Assembly (NCBI GenBank): GCA_902728285.1
Contig: CACVBU010000957.1
Location: forward strand, 1 to 64,000
DNA length: 64,000 nucleotides
Direction of reading: 5' to 3'
Source of the DNA: Clytia hemisphaerica
Taxonomy: Eukaryota > Cnidaria > Hydrozoa > Leptothecata > Clytiidae
Below are positions 1-64,000 of this stretch, piece after piece; within the stretch, counting starts at the first letter, position 1; every line of letters begins with the position of its first letter. Both the position numbers and the translations under genes were made by a program. Under the pieces are notes generated by a model, which saw only the letters and a list, made by a program, of their open reading frames with translations, was not told where the DNA came from and made no database searches.

Positions 1-265
1 CAGACCCGCTAGGACCCCACCCCACTGGAAAATTTGATCAAAATTTCATACCCGATGGAAAAATACCTTGGAATTCAGCCCCCACTGGGAAATTGACCTT
101 GGTTTTATCCCCACTCGAAATTCAATGTTTTAAAAATTGCACTCCAAAACGATCCCCACTGGATTTTTCTTGGATTTTCTTGGAACAATAGAATTTTTAT
201 CCCCATTCAATTAGAACTTACCGAATTGAGGAAAAAAGTTCCACCGGGGCTGTGAGACAAGGGTG
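1..265. repeat. CCCCACTGG-rich dispersed element, copy 1
   Basis: The stretch repeats the motif CCCCACTGG at irregular spacing and ends in GGGCTGTGAGACAAGGG near 248-264. Related sequence occurs at 31197-31446 and 34290-34465, and a shorter piece near 32920-32975. The window edge probably cuts the left end. No coding potential is visible. It is probably a small non-autonomous repeat of unknown class. Confidence 0.5.
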
Positions 266-2192
266 TATTATGTGAATAGCTAGTTTGGTTTGCCAATTTT
301 GGTCTAAAACAGCCCAGAAATGCCACATTTAATGCCCATTGAAATTAATAAACTGAAGGTTATCAAGCCTATTGAAATGGTAATCGGACTAAGTTTTTAT
401 TATAATGAAGTCAGTTGAGGACTTAATCTTTAAATTTTATTTTATAGAACGTTACATTTTGTAATTTTCGTGCTGGCAGGCGAAAATTTTCGGTTTCAAA
501 AAGGTCTTAATGGTCAAAAATAGCCAAAATAGAGAGTCACGAAGAGTTCAGACACTTTCAATACACCTTTTCGACCTTTGCCAATTGGCATTTTTTACCA
601 CCCTTAAACCGTTCTAGTCTTCCTTTTGCGTCTAAAAACAGTTTAAAAATGTGTAAAAAGGGATTGGATCGACTTTAGGGTGGTATAAAAAGCCCCACGG
701 CAAATGGCGGTAACGCTCGAAAAAGTGTATTAACTTTGAATGTGACCCATGAAAATACCAATTATTTGTGAAGCCCGGAGGACTGGTTCATTGATTTTCA
801 AGGCCGAAGGGCTAAAGGCGAACCCTCAACCCTTCTCAAGCAAGAAAAATTGAAGCTACTTATTTCCCATCCAAAACGCGCATAGAACGCGCTGTAATTA
901 CGACGACGTTCACAACGTCCATATAACGTTAGATGAACGTCAAAACAACGTTGTGTGCCAGCTGGGGTGGTTCTTTCGTTTTGGAGGACTACTTTTTTTT
1001 GAAATCTAGCGATATACTTCATATGGCTTAAAGCACGATAAATCTATGGGAAATTGTGGAAAAAATCCATTCATAGGGGGTGGAGGATGAATTGTCTAGA
1101 GGTATTGAAAATACCAAAAAATAGCAATGTCCAGGGGTAATTTTCTGTGTCCACGGGGTTGATTTGATGTTTGTCCAGGGGTATAACCCGTGTCCAGGGG
1201 GCTAAAAATCAAAATGTCCAGGGGTAATTCATGAAAAAAATAATATATCCTCCCCCCCCCCCCCTGGAACGGATTTTTTCTGGAAGAGCCCAATCCATAA
1301 AAATATTTGCGGCTTTAATGATTACGTGTAAGGAAAAAGAACCGATAGTGGAAGATTTAACTTGGTTTAGATATAACTTTCTAAATTTTGACCGAGTTTG
1401 ATCGTTCCAACTAATTATGACTGGGTCACTCATTTTACCACCTGGGCTTGAAATTAGGCTACTTTTGGAAAATTTTCAACCAGGCTATCCAACGGGGCCG
1501 CTTCGACCGTGTTACTGACCCAGGGGTGAACTTTTGTAACATTTATATCAAAATGAATGAATTCAAAAAAATAAATGCAAGTTAAACTTCATCTGGCAAC
1601 TATTTAATTAGAAAATAAGCCTTAAGCGTTGAAAATGAAAAAAAGTAAATAGAACTAAATTCAGTAAAGAAAATACAAACGATATGAAGGTTTTACACAC
1701 ATTTTTTATAAAGAATAGTGAATTTTGGATGAGGGTCAAGTAAATTTAGGGTGAAATATTATTAAAACAATCTTACTTTTCTAGATTTGAATTTTATACA
1801 AACAAAAGGAATGATGAGTTGAAGACTTTTGAGTGCACATAGCGAGCTAAAATTGTATTTTTGCCTTTAAAGTTTAAACTTAAGTCTCACAAAAAAACCT
1901 GTTTATTTCTGTTAACAGCCACTCTCAGTTTTAAAGGTCTTTACTAAGACCTTTTGGGTGTATCAGGTAACGATCCGTTATCGCAGAACGTTTTGGGTCT
2001 TGTTCTAAATCAGACCTTAAGGTCTTGATTTTAATAAGACCTTTATCGCGCCCAATAGAGACTATTCTAGATCCCGAAAGAGACTTGAAGGGTTCTGATT
2101 CTCATACCAAAAGGTCTCTTTAAACAAACTTCGAAAAAAAGTCGTTATCGCGAACGTTTGGGGTCTTGTTCAAAATTAGACCATATAGTCCT
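266..2192. other. Non-coding stretch, no gene seen
   Basis: No convincing exon or recognisable protein fragment on either strand. It contains a poly-C run around 1251-1264 and, at about 1930-2170, repeated short blocks of AAGGTCTT and its complement, which look like a decayed local duplication. Confidence 0.5.
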
Positions 2193-2845
2193 AAAAAGAA
2201 ACGAGATTTCGTTCATGTCTAAGATTTTTTCACTTTCTTACAGTCAGTTCACCATAAAAGAGGAACAACGAATAATCACATGGCAGCTTTTCTATCAATC
2301 GATGCTTGAACTTACCATCACGTTAACATAGTATGGTTTAACATTATAATGGAAATATAATAAATATTTTTTAACTTATTAAATATATATAATATATATA
2401 AGAATTACAAATTAATTTTTTACATGAATTTTTATAGAAATCAAAAATAAAATATACCTAACATTTCTATATTTTATTTAAATGAAAAACATTTAGGACA
2501 TACTTTGAATTAATAAAAAGAAACGAGATTCCGATTCATGTCTCAGTTGATTTTTTCATCTTTCTTACATGTCAGGTTCACCAATAAAAGAGGAACGAAA
2601 CGAAATGATTACATGTGCAGATTTTCATATATCAATCGATGCTATTGAACTTATCATCGACGTTTAACCTTATAGAATGGAAATAAATATTTTTTAACTT
2701 ATTAAATATATATAATATATAGAAGAATTTCTAAAATAATTTTTTACATGAATTTTTATAAAAATCAAAAATAAAATATACCTAACATTTCTATATTTTA
2801 TTTAAATGAAAAAAATTTATGACATACTTTGAAATAATAAAAAGT
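2193..2845. repeat. Two tandem ~325-bp AT-rich copies
   Basis: A block starting AAAAAGAAACGAGATT at 2193 is repeated from 2514. Both copies share an ATCAATCGATGC core, an AATATATATAATATATA tract and a common ending around ATTTAAATGAAAAA. Indels separate the copies, so the duplication is not recent. There is no coding potential. Confidence 0.7.
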
Positions 2846-3243
2846 AAAATTTCAAGGATTCCTAAAAAATCTCCAGAAATTTAAGAAATGCGTGAACGGT
2901 CGACTTTCAAAATCTAAGTAGAATCTAAATTTCTATGAGTCTTCCCAAAGCGATTTTTAGCCTCAAATATAAAGTCATTACCAATACGTTTCGATTATAT
3001 GCTAATTTAGAATACAGTTTGTATTTCAATAGTTTTTGTATAAAAACAAAGAATATAAGAACATAAGGCTTCGATGGCCCAAATATTAAGAACATGTTAA
3101 GAACATTTCAAGACTTTGTTTGTGAACTCTAAAACGCTCAAAATATTCAACCGGTTTCAATGACTACCTAACTCTAAAGATAAATGAAAAACGTCGATGT
3201 CGGTCAAATTTAACGAAGAGTAATTCCCCAAATTTCATAATAA
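2846..3243. other. Short non-coding gap
   Basis: AT-rich sequence downstream of the stop codon of the minus-strand gene that ends at 3244. It would contain that gene's 3' UTR. I see no other feature. Confidence 0.4.
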
Positions 3244-3452
3244 CTAATTAAGTCCATCTTTGGGATTTTTGCTCCAAATATACCGAACTTTTCCGCGAAT
3301 TTGATTGGCATTCCGCCGATTCAAAATCTTGTAGCAATCTTTGACATCTCGGCAGTCCTCTGTGCTTGGCATTTTTTTATTTGCGATATGATCCTTGAAA
3401 TAGGTTCGAAGGCCCGACAGCTCCTCAATAGACCACGCAACTTTGGTGTCAA
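3244..3452 (-). CDS. Last exon: SANT/Myb-like C-terminal segment
   Basis: The exon follows a TTTAG acceptor and encodes 69 codons to a TAG stop. Its pattern W-S-I-E-E-L, then TYFKDHI, then two cysteines around KDCRDVKDC-like spacing, then a basic helix ending in VRYIW resembles the SANT-like tail of cnidarian proteins that also carry the recombinase-like core. It enters in phase 1, which matches the donor of exon 3727-3676. Function is probably nucleic-acid binding, by inference only. Confidence 0.65.
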
Positions 3453-6400
3453 CTAAACAGAATAAACTCAAAACTGTTAGAATTACATTACATTCTCTCT
3501 CTCTCCCTCGCTCTAATTCGGACTCGAACGGAAAGCCTAATTTGAAGTACCGAAAAAAATATATGAGGACTTTTCAGTGACGGGCATTGAGAGATGTAGC
3601 TCAAATAAAGGAAAGCTTCGAAAAATAGATGCTCAATCTTCAGCCCCTTCCGAGAAGACCGTGAATTCTTTTCACCTTTCTTTTCATTGGGTTTCTTCTT
3701 GGTCTTCTTCGTTTCTTTTCCAACAAACTAAAAGAAAAAGAGTTTGATATTAGATTCCAGTGGTTTTGGCAGCTTTTGCAGCCTGCATTCATTCGCCTTA
3801 ATCAATTTATTGCAGAGGTAATATAGGAATACTACAATATGGGACACGACCACGACCAGATAAATTTGCGTTAACGAGTTTATCTGTCCCAACGTGAGCG
3901 AAGTCCTATCAAATCCTCATAATGCAAAAAAGTTACATTTGAAGTAACCATATTACTTGAAAAACCTAGTTTGAAGGGATACCTCCTAGGTTTTTTTATC
4001 CCCCCTATAGTGGCGACCCGACAAGGGCAGGATGTAAGTGACCAACCTGAAAGATCTGAGAGGGGAGCCATAAGCGCTTGTATCAACAGTTTTTTGATTT
4101 GATGATGGGCTAGCTTTTTGTGCTAGACATAAAAATTGGGACGTTTTAGACAATTAAAGTGAAAATTGAAAATTTCAGTCGGCGCAAACCATGGATGCGC
4201 TCAGACATTCAATGAAAGGAAATAGAACAAGTATCATCTACTCTTCGTATAAATAAAACCAAAGTTCCTAGCACAAGGATCGGGCCTTCGTTTAACCAAT
4301 CACTGTTCTTACGTTCATATTTTCATTAATGATGGGCGCAAATATGGATAAAAATACCAGGGACGCCAATTTCACCACCGAGAAAATTAAGTCAGGTCAC
4401 TACTGCCCCCTATATAACCAACCCCCTTCTGAAATGAAACCTAACCCTCCCCTTCTTTTTTGCAGAAAATCTAAACTCGCTCTATCATCCAAAATGATCA
4501 AAAAGTATCAAATGTATACAGTCACGAGTCAACAATTTTACAATATAAAATTACAACTAGCAGTTTTAATAACATGATACACTTTTGTGTTTTGATGGTA
4601 AATATTTTTACTTTATAGACTGTGACCATTTGTATAGTAAAGTTGACCAAACTTTCTGACACCCCTTTTCTTATTTGATCTCCACCTACAAACCCATCCC
4701 GCCTAGTTTTTTTTGGCAAATCTTGGTACCCTCTCCTACAAAGCCAAGAAAAAGGCATCCTCCTATTAAAAAGGAGGGTGTAATCTATGCAAAGTTACAT
4801 TATTTGACAAAAATATTGACTGGGTCATTAAGTATGATGTCTGTAGGCTTTTAATACTTAAATTTTTCTCTGAATATTTCAATTATGCTGAATTCATGAT
4901 ATGCACCATTGCAATGTCTTCCATTCCACCCTATAGCTGATTGGTTGAGAGTGACGCGTTATTGACTAATTTTGCGTCACTTTCAACCAATCAGCTATTG
5001 GGTGGAATGGAAGACATTGCAATGGTGCATATCATGAATTGGGTCCGTGATGTAATGTCAGAAGACATTGCAGTGGTGCATATCATAAGATGCCTTTAGA
5101 TAGAACTATTCAGTCGGAAAAAAATGGGAAGACCAATTTAAAAGATATGAATCTGATCAATTATTGCATTGTCTTTATCAATGCTTTGGGGGGCTTTGGC
5201 CCTAATACCCTTATTTAAAAAAAAAATGAAATATCTAACATTTCAAAAATCTTGTTCTCCAAATAAAACTTAATTTCCAGTGCATTTTCCGGCCGTCTTG
5301 AGCTTCAATTTAAAAAATTTTCCCCAAAACCATGGTTGACCCTCGCGTTGTCACCAAACCCCGGCCACCCCCCCCCCAATATCAAAATGACTCATTTCGA
5401 CAGAAATAACAAGGTGATGAAAAGTACAAAGCTTCTCAAACCAATTTCATAAGATTTTGTGCTAATTAATTTCCATTCCATAATCATACCTTCTTCTTAA
5501 CAATAGTCTCATCTGGGGAGTCATCCGAGGCGTCATCCGAAGCAACCTCCGAGTGATTGCTAAAACCTTTTTTGGTGTCACTAACGATTGGATTTTCCAT
5601 ACCTTCCTCGAAATTCTCGCTCACTCCATCTAGACAGAAAAAAATCAATAATGAATTCAGCTATACAACCAAGGGAAACGAGGGGGAAAGTCTATACATG
5701 GGGTACATAGCTTTGATATTTAATCTTTCCATATTTTCAGAAGGGAGCAAGGGACGAAATGTGGTTAAATCGAAATATAGTTTTTCTTCTTTTGTTCTGC
5801 TAACTAAAACTTCCATATATTTTGATGGTTCCGATTGGGGTTCTAGGTCCCCCCGCCAAATTTGGGTCCCCCAGCTTGATAAAAGTCTTAGGTCCCGATA
5901 TTGGGGAAAAAATTGATGAATATTCCTCTATTTACATATGCCTGCGTATAAAAAGCTTTCTGAGGATCAAATTACACTTTGCATGAAAAAAATACAGAAA
6001 TTGAAAACTAACAGTTAAGAAATATATTTAGGAATTGTTATTCAGCCCCCAGACTCACATAAAATACAAATACAAATATTCTAAAAGATTTAATGATTCA
6101 ATCCTGAGGAAAACTTATCTACAAAAGAGCCGATATCTAGCGAGGGTAAAGGGTATTTCAAGTAAAAAGTACGATATTCAGGGGTAAGCCAGAGGAATGT
6201 AAAGAGATGGAAAAACAGCTTCTTGAAAACAATGGAAAACGGCCAGGGGGTCGGTACTAAGTTGTTGGGGCCAGTGCCGGGTGGTGGTCTGATAATGTAA
6301 GTAAAAAACAAGTGGTGGTCCTTATTGAAAAAAAATGTTTTACAAATTTGTATCATGGGTCAACCCATGCCATATTGTGAGGGGAATTGGGTACCATAAC

Positions 6401-9400
6401 TCTGATACAAGAGTATGAGTAGATAATCCAGTCATTGTGGTGTGCTGAGACACTTAGGAGGTTCTAAACCGGCAGCTCGCATCTGTAGGGTTGCAATGTC
6501 TGCTTGCGCTGTGATTCCCACTCCATCGTGGGTAGGACCCATTCCGATGCATCGGAGGGCATATCTATCTATCAATCAGTTCTTTTAATTTCTTTTATAA
6601 GCTTGTTATACATATGTTCTTATTTGAAACTTTATTTCTTTTGATCAAAAAAAATTGGCTTGAAAATGATATTTGACTTGACCTTGACAGGGATTTTTCA
6701 GAGTGGTGTGGTATGTTTTTTAATACAGTGTTGTAAAGTTTTTTAGAACATTTAAAAGGAGGTGTACCAGAAAGTACCAGAAACCAAAGACCAGAAAGTA
6801 AATTACTAAGAATCAAAGGGTGGTATACCTATTTTGAGGGGGGAAATCAACTTAGTACAGGGTACTCAACGGTGGTGTGTCATTTCTCAATGGTAATATC
6901 AAGATTGTACCGATACTAAGGGGTGGTATACCTATTTTAAGGGGTAAATTCAACTTAGTACCAGGGTACTAAGTGGTGGTGGTCTAAGATAAATTTCAAA
7001 AAACAAGAAAGTACAACTTTTCGGCACTGGTCCAGTACCACAACTTGGTACCCCCCCTGAAACGGCTCGTCATATACCAGGTCTCTTGCCCTTAAGGGAG
7101 TATGTCGAGTAAATAGGTTTCTTTTGATGTCGCTATAAAAAATCTGCATAATTAGCCTGATTATGCGCAAACTTTTAGGGCTTATATTTTGGATACACCT
7201 CTCATATACGAAAAGGTACCTATATCTTCTTGCTCAGAATTTCCTAGCGATTCTACTGATATAACCGCATCATGACTGCACCATAATATGGAAAGCTAGA
7301 GCTCGAGAAAATTATAACTTCATCTTGATTTTACTCGACTTCTGACAGTTTTACAAGAACCAATTTAATAACATTGCGTTAAGAATTTCTTTTGCTATAC
7401 ATTGGTAAAGATATTGCTCCTTATTCTTAAAAATTGAAGTAGAAATCGGCATAAAAGGAAAAACTAATTTTCATCTGTATCGTCAGATCATGTAGAAACC
7501 GTCCGATTTGTATGGTGAGCTGTCATTTCTGAACTTTCATTTAATCATCTCTTTACATTCCTCTGGGTAAGCATATTTATAAAAGAGGACATTAAGGGGG
7601 TTGAGCATATTTTTAAGAGGGGGTCATTACTATTAGGTAGGATATCCAGGGGATATCCAGAGGGTTTGATACTTCAACTTCACTGTTTTAGATAAACACG
7701 CACCTCGGAAAACAAGGATGATTCGTGGGAATGAAAAACCCCACGTAAACAGGACCCTTCGTAAAGCCATCATGGAAAGGTCCAGACTTCATAACATCTA
7801 TTATCGATCCAACAGTTTTTCAGATATGCGTGCCTTTCATAAACAACGAAACTATGTTTGTAACTTAAATCGTAAAATTAAGATGAATTTTATTTCAATT
7901 TCAAAACGGTTGCCTCAATTCCCGAAAACTCTGGACACAATTTTTGTGAAATATGTAAGCCCTTTTTTTCGGATAAGCACATCGTTTCGGAAAAGATTAT
8001 ATCTTAGTTAACAAAAATGAAATTGTAAATAGTGATATTACTACTGCTGAACTTTTCAATAATTACTTTAATGGCATAACCAAGACACTGGATATTCAAG
8101 AATGTCGGCAATACACTGAGCAGATCTTTGGTACTCCAGTACTCAATGCTTTTGCAAAATATTCATAGACCACCCCAGTATGAAAAACATTTTTGATGGT
8201 AACTCCTTTGAATTTACAAATACTGACACTGAAAATGTCCAAAAATTGCAATAAATCCATCTCTGGGAGGGGGGGGGGTGAGCTCGAAACTTCTCCAAAA
8301 GTCAGCTAATATCTGTTCTTTTGTACTCAAGAATTGCTTTAACTCTTGTCTTGGCAAGACACATTTTCCTGAACCCTTAAAACGGGCCACAGTAACCCCG
8401 GTCGACCAGGCTGCTCCAAAATTCATCTGATTATTAAGCATAAAAAAAGAATGAAACCAACCTTTACTCGTTCCTGGTGCTGTCTGATCGTCATCGAACA
8501 TCATTTCACTTTCGCCAGCTAAAATAAAGATTACATATTTAATGAACAGCAAGGCTAATGGAACATTTTTGTTACAAAAAACTCTTGATCTATTACGATA
8601 TGAATAGCCCAGAATTAAATCAGTGAGAATTAAATTGACAAATTGTCTTTTGTCTGAGCACCATTATGTCCGTCGATGACTAGACCATACTGTCTTTCGT
8701 TATATTTTATTTTCTAGAAAAATATGAAAAAGCTCAATATCACAAGAAAAGTGTTTTATTAAAAAAAAAAGAACCTATTACCTAAAAGATCATCCATTTT
8801 TTTATTCTTTAGTGATCGTCCTTTGTCTTTAGCAATGAGAATACGTGCCACTTTGGTTAATTCAACAGTCGAGGCTTCCTGTCTATACCAGGCATTGTGA
8901 ACAGCCTCTGAATGACCAAGGTGATCGGTTACCCATTTCAGTTCGGCTGTGTTCAACACCATAAGCTGAAGTACTGTGGCTAAATGTTTTCGTATTTTAG
9001 TCGATGTTATCAGATTTGGCTTTACCAACTCAGCATCAATGGCGCATTCATGGACGACTTCCCAAGGTCTGACATGACTTTTTGATTTTCTTGAGGGACG
9101 AGGAAATAAATGTTTATTTTGGTTGCTCACACCCACTGATTTTCTATTATCAATGAGGACCTTTATGGCACCATCAACTTCGGGCGTGATTAGGATTGGC
9201 ACCTTTCGTTTCTTTTTACCTTTTACATAAATCACCTTGAGCCGCTTGGCTAACATCTTCTCTACAGGATCTTTCAACTTCTTGAGGTCCTCCGGTCGCT
9301 TCCAATCATCGGCGTTTTCATATTGTATGAGTTTCAACTTAGCAGGCTCTGATCCTCTGCGCGCGTTAAAGGTGATAAGACGGGCCACAGTTGCTCGTTG

Positions 9401-10862
9401 GAGTCTCGACCATTTGGAACGTAACATCTCTTCATCACCAACAGTGAGCTCCTCAATCTCCTTGAAAAGGAATTCCTTTAACTTATCCAAATCCGAGGGA
9501 AGTGGCAGTTCTTCAGGCTTGTTATCTTTCTTGTCATTCAAAGTGTCCATGGCATGTTTGGAGTAGGTCGACCATTCCTCGCCATGGAGCACCAAGAAAT
9601 TTTTGGCTTCCTCTTGCATACTTAGATCTTTTTTGCGAATTCCGAGAGCATTCTTAATGCCACCAAGGCTTGCTAAAGACCTGCCCAAATTGAGTAGGAG
9701 ACTTGGAAGACCAACATGCTGTTTTTCATGTGACACAACAACCTTGACAGCCCGAACAACGTCATCCCAACAGGAAGAATCAATAAGATCGAGTGATTCA
9801 AAATGTGAATTCATCATTTCCCGGTACCGGAGAATTAACCTTGCCATGGCACGAAGTTTGCTCGATATCTCATTGTATGACTCGTCCCCGCCTTTATCAT
9901 ATAATTTTTGGCCATACATAAGAAGCCCTACATCATTTTTTACAGTGTTTGTCAGTTCATCCTGTTTCATACGTTGAATAACGTAGGATTTAACATCGTG
10001 GAATTGAGACTCTTCCGAAAGCTTATGCTCAAGAAGAATTCTTGAAGATTTTAAATTGAGTTGACGGTCATCATTTGCACGGCATGTTTTCATGTGCCTG
10101 TTTAAAAGATTGCTTTTTATTGTCGCGTTGCATTTGAAGCAGGGTGTATAGTTCTCTAGTGACTTGGTAACCGCTTTTGAATTTCGCACAACAACTTTAA
10201 AGCCTTTCCCCTCTTTCAATGATTTTGTGTTGGCAACCATATCTCCCTCCTGGCGCAGCTCCTTCAACTCCTGATTGATCTTTTTCTTATCGGCAACAGG
10301 ATTCATTTTAAGTATTTTGGCAACCCTTTCTTTGTCTGCATGCATTGATTTAATATGATCAGTGACCCGAAATCTTGACACTCCACAATACAAACAATAA
10401 TGGAGTTTACGACCATCCAACTGAACATCTTTTCTTTTTTTGTTTTGTTCCTTTCCTGAAGTGAAAGCAATAGTGTAAAGATATCAGTTTATGAAGAAAT
10501 ATCTGCGAAAAAATGTCAAATTAGATTCTCTATAGTATTCTAAATTGCTGAATTACAGTGTATACTCATACAAAAATTATTTTGACAATCACGTATATCT
10601 TATCCTTACCAACAACAGGAATGCCAATTTTTGAACGGTGCTGGACACAGAAATCGAGGTGTAAAAAAGCCGATCCGGTAAGTTATATAAAGATCAGTGA
10701 CGCATACAGTACAGTGTTTCCACTCTCAAGAGCTACTCTACTTCAATTAACAAGATACCCTAAAGTCCGGGGATGGTAAGAAGTATCAACTACCTTTACT
10801 TGATTCTGATGTAGGTAAGACGGTACTCTTCTTTCGTTCGGACATCTCATGACTCTCTTCAG
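3244..10862 (-). CDS. Zinc-finger / tyrosine-recombinase-fold protein with SANT-like tail, six-exon gene
   Basis: Exons, reading the minus strand: 10862-10794, 10455-8782, 8518-8462, 5629-5490, 3727-3676, 3452-3244. Every junction has AG and GT borders and phases chain exactly (1, 1, 1, 0, 1), leaving one frame to a TAG stop, about 733 codons. The large exon gives two zinc-finger motifs and a tyrosine-recombinase-like core; the last exon gives a SANT/Myb-like helical segment; the middle exons are acidic or lysine-rich linkers. I recognise this architecture as a multicopy family of unknown function in cnidarians and molluscs, probably derived from a Crypton-type transposase. An ATG lies in the first exon listed, but an upstream exon is possible because that exon enters in phase 1. 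Alternative donors (GTAAAG) 6 bases inside the ends of exons 10862-10794 and 8518-8462 keep the same phase. Confidence 0.72.
3676..3727 (-). CDS. Lysine-rich linker exon
   Basis: A 52-bp exon with CTTTTAG acceptor and AAAG/GTGAAA donor, phase 0 in and phase 1 out. It encodes a short run dominated by lysine, possibly a nuclear localisation signal. Confidence 0.5.
4891..5040. mobile_element. Foldback MITE, 150 bp
   Basis: Two arms of about 67 bp are near-perfect reverse complements (4891-4957 and 4974-5040) around a 16-base loop. The arms start AATTCATGATATGCACC. A partial third arm lies at 5058-5092. It sits in the third intron of the zinc-finger/recombinase-like gene. No target duplication is obvious. 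Confidence 0.75.
5490..5629 (-). CDS. Acidic linker exon
   Basis: A 140-bp exon with TCTAG acceptor and AAG/GTATGA donor, phase 1 in and phase 0 out. It encodes a segment rich in Asp, Glu and Ser, ending in a lysine triplet. Its phases match both neighbouring exons, which is the main reason to accept it. Confidence 0.6.
6817..6985. repeat. Two diverged ~70-bp direct repeats
   Basis: The block with GGTGGTATACCTATTTT followed by ATTCAACTTAGTAC and GGGTACT occurs at about 6819 and again at about 6920. Related TACTAAG/GGTGGT text continues on both sides (6240-7060), so the intron probably holds decayed copies of one simple element. Confidence 0.55.
7718..8430 (+). pseudogene. Decayed non-LTR retrotransposon (LINE) fragment, linker and start of RT
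   Basis: The plus strand encodes, with several frame changes, the region between endonuclease and reverse transcriptase of a LINE. Recognisable pieces are NRTLRKAIMERSRL-like linker text at 7735-7800, a KPFFSDKH-like block near 7955, an AELFNNYFNGITKTL block near 8049-8092, and an RT-start block with FPEPLKRATVTPV near 8362-8400. At least three frameshifts and several stops break it. Both ends are missing. It lies in an intron of the surrounding minus-strand gene, on the opposite strand. Confidence 0.75.
8462..8518 (-). CDS. Small acidic phase 1-1 exon
   Basis: A 57-bp exon with TTTTAG acceptor; donor either at 8462 (GTTGGT) or 8468 (GTAAAG). It begins with an Ala-Gly/Glu-Glu-Ser-type start that resembles the exon at 10862-10794, suggesting exon duplication within the gene. 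Confidence 0.5.
8782..10455 (-). CDS. Large exon: two zinc fingers plus tyrosine-recombinase-like core
   Basis: This exon encodes about 557 residues. Counting from the codon at 10420, a C2H2 finger uses C9, C12, H22 and H27, and a second C-x2-C...H...C motif lies near residues 93-112. A helical region follows. The C-terminal third matches the tyrosine-recombinase fold: Arg354/355 in an RRGSEP motif, a basic beta-hairpin near residue 400, Arg477 in a TKIRKHLAT motif (the usual first His of HxxR is absent), His503 in HLGH and the candidate nucleophile Tyr512 in WYR. Most of the catalytic set R-R-H-Y is therefore present. The family is known from cnidarians and molluscs; I infer origin from a domesticated or single-copy Crypton-like element. 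The exon is entered in phase 1 and left in phase 1. Confidence 0.75.
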
Positions 10863-11163
10863 CTAAACAGAACACAAATAGGATTGAATATAACGATACT
10901 TTCCGGTCACTAATAGTCATCACCATTCGTTCTTATGAAAAAAGAGGATCATTTTGAGAATTCTAAAAAACGTTCTAAGTAGCCTAAGGCAAACAAGGAA
11001 GTTTCAATCAATATTGAGTAAAATAACATTGATCCTAAACAAAAAGCAATAATATACCAAGGAACATCACAGCAAATTTGATAAAGAGCAGACTTAGATA
11101 AAGACTTAAAATTGTCCTTTAACAAGCAAAAAATTCTGTGAGTAAATTTCACCATTCAATCTA
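10752..11163. repeat. Segmental duplication, left copy
   Basis: The block beginning AAGATACCCTAAAGTCC at 10752 recurs at 15403, offset 4651 bp, and stays nearly identical up to the satellite. It contains the 69-bp exon at 10794-10862. Confidence 0.85.
10794..10862 (-). CDS. 69-bp exon of the zinc-finger/recombinase-like gene
   Basis: Acceptor TTTAG, donor AAAG/GTAGTT (or the inner GTAAAG). It is open in phase 1 and encodes an acidic then basic segment containing a methionine (ATG within CATGAGATGTCC) that could be the start. The next exon at 10455 continues in the same frame. An almost identical copy lies at 15446-15514. Confidence 0.5.
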
Positions 11164-12685
11164 CAATGGATCAAAATTGCCAGTAAATGTCAGTACTTGA
11201 CGAACCGATAAAAAAACAAAAGAAAACTTCAAGGAAATGCAATCTGATATTGGATCAAAATTGCCAGTAAATGTCAGTACTTGACAAACCGAAAAAAACG
11301 AAGTGAAAACTTCAAGGAAATGCAATCTGATATGGATCAAAATTGCCAGTAAATGCCAGTACTTAACAAACCGATAAAAAACCAAAAGAAAACTTCAAGG
11401 AAATGCAATCTGATATTGGATCAAAATTGCCAGTAAATGCCAGTACTTGACGAACCGATAAAAAACCAAAAGAAAACTTCAAGGAAATGCAATCTGATAT
11501 ATGGGTCAAAATTGCCGCTAAATGTCAGTACTTGAAAAACAAAAAATCCCAATCATTGACTTGATGACAACGTTACTTTCCATCATTGACTTGATGACAA
11601 TGTAACTTTTAATGATACTTTCCAGTCACTAATTGTCACCACCATCCATTCTTATATCTCGAGAAAAAGCAGCCAAGGGCAAACAAAGAAACTTCGGAAA
11701 AGAAAAATAATTCAGTCAATATTGAGTAAAATAACATAAAATAAAAGAACATTTATAAGCAAAATAAATACCCCCTAGGAAAAGTTCAGCAAATTTGTTT
11801 TTATATAAAAAATTGTCCTTTCCCAAACTAAAAAATTATGTGAATAAATTTTGACCAATCAATCTAATATGGATCAAAAGTGACGGCAAATGTCAGTACT
11901 TAACTGACCGGTAATTTTGATAAAAAAAAGCCCAAGAGAAAAATTTCCAGGACAATCAATCAAATAAAGACTAAATTGCCCTGTCAGTACTTGACAAACC
12001 GAAAAAAACGAAGTGAAAACTTCAAAGAAATACAATCTGATATGGATCAAAATTGCCAGTAAATGTCAGTACTTAACAAACAAAAAAAGGCCAAGAGAAA
12101 ATTTTAAGGGAATGCAATCTAGGAAAGAGTAAACTAACAGCAAATGTCAGTACTTGAGAAACAAAAAAGACCCAGAGAAAACTTCAAAGAAATGCAAACT
12201 AAGAAAGGGGAGATTGCCAGCAAATGTCGGGACATGAAAAACAAAAAAAGCCCAAGAGAAAACTTCATAGAAATACAATCTGATATATGGATCAAAATTG
12301 CCAGCAAATGTCAGTACTTAACAAACTAAAAAAGCCCAAGAGAAACTTTTAAGGCAATGCAATCTAATATGGATCAAAATTGCCGCTAAATGTACAGTAC
12401 ACAAAATAATCAAAAAGCCCAAGAGAAAACTTCAAGTAAATGCAATTGAATAATATATAGATCAAAAATGCCGCTAAATGTCAGTACTCAACAAAATAAC
12501 AAAACCAAAATAAGACTTCAAAGACATTCAATCTGATATGAATAGAAATTGCCAGTAAATGTCAGTATTTAACAAACGAAAAAAAACAAAAGAAAACTTC
12601 AAGGAAATGCAATCTGATATGGATCAAAATTGCCAGTAAATGTCAGTACTTAACAAACGAAAAAAAAACAAAAGAAAACTTCAAG

Positions 12686-13113
12686 CATAGCTTCAGCCCC
12701 CCCTTACTTTTGGGGGGGGGGTGGGGCAAGAAATATTTTGACCTTTAAAGAACCTGGGGGCTAAAATTACCAAAATATTTGGGGGGACCTAGATTGTTGG
12801 GGGGAGCCTGGATGATCTGACTGAGACTCTGGGGGCTGTTCAGCTAATTTGAAAAGATCTCTTATCTTACTATTAAATCAAGCAAAAGATTTGTAAACAT
12901 AAATATTAATGGAAGTAAAATTTAGTTTTCATTTATCAGTACTGTACTCGCATATATTTTCTATGACTTCTCTCTACGGGGGCGGAAGGACAATGTTTTT
13001 GTTTTTTCCCCAAGTGTTAGGGGACCTAGCATAATGCAATTTTTTGGGGGGAGGTAAATTGTTGGGGGGACCTTACTTTGTTGGGGGGAGCTAGAAACCT
13101 GGCTGAAGCTATG
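12686..13113. mobile_element. MITE in satellite, copy 1 (428 bp)
   Basis: Terminal inverted repeats CATAGCTTCAGCC / GGCTGAAGCTATG bound a G-run-rich non-coding interior. A 5-bp target duplication TCAAG flanks it, and the duplicated bases belong to the satellite unit, so it inserted into an existing satellite. Confidence 0.85.
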
Positions 13114-14116
13114 TCAAGGAAATGCAATCTGATATGGATCAAAATTGCCAGTAAATGTCAGTACTTGACGAACCGATAAAAAAACAAAAGAAAACTTCAA
13201 GGAAATGCAATCTGATATGGATCAAAATTGCTAGTAAATGCAAGTACTTGGCGAACCGATAAAAAACAAAAGAAAACTTCAAGGTAATGCAATCTGATAT
13301 GGATCAAATATGCCAGTAAATGCAAGTACTCAACAAACTAAAAAAAACAAAATAAGACTTCAAAGTATTTCAATCTGATATGAATAGAAATTGCCAGTAA
13401 ATGTCAGTACTTGACAAACGAAAAAAAACAAAAGAAAACTTCAAGGAAATGCAATCTGATATGGATCAAAATTGCCAGTAAATGTCAGTACTTAACAAAA
13501 GAAAAAAAACAAAAGAAAACTTCAAACAAGGAAATGCAATCTGATATGGATCAAAATTGCCAGTAAATGTCAGTACTTAACAAAACAAAAAAAAACAAAA
13601 GAAAACTTCAAACAAGGAAATGCAATCTGATATGGATCAAAATTGCCAGTAAATGTCAGTACTTGACGAACCGATAAAAAACCAAAAGAAAACTTCAAGG
13701 AAATGCAATCTGATATGGATCAAAATTGCCAGTAAATGCTAGTACTTAACAAACGAAAAAAAAAAAAGAAACTTTTAAGGCAATGCAATCTAATATGGAT
13801 CAAAATTGCCGCTAAATGTACAGTACACAAAATAATCAAAAAGCCCAAGAGAAAACTTCAAGTAAATGCAATCAAATAATATATAGATCAAAAGTACCGC
13901 TAAATGTCAGTACTCAACAAACTAAAAAAACCAAAATAAGACTTCAAAGACATTCAATCTGATATGAATAGAAATTGCCAGTAAATGTCAGTACTTAACA
14001 AACGAAAAAAAAAAAAGAAAAAGAAAACTTCAAGGAAATGCAATCTGATATGGATCAAAATTGCCAGTAAATGTCAGTACTTAACAAACGAAAAAAAAAC
14101 AAAAGAAAACTTCAAG

Positions 14117-14537
14117 CATAGCTTCAGCCCCCTCTTACTTTTTTTTGGGGGGGGGGCAAGAAATATTTTGGCCTTTAAAGAGCCTTGGGGGCTAAAATTA
14201 CCAAAATATTTGGGGGGACCTAGATTGTTGGGGGGAGCCTGGATGATCTGACTGAGACTCTGGGGGCTGTTCAGCTAATTTGAAAAGATCTCTTATCTTA
14301 CTATTAAATCAAGCAAAAGATATGTAAACATAAATATTGATGGAAGTAAAATTTAGTTTTCATTTATCAGTACTGTATATTTTTTATTGACTTCTCTCTA
14401 CGGGGGCGAAAGGACAATGTTTTTGTTTTTTCCCCAAGTGTTAGGGGACCTAGCATAATGCAATTTTTTGGGGGGAGGTAAATTGTTGGGGGGACCTTAC
14501 TTTGTTGGGGGGAGCTAGAAACCTGGCTGAAGCTATG
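14117..14537. mobile_element. MITE in satellite, copy 2 (421 bp)
   Basis: Same element, same satellite position, flanked by TCAAG and TTAAG. The surrounding satellite variants (from about 12360 and 13790) also match at an offset of about 1431 bp, so this copy arose by duplication of a higher-order unit rather than by a second insertion. Confidence 0.85.
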
Positions 14538-15402
14538 TTAAGGAAATGCAATCTGATATGGATCAAAATTGCCAGTAAATGTCAGTACTTGACGAACCGA
14601 TAAAAAAACAAAAGAAAACTTCAAACAAGGAAATGCAATCTGATATGGATCAAAATTGCCAGTAAATGCCAGTACTTAACAAACGAAAAAAAACAAAAGA
14701 AAACTTCAAGGTAATGCAATCTGATATGGATCAAAATTGCCAGTAAATGTAAGTACTTGACAAACCGATAAAAAACCAAAAGAAAACTTCAAGGAAATGC
14801 AATCTGATATGCATCAAAATTGCCAGTAAATGTCAGTACTTGACGAACCGATAAAAAAAAACAAAAGAAAACTTCAAGGTAATGCAATCTGATATGGATC
14901 AAAATTGCCAGTAAATGCCAGTACTTGACGAACCGATAAAAAAACAAAAGAAAACTTCAAGGAAATGCAATCTGATATGGATCAAAATTGCCAGTAAATG
15001 TCAGTACTTGACGAACCGATAAAAAACGAAGTGAAAACTTCAAGGAAATGCAATTGGATATATGGGTCAAAATTGCCGCTAAATGTCAGTACTTGAAAAA
15101 CAAAAAAACCCAATAGAAAACTTCAAGGAAATGCAATCTAATAAATGGAGAAAAATTACCAGTAAATGTCAGTACTTGACAAAACCAAAAAAACCCAAGA
15201 GAAAACTTCAAGGAAATGCAATCTAATAAATGGAGAAAAATTACCGGCAATTTTAGTACTTAATGAGCCAAAGAAGACCACAAGGAAACTTCCAGACATC
15301 AATATTAGAAGCAGTAATTTTTACTACTTTGGAAGGTTTGTAAATTGAAAATCTAATCAAATAAAATTTACTAAAACGCAAATCTCGATAATTTCCATTA
15401 AA

Positions 15403-15817
15403 AAGATACCCTAAAGTCCGGGGATGGTCAAAAACTATTAACTACCTTTACTTGATTCTGATGTAGGTAAGACGGTACTCTTCTTTCGTTCGGACATCTC
15501 ATGACTCTCTTCAGCTAAACAGAACACAAATAGGATTGATATAACGATACTTTCCGGTCACTAATAGTCATCACCATTCGTTCTTATGAAAAAAGAGGAT
15601 CATTTTGAGAATTCTAAAAAACGTTCTAAGCAGCCTAAGGCAAACAAGGAAGTTTCAATCAATATTGAGTAAAATAACATTGATCCTAAACAAAAAGCAA
15701 TAATATACCAAGGAACATCACAGCAAATTTGATAAAGAGCAGACTTAGATAAAGACTTAAAATTGTCCTTTAACAAGCAAAAAATTCTGTGAGTAAATTT
15801 CACCATTCAATCTACAA
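15403..15817. repeat. Segmental duplication, right copy
   Basis: Near-identical to 10752-11163, then continuing into satellite units. It places a second copy of the 69-bp exon at 15446-15514. Confidence 0.85.
15446..15514 (-). CDS. Duplicate copy of the 69-bp exon
   Basis: Identical in reading frame and splice borders to the exon at 10794-10862. Because its phase is 1-1, inclusion of both copies would keep the frame, so it could be used as an alternative or repeated exon. Whether it is transcribed is unknown. Confidence 0.35.
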
Positions 15818-16090
15818 TGGATCAAAATTGCCAGTAAATGTCAGTACTTGACGAACCGATAAAAAAAACAAAAGAAAACTTCAAGGAAATGCAATCTGAT
15901 ATTGGATCAAAATTGCCAGTAAATGTCAGTACTTGACAAACCGAAAAAAACGAAGTGAAAACTTCAAGGAAATGCAATCTGATATGGATCAAAATTGCCA
16001 GTAAATGCCAGTACTTGACGAACCGATAAAAAACCAAAAGAAAACTTCAAGGAAATGCAATTGGATATATGGATCAAAATTGCCGCTGAC

Positions 16091-16887
16091 AACATAAATC
16101 CCAGTCTCAGGTTACCTACGGTTAAAAAATATTAAAATCAATCGGGCTGGAAAAAGCAAAAAGTTGAAAAAGGTCACAGGGTTCGATTAAATTCCACCAA
16201 AAACAAAATCTTCCGTTTGGAATTTTTACACCTAAAATTTGTATTTTGAGGCCATATTAGCCTATATTTGGGACCAAAATTGCCCTCATACGCAAAACAT
16301 TGAGGGCCTGACCTGAACCGCGAAATTAAAAGCTGCAAAAATTTCTTCTCTTACTCTTCTATGCTTAATTGAAGGGGGAGTCATTTTACATTTTTTTGAT
16401 TTTTTCATCCCCAAAATCCCTTTATAATAACCCCCCCCATTTTATGACTTTTGCCCCAAAAATGTCAAAAACCTTCATTTTCCTAGGTAAAATCACAAAA
16501 ATCACTCAAATATCACTTAATTATGACCCCCCTATTTTATGATTTTTCCGGAGTATCGACCCCCTGCTTATTCGACCCCCTGCTTATTCGACCCCCTACA
16601 ACTAAGCACAGGAGAGTAAGGTATTGAACAATTTTAAAATGAATAGAAAACACTCTTCTGTAAATTTCCAAATCTTCCAATCTTCCCTTAAAAAATTCAC
16701 CCTCCTCTTTTTGTCCGGGGGGTGCCCACTTTGTAAACTCACTCAAGTTTTATCTGAGGGTTAAGATAATTTATCTGGGGCTAACCCTTTCAGATGAAGC
16801 TATTTTTTGCTATCCTGTCCACAAAGTAATTTTGAGCTCTATTGATCGAGTTCAAAATGCGAAAAGGTAGGTAGTCTTTCTACTCTT
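16091..16887. other. Non-coding stretch
   Basis: No recognisable gene. It contains a short tandem repeat around 16553-16600 (units of TCGACCCCCTGCTTAT) and several C runs. The 3' UTR of the MULE gene to its right would lie here. Confidence 0.4.
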
Positions 16888-19242
16888 TCAAACAAAAAGC
16901 ACAAGATCTTGAAACGTATATTTCAAATCAAATGATAAATTTGAAGTTGAATTACCTTTCAGTTTTTTAATTTTCAGAGTGAGATTGTTGATGAATGATT
17001 GAGATATAACACCTTCCAAAATTCCCAGATCAATTTCTTCTTCATCTTCTTGACTATTTTCTACTACATTCGGTGGATTCGGATCAATCGAAAAGGAGTG
17101 GTCTTTGAGTGGTATTTCATTTATCCTTGTTAGCATGCGTTTCTTATCATCACCTGATTGACATATATTTGAAAATAACTACCCTAAGGAACGAAATTTT
17201 CAGAGGAAAAAATTTCGTGGTTTTGGCTGTCAACCGCGAAACACAAAAAATCTTTGACCCCTAAAAATTGCATTTTGAAAATTTTTTGTTTTTTGAAAGG
17301 TGTCAACTCCCCCTTCAGAAAGCTGCTGCGGCTTTTAACATTAGTCTTAAGAAATTCAAAGCCAAAAGGGTTTGTAATAGGATATAAAAGGTACCTGCAC
17401 TATCCCAATAACCATGCTGGATGTGTTCACGATAGACAGGATTAACAATGAGCTCTGAACTTTGGTTTAGAAATGGTTTCTTCATCTCCTTACTCTGGTG
17501 TTCAATGAAACCCTTTACTGATACAATAAATTCTGCCATCGCCATCGTTTGGTGCCCTTGCCATTCCTTAACTGCTTTGTTGATGCTTTCTGTTGAATTG
17601 GTGGTGAATTTTAAAGCATGATGGAAAACGTTAGCATCAATCACCAACAACTGGCGGCAATGACTATACAATAACTCTGCTTTGTTCTTCTTGAAATACT
17701 TGAAGAACTGAGGGTTTCCTGCTAGCTTGTTTCTCTTCTTTTGTTCATTCTCTAACTCATTCCATCGTGTTTTCAGCTGGGCCAGATTCAGGTCGAATTG
17801 AGCGCGGGAGCTTGAGTGGTAGAGCCCTTCTGAGCTTGAAGAACCAAAAAGATCCAATGCAACAGTTATATAAAAGCCATCACCGAGATGAAGTGTAGAT
17901 TTTATGTACTCTTCAATGTTTCGCATAATGTGTATGGAACAAATAAAACTGAATGCAAAGGGAAATTCTTCAGAGTGTGCATCCAGTATTGCCCTCTCTC
18001 TATCCTGACCAAATGCTCTGAGTGTAGATTTTAAGGCAGGCATTTTGTTGATAATTGATTGGAAGAGTGATAAATACTGTTCTTTAGTCTTCCTTTGGCA
18101 TAGCATCACAGGGCCCATCGCTGTCACAGGACGGCCAGTTCTTTTGGATAAGACCATTAGATTGTTGTAAGTGGTTATAACGACCCAAAAATCTCCAAGC
18201 TTGAAAGTCATATCACAGGAGAAAATAGATGCTTGCTTGCTAACATCAGGACCACAAAACTTTTTCACATTTGCAAGCTGCTCATCTGTAAACAGAATCA
18301 CTGTTGGGGAGTTGTCCTCAATGAAAACCTAAAAAAAATAAAGGTGCTCATTATCATTAATCGTGTAAATTTGGTCAGGTAAATTTGCTTTTCCAGGGAG
18401 GGGGTTGATTTTTTCTGCCACAATTTACCTTCACACCACAGATTAAACTGCTATTTTGGGCTATAGAGAGAAATTAATCAAAGGTGATAACATATTTTCT
18501 GGTTGCCTACTATTATCTTCAAGTGTGAAAGTTGAAAAATTTAAAATTCAAAGAGGGGGTAAAAAATTGGGATAAAAACAAACGTGCACAGGAGGGGGTA
18601 CTTGAAATCAAATATTAACGGAGGGTCTAAAATTTAGTAATATCGGGCCAACGTAATTGTTATAATGGCACAATAGACTAAATGATATCCCTGCCAAACC
18701 TCTCAAGTAATAAACTTATCAAGCTTACCCGTCTAATGAATTTTTGATGTCCCTCTTGTTCCTGCAAGTGGGTGACTTCAAGCAAAGGATCATATGGTTT
18801 CATCTGTGTTGTTTGTTGTCTGTTCGAAGATATCGTATCTGTCTTTCGTTCCTGGGAAAGTCACCAGGTGATTCTGCAAGTAGTCCACCACTTTCATTTT
18901 CGAGCGTGTGCGCAATTTTCTTGTTGGACTTTTGCAATTTGACTTCTTCTGAAATTCTTTCTAAAACACTTTTCTTGGTAGGATAATGTGGAGTTGAAGC
19001 TTTTGAATTCCCACGAGGCTTGATTTCAATTGAATGGGGCTCGCCATCAAAGCGGTATTGTACAACAGCTAATTCGCTTTTGACATTATTTTCGTCCTCT
19101 GCAGTAATAATCACTCTATGGAAGTCTGTTGATGACGAGTTCACTGAACGTATCCTTGTCACCTTGAACCAATTCTTTCCGTCTTTCCCAGGCTTAATTT
19201 TTCCATGTTTGTCAAAAAACTTTTTTTTTTCATTAAAAAAAC
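16888..19242 (-). CDS. MULE (Mutator-like) transposase gene, with introns and one frameshift
   Basis: Exons on the minus strand: 19242-18729, 18328-17395, 17153-16888. The intron at 18728-18329 joins in phase 0 (CGG/GTAAGC to TTTAG/GTTTTC); the intron at 17394-17154 splits a Gly codon and restores an open frame. The second exon carries the MULE transposase core: CDMTF (first Asp), a TYNNLMV/GPVMLCQRKT block, a second Asp in FGQDRERAIL, and a C-x-x-H motif (CSIHIMRNIEEY). The first exon carries the upstream region with an ESGGLL...PGDFPRNERQ motif typical of animal MULE proteins. Between the NKQHR and PYDPLL motifs (about 18780-18800) the frame shifts by one base, so the copy is either inactive or contains a sequencing error. 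More 5' exons are likely. No terminal repeats were found. Confidence 0.75.
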
Positions 19243-20745
19243 CTGCAAAATTCATGTCAACAGAGAAATTTTTAAGCACTTTTATTTGGTAAAAACTCAA
19301 TTTTAAATTAGTTTTTGGACTGAAATTTTTAACTATTTTGGACATTTTTAATCACATTTTAATAATTTTCCATCCCACAACTCTGCTTAAGATTGATGTA
19401 ACTGTGACCTTATACCTTTGGTTTAGATCTTGTTTGCCATCACAATTTGCAATTTTAATATGCCTTTCTTCATTTTATTTGACATGAAAGTCAACTGGTC
19501 CTTCTTCATTTTGTTGCTCCTCATTCACACTAAAAATTGTTTGAATAGTATCTAAATACTTTCGATGGAAGGTTATGTCAAGCAAAAAACAAGTGATACT
19601 TTTATGAACCTACCTGATTATCAAAACTAATCAATGAACATTTAAACAATGAAAAAAATAAGACATAAAATGGTCAAAATCGAAAAAATAAACTTGTTTG
19701 GGTAACTTTCAGAGCACAAACAGTGGCGATCTATTAAAGTTTGTTGCTTATTTCTTATAAAAAAACATCTTTAGAAACCAAAATTTCATGCTCATAAGCA
19801 TATTCACATTCACAAACATAAGCAATTTTTCAAATTCTAGACGTTGTGAGCAAAACACAATCTCATCAAAAAATTGAGTAATTTGGCTACAAACATTCAA
19901 GTTTGCTTATTAATAATGATTCTTATAGATAAAGATGCGTTTTCTGGGCCGACAATTCTTTTTTGCAAAATCAAATTGATCACAATTATTCTTCAAAAGT
20001 AAGCCTTCATGAGCAAAAAACATCTATCTTATAAAAGCAAATTGAGTAATTTGGCTAAGAACATTGATGTATGCTTATTAATAGTGATTCTTATAGATAA
20101 ACCAACAGATTTTTTTGCGAAAATCTGCTTGAGCCATTTTTTACCTATGATAGCACCCTACTTTCATGCAAAGAATTAGAAAAAATCAACGATCCAATTT
20201 TTTACAAAGTCCGAAAAAGCTGTTTTTTAGCCGTTTTTTGGCCCAAATTTGCCCAAAAATTTTGTTTTCAAAAATCGGGCTCCGTCACATTTTGCCCACT
20301 ACCATTATGCACCTTTCTACAAAAAATCAAAAGACTCCTATGATTCAATCCTGAGAAAAGTTGGTAACAGACGAACAAACGAAGGAACACAGGTTAATTT
20401 GTAGGACCTCCCAGGTAGGTCGAAAAATTAAAAAGTACTCTCTCTCCCTTTTAATATGATCATTAAAAGCTTACTTTTAATGATGACAAGTACACCAGAA
20501 GAGGCCGACCAGTTAGGTCTCTGATGGAACAGGTAATGGCCAATGAAAATTTGGGCATTGATGGCTTATGTAATGATGCATTGAAAAGGAGAAAATAGAT
20601 ATTATTTTCTATGATGAGACTGGGTTATCCAGAATTTTATTTATTTACATTTACATTTATTTATTGACGAGAATTTGATGCAAGTCTATTCTGATATCAA
20701 GACGGACTTGCATCCTATTCAACCTAGGAATAGGGAATAGTAAAT
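19243..20745. other. Mostly non-coding; local repeats
   Basis: A minus-strand stretch near 19430-19545 reads like an acidic exon (NEEQQNEEGPVDFH) but contains an in-frame TAA and does not phase with the MULE exon. Near 19850-19940 and 20010-20105 a block with TGAGTAATTTGGCTA and TGATTCTTATAGATAAA is repeated. 20166-20420 belongs to the repeat family seen at 33360-34280 (shared CAAAAATCGGGCT, GGTAACAGACG and TAGGACCTC text). 20640-20690 is a TTTATTTACATT simple repeat. Confidence 0.5.
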
Positions 20746-20807
20746 TTATATATATATGTGAAGAAATTCAAAGAATTTCTGTCCAACTATCTTCTTTCAG
20801 GAGATTT

Positions 20808-20871
20808 GGGTGGCAGAGCAGCATATGCATTTCGTCCTTATTAGGACTCGTCAGCACTGCATACTGCACCC
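20808..20871 (-). ncRNA. Hammerhead ribozyme, type I, copy 1
   Basis: Minus strand: core CTGACGA, helix II GTCC/GGAC with loop TAATAA, then GAAA. Helix III is ATGCAT, only two pairs around a two-base loop if monomeric. The cleavage triplet is ATA, with scission predicted between 20824 and 20823. Helix I inner part is GCAGTG with TGCTGC (two wobble pairs); after a small internal loop the outer part is GGGTG/CACCC plus CAG/CTG with one bulge. All invariant core positions are present. Confidence 0.9.
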
Positions 20872-21110
20872 TGGCTAGGCAGATCGAATTGCCTAGCATC
20901 TCACGCCATAAAACTAATTGTGGCGCAGACTGAAAGAAGAAGTGGACAAAGGGAAATTCCCTAGGGAATTCTGTGAATGACTCCTCTAGAGTCAAGCTTG
21001 GGAGAGAACCAAGAGGGAGGAAAGCCTCAACACTGCATGGTCTCAAAAAAGAATATATATGTGAAGAAATTCAAAGAATTTCTGTCCAACTATCTTCTTT
21101 CAGGAGATTT

Positions 21111-21174
21111 GGGTGGCAGAGCAGCATATGCATTTCGTCCTTATTAGGACTCGTCAGCACTGCATACTGCACCC
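21111..21174 (-). ncRNA. Hammerhead ribozyme, type I, copy 2
   Basis: Identical to copy 1 over the core and all three helices. Predicted cleavage lies between 21127 and 21126. Confidence 0.9.
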
Positions 21175-21413
21175 TGGCTAGGCAGATCGAATTGCCTAGC
21201 ATCTCACGCCATAAAACTAATTGTGGCGCAGACTGAAAGAAGAAGTGGACAAAGGGAAATTCCCTAGGGAATTCTGTGAATGACTCCTCTAGAGTCAAGC
21301 TTTGGAGAGAACCAAGAGGGAGGAAAGCCTCAACACTGCATGGTCTCAAAAAAGAATATATATGTGAAGAAATTCAAAGAATTTCTGTCCAACTATCTTC
21401 TTTCAGGAGATTT

Positions 21414-21477
21414 GGGTGGCAGAGCAGCATATGCATTTCGTCCTTATTAGGACTCGTCAGCACTGCATACTGCACCC
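21414..21477 (-). ncRNA. Hammerhead ribozyme, type I, copy 3
   Basis: Identical to copy 1. Predicted cleavage lies between 21430 and 21429, so copies 2 and 3 bound one exact 303-nt monomer. Confidence 0.9.
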
Positions 21478-21716
21478 TGGCTAGGCAGATCGAATTGCCT
21501 AGCATCTCACGCCATAAAACTAATTGTGGCGCAGACTGAAAGAAGAAGTGGACAAAGGGAAATTCCCTAGGGAATTCTGTGAATGACTCCTCTAGAGTCA
21601 AGCTTTGGAGAGAACCAAGAGGGAGGAAAGCCTCAACACTGCATGGTCTCAAAAAAGAATATATATGTGAAGAAATTCAAAGAATTTCTGTCCAACTATC
21701 TTCTTTCAGGAGATTT

Positions 21717-21780
21717 GGGTGGCAGAGCAGCATATGCATTTCGTCCTTATTAGGACTCGTCAGCACTGCATACTGCACCC
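21717..21780 (-). ncRNA. Hammerhead ribozyme, type I, copy 4
   Basis: Core and helices are intact although the unit is truncated about 35 bp to the right of this motif. Predicted cleavage lies between 21733 and 21732. Confidence 0.9.
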
Positions 21781-21980
21781 TGGCTAGGCAGATCGAATTG
21801 CCTAGCATCTCGAATTGCCTCTCTCATCTCACTATATATTCTTGAAATATATTTAGCACTAAGTCCAAAAAAACCGCTTTTTAGGCAGCTAAAAAGCCCA
21901 AATTTGCCGCAATTTTTTTTTCTGAAATCAAGGTCCAGCCTGATCCAGTTGAGGAATGAGAAAACTAATAGTACTTACAC

Positions 21981-22029
21981 CTCATCAACATCATCACGAC
22001 AGTTGGGGTTGAATGACTGGTAGAAAGTT
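21981..22029 (-). CDS. Candidate short exon, unrecognised
   Basis: Acceptor TTTTTCTAG, donor GAG/GTGTAAG, 49 bp, phase 2 in and 0 out. It encodes a segment with FYQSFNPNCRDDVDE. It phases with the candidate exon at 22632-22470. The two may be 5' exons of the MULE gene, but the phase does not connect to that gene's first visible exon, so at least one exon would be missing. Confidence 0.3.
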
Positions 22030-22469
22030 CTAGAAAAAAGGCAGTTTGTTTTGATCAGCACTGAGAGTTGTATAGTGCCTAACACATACCATAGTCCAAA
22101 TAAGAAACCCCGGTCTGGAAGCCTTTTGTTTCTTTCTATTGTTTCTTACTTGAACTTGCGTTGAGAAATTAGTTTGTTTTGCTCACTTTTTGATCATGTG
22201 ATTAACTTTTGAACCAATCCCAAGAGATATATTTGGTAACATGATCAAAAACTGAGCAAATCAACTTTTATAATCATTATTAACAAAGGAAAAAGTTAAC
22301 AAAAAGTTACAACAAAAGCCTTCCAGACCAGTGTTTTTTATACGGACTATGCACATACTATTTCCATAAGATGATTTCCTATAATTATATAACACGTACA
22401 AATGCTAAGCAAACTTATGGCTGGAAGGAAATAAGTGAAAAGGTAAGTCAGAATGAAGAACTGACATAC

Positions 22470-22632
22470 TTTAATGAGTTGTTCTCATTGTTGTCACTGT
22501 CTTGTATTTTATCAGAATTTGTGCACATTCCATTTGATGACACTGAAAACATCTCTTCAAGATTTTGGTTAATCCCATCGATCCCATTTGATGACGCTGA
22601 ACACATCTCTTCAAGACTTTGGTCAATCCCAT
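22470..22632 (-). CDS. Candidate acidic exon with internal 17-residue duplication
   Basis: 163 bp, acceptor ATCAG, donor AAA/GTATG, phase 1 in and 2 out. It encodes two successive copies of a DGI(D/N)Q(S/N)LEEM...SSNG module. The DNA duplication (CCATTTGATGA...CTTCAAGA) is clear at about 22525-22632. No domain is recognised. A further AG...GT-bounded open stretch lies at 22916-22848 but its phase (2-2) fits neither neighbour. Confidence 0.35.
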
Positions 22633-22916
22633 CTGATTTACTTAAAAAAAATTATTATTATTATTATTGTTATTAGTTTTTGTGGCCGAAAATGTTCAGG
22701 TTTAAATATAAGAACTCTTATATTAAATTTTATATTATAAATTTTCAGAATTTCATGCAAAATTACACCATATAATATTCTTGCTAAAGAAATGACTAAA
22801 TCATAAATAATACACATGATTCTAAAGGAAAAATATATCTAAGCTACCTGGTGTTATTGCCATAAGACTTGTAAATACTTTGAGCTATGATAACTCTGCA
22901 ATCATTTTGTTCTTCA

Positions 22917-23918
22917 CTAAAAATATAACAATGAATCTATTAAATCAACTCCAAATAGAGGTCCTTATCTCCAAAAGATTCCCATATATAATTATTGAAA
23001 TTTTTTAAAATGAAGTAGAGCTACATACTAGTATTTGTACAATTACTTTTTAAATAACTTAAAAGAAATAAAAAACAATGAAGAAAACTTAGAGCAAGTC
23101 ACTTCAAAAATTAGCTCTCACTATTGTAATTACATATGATCATATACATACCTATTGAATTGTTGTTCCCGATCGTAATTGAACTAAAACAAAACAAGCA
23201 AAATTATAATAAGTTTGAACATCCTAAATAACAGTCAGGATATGGCTGTTTTTTGCTTGATAAAAATGTTCAAGTTCGCAATGAAACTTTCTTCAAGCCT
23301 CCCCCCCCCCAAATATAATATTGAAAAAAGAGAAGAATCAAGACATTGACTTAGACAAGTCTATTACAAAAAAATATTCTTATAAAAACTTTGTCAAAAA
23401 AAAAACAGAGAGAAAAAAGCCCAACACGTTACAGATCAGATCGAGAAGAAACATTATCCTATGTATAAATTGGTGTACAAAAGGTGTAAAATTACATGCT
23501 GATAAAATAAAGACCAGAAAAAAATATATGACTAATACCAATAGTTTACCATAACAATACAATCATTAGAGTGGGACCTAAAAATCTTGCAAACCAGGAC
23601 CCAGGACGATAGGTTGGATCTTAGGACCGTAAAATCTTCTGAACCAGGGCCCTAAATTCTCAAAGTCGAGAATCCGAGAGTGGGGTTGTACCCAGTGACC
23701 TACTTTAAAACACTAGGTGAAACTTTGAAAATCTTTTTTGAACTGGGACCCTATGCTGGGACTACAAAATCTCAAACACCAGGACCCTAAAATCTCACGA
23801 GCTGGGAGCTTGTAACAGACAAAAGGCCATTGGTTAATTTAAAGGACCTTCTTGGTAGGTCCAAAAATGTGTAATGAAGTGTATTTTACAGTCAACAACA
23901 TATAGATAAAATATAAAC
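22917..23918. other. Non-coding stretch with degenerate short repeats
   Basis: No gene seen. From about 23570 to 23815 there are several copies of an (A/C)CAGGACCCTAAAATCT-like unit, strongly diverged. The sequence near 23816-23870 shares GTAACAGAC...GGTTAATTTAAAGGACCT with the repeats at 20360 and 34230. Confidence 0.4.
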
Positions 23919-24195
23919 CTACTTCATGAGATGTTGGATCACTAAGACATTGCAGTATGACATTTCCAACTGAAGAAGGGCATTCTGTATCAGGAAATAA
24001 GGTAAACCAATAAGGAGACAGTTTCTCATCATGGTCCAAGATGATTATATTTGGTGGATAGACTCCAAGTAATCCAGCTTCTCTATTAATGATCCCTAAG
24101 TCTTGAGCTGAATGTACCACATAGCTATCAAAGTGTTTTCCTAGCAGGGATTTGTCAGCGTAGCGAGATAAAGGTCCAAGTGGCAGTCTGGAAAG
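23919..24195 (-). CDS. Candidate exon, conserved-looking, function unknown
   Basis: 277 bp with TTTTTTCACAG acceptor and GTAG/GTTTAT donor, phase 0 in and 1 out, open throughout. It encodes about 92 residues with VVHSAQDLGI, GVYPPNIIILDHDEKLSPYWF and TSHEV motifs, compositionally like a folded globular domain. Its outgoing phase fits both the candidate exon at 22632-22470 and the first visible MULE exon at 19242-18729, so it may be the 5' part of that gene. I do not recognise the domain. Confidence 0.45.
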
Positions 24196-24375
24196 CTGTG
24201 AAAAAATTATTATTTTGATATGACGTATGAGATGTTTAATTTTTAAGATTTGTGACGTCATTAAAATTGTTTGTTTGATGACGTCACAAATTTTAACAAG
24301 CAATATAATGAATGGACCCACCTAATGATTACATCAGATGAAAATAGGAAAATATGACAAATAAAAAAAACACAA

Positions 24376-24560
24376 GGCCCGGAAAACCCGAGTTACAAAA
24401 AATCGAGTTACAAAAACCCGAGTTACGACAAATGTGACAAATTACGACAAATCTCAAATTATGACGTCATTCATCATTTTGTAACTCGAAAAAGATAATT
24501 TTGTTTATTTATGTAACTCGAATTTTTTTTTCAGTTTTTAGTTTTCGATTTGCGTAAAAC
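24376..24560. repeat. CGAGTTA-motif repeat, copy 1
   Basis: Begins GGCCCGGAAAACC, repeats CGAGTTAC several times, has TTATGACGTCA in the middle and inverted GTAACTCG at the right. It is related to 25054-25250 and, inverted, to 34594-34840. Confidence 0.6.
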
Positions 24561-24818
24561 TCAAAAAACACCCCCAGGTATTCACCCCAAGAGCAAGTGT
24601 GCAAAATTTTAGCCAAATCGGACCATTTTAGTCTCCCAGCCTGCCTGCCCCACAAAGTTTTCGGATATTATCAGATATTCAACTGAGAATATTTGAGAAT
24701 TTCCAAGTGGGGTCATGGTTTCCAAGCAAGGGGTTATAAGAACCTTGTTTTTGGTGTTTGAAAAAGGTTTGTCAATACCCCTGTATGTTTTCTGGGGAAA
24801 TCCCACTTCTTAAAAAAT

Positions 24819-25011
24819 GTCGAACTGATGCGCTGTCGAACAACTGATCGCTTAGTTGTTCGACAGACCAGTTGTTCGACAGTTACTTGTTCGACATCCA
24901 CTTGTTCGACTGTATGGTTGTTAGACACCCACTTGTTCGACACTCATTTGTCGAACAAGTGGTCTGTCGAACAACTAAGCGATCAGTTGTTCGACAGTGC
25001 ATCAGTTCGAC
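24819..25011. mobile_element. Foldback element of TTGTTCGAC repeats
   Basis: Two 62-bp arms (24819-24880 and 24950-25011) are reverse complements with two mismatches, around a 69-bp spacer. Arms and spacer consist of about ten copies of TTGTTCGAC or its complement at roughly 18-bp spacing. It lies between two CGAGTTA-type repeats. A related cluster is at 34960-35215. Confidence 0.75.
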
Positions 25012-25053
25012 GGACCAGTTGTTCGACAAAATAAAACAACGGAAATGAAACGA

Positions 25054-25250
25054 GGCCCGGAAAACCTAGGCCCGGAATCATCGAGTTACCAAAATTTGAG
25101 TTAGAAAATTTTCGAGTTAGCGCCGATTTTCGAGTTAGCTAAATTATGATGAAGTGAAAGTTATGACGTCACTTAACTGTTACTCGCTTTTCCATTTTCC
25201 CAAAAGGATTTTCGAGTTAGCAATCAACTCGGATTTCATTTTTCTCAAAA
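25054..25250. repeat. CGAGTTA-motif repeat, copy 2
   Basis: Begins AGGCCCGGAAAACC, contains four CGAGTTAG/C motifs, TTATGACGTCA and a TTTTCGAGTTAGCAA end. It resembles copy 1 and the reverse complement of 34594-34840. Confidence 0.6.
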
Positions 25251-25254
25251 AGCA

Positions 25255-25539
25255 TAGACTGTAGGAGCCCCCCCAGCGGCACCCCTAATCACGCCATCAC
25301 GCAAAAAAATTTTATCCATCACGCATCACGAAAATCGCTAAAATTTGTCATCACGCAAAAAATAGCGAAAAATAGCCCAAATCACGCATCACGCCTCAAA
25401 TTTTTGCCCTATCACGCATCACGATAAAATCTTGATCACGCCATCACGCCAAAAAAAATCTCTAATCACGCCATCACGCAAGAAAAAAAAGTCCCAATCA
25501 CGCCATCACGCAAACCGCTGGGGGGCCTCCTGTAGTCTA
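25255..25539. mobile_element. 285-bp MITE with ATCACGC-repeat interior
   Basis: Terminal inverted repeats of about 25 bp (TAGACTGTAGGAGCCCCCCC and its complement, ending in CAGCGG) enclose an interior with 15 ATCACG motifs, mostly as ATCACGC-CATCACGC pairs separated by A/T-rich tracts. No coding potential. No target duplication is clear. Confidence 0.75.
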
Positions 25540-26654
25540 GAGCTAGACTTATAAATTAAAAATTCCAGGTCAATAATCAGCTCCACCTAATTATCAAACA
25601 CTGAAAGGTGAACAGTACTGCAAAAGAGAAGTGCGCTCGTCAAAAGATGAAAAGAGGAAAATTATTCAAAACACTCTCTAGCGCGGCTTTTTATGGTAGA
25701 CATACATGTAGTAGAATTGCCGCCCTATTTCGCGTAATAAGAATAATGGTCCGGAAATCGAGACTACATAGACTGGAGTCGTTTATGCGTGTAATACCGT
25801 AAGTATATATGTTATATGATATTATGATTTACGGGATTTAGTTTGTATAAACGACTGGGAAGAATCCGGCATTCCGGCCTTATAGAATCCCCGGCTACTT
25901 ACGCAGAAACTTGCGTAGCGAGAAAACAAAGGGTCTTTTTCTAAAAAAAAAGAGTTTATCGGACGGCGGGGTGCTATTCCGTTAAGAGCACGAAGGGTAT
26001 AGATTAGATTAAATTAATTCTTGATCAAGCAACAACACGTATCCTCGTATCATCAGCTTTTTGATGCTTCAATCAGTAACGTAAATAAAGCCTGGAGGGA
26101 CACACGGGACGTACGAGATTAGCATCAACAAACTCTCAAAAACAAAATCAACTTTTTTTTTGAGCGGGAAAAAATTATAATTGAAATAATGACACTTTTC
26201 TTTTGTTTGGACAATGGAGAATAATTTCTTGGGAGAGGAAATTGTTATGTGTACTGATATCTCCTTTTATGTGTTTCAACCTTGTTCAACCGATTATGTG
26301 CGTCTCGATTGTTTTTCTAAACCAATCAAATCGATTATGAAATCAAAGCAAACATTGCTCCCGAACAAGACCCCTAGATATTTTTCACAAAGGTTTCTAG
26401 ACGACTATAATTTTTCCCTCCATTACTTCTTGCTTTATGTCTACTATGTCTGAATTTCTATGCTATGGCTAATTTCAAAACTCTTTAAAATAAAACAACA
26501 TAAAATAGGTAATGCAAGATGGACCAGCTCAAAGAACAAAATCTCAGTCCAAAGGGCCTTTTCTATTGAAATGCCCGATGTGTGTTTACCAACTCTGGAA
26601 TACTTAATAAGGCGGTTAGATCTAACGTTACGAGACTCTCCAAAGACTTCAATC
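25540..26654. other. Non-coding stretch
   Basis: No recognisable exon, RNA gene or repeat structure apart from A-runs. Short open frames here lack splice borders and protein-like composition. Confidence 0.4.
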
Positions 26655-27345
26655 TAATCTAATTTCTTAAAAAATAATTTGTATGTATAATTGAACAATC
26701 TATGAAATAAAGCAATAATGTAAACAAAATGATTTTACAGGTCAAATTCATTGACCACACCCAAAATGTATTCACGAACTCAAGAGTACTTCATATTGAC
26801 GTTGGTTTAAATTTAACTGTATGAAGTTAAGAAAATTTAAAAGCACATGGCTTCAAAGTCATGAACTGTAAGTGTAAATAAGGTCAAGAAGAACCTGAAA
26901 ATTCAAATTTTACCAAAAATGTTTAGTTTATCGACGTATCATTGTAAACCTCCAAAGATTTCACCCTAATCTAATTTTCTCAAAAATAACTTGTATATAT
27001 AATTAAACAGTCTATAAAATAAAGCTAAAATGACCAACATAAAAGGCGAAAATAAAATAGCTAATTCAGTAAACAAAATAATTTTACCGGTCAAATAATA
27101 CTCTGCATTATTCACAAAGTTTACATTGATCGACCATGCCTTAAAATTATTCACGAACTTTGGTGATACGGACGTTGTGCTAAAATTTAGTTGCATGAAA
27201 TTAAGAATTTACCAGTCAATCGAAATTCTGCATTTATCCAAAAAATCTACATCGATCGACCACGCCCAAGAAATATTCACGAACTGAAAAGTGCTTGATG
27301 CGGGCGTTGTGTTGAATTTAGCTGAATTCAGTTAAGAAAGTTTAA
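26655..27345 (-). pseudogene. Tandem extra copies of the terminal coding segment of the beta-helix gene
   Basis: The last coding segment of the neighbouring gene (27726-27484) is repeated to its left. The copy at 27196-26966 is open and encodes the same AEYYLTGK(I/L) motif, hydrophobic segment and NYIYKLFLRKLD end with a stop. A partial copy lies at about 27345-27210 and a broken one at about 26830-26655. The shared text AATTAAACAGTCTATAAAATAAAGC marks each. They look like unequal-crossover duplicates; the open copy could be an alternative last exon. Confidence 0.7.
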
Positions 27346-27483
27346 AAACAAATGGCTACATGGAATGTAAATAAGATCAAGAAGAACCGGAAAAATCCAA
27401 TTTAACAAAATACAAGTCCTCCAAAAGAAAAATCAACCAAAAATGTTTAGTTTATCAACGTGTTATAAGAACCTACAAAAAAC

Positions 27484-30400
27484 CCCTAATCTAATTTTCG
27501 CAAAAATAACTTGTATATATAATTAAACAGTCTATAAAATAAAGCTACAATAACGAAAATGATAGGTGAAAGTAAGATTACTAATTCAATAAACAAAAGA
27601 ATTTTACCGGTCAAATAATACTCTGCATTATCTACAATGTCAATATTGATTGACCACGCCCAGAATGTGTTTACAAACGCTAGAGTTATTAATAACGACA
27701 TTGACATTAATTGTATGAAATTGAGCGACTTTTCGACAAAAGGTTTGACTGTGTAATCATGGATATAATCTGAATATAATCAACAGAAACCCAGTTGGGT
27801 ATAATTTCATGATCGGTGACCGGATGAACGTGGTACTAATGATAAGGATCAAGCGACGTGCGACAAACACCGGCTCCCAAACAATTTTAACTGGCTTGCA
27901 TATTATTTGTTCAGACGTTTCATCTTTGTTTATACTCACTCGAAAAGGTTGATTCATGAAGCTTACAATATCACTCTGTTCTATGGTCATTTTCTCTGAC
28001 CATACATTCTGAGATTGACCAAGGTACCAGTTTCTTGTTTTGTAAAACAGTACTACTGGTGGAAATGTAAGGGTCAGCAACATTTCATTTGGTGTGATTG
28101 CTTTTGATCGAAGCCAACAGCAACCAAAATATAATACAAAAGGAAAGGGAACAATCCAAAAACAAATCACCACAAAAACCATGATCTGCCATTGTTGGTA
28201 ACACGCCACTTCAGCTTGATTAAAAATCCACAGTCCACCGTCAATTTCAATACAATCTACAGATTGTAAACAAAATGTTGCAATGCTAGCATAACCAAGA
28301 ATTAGAATCTGAACATAGCTAACTTTCAACCGGTTGATGAATGACGAGATTTTATATTGGTTTTCCTGGTGGTATCTGACAAGGTTGACCACGAGAAGTG
28401 ATACTGGTATTAGAATAATACACGAAAGAACGATACTTAATCTGAAAAGTTCAATAGCAGCAATACTCTGTGTTTGGATAGGGCACAAATCGATCAGATT
28501 GGAAGATTTGATTGCGATTTTAATGTCGAAAAATGATGAAAGAGTTTCAATAAGATATGGCATGTGATATTCCATTTTAGCTGAAGAAGTGATTCGTATA
28601 ATCGAAGCTGTCTGGTAAAAGAAAAATGTGATTTTGATAAGACCTGAAATATATGATTGCTGATCAAAGTTAAGATTGTTGTGTGAGTTTGTCTCATTCA
28701 CTTCGTTGTCGCTGATCAAGTTATAAGGAGTATCCGGGAATCTATTTCGAACAGAATCTCCACGATCAATCCTGGTCAATCTCGCATAGAGTTTATGTAG
28801 TTTGTTTTTAATAGCGAGAAGTACATCTTTGTGGTATAGTAACAATCCGAAAGATAATACGATAACAATTGCAAAAACAAACCAAAACCAACTCGCCAAG
28901 CATTTTGAACTATCAACACATTTGTTATGACTAAATATGCTTATAAAGTCTCCAGGTCTACACCCTCCACACAACCGCCCTTGACGCCTGTTTGCACATG
29001 TGTTATACGAATGACATCTTTTTAAACGATCACAACAATAAAAGGGTGGACATATCTTAAATGTCACATATCCAGAGGAGTTTGAGTAACCCCAATAGTT
29101 TCCTCTACTTTTGATACCGTTAATACAAGAAGCTTGAAAGGGACATTGATAACATGTTGAATTATGAACATGTATTTTTCCATTGCTATCGTAATTGGCG
29201 TATGGTTTATTTAGAGCGTGGTACGATGTTCCGTCACATTGGACAAACTTCATTCGAATGTTATTTTGAAAGTGTGAATTCGACCAGTCACCAAGAATAT
29301 AATAGTTAGATTCTAAGCATGAGAAATTTGAGTCTGTAATAAAAACAGTATCTACATCGAAAATATTTTTAACGAAAAAAGCTGTACTGGACCTTTTTTC
29401 ATTCGTTCCACCGTCACACAATTGTACTTTTGTGATGTTTAAAAATCGATTACTGATGCCTTTTAGTGTTAAATATATGGAGGTTGGCATCACTGTATAA
29501 GGAGTAGTATTGTTTAGAAAAGTACAATTGTAAATGGTTATATGTTCTGACTTGATCGTAATACCAGCTGACATATCATAGCTGAAAGGTATAACGATAT
29601 CTTTATCACAGAAGTAATTGTCAAGAAATGTTGAATTCAATATTGCAACCCTGTACCCTTCAGAGTAAATCGAACCCGACTTTGAACTTTTGAATGAAGA
29701 ATCGTTAACTAAAAGTTCGTTTTTGCCACTATCGTAAACATTAGTCACTTGTATTTGATTTAAGTATGTACCGACAGAATCAAAAGTGCATTTCGAGATT
29801 GATATTTTTACAAAATGACACGTTGTAGTAAATACGAATAAATTCGAACGTTCAAAGCTTGTCCTTGATATGACAAAATTTCCTGGTTGTTTCACCCTAA
29901 TCGTTAAAAACGAATCTGATGAAAATGCGTTGTCGGTTATTTTGTAGTCTATAGGTTTTCCAAAATAATGGATATTTCTTGCGTCCATCTCAAGGGATGT
30001 TTGTTTTAGAAATGTATTGTTACTACTTGAGATTCGATCGAATCCTGTTATGTATATGAATGTTCCGGTTTGCCATGTACCCTTGAATTGATTATATTTC
30101 ATAGCTATTATCCCTGTAACATTCTTCTTATTTTTGATTTCCATCGTAAAACTAGAAAAATGGCAATCTTGAAGCAAAACTCTCATAACACTCACTTTCT
30201 CTGATAAGATGTGATCTTGATGAGATTCTCTCAGTGTTTTTTTCGGACCTTCTTTATTTTTTGTTTTCCCAGTATAACTAAAAGGTGCTGTGAATCTACA
30301 AACCATGAGCGTTACATTGGTAAAACCATAACCATTAATTAGCTCTGTTGATGGAGCGTCATTTGACTTTTTCCATTCGAAATTGCAGTTAACCACGTCT

Positions 30401-31591
30401 AAAGTTTTCGAAGTATTTGGATGGGAAACAAAATGATAAAATTTATCCGCACCAGAACTCTTTGGGAGATAAAATCTAACAGAGATGTTGTGAAGACTGA
30501 AGTCACCCGATAGTAAAAATACCGTAAAACGTGGCATCTTTTGATCGTTTTCGAACAATACATTAGCCATTTCTCAACTACAGGTGAAACTAGTATTACC
30601 ACAATAGCTTGAGATTTCCAAAGAATGAGGTATTACAATAGTTTCATTGCGAACGTATTGATATTGTGAATCCAGTAAAATGATATCTCCATCCAGTGAA
30701 ATGTTAATAGCGTGATTTCAATGAAAGCATGGTTGATGAATTGAACCGCAATTGATCGTGTCTTTGCTCCTCTTGTCACGTGACACATGAATAGTTCTTT
30801 GCTCGATTCCACGAGATACTAAAAAGTAAGAAATTTAAACATTAACGTTATAATATTTTTGACAATATTATTTTTAGGAGTTGCAGCTGGCTCCTTTTTC
30901 AAAGTGGTAATGATAGTTACAATATAGAGACTTTTTCAAGGTGACTTAAAGCAGAATTTGGTTTGATTGGAAACTTTTACTTTGGCTTTCTGCTTTGGCC
31001 GGAACAGGATCAACCGCAACCTCGTGCCCGTGTATCCCAGGCTTTATTTACACTACTGATGGACGCCAGAGAATATTATTTAGCGCCATATAGTTAAAGC
31101 ATAAAAAAGCTGATGATGCGCAGGGAACGAGGTTGGATCAACCGTTCCCTTCCTCCGCCTCTGCTAAAAGGGCAATAGATATACAGAGAATAAGCTCCTG
31201 TCTCACAGCCCCGATGAAACCTTTCCCCATATTTCTATCGAAACCTCAATGAGGATAGAAAATCTTTTGCTTTCAGGTTAAATTTAATTTGTATGGTTTT
31301 AGATGTTTTTCTCATTGAACTATGAATTGGGATGGAACTAAATTCAATTTTCCAGTGGGGCTGAAATTGTAGGGTATTTTTTTCCAAGTTTTACAGTATG
31401 AGTGGATACCCCACTGGCCCCCACTGGGTCTGTGATATAGGGATGTGGCATATGAAAATCCTCTGAAACCTCAGATAACCCAACCATTCAAGTCAAGACT
31501 GTTAACGTATGATTTTCAGAAATAAGATAAACTAACCTTCGAAGCAAAATGTGAAAATCAAAAACACGTAAAAAGATAATACAGTACACAT
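27484..31591 (-). CDS. Parallel beta-helix, cysteine-rich, multi-pass membrane protein gene (with breaks)
   Basis: Exon 1 (31591-31537) encodes a clear signal peptide: Met, then a hydrophobic core, with donor GAAG/GTTAGT in phase 1. Exon 2 starts at 30818 after TTTTTAG and continues in frame with a VSRD...TINCGSIHQPC motif typical of the N-terminus of cnidarian beta-helix proteins. Then come many short N-glycosylatable beta-strand repeats (xxNxTF...), a Cys-rich stalk (CPPFYCCDR, GRLCGGCRPGD) and at least six hydrophobic segments from WFWFVFAIVIVLSF onward. The family is a multicopy group of cell-surface proteins in cnidarians; the role is unknown. Breaks: in-frame TGA near 30728 and near 30573, and a one-base insertion near 27765, after which the frame continues to 27484. 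The 937-codon stretch 30570-27757 is uninterrupted. It is either an early pseudogene or an assembly with small errors. Confidence 0.7.
31017..31135. mobile_element. 119-bp MITE with 9-bp target duplication
   Basis: Ends CAACCTCGT / ACGAGGTTG, flanked on both sides by the exact 9-bp direct repeat GATCAACCG (31008-31016, 31136-31144). A 9-bp duplication is typical of Mutator-like transposition. Partial relatives occur at 32846-32870 (CCCGTGTATCCCAGG end) and 34485-34515 (GCAGGGAACGAGGTTG end). It lies in intron 1 of the beta-helix gene. Confidence 0.82.
31197..31446. mobile_element. CCCCACTGG-family element with inverted ends
   Basis: Left end CCTGTCTCACAGCCCC and right end GGGTCTGTGATATAGG are imperfect inverted repeats. 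The right part carries CCCACTGGCCCCCACTGG. It is related to sequence at the window start and at 34290-34465. Confidence 0.55.
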
Positions 31592-32069
31592 TTCATCTGC
31601 TCTACATACACTCAGAAAGTGCAATATTTATCATCTTATAATTCTATACGATAAAGGATGTTTGAAATTTGATCCGTAGAAAGACAAATAATAACCAAAC
31701 AAAAATGATTTGCCCCTACAAGACCAACTATCCTTGTTTTTTTGATACCGTCAACTGCTCTAACTTGGGACTATCTGACAAAACATGGAACGGCAATTCG
31801 GCCAACATTTCACCGAACCTCCAAAGTCATTTGATTTGAGTCAATGAACGGCGTATTATGAAATAAACGATTTCTCTTTCGCACCGAGTAGGCTTTTAGA
31901 TCGAAACAGTGAAAGTTGTTCCGTAGTGGAGCACACCAGTTGCGCGACAAGTTACACACTCGTTATTTGTTAATCCCATCGATAAAAAAATTCACTCCAT
32001 TAAGAATTAGTGAATAAGATAAAAGAATTCACTCCATTAAGAATTAGTGAATAAGAATCAAAAACTAAA

Positions 32070-32850
32070 ACAAAGGGTGTGGTGGTAAGCCTACACAACT
32101 AAGAGAGGTCCACCACACCCAAGAAGAACAACAACACTGAAATTCTGATGTGGTGGTGGTTTTGATTTGTCTCGGGACGAGGAACTGACCGGTCACGCCC
32201 TTAAACATACGGTTGAACATCTCATCACCCTTCTCATGAAACAGACATTCTACAAATGGAATATTGGAACCATCAATGTGAGAACTTGCAAAGACGACCT
32301 CAAACTCGAACGTGTTGTGCAAGAGATCCATAAAGCCAACTTAGAAATCTCTGCACTTCAAGAAGTAAGAAGACTCAAACAAGGATCAGCAACAGTTAAA
32401 TGTGATAATTCGAAATACGAAATCTATTGGTCAGGTCACTCCCTTAAGAGACAACATGGAGTTGGTTTTGTCATCAAAGTAGACCCTAATGTCGAAATCG
32501 TGCAAGTTGAATACGTGGATGCTCAGATCATTGTGCTTCAAACCAAGGTATACGGATGTCTGCTTAAAGTTATTAATTGCTATGCACCTACAGAAGAGAG
32601 TAGTGACAGTTCAAAAGACTTGTTTTACAGAAATCTTCACAAACAATTCGTCAATGTTCCACCAAAATACAAGGTCATTTGTCTTGGAGATTTTAACGCG
32701 ACAACTTCAGCAGCATGGTACAATTCTTCGCTCAGAGAAAACATAATTATGTGATAGCCTGATTGTTAATAATAACGGTGGAAGATTCCACGATTTAATA
32801 CAAACTCAACAATTATCAGTCTTGAAAACATGGTTTAACATCCCCGTGTA
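32070..32850 (+). pseudogene. LINE 5' fragment: APE-type endonuclease
   Basis: The plus strand encodes an exonuclease-endonuclease-phosphatase domain of a non-LTR retrotransposon: NIGTINVRT near the start, SALQEVRRL (catalytic Glu context), INCYAPTEE, and CLGDFNA (Asp-Asn active site). The open frame 32167-32754 ends at a stop, but the frame resumes one shift later with a NNNGGRFHDL...KTWF block to about 32845, where it stops at a fragment of another repeat. RT and the 3' end are missing. A hairpin (GGGTGTGGTGG at 32075 and CCACCACACCC at 32110) precedes it. RTE-like affinity is a guess. Confidence 0.78.
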
Positions 32851-33359
32851 TCCCAGGTTTTATTTACATTAGTCTAATCTAATTGACTAAGAATACCCTG
32901 TTGTGTTAATAGATGCAAGTTTCCCCCTCAGTGGGGAAACTTATTAAAACAAAGCATCCTAAACAAAAGATCTGACGTTACAGAATTACACTGCAGTGCA
33001 AATCTTCAAAACTGTAACATGCTAAAGCACTGGACTCAACTTCAGACAGGCACGGATTTGAAAGGTCGCTTCGCTTCGTTCGCTGCAGCGACCGTTGACA
33101 AGAAAAAGAGTGAAGTTTTCCTATTTGGGTTTTCTTATTTTGCTATAACAATAATTGCATGATTGCGCAAAAAGTTTTTTTTTAGAAAATAGTTTGCAAC
33201 ATCAAAAAATAGTATGTAACATCATAGAATTGTAACACCGTAATCCACACGCAATAATTTAGTCATATTATCTTACAATATAACGCTATCAGGGTATCAT
33301 ACATCATATGATATAGTATGTTTTATGCACAGAGACTTCTATAATATCTTATACCGGAT

Positions 33360-34280
33360 ATTGCCATTTTGCATCAATTTCGTGAAAAAATAAAAGTACA
33401 GCTCGAGAAATTCAAGAAATACCGTTTTTCCGGCGAAAATAGGCTGTTCCGGCGATTTTTAGAAAGTTCCGGCTTCAAAAATCAGTTTAATTGACGATTG
33501 AACCATGCTTGATGGTAGGCATTGCCATTGATAATATTTTTCTATGAAAAAAACAACGAAATATAAGGATAAAGTCTGATCAAAATCTGCAAAAATGGCG
33601 ATTTCCGGCATATTTCCGGGATTTTCGACCGGAAAAGAATTTTTCTCAAAAATCGGACTCGGCCATGATTTGGACATTGCTAATACGCATCTTTGTGCAT
33701 GCAAAAAATCATAAAAAACTAATGATGAAATCTCGAGAAATGCCAAAAAACCGATTTTTCTGGCATTTTTCCGGTATTTTCGGCCGGAAAAATATGTTTT
33801 TCAAAAATCGGGCTTTGTCACATTTTATATATTACCATTTTGCATCAGTGTTCAAAATTTCATAAAAAAATATAAAGTACAGCTCGAGAAATTCAAGAAA
33901 TACCGTTTTTCCGGCGAAAATCGGCTGTTCCGGCAATTTTTAGAAAGTTCCGGTATTTTCGGCCGGAAAAAAGTTTTTCTCAAAAATTGTACTCGGCAAT
34001 GTACTCGGCAATGTTTTGCGCATCTTTGTGCAAAAAATCAGAAAAAAACTAATGATGAAATCTCGAGAAAATGCCAAAAAAACGGTTTTTCCGGCATATT
34101 TCCGGCATTTTCGGCCGGAAAAAAATTTTTCCAAAAATTGGGCTCTGTCACATTTTGGGCATTGCCATTTTGCATATTTTTGCCAAAAATCAGAAAAAAC
34201 TAATGAGCCAATCTCGAGAAAAGCTGGTAACAGCAGACGGACGAACGAACGGACGGCGGACGGACAAAGGTTAATTTATA
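33360..34280. repeat. Diverged tandem ~160-bp repeats with TTTTCGGCCGGAAAA
   Basis: Blocks with TTTCCGGxATTTTCGGCCGG followed by CAAAAAT(C/T)G and either ACTCGGC or GCTCTGTCACATTTT recur at about 33610, 33770, 33945 and 34095, alternating in type. The last block runs into GGTAACAGCAGACGGACG and TAGGACCTC, also seen at 20340-20410. There is no coding potential. Confidence 0.7.
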
Positions 34281-34465
34281 GGACCTCAGTGGGGGAATTT
34301 CTTAAAACAAAACGTCATAAAACAAAAGATCTGACATTATTTGATTATTTTCAATGGGGGAAAAAATCGGGGTTAATTTCCCACCGGGACGATATTTTGG
34401 ACAATTTTTCCAGTGGGAGGGGTTCCCAGTGGGGCTGTGGCTGTGAGAAGGGGGTGTGCTATCAG
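34281..34465. repeat. CCCAGTGG-rich dispersed element, another copy
   Basis: Contains TCCAGTGGGAGGGG, CCCAGTGGGGCTGTG and a TGTGAGAAGGGGGTG end matching the right end of the element at the window start. A related shorter piece with CCCCCTCAGTGGGGAAAC lies at about 32920-32975. Confidence 0.5.
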
Positions 34466-34593
34466 TAAGCATATAAAAAGCTAATAATACGCAGGGAACG
34501 AGGTTGCTGGGTTACCAGACTCCTCGCTGCAAAATCCTTTACGCGGTCTTGCAAAATTCCGTAATCTAAACCTTTCAGATGTGATGAAAATCT

Positions 34594-34840
34594 TTCCCAA
34601 GATAGCTAACTCGAAAACTTGTGCGCGAAAAATAAATTCCTAGTTAACTAACTCAAAAAAAGGTTTTGCGAAAAAAAAGATTCCAGTTAATTCTAACTCG
34701 AAAAATCTTTTTTGGAAAAGAAAAATCCAGTTAGAATTGAGTATACGTCATAATTTAAATTTTTATGACGTCATAATTTAGCTAACTCGAAAATTGCTAA
34801 CTCGAACTTTTCTAACTCGAATATACGGGCCTCCCTTCGG
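34594..34840. repeat. CGAGTTA-motif repeat, inverted copy
   Basis: Reverse complement of the 25054-25250 type: repeated CTAACTCGAA, TATGACGTCA near 34767 and ACGGGCCTCC at the right end. Confidence 0.6.
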
Positions 34841-34959
34841 AGCTTTACCGTGTCGGAAGAAAATTTCTGCATCTGGGAGCCAGATAAGGGTAAACCATAG
34901 GCTACGATTTTATGTGAAATACACTTTGGTACAGGGTAATATACAAACTGTCGACCATC

Positions 34960-35215
34960 TACACTGTCGAACAACTGGGCTGTCGATTATGTGAACGATC
35001 ACTTGTTCGACGCCCACTTGTTCGACATTAATGTCGAACAAGTGGGCGTCGAACAAGTTGGTGTCGAACAACTATAGATTGTCGAACAAGTGGGTTGTCG
35101 ATCAAGTGGGTTGTCGATCAAGTGGGCGCCCATTTGTTCGACAACCCACTTGTTCGACAATTTTACGAATTTGTCGAACAAGTGAGTTGTCGAACAAATG
35201 GGTTGTCGAACATGT
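34960..35215. repeat. TTGTTCGAC cluster with two long palindromes
   Basis: About eleven copies of TTGTTCGAC or its complement. 35001-35058 is a perfect 58-bp palindrome. 35129-35160 and 35171-35202 are 32-bp inverted arms with one mismatch and a 10-bp spacer. The same motif builds the foldback element at 24819-25011. Such DNA could extrude cruciforms. Confidence 0.8.
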
Positions 35216-37222
35216 GACATATCACCTGTTTTCTTGCAGTTTGCAAACCCAAAGATGACTGCTCTCCAACACAGAGGAAGCACACTACTGCGATGGAGAT
35301 AAATGAAATTTTGCATAGACTTGAAGACAAAGCAATATGTGCACCCAACTTTTGGGTGCTAAAATTTCTAACTCCAAGCAACCGTAATCAGCACCGAAAG
35401 TGTTGCCAGAGTCATTTCTAGCTCAACTAAAAAGAAAATATCTCCCTAAAAATATATCATCTACAGTATATCAAAAGGTTTTGGGCACAGTTTTGTTGGG
35501 AAAAAAATCAAAAGAGACGAGAGTCTCGACGTTGTCCCAAGTTTGCTGCCCTAGGTTCCAGTAATTTAAACGACGTGTTCTATTTGAAAATGTGCAAAAT
35601 CAATTCATTAAAACATACCTTGCTCTTTGCAGTTTTTATTATCTCGTTCATGTGGTCCACATAATCCCATGATCCACCCACCACGAGGTAAAGCCAAAAG
35701 AATGTTGAAAGAACGTACGGTTATTCAAATCGTCGTTTCGGCTGCCGTAATTATCGGCTCGGCTGCCGTATATTTTGGTTTTCCATAATGGGGTCCATAA
35801 GAGGGTCCATAAGAGGGTCCATAAAGGTGTTCCATTTTGGGGATCCAAGAAGTGTCATAACCCTAGAAATATTAACAAATGTGCATAGGAAATCCAACAT
35901 CTCCCTTTTTCATACCCTGAGACACGGTTGGATTTTCTATGGTACTAGATGCTAGGTCTTTTTTATTTTCATTTTTTTCTCTTGAAGGTATATTTGACTG
36001 CAAAATATCTTTTTATTCCAGAAGGCTGACCTCTCCTTAGTTTCCATGCCACTATTTTCTTGTATATATTTTGGTTTATTTCAATTTACAAATCAATTAT
36101 TCTATTTTCATATTCCCTTCAGACCTAGTCCATTTTTTTAACTTTTGAGCTCTCTCTGTACTGCCTCCATTTTTGCAATTTCTTACAGGGGTTACCTTTC
36201 CTGGTAGGTTTATTTTACGACATCTGTTATTTTTAACACGATACAAACGAAAATTTATATATATTTTTATTATACATAGTACTGTAGTATACTTAGATGA
36301 ACACATTTTCGGTTTATTCACTAGCTAACTTTGTTTTGTCTCAGATCTCCGGAGTTGGGATTTCCGTTTTTCTTTTGCAGCCTAGACCAATCGATCCTTA
36401 ATCAAGCCTACATTTTGTCGGTATTCTTGGTCGGTAGCCTCTCTACCACGCAACATTTTCCCGGAGACTCTAGTAAATCAATATAGTTGTCTATCTCGCA
36501 AAACGAAAAGTAAAATATATATTTTAACGCTATATCAGGCTATATTTATTTTTAAAGAGAGCATATTGCTTGTTATTTATACCAAATTTTTAAAATTGTT
36601 GGTGAAAGAGAACTTTTACTTTCAGAAAATATTGAAAATCGACCTATATTTTTATATTAAAATTGGCAATCGCAATAGTCTGTACATGATTTAAAGCATT
36701 ATTCAGTAATAAAACACATAATTTCGAAACTGAATGGTCGAAAGGGTTTAAGAGTTTAAAATCTTGGTTTTGCAGACATCTATGAGAGTCTCTCTCATCT
36801 TCTGGCATCAACTCTTGTATTTTTTCATTCAGCAATACCGTCTTTTTGGATGAGAAATAAAATATTTCACTATACTTTCTGTTTCACAACATTTTCAGTT
36901 TTAGTCAGTCCTGATTTTAGATTTTTATGTCATAAGAAACTTGTGGGTTCGACCGGTTGCTTTGGCTTGCTTTTTGCGAACAAGCATAAACAAGCAAAAT
37001 AAAGTCACAGAGAAGATATGCTGGATTTTTTATTTGGAATTCTATCAGTTTCAAGAAAAATGCTATGGAGAAATAGAACAGTAAATAATCGAAACCCCAA
37101 CAACAACAACCAGGACGTTGACCATCAGGAGATTTCTTTTGGTAGTTGCTCACTTGGCTTTGTTTTGGTTTTGGCTTATAAAATCAATACAACCTACTAA
37201 GGACTGATAGCTCGATATTAAC
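35216..37222. other. No gene recognised
   Basis: Contains three short direct repeats of AGAGGGTCCATA near 35795-35830 and otherwise AT-rich unique-looking sequence. Short open frames lack splice borders that phase with anything. Confidence 0.4.
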
Positions 37223-37458
37223 AGGATATACATGACGGGTACAAACACATCAAAGGTCTTGCCAAAAAACAAGGATGTGGTTGCAGAAAACATTATTTAT
37301 GTGCTGGCTTGAAAATTAATGCCAATGGATTCTTTGTTTTTGTAGAACTGAATTGTGAAATTCATAAAAAATTACATTACAAACAATGTGATCCTCAAGA
37401 TTATCGCAGTCAATCACAGTCTGAATGTTCCACATCATCTAGCATACTGACTGCTTAG
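37223..37458 (+). CDS. Candidate terminal exon, cysteine/histidine-rich
   Basis: After a TATTAACAG acceptor the frame is open for 78 codons to a TAG. It encodes a GCGCRKHYLCAGLKI motif, then NANGFFVF, then a CEIHKKLHYKQC motif. The C...C...H...H spacing is reminiscent of FLYWCH or WRKY-GCM1-type zinc fingers, some of which occur next to MULE transposases, but the match is loose. No upstream exon was found, so this may be a fragment. Confidence 0.35.
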
Positions 37459-38505
37459 AAACTTGACTCTGTTCTGGTTGACGTAGCTAGTTTTAAATTT
37501 GGATGTGTGTATTAATTATATTCATTTGCGTAATCATAGAACTTTGCATATAATTCAGGATGCAGCGAGATTGAGCCTTTGGACTGATCAAATTACAACA
37601 TGGGATTTACAGTCAAATGACAAACTCTTGGAATTCGAGATTGCAAAACAAATTTCAAAATAGATACAATATTTTTTTGTATCAACAAGAATTTCTATTT
37701 GGTGGGAATTTGTAATATATTTGTAGGTATATATAATGTAATAAAATGTAATTCATGGAAAAGATTTTATAATTTCAAATATCAAAACAACAATAATTTG
37801 GTAGAAGATCTTCCTCACTCTATACACACACTTTTCTTGTTATACACAGTACAGCTATAGATAAAACTCTCAAAAAATTATGGCTTTGTTTTGCTCTTTT
37901 GCTGTTTGCTTTTCATTAAATATTTATATGGTTTCTGTTTTATTTTTTTATTATTATACAAAGAAAGAATGATTTTGTTTAATTACTTCATACTAGCTAT
38001 AAGAATTTTGTCATGATTACGAAAGCCTTAAGTAGCAAAATAATACTGTATTTTATCTATTACTTTTTTATAAGAACATTTCGAGGTTTATAAAAAGATT
38101 AAAAGATTAGGAGAAGCCAAACTCCAATGAAAATTAATAGTTTTTGTGAGAAAAAAGATTCACTTTTCATACTAATTCCGACTAAAATTTTGATGTAAAC
38201 CTGATAAAAGGTTGCCGTTTTAGCCAATCTAGAAGAGCCTATTTTCAAAAATTTTCTGGCCCGTCGGCCCCAACCATGGTGGGGACTCCTTGGATACTAT
38301 ATAGAGCAAATTAAGTTTTTGTATGGTACCCTCCAAATCCTAGATCCGCCCCTGTTTAGGTGCATTTTGACATACCTTCATATTATTCAATCTCGGATGT
38401 TTTATAACTGTGTGGGAGCTGAGATTTTGAGGATTGGTAGGGTCTGTTCCAGTGTGAACAATTTCAATAGTGCAAGTATGTCTCTCATTGATAGAGCAAA
38501 GAAGC
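37459..38505. other. No gene recognised
   Basis: AT-rich sequence with no protein-like exon and no clear repeat, up to the boundary of the DNA transposon. Confidence 0.4.
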
Positions 38506-38533
38506 GGGTCCCGGTCACCAATCCGTCCCAAAA
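38506..38533 (+). repeat. Left terminal inverted repeat
   Basis: 28 bp matching 43276-43249 on the other strand with one C/T mismatch, preceded by the AAGC duplication. Confidence 0.9.
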
Positions 38534-39012
38534 CCGTACGAAACATGGTTTTTGATTTTATAGAAAACCTGAAAAATCTAAACTTACTATTTTTGTGTCA
38601 AAAGTCTCTTATCTAGGTAAATTAGTGGGAAACAACATTGAATTTGACAAAAATAATCCTGATTTGAGGCTATTGTGCTTAAAAGTTCCAAAATTGACCG
38701 TACGAAACACCGGTTTTGACTTGGTCCTACATTGCATTGTCTATTTTAACAACAAAAACTGTCAAGTTAATTGTCATATTTAGTTTAGGTTCATGAATAT
38801 ACTTGAAATTGATGGAAAAAAACATCATTTTTGAATAACTTTGTGTTTTCACAGATTTCCAGGAATTTTCCTCGCGGTCATGAAATCATGCCGTACGAAA
38901 CGCTCATGTTTGAATGCTCCCCGTAATTTTTAAACTTGGTTCTGTGAATTTTTCTTTATTCAAATTTAATAGTCTTAAATTTGAAATTGACGACTAAAAA
39001 CCGTACGTAACA
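38534..39012 (+). promoter_or_regulatory. Left subterminal CCGTACGAAAC repeats (likely transposase-binding sites)
   Basis: The motif occurs at about 38533, 38698 and 38890, with a variant CCGTACGTAAC at about 39001. The copy at 38698 extends to a 17-bp match (ACCGTACGAAACACCGG) with the right-end copy in inverted orientation. Similar subterminal repeats bind transposase in other families; binding here is inferred. Confidence 0.6.
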
Positions 39013-39324
39013 TTCACTATACCATTGAACACAGGAGTTTGGAAGCCAAATGAATTGTATTTCCTGACATCTACCATTGTTACGTAAATTTACATATTGA
39101 ATTCATTCAGCAGGTTAAACCCTATTTTTCTTAAGAGGCAAAATAAATGTTACATACGGTTATCTCTGAAACTGTACTAAACGCGCCTCTTTAGATACAA
39201 AGTTTGAGAGGTAGATCTTTGACAGTACCAGTTTGGAAAGCTTTAAATCTACACCATCAAGTGATTTGAGTGATTTTGGAGCTTTTTTAAAAGTCTTTTA
39301 TTTATTTTTTTAGTGATAGTAATA

Positions 39325-41844
39325 ATGAATACAAGAATAAGAACTAGGGAGACAAGAGTCCCTGAAAGGTTGCATGATATGATATCACCAGTGAAAGAAG
39401 TCATTTCATCAACGCAGAGGGTTAGACTGTTTAGAGAGAGGCAGAGACAAAAGAAAGATTATGACCATGAAAAGGAGAAAGAGGAAACAAGAAAGCGTGT
39501 TGCAGAGATCAGAGCAAAACAGCCAAAATGCCCCTTGGGGAGGAGATGCTCTGATGATGGCTGTCCTTTACACCCTGATCGGGGTAGAAATCGGTCAAAA
39601 TCATCATCAAGACAAGATCGTGGTTTGTCAACGAGAAGAACAAATCAGAGAGAATCAAAGGAGCAGGAAGGAGTAAGAGAATATTTTAATATGGTCTAAG
39701 GTTACTTCCTCCTTCACCTGGCTAGTTCCATTCAATCTGCTGTAAAAATGTTAATTATACAGATGGAGGCTTTTTTGCATATGACTCGCTATTATTATTA
39801 TTTACTTTCAGATTCTCATAGTGAGGGTATCTGGTCTGGTAAATGAAAACAGGAGACTCAAACGAAAATTAGAATCCAGTTCTGTTGCTGATAACACTGA
39901 AGAAGTTTCATTCATACTGAACTGCATGTCACCAACCACAAAAAAAAGAACAATGCAAAAAATGGCGTCAACTCCTGGCTGTGACCAAATCAAAAAGAAT
40001 TTACGAAAAATATCAAATGTGAGGATGAGGAAGGAAAGGCTATTTGATGATGACGAGGATCCTGTACCAGACTTTGGAGAGAAAGTAATTGCTTTCATGC
40101 TGGACAATCAAAACTCATTTGAATGCCCTGATAAGAAGAAAGATGGGATACGCTATCGAAGAGACACATTAGATATTTTACATGAACGATTTATGATGGA
40201 AACATCTATTGACTGTTCACTTCGATCCTTCACTCGTTATGTCCCACCAAATATTCGGAAACCAAAAACTGAAGATTGGGGAACAAGCTTGTGTAAAATT
40301 TGCCTGAACCCAGAGCTCAAAGTAGAAGCATTGAAAATGCCAGATATCAACATTGAAAAATTAATTGCTTTTAATGCTACCCAGCTTAAGGAGTTTGAGG
40401 AAACATTCTCAAAAACTAATCTAATTACATACAAAGAGTGGATATCTGAGCCAATTTCCCAAACAAAAACATCAAAGTCAAAAGCTGATGCTGATTCTAA
40501 GAAAGTTGCAATTACAACAAAATCCTATCGAAGTGTCAAAGTAATCAAAACTAAAAAGCCCCAAGTTTTTGTCAATAAGCTTATTAAGGATATCAAAGAA
40601 TTGCAAGGTCACACAGAGCGAAAGATTTCCCAATATCGCCGAATTAAAGAGATCAGACGGATCGTGGAAAATGATGAAAATAAAGCTGTAATGCTGAGAA
40701 TGGACTGGTCCGAAAAAGCCAAGATCTTTCAATGTCGTCAAGAAAAAAGCGCATACTACCACGATACCCAGGTGTCTATCAATACAGTAGTTTTGTACCA
40801 ATCAGAGGGCAGGGTATCCAGCATTGGCTCACTGTCAGACAACACTAATCACAAAAATACAGCTGTGTGGGCGTCTCTCAATGCAATTTTAACCAACAAC
40901 CTTCCTGATTTTGATGAAATCAAACATCTCTTTATCGTGACTGACAGTCCCACCAGCCAATATAGAAACAAGGGTTGCACATATTTGACTCATGAGTTTG
41001 CTAAAAAACACAACATAGCTGTTACTTGGGTATTTACAGAAAGCGGACATGAAAAAGGGCCCATGGATGGTGTAGGGGCAAGCATCAAGAACGCTATCGA
41101 CCAGCTGTCATTGGTGCAGAATCCCTTTCCGTTGCACCTAATTCTGCAAAGGAATTGTTAGAAATCATGAATCTACCCAATGTTAGCATATGTCTATATG
41201 ATTCATCTGACATTGATGCTGTGAAAGAAAGTCTTCCAAAAGACTTTGAAATCAAATGGAAAAACTTTGGAATTTCTCAAGCACATGAAATTTTCTTCAA
41301 CACTTCTGACAAGCCTTATGCTTTTTCCTGGAAAAGGGTTTCCAGTGCTGAAACTTTTGAAAAAGTAAATTTCAAATTCAATTGTGCAAAAAAACGTATC
41401 GTGGAAAAAACACAAGTCGATTCAACAGTTGAAATGGTTCATTCAAATCCAAGTGTTTCTGATGTTGAAAACGTAGAGGAAAGTGATTCATTTAGTGATT
41501 CTTCTGAGATTGAAACCTCAACTGATGATATCGTCATTCCCAAACCAAATGTTTATAAAGATGTCGAGTTAATAGAAATTGCATTTGGAGATGTTATAGT
41601 TGATTCTTGGGTCCTTGTGGAGTATGAGGGCGAATTGTTTGTTGGTAAAGTACTTCGTAAAGGTAACAATCAATCATTAGTCAAATGTTTGAATTTGCCT
41701 TTTGGTATTGGTCTTGCCCAAGAGTTTGAAAATAACTCTAAATGCTTATATTATGAAAAGGTTTACAAATGTCCTGTTACCCCTTGGACAACAGAACTAG
41801 ATGATAAAGGGAATAGAACCCGAAAGACATTTTATAAGTACTAG
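39325..41844 (+). CDS. Putative DDE/D transposase (two exons, one frameshift)
   Basis: Exon 1 (39325-39672) begins at ATG and encodes a basic, coiled-coil-like region with a KCPLGRRCSDDGCPLHP cysteine motif. Donor GGA/GTAAGA and acceptor TTTCAG (39673-39811 intron) join in phase 0. Exon 2 gives a charged leucine-rich stretch and a probable RNase-H-fold core: Asp in MDWSEK (residue 295 counted from 39821), Asp in VTDSPTSQYRN (375), and Glu/Asp in GHEKGPMDGVG (411/416). At about 41100 one base appears lost: the frame moves to one encoding ESLSVAPNSAKELLEIMN, which continues to the stop at 41844. The C-terminus has an acidic stretch and an SH3-like strand-rich end (WVLVEYEGELFVGKVL). I recognise the core as a family widespread in invertebrate predicted proteins, but cannot name it securely. 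Confidence 0.72.
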
Positions 41845-42301
41845 TATTGATAGTAGGTATTTTAATGAAACTGTTCCAAGTTGTTTTTTAATTTATTCCT
41901 AATAATTTATTGTGATATTTTCAACAAAGTTTTATTTTTGACATAACATTTATTTCAAATCTTTTTTCCATTCACTATTATGATAGATTTTTTCAATTTA
42001 GAATTTCAAATTTTGTTTTATAAATTTCATTTCAAAAATCCAATTATTTATTTCCGAATTTCATATTTATTGTTCCGAAAAGTTATTTTTATTTTTTGAT
42101 TGTTTGATTAAAATTCATCAATTTAGAATCTACTCTTAATTGTGATTAATGTAGGAAGAATCGAATAAGTAGGGATGGGAAACTCCAGAAAAAATATCAT
42201 AAAATTCAGGGGTCATAATTAACTCCCTACAAGAAAGCACAGAAGAGTAACAAGGACAAAACTAATTCAGTATTCAAAATCCTTTTTTGTTCTTTGTAAT
42301 G

Positions 42302-42389
42302 CTTTGAAGCTGAAGTGCTCTATCCAATGAGCTACACTTGATAGAAAGTGGCAGGAATAGAACCGGCTACCTCCTCAGCTAAAAGCTAG
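42302..42389 (-). pseudogene. tRNA-Lys(TTT)-like halves in permuted order
   Basis: Reading the minus strand, a 3' half comes first (loop CTTTTAG, stem CTGAG, a T-arm-like GCCGGTTCTATTCCTGC, acceptor CACTT), then TCTATC, then a 5' half (acceptor AAGTG, TA, D-arm GCTCATTGGATAGAGC, stem TTCAG). Acceptor and anticodon stems pair across the halves. It lies in the non-coding 3' part of the DNA transposon. Most likely it is a remnant of tandem tRNA-derived sequence. Confidence 0.35.
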
Positions 42390-42714
42390 GACAAAAATAT
42401 TAATTGACTTTTTTTATGATCTTGATTAACTATAAAATTTGAATAAACAACAATTCATTCCTATTAATTTGAATTTGACTGTGATGAATTTAGATTTTTT
42501 CGATTTAATTTAAAAATTTTGGAATCATATTTCTTTTCAGTAATATGTTTTAGTAGCATGATATTATCTCTTTTAGTTTAGCTATAAAAAATATTTTCAT
42601 TTATTGGAATTTGAATCTAGTTTTCCACCTTAAATTCTTTTCATTTTCCCAGAAAACATCAAGACTGAAGAGCTCCTTTCATCTTCATTGCCTTTGGCGA
42701 GTTTTACAAAAAAA

Positions 42715-43085
42715 ATGTTTCGTACGATTATCTTTAGTTTTATTAGACTAAATAAATTTTGGAGCTAACAGAGTTCATAGATCAATCTTTGAAGATTTTG
42801 GTAAGTTATTTTTTCGAATTTAGGACCAGTTTCTTACATTTTCTTCTTTTTTCAACTTGTAAATGAAAATATGGTATTAAAAATGTATTTACGAGACTTG
42901 TAATTTCAATTTTTCAAATTTTTATGAATTAAATTCAAGAAATATTTCTGAACTACCAATTAAATCATAAATTTTACAGTTATATATGATGGTACTAATG
43001 TTATGGTTTATATCTGCAACAAAAAAAAGTTTCCAATCTTCTTTTTTATAAAGTTATAAGGGTATAGCCGGTGTTTCGTACGGTT
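42715..43085 (-). promoter_or_regulatory. Right subterminal GTTTCGTACGG repeats
   Basis: Inverted counterparts of the left-end motif at about 42717-42727 (GTTTCGTACGA) and 43073-43083 (GTTTCGTACGG). The second sits in an extended CCGGTGTTTCGTACGGT that mirrors the left copy. Confidence 0.6.
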
Positions 43086-43248
43086 TAAAAAAGTAAGCCG
43101 GTCTTCAAACTCCATAGGCCGTAACTTTTACACTGTTTGAGCAATTGCCCGGCAAACTTAGACATTGATAACCCATAGGTAGGGGATCATTTTGATACAA
43201 AAGTTATTTCAAAATTTTAAGTTTTTTTTTCAGAAAAATTTCAGATTT

Positions 43249-43276
43249 TTTTGGGACAGATTGGTGACCGGGACCC
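43249..43276 (-). repeat. Right terminal inverted repeat
   Basis: Reverse complement of 38506-38533 with one mismatch, followed directly by AAGC. Confidence 0.9.
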
Positions 43277-43280
43277 AAGC

Positions 43281-45190
43281 AAGGAGCAAAGATTACACGG
43301 TTGGAAAAATTTTGAGGAAAATGTATGGTCGCCATCAAGTTTTGAGAACCTTTTTCAGTAGTGCGAAAAAATTTTCAGATTCATTACTCCACAACTAAAC
43401 AACAAAAAAATTTTGGACTTGTCACTGTTTCTTTTACTAATTTACAAATTTTCATTTCTTTTTAATCGGTAGAGTCGTTTTATATTTCAATGTGTTGTAT
43501 CTTTTTCTCTGTCCAGTATATTTGTAGTTTGTGTCTAAGTTTGTTGTGTTTGTCTCATTTCCTAATTCGTTTTCAATGTGTACGGCCACTCAGTTACGGG
43601 GTTCCGAACCGGGCTCTTGGTCAACCTTTCAAATTTTTCTCTTTCTTTCTGCTGTACTTCACTGTATGGTCAGAAATTTTAAACTTTTTTGTTTACAATT
43701 TGTTTTATTTTAATCCCTTTACTCTGTTTTTTTATGCACAATATAGTGTCTGTCTGATCAACACTATTTCTTCTTTGGTAAAGATGAGGGGTGGCTCGTG
43801 GGCGCCAGAGAGTGCTTACTCTTGGTACCACGCCTGACTCTAGGCTTTGTCTTCATCTTGCCATTTTCTTTTTCTTTGTATAGTTGTTTGTTTGAATGTT
43901 TTGTCTGTTTTGTATCATATTTGTTGGCATTGTTGGTCGAGCAATTGGGGTGTGATGGTGTTTCTGCTTTTGCTGAGATAATTTTGAGGGTTATGTTTTG
44001 ATCCATGAGAGATTTTCAAACTTTTCTTTAGATATAAAACTAGAAATAAAAAATAAAAAAGTAGAAAAATGAAAAAAATAAAACAAAATAATAAAAATGA
44101 ATGAAAAAATATAATAAAATATTAATAAAAAATTTCAATTTTCACATTCAAGTAGCAGCCCATCAGTGCCAAGTGCCAAAACATTATCTCTGTAGTTTCT
44201 TAGAGCAGGAACAGGCGGTGGGAGCTAAAAAAGGCGGGAATATTCTAAGTACTTACTTCCGAAAACACTGGATTGGATTATTTTTTGAATGCCCTAAACT
44301 ATTTAGAAAAAACATGATATTAAAAAATTTACAAGATAAAATATTTCACTGTGGAAAAAAAGTTAAAAGTAACATTCTTTCATTTTTGATAAAAATCTTA
44401 GCTCTGTTCAGCACAAATAAATCTTCAAAGTATTTGAAGTTAAAAAATTCAAACAAAAATCATCGTCGCCAGTCCTTAGACAACTATACTTTAAATCAAT
44501 AACTAGTTCAAAGCTAACTATGAAAATATATAATATAACAGAATATAAACATAGTACTACTCTTAGGTCTCTACTAGACGGGGGTCTGGAAATTTATTCA
44601 AAAACTAATTGCCAGAGGATTATAATAAAAATGTCCTGGGTGGAAACTTACTAAAAGGGGGCTGATATATAAGAATTGAGGCAAAACAATTAAGTTTAGG
44701 AAATATTTTTCAAACATCAATAAGCTGGGGGGGTTGGGATAAGAATGTCAAGGGCGGCAGAACTTTTCGAAAATTAATTAATGCCCTCCCCCGTTTATTA
44801 AAGACTAGAGAATATCTAACGCCTAAAATATGGCATAAACAAAAGAAACTAAAATAAAAAGCCCAAAAGCCAAACATAACTTCAAGAAAACTGACCTTTC
44901 ATTGAAGAAATCACACATATGTTAAAATTAATGCACATTATAAAAGTACACATTTTCAAAATAAGGAACTCGACTCGACTGAGGTTGCTAAGCATCCTAG
45001 GTCATTTCTGAAAAAAAAATGACACAAAGCTCAAAATCTGTTCTGGAAGAAAACCTATAAAAAAGAAACTGATAGATAATCAAATTTGAAAATTTGAAGA
45101 ATGAAAAAGTAAAAAACAAAATAAGAAAAAAGCATATGTCATTATATTCATCATTTTTTTTTTGGAAGCTTTTCCACTGATTTCATCTAA
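43281..45190. other. No gene recognised
   Basis: AT-rich with long T-runs and A-runs. The open frames on the plus strand (43490-43837, 44101-44502) are of low-complexity composition and I recognise no family in them. Confidence 0.4.
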
Positions 45191-45195
45191 GATGA

Positions 45196-45250
45196 CTTTT
45201 TTGAGAGATACTAATTTGCAGTATATATTACACCTTCGTTGTTCAAAGAA
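45196..45250 (-). pseudogene. Second copy of the alpha-kinase terminal exon start
   Basis: The minus strand encodes a C-N-x-Y-C-K-L-x-S-L motif that parallels the last exon at 45600-45529, preceded by similar nucleotides. It is a partial tandem duplicate with no clean acceptor. Confidence 0.4.
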
Positions 45251-45528
45251 AATCAATCCATAGCATTCAAATTATAAAACTCTTAGGTTTGAATCTTTTT
45301 AATGTTTACTTTTGAATCGGAATTTTCTCTTAGATACTGAAGTTGAGCCCAGTGCTTTAGCAGGTTACAGTGGTTTATGGTTTCTATGACTAACTATAGG
45401 ATAAGAAACTTACAATGCTAGCAAAAAGAACTTTTTACGAAACAACAAGATATTCATGAAAAGTCGAGAAAAAAAATCGAACTCAAAAAGATGCAAATAA
45501 AACAGCAATCTAACCACTTTTATTTATT

Positions 45529-46822
45529 TTAGTCGCCAGCTTTCTCTGTTGAAGTTGTTTCATTATCTACCTTGAGGGAAGCTAGTTTACAGTACAGGTT
45601 ACATTTGTGTTCTGCAAAAAATATCTATTAGCCATTTCATTCAAGTTGCCTTTAAAAAGTATCTTTTTTGATTAGCACCAACGAATTCATCCGAGGTTAG
45701 CTATTTCTGGGTCGTAAAGGATTAACCCACTTCCTTGAATATCAACTAGGATTAGTTTTTCATCGCTGTTTTCACGTGAGAAGTGAACCAAAGCCTCTGC
45801 TTTGTCATACAGTAATTTCCGGACTTTTTACCAATTTCTCCATTATTATTGACATATTTAACAAAATCCCCATAAACAAAACAAAGGGCTCTACGGTCAC
45901 AGGTTCTCCATCCAATACAGAATAGAAAGCATCATTGTACGAAAACCAATCCTCTCTGAAATTCCCAATAGATATGTTTTTGAAGTATCTATTGGCGATT
46001 ACTTTGGCGGCCATATGCATCTGGACTTGCTTCATTTGTATGCTGCAGGGACATTTCATAAATTCTTGCGACTTTTTCCCAAGAGCTTTTTTTAAACCTT
46101 TTCACCACAAAAAGGTTAGGTTTGCCATCTTCAATATCATAAGCCATGAAAGCTTCCCGGAAAGCCCCCTCCGAAAATTTTTTCGGTTTTGATTGACAGA
46201 GTTTTGTTTTCTTTTATCCAAATTCTTGAAGTAATGTCATAAAATTCAAGTAACAGTTCTTTTTTTTATTTCAGCTGTGGGCTTTTGTAGTCTCCCAGCC
46301 TCGATGACATCCCCAATAGAAACAGATTTAGGAAATGATTGAACAGGGGTTTGGTTTTGATTTTTAACAATTTTGCTTGATGTGCGTCTTGTTTTTGAGT
46401 AACACATACAGATGTTCTTGAAAGTGCAATTGATGACATATCCGTTTTAGTTGAGACTGGCATATTTATAGATTTTTCAGACGGTTGGATGAAACGTACA
46501 AGTATCACTTTTTTACCAACAACTGATCATCAGAATCACTACTTGGGCCCTTGTCACAAAAAAACACATCACAAGAGCCAGGTTTTTCACCGTTAAATTT
46601 TTAACAGGCAGATTTAACATTCTTCAAGCCTTTAAAGTCTACAAAATCCCTGGGTTTCTCGGGTTCATATTTCAAGAGCTTTCCTGTTTGAATAGGGTTC
46701 ATGCGGTGTACGATGAGTGCTGACAATTTTTGTGTTTTCTTTTGATTCTTTTTTTCATTTGGTCCCTTTCTTTTCTTTGCTACTTACTTGTGGTAGGCAG
46801 CCCATTTATCTTTATTTGACAT
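45529..46822 (-). pseudogene. Alpha-type protein kinase-like pseudogene
   Basis: From an ATG at 46822 the minus strand reads, in shifting frames: a lysine-rich start with donor GTAAGTAG; an NPIQTGKLLKYEPEKPRDFVDFKG block; a SVSIGDVIEAGRLQKPTAE block; FSEGAFREAFMAYD followed by FVVKRFKKSSW (nucleotide-binding loop and Lys of alpha-kinases); VQMHMAAK and DGEPVTVEPF; then AEALVHFSHE, LVDIQGSGLILYDPEIA, and a last exon with CNLYCKL (zinc-binding end of the fold) to a TAA at 45529. At least two in-frame stops and four frameshifts interrupt it, so it is a pseudogene. Alpha-kinases phosphorylate Ser/Thr; multicopy relatives occur in cnidarians. Confidence 0.68.
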
Positions 46823-47445
46823 TTTTACTAGTATTATTTCTATTTTCACTAAAATAAAGGAAAACAGATGAAACAAGCTGGAAGTTGAATGGACAAAGAA
46901 ATATCTAGTAAGAGTTACAGAAAATACTAACTGTACACATCATTTTAAAAAGAAAAATTCTTTTAAGAAGCATGAAGCTCAAAATGCCAAAAACTTAATA
47001 TTTTCCCCCCATTTTCTTTCACTTTTTGCTTTTCAAAACAGTAAAATGTATTTCTTATATTTACAATAAACTTTGAAAATACGTAGCTATATGATTAAGT
47101 AAAAACAGGTTCCAAAATATGTTTTCCAGACATGGAAAAAAGTTTTTTTAACTTATAAGAAAAAGAAACATCAAAGAAACATTTTAGGCTCAAATTGATT
47201 CTTAAGAAACATCGAGCCTGTTGATCAAAACGCGTTTCTTAAAGAAACATTTAATTTTTAAATTCCCAATATTGTCTAACAAATAAACAAGATGTTTTAC
47301 TGTCTCAAAACTGCATCACTTACATAAGCTACTTCAATCCTAGACTCTTGAAAGATTGAAAAGGAAAAAATTAAAATGTTGTGCAAATCGCCAATAAGTT
47401 CACGTCAAGTTCGCTGACTTGCCAAATTTAAACTTTTCTACATTT
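46823..47445. other. Non-coding gap
   Basis: AT-rich spacer with no gene. It contains several short AAGAAACAT repeats around 47155-47250. Confidence 0.4.
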
Positions 47446-48089
47446 TCACTGCTCACCAACTAAAGTTACAAGCCAACTGTCAACAAGATCTTTGCACAAG
47501 ATATCTTGAGGATGAGACACGAAACTAGAAAATTTAAGCCTTTCTTCTTCGGTGAGGTAGTCATCCTCTACTTCATCCAACTCAGCAAGAGCACCAGCTT
47601 CAACCAAAGCTTCATGTGTTATGTCAAAATGTTGATCTTCTGATTGGCCATATTTTTCAGGAAAATTGAAAGTATGGTTTTGAATTCCAGCAGGAAGCAC
47701 AACATTCTTTTGCTGTCTGATACGGTGTGAATTCCAACCTCTTACGAAAACATCACATTCCCTTTGAACAACAGGAATAAATATATACATACCAGGACTT
47801 TTCTGTCTAGCATATTCTCAGGATCATAATCATGATTTAAAAGAAAGATTCTCAATTGCTCTTTAAGAAATTTTCAATCCTTTCGTGCAGCTCCTTCCAC
47901 CAACGTTCTATTTTATTTGATGTTGAGGGTCCAACCAACACAGCATTCACAGGGTCTTCAAAATTTCCGAACCTGTCGATAAGATAGGCATGAATTGTTC
48001 CCATGGTTCCAGTTTCTGTACCTTTGTCAAGCGTTTGGTATCTAGGAATTCTCCCAGATTCCAAAAGAAAGTCATTGTAACATTTCCCA
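47446..48089 (-). pseudogene. Integrase-core protein pseudogene, 3' part
   Basis: The minus strand encodes the C-terminal half of a retroviral-integrase-like core protein of the kind found as multicopy host-type genes in invertebrates and fish. Visible are GKCYNDFLLESG, LDKGTETGTMG (second acidic residue), GPSTSNKIERWWKELHERIE (catalytic Glu), then MYIFIPVVQRECD, NSHRIRQQK and FP EKYGQ blocks. Two single-base losses (near 47870 and 47795) break the frame. The left LTR of the outer retrotransposon begins at 48090 and separates it from its 5' part at 57293-57840. Confidence 0.75.
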
Positions 48090-48274
48090 ACGCCAATATT
48101 ATCGTTTATAGTTTGCTCGCGGCTTATCCGCCATTATTGTTGTTATTACTTTTAGGCTTAGTCAGCATTTATTATACCAAAGCATTATTGTAATAATGGT
48201 AGACCTAGTTGCGAAACATATATTATATCTCGTGTTAGTAAACAAACACGCGCGTCTCCACTTCTTAATTATCG
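48090..48274 (+). repeat. 5' LTR of outer element (5'-truncated)
   Basis: Starts at ACGCCAATATTATCG and ends TTAATTATCG. It matches 57103-57287 with six differences. The missing left 15 bases are present in the 3' LTR. Confidence 0.85.
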
Positions 48275-48292
48275 TGGTGATAGATTCGAATC
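48275..48292 (+). promoter_or_regulatory. Primer-binding site of outer element
   Basis: TGGTGATAGATTCGAATC directly follows the LTR. Its complement ends in CCA and contains a T-loop-like TTCGAAT, as expected for the 3' end of a tRNA. Confidence 0.8.
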
Positions 48293-48353
48293 ATACTCAC
48301 ACCATCGTCTTCAAGACTCACTGTTTTTATGCAAACAAACATTCTACATCATC

Positions 48354-49022
48354 ATGGCGAACAACAGAGCTCCTAAACAGTGGAGCCTCACTCGCAATGT
48401 AACTATAACTTCGTTTGAAAGTTGGAGACAAAATCTGCTGTACACCTTATCTTCGGATGCTAGCTTCGCCACCTTTCTACTGCCTAATACAACATGGCTA
48501 AAGAAAATCAGAGCAGCTCCTCTACGTGGCTTCCAAGATGATGCAGAAGACGTCCCCAACCGTAGAACTGCTTCCCAGAAGGTAGCCCAACTAGATTTAT
48601 TATTGGGACAAATCGCAAATTTTTGGCCCATAATTTCGCGCAACACCATCGTCAAAAACAGCACCTCAGTCGAATCAATCTGGCAAACCATCCGCGCCCA
48701 CTGTGGTTTTCAGTCTACCGGTGCACACTTTATCGACTTAACCAACATCCAGTTAAAACCTGATGAAAGACCAGAGGACCTTTTTCAACGCTTAATGGCC
48801 TTTGTTGAAGACAGTCTTTTGACGGAGAATAGTGGATTAACCCACCATGGCGAAGCCATTAGAGAAGAAGAGGAATTAACACCAACCCTTGAGAACTTTA
48901 TTGTTTTACAGTGGCTCCATTTGCTACACAAGGACTTACCTGCTCTCGTCAAACAGAGATATGGTACAGAATTATGCTCTCGAACATTAGCTTCCATAAA
49001 ACCTGAAATATCGCAAGCAATG
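48354..49022 (+). pseudogene. gag of outer element, 5' part
   Basis: From an ATG, the frame encodes about 222 residues of a helical gag-type protein ([10 protein letters not shown]-like helix, [17 protein letters not shown] block). It is interrupted after codon ATG at 49020-49022 by the inner element. The frame resumes at 52968 in the same phase, with DSLLESIQSNDEAK, and ends at a stop at 53198. Confidence 0.8.
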
Positions 49023-49148
49023 TAAACAATTGTGTCCTTCTTATACTTTTGTTTCTTATTTAGTAAAAGAATGTGGAATGTCTAAACGATAAGAATAAAG
49101 AAAAAGCTATATACAGGTTAAACAATATGGTGAAGCCATAGTCCTACA
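49023..49148 (-). repeat. 3' LTR of inner element
   Basis: 126 bp, identical to 52837-52962. The adjoining 49149-49159, read on the minus strand, is the polypurine tract CTGGGGGGAGA. Confidence 0.9.
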
Positions 49149-49524
49149 TCTCCCCCCAGATCGTTACGTAACAACGTGAGGAGCGATCTAAAGTCCGAAA
49201 ATAATACTGCTCGATGGAGGTTCAACTGCCCATTCGAGATAGTGTTCATGGTCATTTTCCTCACATAATAAAAGAGGGATTGTGACCTCATCAAAGTAGC
49301 AACGAGTTTCCCTCGATACAATGTCTTTCAAATAAAGTTTCTGTCAACATCCAAGAACTCTGTTCAAAACATAGCACCAACGAAGTATAAACAGTCTCTA
49401 TAAACAGTCTCTAAAAGTCTCTTTAAACAGTCTCTATAATGTTCATATGAAGTGAACCTTTAGTAGTGTTCATGGGTTCTGTTCAGTATATCCTCCTGTT
49501 GATGGATCGTAAAAGAGACGTGGT

Positions 49525-52500
49525 TTACGAATACGAGTTGATTGACGGGCTGGAGGAACCGAAGTCATTTTCAATTCTGGTTGCTTTCATACGACTTTGC
49601 TCTGTCCAACCTGATAGTCGATCGGCTGCTACGAAGTAGTACCATCTACAGAAGAGGAAGTAATCACATGCGATACCTTCAAACGGCGTAGTGGGGATCC
49701 ATGGTTCTAAGGGAGGTGGTCGGGGTTGAGATGGAGCTATCTTGTTGCATGGGCCACATCTCTCCCTCGTCTCGTTGGATTGCTCGAATGTTGGCAACTT
49801 CTGAAATGTAGAGGGCTGCAGTTCAGTGTCGATGTCGTCCTCGTCATCAAGCAAGTCATCGTCATCTTCTGGGTTGTTGACAGGGCTTCGTGATGTTGCG
49901 TTTGCGAAGTGATTAGATTTTCCTGGTAGATGTTTAATGATGAATCTCCAGGGAAGAGTGCGCTGCTTAAGTTTGAAGAGTCTTGTTTTGGAAATCTCGT
50001 CGAGGGTGCGATCACCAAGAACTTTGGTCAATGGTTCATGGTCGGTAACAACGATTAAACGATCACAACCAAGTGTGAAGAATTTGGTTTGTTTCAGGGA
50101 GTAAGCTATTGCTAATGCTTCTCCTTCCACGGGGGCATAACGTGTTTCGCAGCAGTCCGGTGTGATGGAGGTACAGTTGCAGTGCTTTTGGCATAGATAG
50201 AAACCGATTCCTATCTTGGACCAATCAGGACGAAGACAAGTGAGTTTCTCCATATCAAAGATTTCCACTCCTCTCTTGATAGCGTCGATGATGAGATTCT
50301 TTGAAGATTGAAAGGCGGATTCAAGTTCATCAGACCAAGCAAACTTTGATTTGGGACTTAGAAGGTGCTTGAACGGAGCCATGATCTCTATCAGTTGGGC
50401 ATAATGACCGACTTGGTTGACCAGCCCAAACCACGATCTAACATCACTCAGTTTGGTGGGAGTAGGGAAGTCGCGAATGGCCCTGAGGAACTTCTCAAGC
50501 GGTCTGATTTCTCTTTCTGTTACATGAAAACAGGCGAATTGGACTTCTCGGCCTGCAAATTGGAACTTGGATTCATTCAGGACGATACCGTTCTTGCCAA
50601 GAAGGTCGAGAAAGTCAATGACACGCCACCAATGATCAGAGAGTTCATTGTCCCACATGGCTGTATCATCAACACACTTTGTTTTCCGTGGAACATCTTT
50701 GATGATCTCGTCAAATCGTCTTGCATATCCATCGCCGCTTGCTAGGAATCCTTGAGGTGCCGTACGATATCTGAATCTTCCCCAGGGGGTGAGGAATGTT
50801 GTGAGGTGGCGGTCATCAGGGTGGATCGGGACGGAATGATAACCATTCCACGCGTCAGTAACCGTCTTCCATGTCATCGGTGGGATGGATTTGGCTTGCT
50901 GGAAGGGTGGTTGGACATGGTGGGTTTCACGAAGGCAGTGCTTGTTGAGTGGAGAGAGGTCAACCGTTCTTCTGGGTTTACCTTCTGGCTTCCTAACGAT
51001 GACCATGCGGTGGCACCATTCTGAAGTTTCACCCATCGGCACTTCTTCCAACACACCAAGGGCGACATCATCTCTAATTTGTTGTTCAACTTCAGCTTGC
51101 CAATGCAGCGGCACTGGGATGGGTTTATGGATTGCTGTTGGGGTTGCATTTGGATTGACATGCAACCTGATTTCAGGACCAGACATCCCTGGGAGTTGCT
51201 GATGTGGGCATTTGTTAAATGTGGATGCAGCATAACGATTGATCAGCCACTCTCTCATCTTGCTGTTGTTTTCTGGAGTAGCCTCGAAGGGTAGTTTGTC
51301 AGGACGACCCGGTGGTAGAGTGCGTGTTGGGCAACCACATGGACTCTTTGTGTGTTCGATGATTGATATGTCAGCGGATCCAATCTTTGGGAAGCCTTCT
51401 GGGATGATACCAAGTTTGACGCAGGCGTGTCGAGATAGGTAGAAGCTTCCTGCATCAGAGCTGATGTATGCCATGACAGGGGCGGTGTACGAGTTACCCT
51501 TGCTGTCTTGACCGGTGAGGCGTATGAAGATTGCGTTGGTGATGTTGATCTCCTCCCTGCTTGCTGTAGAGAGTGTTCGTTTTACAGGGAAGAGGTCGTG
51601 ATCTGTAAAGCCACTCCTGTAGAATTCCTGTTGACTCCACAAACATGATTGGGCTCCAGTGTCTGTAACTACTGTTATGTGCGTTGGAGTTATCTTTGGG
51701 CATGTAACCCCAAATTTGTTGTAGTCGTCCCTGTTAACGGTAAGCTGAAGCCTAAGGGTAGGATGTGTCATGGAGGAGGCTTGTTTCCATCCATCAGTTG
51801 TAAAGATGTGGTGGTCGAGTGATATTGTTCCGTCTTGAGGCTTGTCGTTAGAGGTAACCGACAGGGAGGCACTTGCGATTGTGATGACACCGGTTTCGTT
51901 GGTCGATCCCTTCTTACGATCTGAAGATGTTGCTGTTGATCCTTGTTGATTTTTACGGGTATTGGCTTGTTTCCAGCATGGTAAGCAAAGAGAAACTTCA
52001 ATCATTTTACGTTGGCGTTTGTTCCAAGTAAATCTATCAATTTCGGTGTTACAGTTCTTACACTTTCTCTTGCTTGATTTATTACTTTGTGTAATGCTGG
52101 CTTGTTGCATTTGTTTATTGAGGGCATCACGAGGCATCTCTTTTGATTCAATAAATGTCACAGTGTCTTTCACTGATTTAGTATCTAGATCGGACCATCC
52201 AAGAACATCCTTTCTAATATCATCGTCAGAAAGTCCAGAAATCAAAACATCTTTAACTATTTCGTCCGTGAAATCAACTTGTGCATCACATTCAGCACTG
52301 GAACAGTTCATTAGATATGCACAAGTTACTGCCTTTCCATTGATTCTGGCATAAAATGAGCGGACATTTTCACCATGGTCCTGCTTGATTGAAAGTAAAT
52401 CAGATCTGCGGACGCTGATGGCAACAGGGGTGACAGCGAGGCGCTTGATGGCTGCAAGCAGTTTGTTTTCAGTTCCACGGGTTGCATCTGGATTGCTGCG

Positions 52501-52815
52501 CAGAATGTTGTCACCGAGGTCTCCATCACAACATTGGAAGAGTTGCTGTACAGTCTCTCCAACAGTCAGTCTTGTACCTCTTTTAAACATATTCCATCTC
52601 GCAAGGAAGGCATTCCAGTTCTCCTCGGTGGATCCTTGAGTGACAGTAGGGCGATCAATTTTCGGGGCCTTCTGTCTTGTGTCTGCTGGGGCAGCTGCAT
52701 TACCAGTATTGACATGGGTGTTGTTGTGGATCGTCAGAAGTGCGGCAGCAACAACAGCATCTACATCGTCTGTGACGAAGGTACAGTCAGGATACGGGCA
52801 TCCAATAGTTGGCAT
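49525..52815 (-). CDS. gag-pol polyprotein of inner element, integrase truncated
   Basis: One open frame of 1,096 codons. N-terminal gag starts with a C2H2-like motif (GCPYPDC...H...H) and a helical core; a C-x2-C...C-x2-C cluster (CKNCNTE...CLPCW) follows. Protease: VVTDTGAQSCLW. Reverse transcriptase: RRTVDLSPLN, TAPQGFLASGDGY and a CVDDTAMW box, where the usual first residue of YxDD is Cys. RNase H: RPDWSKIGIGFYL, an E in GEALAIAY, and VVTDHEPL. Integrase: only the start of the core (IACDYFLF) is present, then the frame ends. Sequence matching a gag-pol C-terminal tail (QSTRIRKPR, FYDPSTGGY) continues in another frame to about 49460, so an internal deletion removed the second and third catalytic residues. 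Confidence 0.88.
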   Translation of the reverse strand: MPTIGCPYPDCTFVTDDVDAVVAAALLTIHNNTHVNTGNAAAPADTRQKAPKIDRPTVTQGSTEENWNAFLARWNMFKRGTRLTVGETVQQLFQCCDGDLGDNILRSNPDATRGTENKLLAAIKRLAVTPVAISVRRSDLLSIKQDHGENVRSFYARINGKAVTCAYLMNCSSAECDAQVDFTDEIVKDVLISGLSDDDIRKDVLGWSDLDTKSVKDTVTFIESKEMPRDALNKQMQQASITQSNKSSKRKCKNCNTEIDRFTWNKRQRKMIEVSLCLPCWKQANTRKNQQGSTATSSDRKKGSTNETGVITIASASLSVTSNDKPQDGTISLDHHIFTTDGWKQASSMTHPTLRLQLTVNRDDYNKFGVTCPKITPTHITVVTDTGAQSCLWSQQEFYRSGFTDHDLFPVKRTLSTASREEINITNAIFIRLTGQDSKGNSYTAPVMAYISSDAGSFYLSRHACVKLGIIPEGFPKIGSADISIIEHTKSPCGCPTRTLPPGRPDKLPFEATPENNSKMREWLINRYAASTFNKCPHQQLPGMSGPEIRLHVNPNATPTAIHKPIPVPLHWQAEVEQQIRDDVALGVLEEVPMGETSEWCHRMVIVRKPEGKPRRTVDLSPLNKHCLRETHHVQPPFQQAKSIPPMTWKTVTDAWNGYHSVPIHPDDRHLTTFLTPWGRFRYRTAPQGFLASGDGYARRFDEIIKDVPRKTKCVDDTAMWDNELSDHWWRVIDFLDLLGKNGIVLNESKFQFAGREVQFACFHVTEREIRPLEKFLRAIRDFPTPTKLSDVRSWFGLVNQVGHYAQLIEIMAPFKHLLSPKSKFAWSDELESAFQSSKNLIIDAIKRGVEIFDMEKLTCLRPDWSKIGIGFYLCQKHCNCTSITPDCCETRYAPVEGEALAIAYSLKQTKFFTLGCDRLIVVTDHEPLTKVLGDRTLDEISKTRLFKLKQRTLPWRFIIKHLPGKSNHFANATSRSPVNNPEDDDDLLDDEDDIDTELQPSTFQKLPTFEQSNETRERCGPCNKIAPSQPRPPPLEPWIPTTPFEGIACDYFLFCRWYYFVAADRLSGWTEQSRMKATRIENDFGSSSPSINSYS

Positions 52816-52836
52816 GACTTTGTAAGATATTCCACA

Positions 52837-52962
52837 TAAACAATTGTGTCCTTCTTATACTTTTGTTTCTTATTTAGTAAAAGAATGTGGAATGTCTAAA
52901 CGATAAGAATAAAGAAAAAGCTATATACAGGTTAAACAATATGGTGAAGCCATAGTCCTACA
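52837..52962 (-). repeat. 5' LTR of inner element
   Basis: Identical to 49023-49148. On the minus strand it is followed by TGTGGAATATC, with TGG as the probable start of the primer-binding site, just before the gag ATG at 52815. Confidence 0.9.
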
Positions 52963-52967
52963 CAATG

Positions 52968-53198
52968 GACTCCCTCCTCGAAAGTATACAGTCTAATGAC
53001 GAAGCCAAAGTCTTACGTTCAGCTTCATCGTTCCATCGCTCAAAACAACCCCCATCGTCAACACGCCGACCATCCTCCATCAAAGCATCATGCCCACTAT
53101 GTTCGTCGATGAACCGGCCATCCAACCACTTCCTTAGCAAATGTCAGTTCCTCCCCAGAGCGCTGTCCAAGCCGATGGTCAGTCCGAACTCTCAGTAA
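52968..53198 (+). pseudogene. gag of outer element, 3' part with zinc knuckle
   Basis: Continuation of the gag frame after the inner insertion. It contains a CPLC...SNHFLSKC motif (C-x2-C-x9-H-x4-C) typical of this gag type, then ends at a stop shortly after. The pol frame begins by a shift near 53145. Confidence 0.75.
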
Positions 53199-56100
53199 TT
53201 GGTGAAACTCGAATTAACTGGACATTCCGTAAGAAAACATGTTCTTTGGAAGCACTAGTTGTTAAAAACCTTGATGGAGATGTTATTGCATGTTTACCTT
53301 TTCTTAGTGAGCACGACATTACGCTCAGACCCTCAAAGAGACAAGTCAATTTTTGTGATGGGTCAGCCTACGTTTATAACAACCTACGTACCTTCAAACA
53401 CCCTGCTAATGTTAAAAGAACAAGCTCGTACATCCTCCGTGCCCCAGCCACCACAGTATGGCCCAACGAGTATTTAGAAATGACTGTACCCCCGGAATGG
53501 GATGAACAAGACATAGTCCTCGAGCCCCGCTCTGGCGATGGCAGCAACCGACACCTTTCATGGCCGCTCCCTATGATCACCCACCTGAAAGCTGGCAAGA
53601 TCCCTATACCCAACTCCACGGACCAACCCAAAGTGCTACGCAAGAACCAACAGTTTGCTCAGATCATCCCAGCATCAGATCCATCACCAACTGTTCCATC
53701 ATTTGAAGCAATCACACCTACACCTCCATTACACACCATCTTACTCGATGAAAGTAACCAACTCCCGCCCGACATCCGGTCTGCTTTAAAAGATCTTCAT
53801 CAAGAATTTTCATCCGTATTCGATCCCTCGTTTCCAGGATACAACGGAGCCAGTGGACCAATCAAAGCAATCGGCAATATGGGTCCAGTTGAACCTCCTC
53901 GACGTAAAGGGTAGGTTTCGCAGTATTCAAACGATAAACTTCACGAACTCCAAGCTAAATGTGACGAGTTAGAGAGACTCCAGGTCCTTCGTAAACCAGA
54001 GGATCTTGGTATAACTCCAGAGTATCTAAACCCTTCGTTTCTCGTGAAGAAACCTTCAGGTGGATTTCGTCTTGTTACTTCCTTTGGAGAAGTAGCCCAA
54101 TACTCCAAACCGCAACCCGGCCTAATGCCTGACGTTAATGCAACCCTCCAATCAATTGGCCAGTGGAAGTATATCATCCAAACCGACCTCACCCAAGCAT
54201 TCTACCAAATTCCGCTTGCAAGAAACTCTGTTAAATATTGTGGAATATCGACACCTTTTCGTGGCACCCGTGTCTACGCCAGATCTGCGATGGGCATGCC
54301 TGGATCGGAAACTGCATTAGAAGAGCTTATGTCCCGCGTCCTCGGTGAACTTATTGAGAACGGCTACGTAGCCAAAGTTGCCGACGATCTTTACTGTGGA
54401 TGGAATACACCTAGAGAACTTTTATCGAATTGGCGTAAAGTGTTGACAGCACTTGACACTAACAAACTAACGTTGTCCGCCCGCAAGACCGTTATTGCTC
54501 CCAAGTCCGCCACCATTCTCGGTTGGATATGGTCAGAAGGAACCTTGAAAGCCTCATCACATCGTATTTCTACTCTCTCCGCCTGTGCTCGCCCTGATAA
54601 AGTTAAAGGCTTACGATCCGATTTGGGTGCCTACAAGTTTCTATCACGTGTCATCCCAAATTGCTCGACCTACCTCGCACCGTTAGAATCATTAGTTGCT
54701 GGCAAAGCCTCCACCGACGTTCTTAACTGGACCGATGAGCTCCTTCAAGTTTTTCGTGATTCCCAGTTACATCTACACAACAACCGTTCAATCACCATCC
54801 CTCAACCAGATGACCAACTGTGGATTGTCACAGATGGCGCAGAAAAACTTCCCCGTATCGGTTCAACCCTGTACGTACAGCGTAACGGCTCCTTAAAGAT
54901 TGCTGGATATTTCAGTGCCAAGTTGAAGGAACGTCAGATCTCATAGATCCCATGCGAAATCGAAGCCTTAAGTATTGATGTGTCTCTACTCCACTTCAGT
55001 CCGTACATCATACAGTCCAAGCATCAAATCTCTGTACTAACCGACAGCCAACCCTGTGTTCAAGCACATCAGCGTCTACTTAGAGGAGACTTCGCCCACA
55101 GTAATCGCCTAACCACCTTTCTCTCTGCAGCCAGTCGTCTCAACGCCCAGCTCCAACACCTGGCTGGTAGCACAAATGTACCATCAGACTTCCAGTCGCG
55201 CAACGCAGCTGAATGCCTCGATACTTCTTGCCAGATCTGTTCCTTCGTTAACGAGTTACAATCCGCTTCGGTATTGAAAATAAACATTGATGACATCACA
55301 GCAGGAACCTCCAAAATGCCATTTGTCAATCGACCTGCATGGATTTCACTTCAAGCTGGTTGCCAAGACCTTCGACGTTGCCATGCCTACCTTAAACAGG
55401 GTACTCGTCCTTCAAAGAAACTGACTAACATTAAGGACACGAAACGCTATATTCAGAACTGTACAATCTCTCGAGATGGTTTGTTAGTTGTTCCACACAA
55501 AGAGGCATTTGCCCCCGTCAAAGAACGTATCGTTGTTCTACGAAAGGTCCTGCCTGGATTGCTTACCGCCCTTCACATCAAGTTAGTCCATCCCACGCAG
55601 TTTCAACTGAAGAAAATCTTCTCAAGGTATTTCTTCGCCCTCGATATTGACTCAGCTCTCCGTGCCACCTGTGAGAATTGCCATACCTGCTTCTCACTCA
55701 AGAAGATTGACCACAGCTCTCTGGAAGCTCCATCCACGACATCCGACCCTCCCCCAGCCATCGGATTATCCTTTGCCGGTGATGTTCTTCGACGTGAAAA
55801 ACAGTTCATACTTGTCCTGCGAGAGTCCGTCACATCATACACTCTTGCATGTATCATAGACAGTGAGGAACACATTAACTTACGTAATGGGTTGATTCAG
55901 CTTTGTGTTGGATTAATTCCTTTAGACGGTCCCTCTGCAACCATTCGTACTGACCCTGCTCCTGGCTTTCAAAAACTTGTCCAGGACACAGTTTTGGCTC
56001 AACATAGAATCATTATTGAGCTAGGCCGTGCGAAAAACATCAACAATAATCCAGTCGCGGAGAAGTCAATTCGAGAACTCGAAGACGAAATCCTCAAGCT

Positions 56101-56811
56101 TGACAGAGACCATTCCACCGTTACCAACTCCCAACTCGCCATAACAGTAGCCAATTTGAATTCACGGTTACGCTCACAAGGCTTATCATCTTGAGAAATG
56201 TGGACCCAACCCAACGTGATCAATTCACCTCCACTCCCCTACCACTCGACGACCAGAAGCTCATAGAAGAACAACCCCACCGCCGTTTAACCTACAACAT
56301 GCGCCACAATCAGATCAGTTGCAAGCCTTCCCATGACGATCTACCTATCCCTGAAGGCTCAATTGTCTGCATCAACACTGAACGGAACAAGACTCAATCT
56401 CGTCCACGCTACATCGTCTCATCCCAGGACGGCCCTTGGTACCGGGTAAAGAAGTTCATCGGCACCCAACTCAGGAATCATTCCTATAGAGCCCACCGTA
56501 ATCAACTGTCATACATACCCGTCCCAGACCCTCCTTCCTCCGGTCAACCCACCACACACAACGACGAGGAAGAAACCACCTACGAAACTGAATCGCCGCC
56601 TGACACCAACACTGCGATCAGTGCCCCACTGCAACCTCGCCCAACAGTGGAACCCCCATCAGTGCCGATTCCTCCTGCGGCTTTGACAGAACCTCCAACC
56701 TCTGTCAATGTTACCCCCAACGTTCAATCGCAAACGCCTGACGTTGATATATCATGCCCAAAGCGACAGACACGTCTCCCTGTCCGCTTTAGCGATTACG
56801 ATATGAGCTGA
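53141..56811 (+). pseudogene. pol of outer element (protease remnant, RT, RNase H, integrase), broken
   Basis: The first recognisable text is the second half of an aspartic protease (QADGQSELSVIGET, ACLPFLSEHDI); no D-T/S-G active site precedes it. RT follows ([40 protein letters not shown] box), then RNase H ([14 protein letters not shown]), an integrase zinc region (HIKLVHP...CENCHTC) and core with Asp in FAGDV, Asp in IRTDPAPGF and Glu in NPVAEKSIRELE. Breaks are stop codons at 53912, 54944 and 56192, and a 5-bp tandem duplication (CCCAA) near 56207 that shifts the frame into the C-terminal part ending at 56811. The copy is inactive. Confidence 0.85.
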
Positions 56812-57069
56812 ACTGTAACAGCCAGAAAGTTAATGTTTTCGTCGTTTGCAGAACACTATTCAGATTTATTGTTCCTGTCATTTATAGATCGCCCACGTCA
56901 CGCATCGTGGGATTTGATTTTGTTGTTACTCAAGCTGTGACAGCTTGGTGTATTATATTCTGTTTAATATCATGTAATCACGTGATCGCGTGTTTCTTAT
57001 TCCACTATTGTTTGGTTGTTTTTTGTTTATCGTTCACTACACGTTTAGTATCCTTGAGACTCGAACTCA

Positions 57070-57087
57070 AGAAGAGAGAGAGAGACA
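57070..57087 (+). promoter_or_regulatory. Polypurine tract of outer element
   Basis: AAGAAGAGAGAGAGAGACA lies directly before the TG that starts the 3' LTR. It would prime plus-strand synthesis. Confidence 0.75.
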
Positions 57088-57287
57088 TGTAGATGAGGCA
57101 TCACGCCAATATTATTGTTTATAGTTTGCTCGCGGCTTATCCGCCATTATTGTTGTTATTACTTTTGGGCTTAGTCAGCATTTATTATACCAAAGCATTA
57201 TTGTAATAATGGTAGACCTAGCTGCGAAACATATATTATATCTCGTGTTAGTAAAAAAACACACACGTCTCCACTTCTTAATTATCG
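57088..57287 (+). repeat. 3' LTR of outer element
   Basis: Starts TGTAGATGAGGCATC, ends TTAATTATCG, 200 bp. It is the complete copy of the LTR. Confidence 0.85.
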
Positions 57288-57292
57288 CAATT

Positions 57293-57840
57293 ATCTTTGA
57301 ATTAGAGTTAGAAGTCCAAACTTTTAAGAAAATAATCTTCCTAAGAGAATTTGTCTAGACAGCCATAAATGGTAATTGGAAAAGTGGAATTATGATACCC
57401 CATTAGCTTGTCATGCCCATCTAGAGAATAAGTCCAACCTGGACCATGGGAAAATATGGCTGTTTCTGTTTCTTCTGCTTTTCAATCAATCCACGAGCTT
57501 GGGCCCCTCTGGGTCTAAATCATACATGACTTCCGATACAATTTTCCGAGGAACAAGCAAGTGATGTTCTGTTCTAAGTTTCAAATGCATAGCCCTGTAT
57601 CCCAGATTTGTTCCAGGAGCCTGCAACTCTCTTTGAATGTACTGTGTCTAAGTCAATACTATGATTTCAAATTTTTCTAGCCTCCTGGCTAATGTTCTAA
57701 CACTCTGATAATCAGGGAAGTCTCTTTTCACAAAATCCACAATCTCTTCACGTTTAAGATTTTGTTCAACATATCGTTTCAGTGCTTCCTTGAGCTCACA
57801 ATCAATTTCAACAAATAACAATCGGGGCGCGTCGAAATCT
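57293..57840 (-). pseudogene. Integrase-core protein pseudogene, 5' part
   Basis: On the minus strand, in shifting frames: a helical N-terminal region (EALKRYVEQNLKREEIVDFV, VRTLARRLEKFEI), NLGYRAMHLKLR, then the first catalytic Asp in PGWTYSLDGHDK, TFPITIYGCLDKFS, and TNSLRKIIFLKVW...KII at the junction with the retrotransposon. The next residues (GKCYNDF) are at 48089. Several frameshifts and stops show it was already or has become inactive. Confidence 0.75.
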
Positions 57841-58019
57841 TAAGGAAAGCCAAAATCTTAAGGGGCGAAGGCGCGTCATTTAGCAAACTCAACGCATTCG
57901 TAACATACAACTCATAACATAACTTCCTGAAGATATTATATGTAATGGAAATGTAACATCATTAAATAAATCAATCCTTCCATACATCTTCAGTAAGAGA
58001 TTAAATAACAGAAGCTGCT

Positions 58020-58370
58020 TTTGGTTCATTTTATGAAATTTATGTTTTTAAACGTTTTGGCCTCAACAGAGTACCATCATCAGTAAAAAAAATTTGTTGT
58101 AATGAAAATTAGCTATCCGTAAAATGTACAAGTTTAAAAGAAATTTGAAACAAGACGACTAAAGTCGAAAATTTCGCATAATATAAAGTAATATAAGTAA
58201 TGTAAATGGTTGTAAAAAAGCACATGGTGAGATCGGATTGCTTCTAATGAATCAACGGATCCTGCACTAATGTACTTCCCAGTTTTCTCAAAGGTACCGA
58301 ATTGGGAATTGAACCCACGACCTCTCGCTTGCCGGGCGATTGCTCTCCCAATTGCGCTATCGGTTCGTTG
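58020..58370 (-). mobile_element. Probable tRNA-derived SINE
   Basis: The minus strand starts with a tRNA-like head at 58367-58293 (A box TAGCGCAATTGG, B box GGGTTCAATTCC), followed by an unrelated body and, near 58090-58040, a CTGATGATGG...GGCCAAAACG tail of the kind shared with retrotransposon 3' ends. The right limit is uncertain. Confidence 0.5.
58293..58367 (-). pseudogene. tRNA-like head, Ala(GGC)-like
   Basis: D-arm GCGCAATTGGGAGAGC, anticodon arm TCGC-CCGGCAA-GCGA (loop would read GGC; position 33 is C, not U), T-arm GTGGG-TTCAATT-CCCAA, and a five-pair acceptor ACCGA/TCGGT. The mismatches argue against a functional tRNA. Confidence 0.55.
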
Positions 58371-58384
58371 CTATTACACTATTT

Positions 58385-59021
58385 CGTAGTAGACGAGGGG
58401 TGTAGGGATTTGGGGTTGATTGGCTTTGTTTGTAACGACTGTTCAAACTGAAACAAAAATTGAATATTTCTAAATTTTATGAATTGAAAATTTGACAAAA
58501 TCCAAATATAGGACTTAAGTTTTCACAAGTTTGGAAAAATTGACAAAAAATTGATTGATAAATTAATTTGATAATTGAAATACGGAGATATTGACTCCTT
58601 GGAAATTGGCTAAGTTGACAAATCAAACTTAGGAAAAAATTTAAAATTTAGAAAAATTGAATGAAAAATAAAAACTGTTCTTACCAGATAGCCTAGGGTA
58701 AATGTGGTTTAATAAAGCATTCATGGATCTTGACAATGTAAGTAAGAAATCAAATCAAAGCGAATCAAAAATCAACCAAAAAATTGAAAATCAAATTCAT
58801 GGCTCAAAGTTCTTTCAACGCTCTCTTGTTAACAACAAAATTCATTCTGATTAAAAATTTGAGTAAGTGACGAGAGAAAATGCTGTGACATAGTTGAAGT
58901 AGAAACAAGTCCCTAAGGGACGCCTAAAATGATTGCATATTATAAAAATTAATTAGTTTAGATTTTCCGTGACGTCAAGGCAGAGGAGTTTTCTCACGGG
59001 AACTAAGGATGAATCCTTACA
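58385..59021 (-). repeat. Probable 3' LTR region of BEL/Pao element
   Basis: On the minus strand, TGTAAGGATTCATCC starts at 59021 just after a purine tract, as an LTR should. The other LTR is beyond the window, so the left limit given is only a bound set by the SINE. Confidence 0.4.
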
Positions 59022-59032
59022 CTCCCCCCAGC
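59022..59032 (-). promoter_or_regulatory. Polypurine tract of BEL/Pao element
   Basis: Minus-strand GCTGGGGGGAG immediately upstream of the presumed LTR start. Confidence 0.7.
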
Positions 59033-59040
59033 AAGACAAT

Positions 59041-60798
59041 TCATTGAATTTTGTAGAGTTCATGCATTAAATCAATCTCATCAACATGATGAATAACAAC
59101 AATACTTCGTACGGCACGAAAGGTAACTCGATCTTTCTTTTCATTGGCATTTCGATATCGAATGTAACATTTTCGAACTTTACCATCACGACCAGTTTCA
59201 ATGGAATCGATCATACCAAATTGATAGCTGGATGACAACTTTGATTCGTGTTTAGTGAAGAGTACAACATCTCCTTTCTTGATATCTCGATCTGATTTGA
59301 ACCATTTTGGAGTGAACATGAGTTGAGGTACATGGTTTACGAGCCATGTTTCAAACCAGGCGTCGAATATTGCTTTGTTCTGATCCAGTATTCGATCCTT
59401 GAAGACGATGTTGAACGAGCCAGTAGGACTTCGATCATTGTTTCGACCAAGACGTAGTCGATTGGGAGTTAGTAGATCGATGCTTTCGAAGTCTCCTTTT
59501 ATCCCTCTAATTGCCATTGGTAGATTGTTGATGTTGTTAGAGATTTGAGCAGCAAGTGTTTCGAGTTGCATCAGTGATAACTTTTGGTTTGTGAACTGAG
59601 TTTCCATTGATCGACGGATCTCTCGGATCTTTCTTTCAACACGTCCGTTCATGTTGTGTCCCCCAACAGGACATACTTTAAGCTCGACAGCATAGTTGAT
59701 GAATAGTTTCCACTGGGTGTCTATGAAATCGAAGTGCAGGCCTTCACATCCTTTGAGGAGTTGACTGCCTTCATCAGTAAGGACGTGCTTTGGATACCCA
59801 ACCTCACATGACAATCTGATAAATGCTTCAATGAATGCCGTTGAGCTGTAGTCATCCATGACCTTGATTGATACAGTTGTTGTTGTTGCACAGCAGAAGA
59901 CGACCATCCATACCTTGATGCTTTTACGTTTTTGTTGTGGTGAATAGGCAAGGAATGGTCCACATATGTCGAGTTGGGTGGAGTAGAATGCGGGTGCAAT
60001 CATCAAATTGTGCGGTGAGATTGGTCCCATTTCAATGTCGATGGTCTTTTTCATCAAGTACCTGCATCGTTCGCATGATGTACGTACTGATTTGACCAAG
60101 CCTCTTCCATCAATGACATAGATCTGTTGAAGAAGATATCTGTATGTGGTTTCAATACCAGAATGACGAACTGTTGGATGATACCAATGGATTTCGTTAA
60201 GAATGCTGATTGCTATTGGTGAATGACGGCACACAATTGGTACTGCAAAAGTAGTAGATGACAGATCAATCATTGCTTGAGTTGCTTTTCCAGTGATGGT
60301 AATCGAGTCGTTTGGTAAAATTCGTCCAGTGTAGATCATCACTTTGTTGACCATTTTGCTGTTGTTTTTGTACTTTGATGGTTCCACGAATTCCATCACT
60401 TCTTGGGTAGCCTTCTTGTAAAAGTAATTCTTTGCAGCTTCCAATGATTCTCCAATTGTGAGTCTTGGAATGTGATTGTATTTGGAATGTTTGCAATTTT
60501 GAAGAAATCTGATGGTCATTGCAAGGATACGACATATTGTTGAAAATCTGTGACGTAACGGGTCAATTAAGTAATTTGAGAACTTGTAGAACTTGGATGC
60601 TTCGTTGACATCTGCTTTGGTGAAGTGTGATTGTTGTTCTGTTGTGTTGATTTCCCTGGAAACTTCCTGTTGCTCTTTCTGGCTGAGTGATATTTCCTTT
60701 GCTGTGAGATTTGGGAAGTCGTCACCAGTCATCCATGGGAATCCATGGGAATCCATTGATCCATGTAGAGTTGGGTGCAATGACTTCATTTGAGTCAC
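59041..60798 (-). CDS. BEL/Pao integrase and C-terminal domain
   Basis: The frame from 60798 includes, after the junction described for the upstream frame, an integrase zinc-binding domain (HWYHPTVRHSG...CERCRYL), a catalytic core with Asp in QLDICGPF, Asp in VLTDEGSQLL and Glu in NGRVERKIREI, and a C-terminal domain with FTPKWFKSDRDIKKGDVVL, typical of Pao-type elements. It ends at a stop just before the purine tract. It is continuous in sense with the RT frame but is shifted relative to it by a 10-bp duplication at 60731-60752. Confidence 0.85.
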   Translation of the reverse strand: MTQMKSLHPTLHGSMDSHGFPWMTGDDFPNLTAKEISLSQKEQQEVSREINTTEQQSHFTKADVNEASKFYKFSNYLIDPLRHRFSTICRILAMTIRFLQNCKHSKYNHIPRLTIGESLEAAKNYFYKKATQEVMEFVEPSKYKNNSKMVNKVMIYTGRILPNDSITITGKATQAMIDLSSTTFAVPIVCRHSPIAISILNEIHWYHPTVRHSGIETTYRYLLQQIYVIDGRGLVKSVRTSCERCRYLMKKTIDIEMGPISPHNLMIAPAFYSTQLDICGPFLAYSPQQKRKSIKVWMVVFCCATTTTVSIKVMDDYSSTAFIEAFIRLSCEVGYPKHVLTDEGSQLLKGCEGLHFDFIDTQWKLFINYAVELKVCPVGGHNMNGRVERKIREIRRSMETQFTNQKLSLMQLETLAAQISNNINNLPMAIRGIKGDFESIDLLTPNRLRLGRNNDRSPTGSFNIVFKDRILDQNKAIFDAWFETWLVNHVPQLMFTPKWFKSDRDIKKGDVVLFTKHESKLSSSYQFGMIDSIETGRDGKVRKCYIRYRNANEKKDRVTFRAVRSIVVIHHVDEIDLMHELYKIQ

Positions 60799-63700
60799 AT
60801 CTCCTTGTTGCTATGTCTGCGATCATGTCAGTGCTCTTGATGTAACTCCAATTTGATGATGAAGAAAAACGTTTGATTTCAACCACACGACTCCTGAGCC
60901 ATTTCTTGAGTGGTCTGTCTTCATTACATAACCAGTGAAGAACGATTTGACTGTCAGTGAACTTGTGGGATGCGTTGTGTTGAGTTGAGAAAGCCTGACG
61001 AACAACTTCACTAGTGTGAGCATTTAGAAGTGCTGCTACTAGTTCTCCTCTTGGTTGAGTCATGTCTTCTGGTAGGATACGTGAACGAGAAAAAATCAGT
61101 TGACACGAGTAGTTGCCACAGGTTCTCTTGAAACGAATATATATTGCTGAACATGCAATGGATTGACTTGCATCACCAAAATCCAACGTGTTGATTTGTA
61201 GACTCTCAGCATCTTCAGGTACGATAGCTCTTCTGTAGGTGATGTCTTTAATTTCTGAGATGAGTTGGAAGTTCGATATCCAGAGTTGACGAAGATTCTC
61301 AGGCAATGTGTCGTCCCAAGATAATTTTCGGTTTACTAGATCATGTAAATCTAATTTGAGCGATGCTGTGATTGGTGTGATGATTCCGGATAGATCGAAG
61401 ACTTCTGAAGCTTTGGATACACATTGTCTTCTGGTTAATTTTGCTGGTACTTCATTGATGACACCAACTTTCTTGCCACGATAACGTTTTGCAAAATTGA
61501 GGTCTTTGATGTCAAGTGCGATCGAATCTTCCTTTGGTTTCCACGTCATTCCAGCAACTGATATTGTTTCACCGTCTGATGAGAGGTTTTCGTTTGGATG
61601 ACTTCCTGAGATTGTTACACCTTTGAGAGCAAAACCACCGTGGGATATGACTACTTCAAGCTCGTTGGACATTTCTTGGACTTCTTCCAGTGTTGAATGC
61701 CCAGATAAACAATCGTCGACGTAGATATCCTTTGAAACAGTACGATAGACATTTGGATGTTGGTCTTGGAAGATTTTGGCGGTCTCCCTCAAACCGAATT
61801 CTGCCTGATTTCCGCTTGATTTAACTCCGTATATAAGAGTCTTGATGATTTTTTCGTCTGGTGATGCATCATGGGCAAGTGATTCATGCCATAGGTATCG
61901 TTGTAAACACCAGTGAGATTGATCGAGCTTGATAGTGTTATACATCTTCTGGATGTCAGTGTGGAATGCAAATCTATGTCCCCTCCACCGAAGGAAGATT
62001 TCAAGAAGTTTATTCATACCATTGCGTCCTTTGGGTAGGATGTCGTTCAGTGATTTCCCAGATTCAGTTGGCATTGAAGCATCGTAGACGACACGACATG
62101 GTGTGGAGATTGATGATGGTTTCCAGACTGCACGCCAGGGAATGAAGTTTTGCACAGGGTTTGATTGGAGCATTCTTTGTTGATCAATTGGTAGGTTCTT
62201 TACATATTCGACATAACCAAGTGATTGAAGTTTGGATTCCGATTTGATTATGTCATCCTTGTCCTGCTGATTCTTTGCAAGACGTTTGACTTGTTGATTG
62301 TACACACGTAGAGCAATGCTTCGATTTGGTGCAAGTGCAGTCTCAGGATTTTGGAGTAATGGTAATGTAGCAGTTGTTATGCACTCGTTGACGTTGACCT
62401 TCACAGAACGATTGATCAGGTCCTGCTCCACTTCTTCTCTGATACTCATTGTGTCTTCAGTACTGTGTTCTTTGCAGGTGGTACAATTTCGACATTTGAC
62501 ACATCTGAAGCTGATTTCACTACCAGTTGATTCCACTTGAATGAATTGGTTGTAGTCTCGTTTGATGTACTCGTAACCCAGTAGTCCGATGTCTGGATTG
62601 ACGTTGTATCCTTGGCGATAGATCTTCAGTTGGCTGTTGATAAAGTGGCTTGATTGGAAGGAATGGAATGCATGGACTCTTCCAAAGACTTCATGTGGAC
62701 CACCGATAACTCCTTGGCTGCCATCGACGCTTCTGAACTTTGACTTGTAAATTGTTAATCCTGATGGAAGTTCAAAGATCTTCTCTGGGAAATTTGAAAG
62801 ATGTCGAATCCCAATCATGAAGTCAACATCTCCCCCGACTCGTTTTGGAAGACTTGGTAACTGCATTGGATCACCACCTTGCTCCTGGTAATGACGCTGG
62901 ATGTCTCTTTCAACTTTTCCTTGGAGAGGATAGAATGGAAACGTAGCTGTAATCCTATCCATGCAGACTCCGACCATCTCTGTGTCTTGATTGTTGGCCA
63001 GTGGAAGAACGATTTTGTAGATGCCATGGTCTGTGTGAGATGTGATACCACCGACTCCTCCCATCGAGACTGTGCCTGAGTATTGTTGAACAGCTCGAGC
63101 ACCCAACGATTGAGTTGCTTGAAATCTTGTGATAAAGTTAGCACATCCGGTATCGTAGAAGATTGTATATTCCTTACCATCGACTTCAATCGTTTGGAGC
63201 ATGTAGATTGCTTTGATGATTGGGTTTGATTCTTCGACGGTGTTGGCTTCATCTTTGATTGGTGGATGTTCTTCAATTGCAAGATGTGATAAATTGATTT
63301 CTTTAGAGAATGATGGAAGTTGACGTTGGCGTGTGATACATCTTGATTTGTAATGTTCGAGCAGATCAAGATTTTGTTGGTCATCTTTGTGGGAATCGCA
63401 TACGAGGACGTGCATTTTGGTTGTGAATGGGTCGTGATACGGATGCTTGCAGATGAAGGCTCGTTGGCATTGACCATCTTGATGTTTGCCGGATTTGCGT
63501 TGTGCACCTGGATATAAACATTGGTAGCATAGACCCTTTGATCGTAGTTTTTGGAATCTTTCCAGTGGTGACATCTCGACGAATTTCGGGCATGCAAAAT
63601 ATTGTACAATTTTGGTGTTGCTTGGACCATTGGTTGCGACATGATTGCGATCACCACAGATATGACATACCAGTTCGTCTTTGACGTCAGAATGATAGGA

Positions 63701-64000
63701 AGGTGAATCTCGTTTGTGTGGTTTCTGTTCAGGTTTCTGTGGTTCTTGCTTGTAGATGAGTTGTTTTTGCTCTTGGATTTTGCGTCCGATCTCAAGGAAT
63801 TTGATGAGTTGGTCCCATAGATCATTCTCTTCCAGTTCGTCCTCGCACGTTGATTGGAGCCATCTTGTTGTCATGTTTGTACCCATGAGAAGGTAGATAC
63901 GTTGCAGTCCATCTCCATTGTACAACTTTTGTTCGATCTTATGCCTTTTGCTGAGTAGCATTAGATCCTTCATGGTGCTGATAATTTTGCTGATGACTTC
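60722..64000 (-). CDS. BEL/Pao gag-protease-RT-RNase H, open at window edge
   Basis: The frame is open from the window end to 60722. Gag end has two zinc-knuckle-like clusters (CHICGDRNH...C and CYQC...H...C...C). Protease has YDTGCANFI. The RT has VVYDASMPT, FHTDIQKMYN and the YVDDCLSG box, both typical of the Pao group. RNase H has DFGDASQ, a Glu in QPRGELVAALL and a FTDSQIVLHW motif. After W-x-NGFPW the frame is shifted by a tandem 10-bp duplication (GGATTCCCAT on the minus strand) and ends at TGA. Either this copy is dead or the duplication is recent; everything else is open. Confidence 0.88.
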   Translation of the reverse strand, partial: EVISKIISTMKDLMLLSKRHKIEQKLYNGDGLQRIYLLMGTNMTTRWLQSTCEDELEENDLWDQLIKFLEIGRKIQEQKQLIYKQEPQKPEQKPHKRDSPSYHSDVKDELVCHICGDRNHVATNGPSNTKIVQYFACPKFVEMSPLERFQKLRSKGLCYQCLYPGAQRKSGKHQDGQCQRAFICKHPYHDPFTTKMHVLVCDSHKDDQQNLDLLEHYKSRCITRQRQLPSFSKEINLSHLAIEEHPPIKDEANTVEESNPIIKAIYMLQTIEVDGKEYTIFYDTGCANFITRFQATQSLGARAVQQYSGTVSMGGVGGITSHTDHGIYKIVLPLANNQDTEMVGVCMDRITATFPFYPLQGKVERDIQRHYQEQGGDPMQLPSLPKRVGGDVDFMIGIRHLSNFPEKIFELPSGLTIYKSKFRSVDGSQGVIGGPHEVFGRVHAFHSFQSSHFINSQLKIYRQGYNVNPDIGLLGYEYIKRDYNQFIQVESTGSEISFRCVKCRNCTTCKEHSTEDTMSIREEVEQDLINRSVKVNVNECITTATLPLLQNPETALAPNRSIALRVYNQQVKRLAKNQQDKDDIIKSESKLQSLGYVEYVKNLPIDQQRMLQSNPVQNFIPWRAVWKPSSISTPCRVVYDASMPTESGKSLNDILPKGRNGMNKLLEIFLRWRGHRFAFHTDIQKMYNTIKLDQSHWCLQRYLWHESLAHDASPDEKIIKTLIYGVKSSGNQAEFGLRETAKIFQDQHPNVYRTVSKDIYVDDCLSGHSTLEEVQEMSNELEVVISHGGFALKGVTISGSHPNENLSSDGETISVAGMTWKPKEDSIALDIKDLNFAKRYRGKKVGVINEVPAKLTRRQCVSKASEVFDLSGIITPITASLKLDLHDLVNRKLSWDDTLPENLRQLWISNFQLISEIKDITYRRAIVPEDAESLQINTLDFGDASQSIACSAIYIRFKRTCGNYSCQLIFSRSRILPEDMTQPRGELVAALLNAHTSEVVRQAFSTQHNASHKFTDSQIVLHWLCNEDRPLKKWLRSRVVEIKRFSSSSNWSYIKSTDMIADIATRRCDSNEVIAPNSTWINGFPWIPMDDW

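Follow-up and report, generated by a model that had tools for sequence, protein, structure and literature searches.

A tandem array of 3.5 copies of a 303-bp unit lies at positions 20750–21811 of the 64-kb stretch of Clytia hemisphaerica DNA analyzed here (hereafter, the window), and its minus strand carries four identical type I hammerhead ribozyme cores. We consider it likely that this array is an insertion of a nonautonomous, non-LTR retrozyme of the metazoan kind and that it works like one; the evidence comes from this one locus. Elements of this class are described as type I hammerheads in tandem repeats of 150 to 450 bp, with low G+C content and without LTR, PBS, or PPT (PMC7229834), and accounts of the retrozyme criteria and life cycle are found in PMC7229834 and PMC7761336. 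The array falls within that size range and has four hammerheads, one per unit. The first-pass annotation had called it an animal retrozyme, and the repeat size, the single hammerhead per unit, the G+C content, and the self-pairing of the RNA all support this reading. Animal retrozymes supply ribozyme-made circular RNA in nature, and the locus is useful because it combines readable ends with a clear prediction, namely, that the ribozyme cuts as a dimer rather than as a monomer.

The 303-bp array and its hammerhead cores

The array measures 1062 bp, with a period of 303 bp and 99% matches, and the minus strand is its transcript sense. The bounds proposed in the first-pass annotation, 20746–21812, were at most 4 bp off. 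The array is made up of three full cut-to-cut monomers of 303 nt on the minus strand (monomer 1, 20824–21126; monomer 2, 21127–21429; and monomer 3, 21430–21732) and two partial ends. Monomers 2 and 3 have the same sequence, from which monomer 1 departs at a single one of its 303 positions, in agreement with the earlier description of the units as almost identical. That description had also counted four units, each with a hammerhead; the four identical minus-strand cores are indeed present, while the units number 3.5, three of them complete. Neither a further copy of the 303-bp unit nor an LTR-like pair made by such a second copy was found elsewhere in the window. The array is apparently a recent, compact insertion. 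Because none of the four cores is damaged and a single position varies among the monomers, the source RNA would have been copied recently.

The hammerhead copies occupy minus-strand positions 20808–20871, 21111–21174, 21414–21477, and 21717–21780, with core starts at 20854, 21157, 21460, and 21763, spaced by exactly 303 bp. The last base of the AUA triplet lies at 20824, 21127, 21430, and 21733, and the predicted cuts are 20824/20823, 21127/21126, 21430/21429, and 21733/21732; the cleavage junction named earlier, 21127/21126, is correct by these core coordinates. All four copies show the type I arrangement of CUGANGA, GAAA, and an NUH triplet with helix I open, and the parts that had been recognized from the letters (CTGACGA, a four-pair helix II with a TAATAA loop, GAAA, an ATA triplet, and a two-part helix I) were each confirmed in the sequence. 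Helix I consists of 6 core-side pairs, an internal loop, and 8 further pairs interrupted by a single bulged base. In helix II, there are 4 pairs, or 5 when the outer U-A of its TAATAA loop is counted. Both the helix I internal loop and the helix II loop are thus-named features of the sequence itself. Helix III is minimal, with one A-U and one U-A pair around a 2-nt loop, which together form the palindrome AUGCAU (21128–21133 on the minus strand in copy 2 and the same in all four). This self-complementary segment makes 2 bp and a 2-nt loop alone and 6 bp between two copies. Because 1 of 16 random tetraloops is palindromic, the palindromic tetraloop is weak evidence when taken alone. Other cleavage triplets were considered and rejected since, by our reading of the sequence, the six-pair helix I forms only with AUA.

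A whole-fold type I descriptor, run on both strands of the window, found these four cores only. From 300 first-order Markov windows of 64 kb, the same descriptor returned 3 cores at a looser setting (~0.01 per window) and 1 at a stricter setting. The loose pattern CTGANGA...GAAA is on its own weak evidence: it has 11 matches in the window (4 of them the array copies) where 5.83 would be expected, and 11 or more occur in 4 of 100 shuffles. Being identical, the four hammerhead copies amount to a single independent observation. What is directly established is the array, its ribozyme core, and the compatibility of that core with the hammerhead fold.

Covariance models of the hammerhead

The first-pass annotation had proposed a covariance-model check of the minus strand, which gave a mixed outcome: Rfam matches stayed below threshold, while two models built here, R1 and R2, matched the array. 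None of the Rfam hammerhead families reached its gathering score for the array copies. RF02275 (Hammerhead_HH9) aligned over its full length (1–77, helix I included) to each of the four copies; the score of 24.1 bits (gathering score, 52) had an E-value of 0.0029 over 1351 bases and 0.14 over 64 kb, and weaker matches from the clan of HH9 were omitted from the Rfam output. Compared with HH9, the array copies have two extra core-adjacent bases and a helix III shorter by three bases, and the HH9 alignment places the AUA triplet differently from the assignment made here.

R1 and R2 were trained on hammerhead-like sequences from IMG/VR viral contigs, which we assume to be mostly phage; these sequences were called by descriptor and are not experimentally defined. 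The scan for R1 used the helix II letters of the window and gave at least 120 stretches; the matches listed included 132 cores, 94 of them type I–like and 84 distinct, out of which 31 sequences of 46 to 52 bases were chosen. In the window, the four copies were the sole R1 matches up to E 10, at 25.8 bits and E 1.5e-6 each, an E-value that is partly circular because the helix II letters of the window had served to select the training set. R2 is the more conservative model, trained without the helix II of the window and without its core letter C. Its scan left helix II free and fixed CTGATGAG and CGAAAC, which gave at least 120 stretches and 111 newly fetched contigs, with 126 cores among the matches listed, 45 of them type I–like at a stricter setting and 31 distinct (46 to 56 bases). 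Removal of a near-duplicate left 30, none with GAGTCC; 24 were used, and six longer or atypical ones were excluded. With R2, the four copies again ranked first in the window (16.7 bits, E 0.006), ahead of a match at 58045–58089 (14.6 bits, E 0.033) by a small margin of 2.1 bits. The E-values of both models are rough, as the tool itself states. The match at 58045–58089 was rejected as a second hammerhead, as it has neither GAAA nor helix II and was unmatched by R1. Since two covariance models put the four copies first in 64 kb, a chance origin of the ribozyme is unlikely. Among the matches listed from the viral contigs, three contigs (L009, L139, and L172) have three or four core-pattern matches within a few kilobases.

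The viral material also bears on the idea that the array is a viroid-like replicating RNA copied by chance into the genome. Such an origin would fit a small, ribozyme-bearing, highly self-paired RNA; however, no plus-strand ribozyme was detected by Rfam up to E 10 over 20600–21950 or by R1 or R2. Moreover, a blastn search for distant relatives of the array in phage and plasmid records gave no match, and exact copies of the core numbered zero in the viral contigs, although these phage, plasmid, and viral collections hold few or no such RNAs, which makes their silence weak evidence. We regard this origin as the least probable of those considered here.

Folding of the unit and of one or two hammerheads

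The self-complementarity of the unit is a direct result. As a 303-nt circle, it has a computed folding energy of −101.1 kcal/mol, whereas 200 dinucleotide shuffles averaged −71.3 (SD 4.7), which places the circle at z −6.3; 66% of its bases are paired as compared to a shuffle average of 60%. The figure of 70% paired bases quoted in PMC4918200 is somewhat higher. The G+C content of 44% is under the 45 to 50% limit for metazoan non-LTR retrozymes. The unit length of 303 is divisible by 3, and in two of the six frames, a lap of 101 codons contains a single stop; at least one such one-stop frame occurred in 15% of simulated sequences and two in 1%. A coding circle was not adopted as an interpretation, as nothing apart from these two frames supports coding.

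The single hammerhead is not the predicted minimum of its own sequence. For the 64-nt segment, the hammerhead fold has −22.5 kcal/mol against a free minimum of −25.7 and is thus 3.2 kcal/mol worse, and for the 43-nt core, it lies 3.6 kcal/mol above the best fold. The 84 distinct viral controls (among the matches listed) had a median gap of 0.0, with 71 of them within 0.5 and 2 at 3.2 or more. When two segments were folded jointly, the double hammerhead reached −50.7 kcal/mol, compared with a sum of −45.0 for two single hammerheads; the sum for two free monomers was −51.4, and the free dimer had −54.8, which is 4.1 better than the double hammerhead. In these models, pairing between two copies would almost pay the cost of the hammerhead fold before tertiary contacts, and the double hammerhead is still not the predicted minimum. 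In a folded two-unit transcript, the cross-copy pairs of the double hammerhead had probability 0, and the in-copy pairs of helix I had probabilities of at most 0.37, with 0.026 for the first pair; folding of the circle gave identical in-copy values.

The sequence around the predicted cut is also unusual in relation to the viral set. Position 1.1, beside the cleavage site, is U.G here, a pair found in 0 of the 84 listed viral sequences (2 of 84 have G.U), and the G.U at the second helix I position is shared by 2 of 84. As for the triplet, 1 of the 84 has AUA and 68 have GUC, again among the matches listed. The combination of a U.G pair with an AUA triplet, both rare in the viral set, is a mark against high activity. 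The modeled energies and pair probabilities likewise count against an efficient single-copy ribozyme and would fit either a dimer-dependent or a weak one.

A weak ribozyme would mean that the array is a retrozyme insertion whose hammerhead is a poorly active or decayed variant, a possibility that concerns activity and is compatible with our preferred reading. The two wobble pairs with which helix I begins, the AUA triplet, and the misfolded single copy speak for it. However, every core is intact, the monomers vary at a single position, and amphibian retrozymes with weak single copies are reported in PMC7229834; we consider such a variant unlikely, though worth keeping in mind. Since the palindrome AUGCAU makes up the whole of helix III and the predicted fold of a lone ribozyme is not the hammerhead, the ribozyme probably cuts as a dimer, by analogy with newts and the axolotl.

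These observations can be drawn together, tentatively, in a model in which the ribozyme is gated by dimerization. The cleavage strand of a lone copy would be trapped in an alternative hairpin, giving a stable 303-nt circle, while multimers would cut themselves through the six-base palindrome; the array ends would then record target-primed copying of the circle, begun at the AU run of the RNA. We see this full model as possible but rather doubtful. If true, dimer gating would explain at the level of sequence what stops the hammerheads of animal circles from reopening them, a question posed in PMC7229834.

Array ends, surroundings, and known retrozymes

The anatomy of the array ends can be read off directly. 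When unit positions are numbered from the cleavage site, the first base of the sense array is 225 and the last is 74. Because copying of a linear cleaved monomer should yield a cDNA that extends to the cleavage site and does not exceed one unit, the template would have been a multimer or a circle copied ~3.5 times. The sense-strand 5′ end of the array is adjoined by 21812–21832 (minus strand), a likely slipped re-copy of unit bases 63–81 (counted on the plus strand from the cut), which aligns with a single 2-nt gap and 17 matches among the 19 unit bases; the array break falls after base 79. Of 6278 21-mers taken at 10-base steps from beyond the array, 24 reached its score of 21 against the whole unit and 0 reached it against the 40 bases round the break. 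The segment likely reflects a slip of the copying enzyme; a later duplication at the DNA level would appear identical.

The only duplication flush with the ends is TATATAT, a putative target-site duplication of 7 bp with low complexity. Its left copy (20747–20753) is ambiguous in register, as the AT run overlaps the unit's own ATATATAT, and its right copy (21833–21839) is flush with the slipped re-copy. The TATATAT pair, together with ends that are slipped and lie off the cleavage site, is a plausible, if low-complexity, sign that a circle was copied by target priming at the AU run of the RNA. None of the 22 inverted-repeat pairs in 16500–24500 is flush with the array; those that bracket it lie far out and are 75 to 89% complementary. 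A 13-bp near-repeat with one mismatch is present at 20689 and 21920, apart from the array ends.

The ends help to weigh a plain satellite origin, in which a ribozyme-bearing unit was tandemized at the DNA level by unequal exchange or replication slippage, without any circle. Tandem repeats are common in the window (43 Tandem Repeats Finder rows, overlaps included), homogenization at the DNA level would also explain near-identical units, and the TATATAT duplication is weak. Against this, there are only 3.5 copies, whose ends adjoin a short flanking duplication and a slipped re-copy, and the strong self-pairing with four intact cores fits selection at the RNA level. We judge a satellite origin to be improbable.

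On the retrozyme reading, the locus would have arisen as follows. A minus-strand read-through transcript would carry several hammerheads, and adjacent ones would fold jointly via the palindromic helix III and release 303-nt monomers, which a host ligase would circularize. The reverse transcriptase of another element would then copy the circle repeatedly, and the tandem cDNA would be joined at a new site. At this locus, copying would have run for ~3.5 laps, probably primed by pairing of an AU-rich RNA stretch with an AT-rich target, and would have slipped once near the end, with TATATAT left at both sides. We infer each of these steps, i.e., transcription, cleavage, action as a dimer, circle formation, circle copying, and the helper enzyme. 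The enzyme and route by which retrozymes are copied back to DNA are described as unsettled in PMC7229834 and PMC7761336.

The window is rich in eukaryotic mobile elements, as judged by Pfam matches. These include a MULE-like transposase below the Pfam cutoff (17315–18328), a Phage_integrase match (8759–10483), an Exo_endo_phos domain (32149–32754), and DUF5641 (59041–60810), which we take to be part of animal BEL/Pao-type elements. Two ORFs carry a reverse transcriptase (RVT_1), one with RNase H and one nearest to Ty3-like and retroviral reverse transcriptases. Region 48090–57287 resembles nested LTR elements: an outer 185-bp pair (48090–48274 and 57103–57287, 97%) flanks a plus-strand reverse transcriptase, and an inner, identical 126-bp pair (49023–49148 and 52837–52962) flanks a minus-strand reverse transcriptase/RNase H ORF.

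Other features of the window were recorded alongside these. Positions 11154–16087 hold a large satellite with an 81- to 85-bp unit in several blocks and with higher-order duplications, and 2192–2847 holds two copies of a 324-bp unit (~85%), where the hammerhead descriptor has no match. Clusters of 15- to 16-bp repeats around TTGTCGAACAAGTGG are present at 24813–25250 and 34664–35217 and are mutually inverted. A tRNA-like sequence at 58295–58364 (minus strand), just over the Rfam threshold and uncalled by ARAGORN in its bacterial setting, is perhaps a SINE head; ~200 bp downstream of it lies CTGATGA...AAAACG, which is partly hammerhead-like and lacks GAAA. Sub-threshold matches to MIR845_1 and MIR8706 (~52 bits) at 4917–5014 perhaps mark an inverted-repeat transposon. 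Last, a 938-aa ORF, measured stop to stop, at 27757–30573 (minus strand) has no Pfam match and by eye looks like a membrane protein with a cysteine-rich stretch.

The reverse transcriptases of the window bear on whether the array might instead be a fragment of a Penelope-like element, a hammerhead-bearing pseudo-LTR without the accompanying reverse transcriptase part. According to PMC7761336 and PMC11167929, the tandem pseudo-LTRs of Penelope-like elements bear type I hammerheads. However, their hammerheads are described as minimal, without helix III or loop contacts (PMC7761336), while helix I of the array is long and two-part, although its helix III is also minimal. Furthermore, a scan of 20 of the 38 ORFs with 110 aa or more gave no GIY-YIG match at E 0.001, and of the two RVT_1 ORFs, one has RNase H and the other has Ty3-like and retroviral affinities. 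We give this origin very little credence.

The retrozyme that we propose belongs to a kind of element already described, and the 303-bp sequence itself may be new. The metazoan class is known from cnidarians to amphibians (PMC7229834). With the metazoan non-LTR retrozymes of Cervera and de la Pena 2020 (PMC7229834), as presented there, the array shares a hammerhead in each unit and, as far as the window shows, the absence of an LTR-like pair; those elements have monomers of 170 to 400 nt, low G+C content, and highly self-paired RNA, and the array is alike in these respects as far as its DNA sequence tells. The flanking duplication differs in length, at most 7 bp at the array compared with the 15 bp given for Nematostella in PMC4918200. 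Plant LTR retrozymes, as described in the same source, have a ribozyme-bounded, circularizing RNA that is thought to be reverse-transcribed, as the RNA of the array would be; in contrast to the array, they carry a type III hammerhead, are ~700 nt long, and make 4-bp duplications, and LTRs with PBS and PPT are part of their description (PMC4918200). The type I repeats of newts and the axolotl (HHR_Amex1, PMC7229834), whose units are given as ~330 and 350 bp as compared to 303 bp here, share with the array a helix III too weak for one copy to act alone, a palindromic tetraloop, and tandem copies that permit a dimer.
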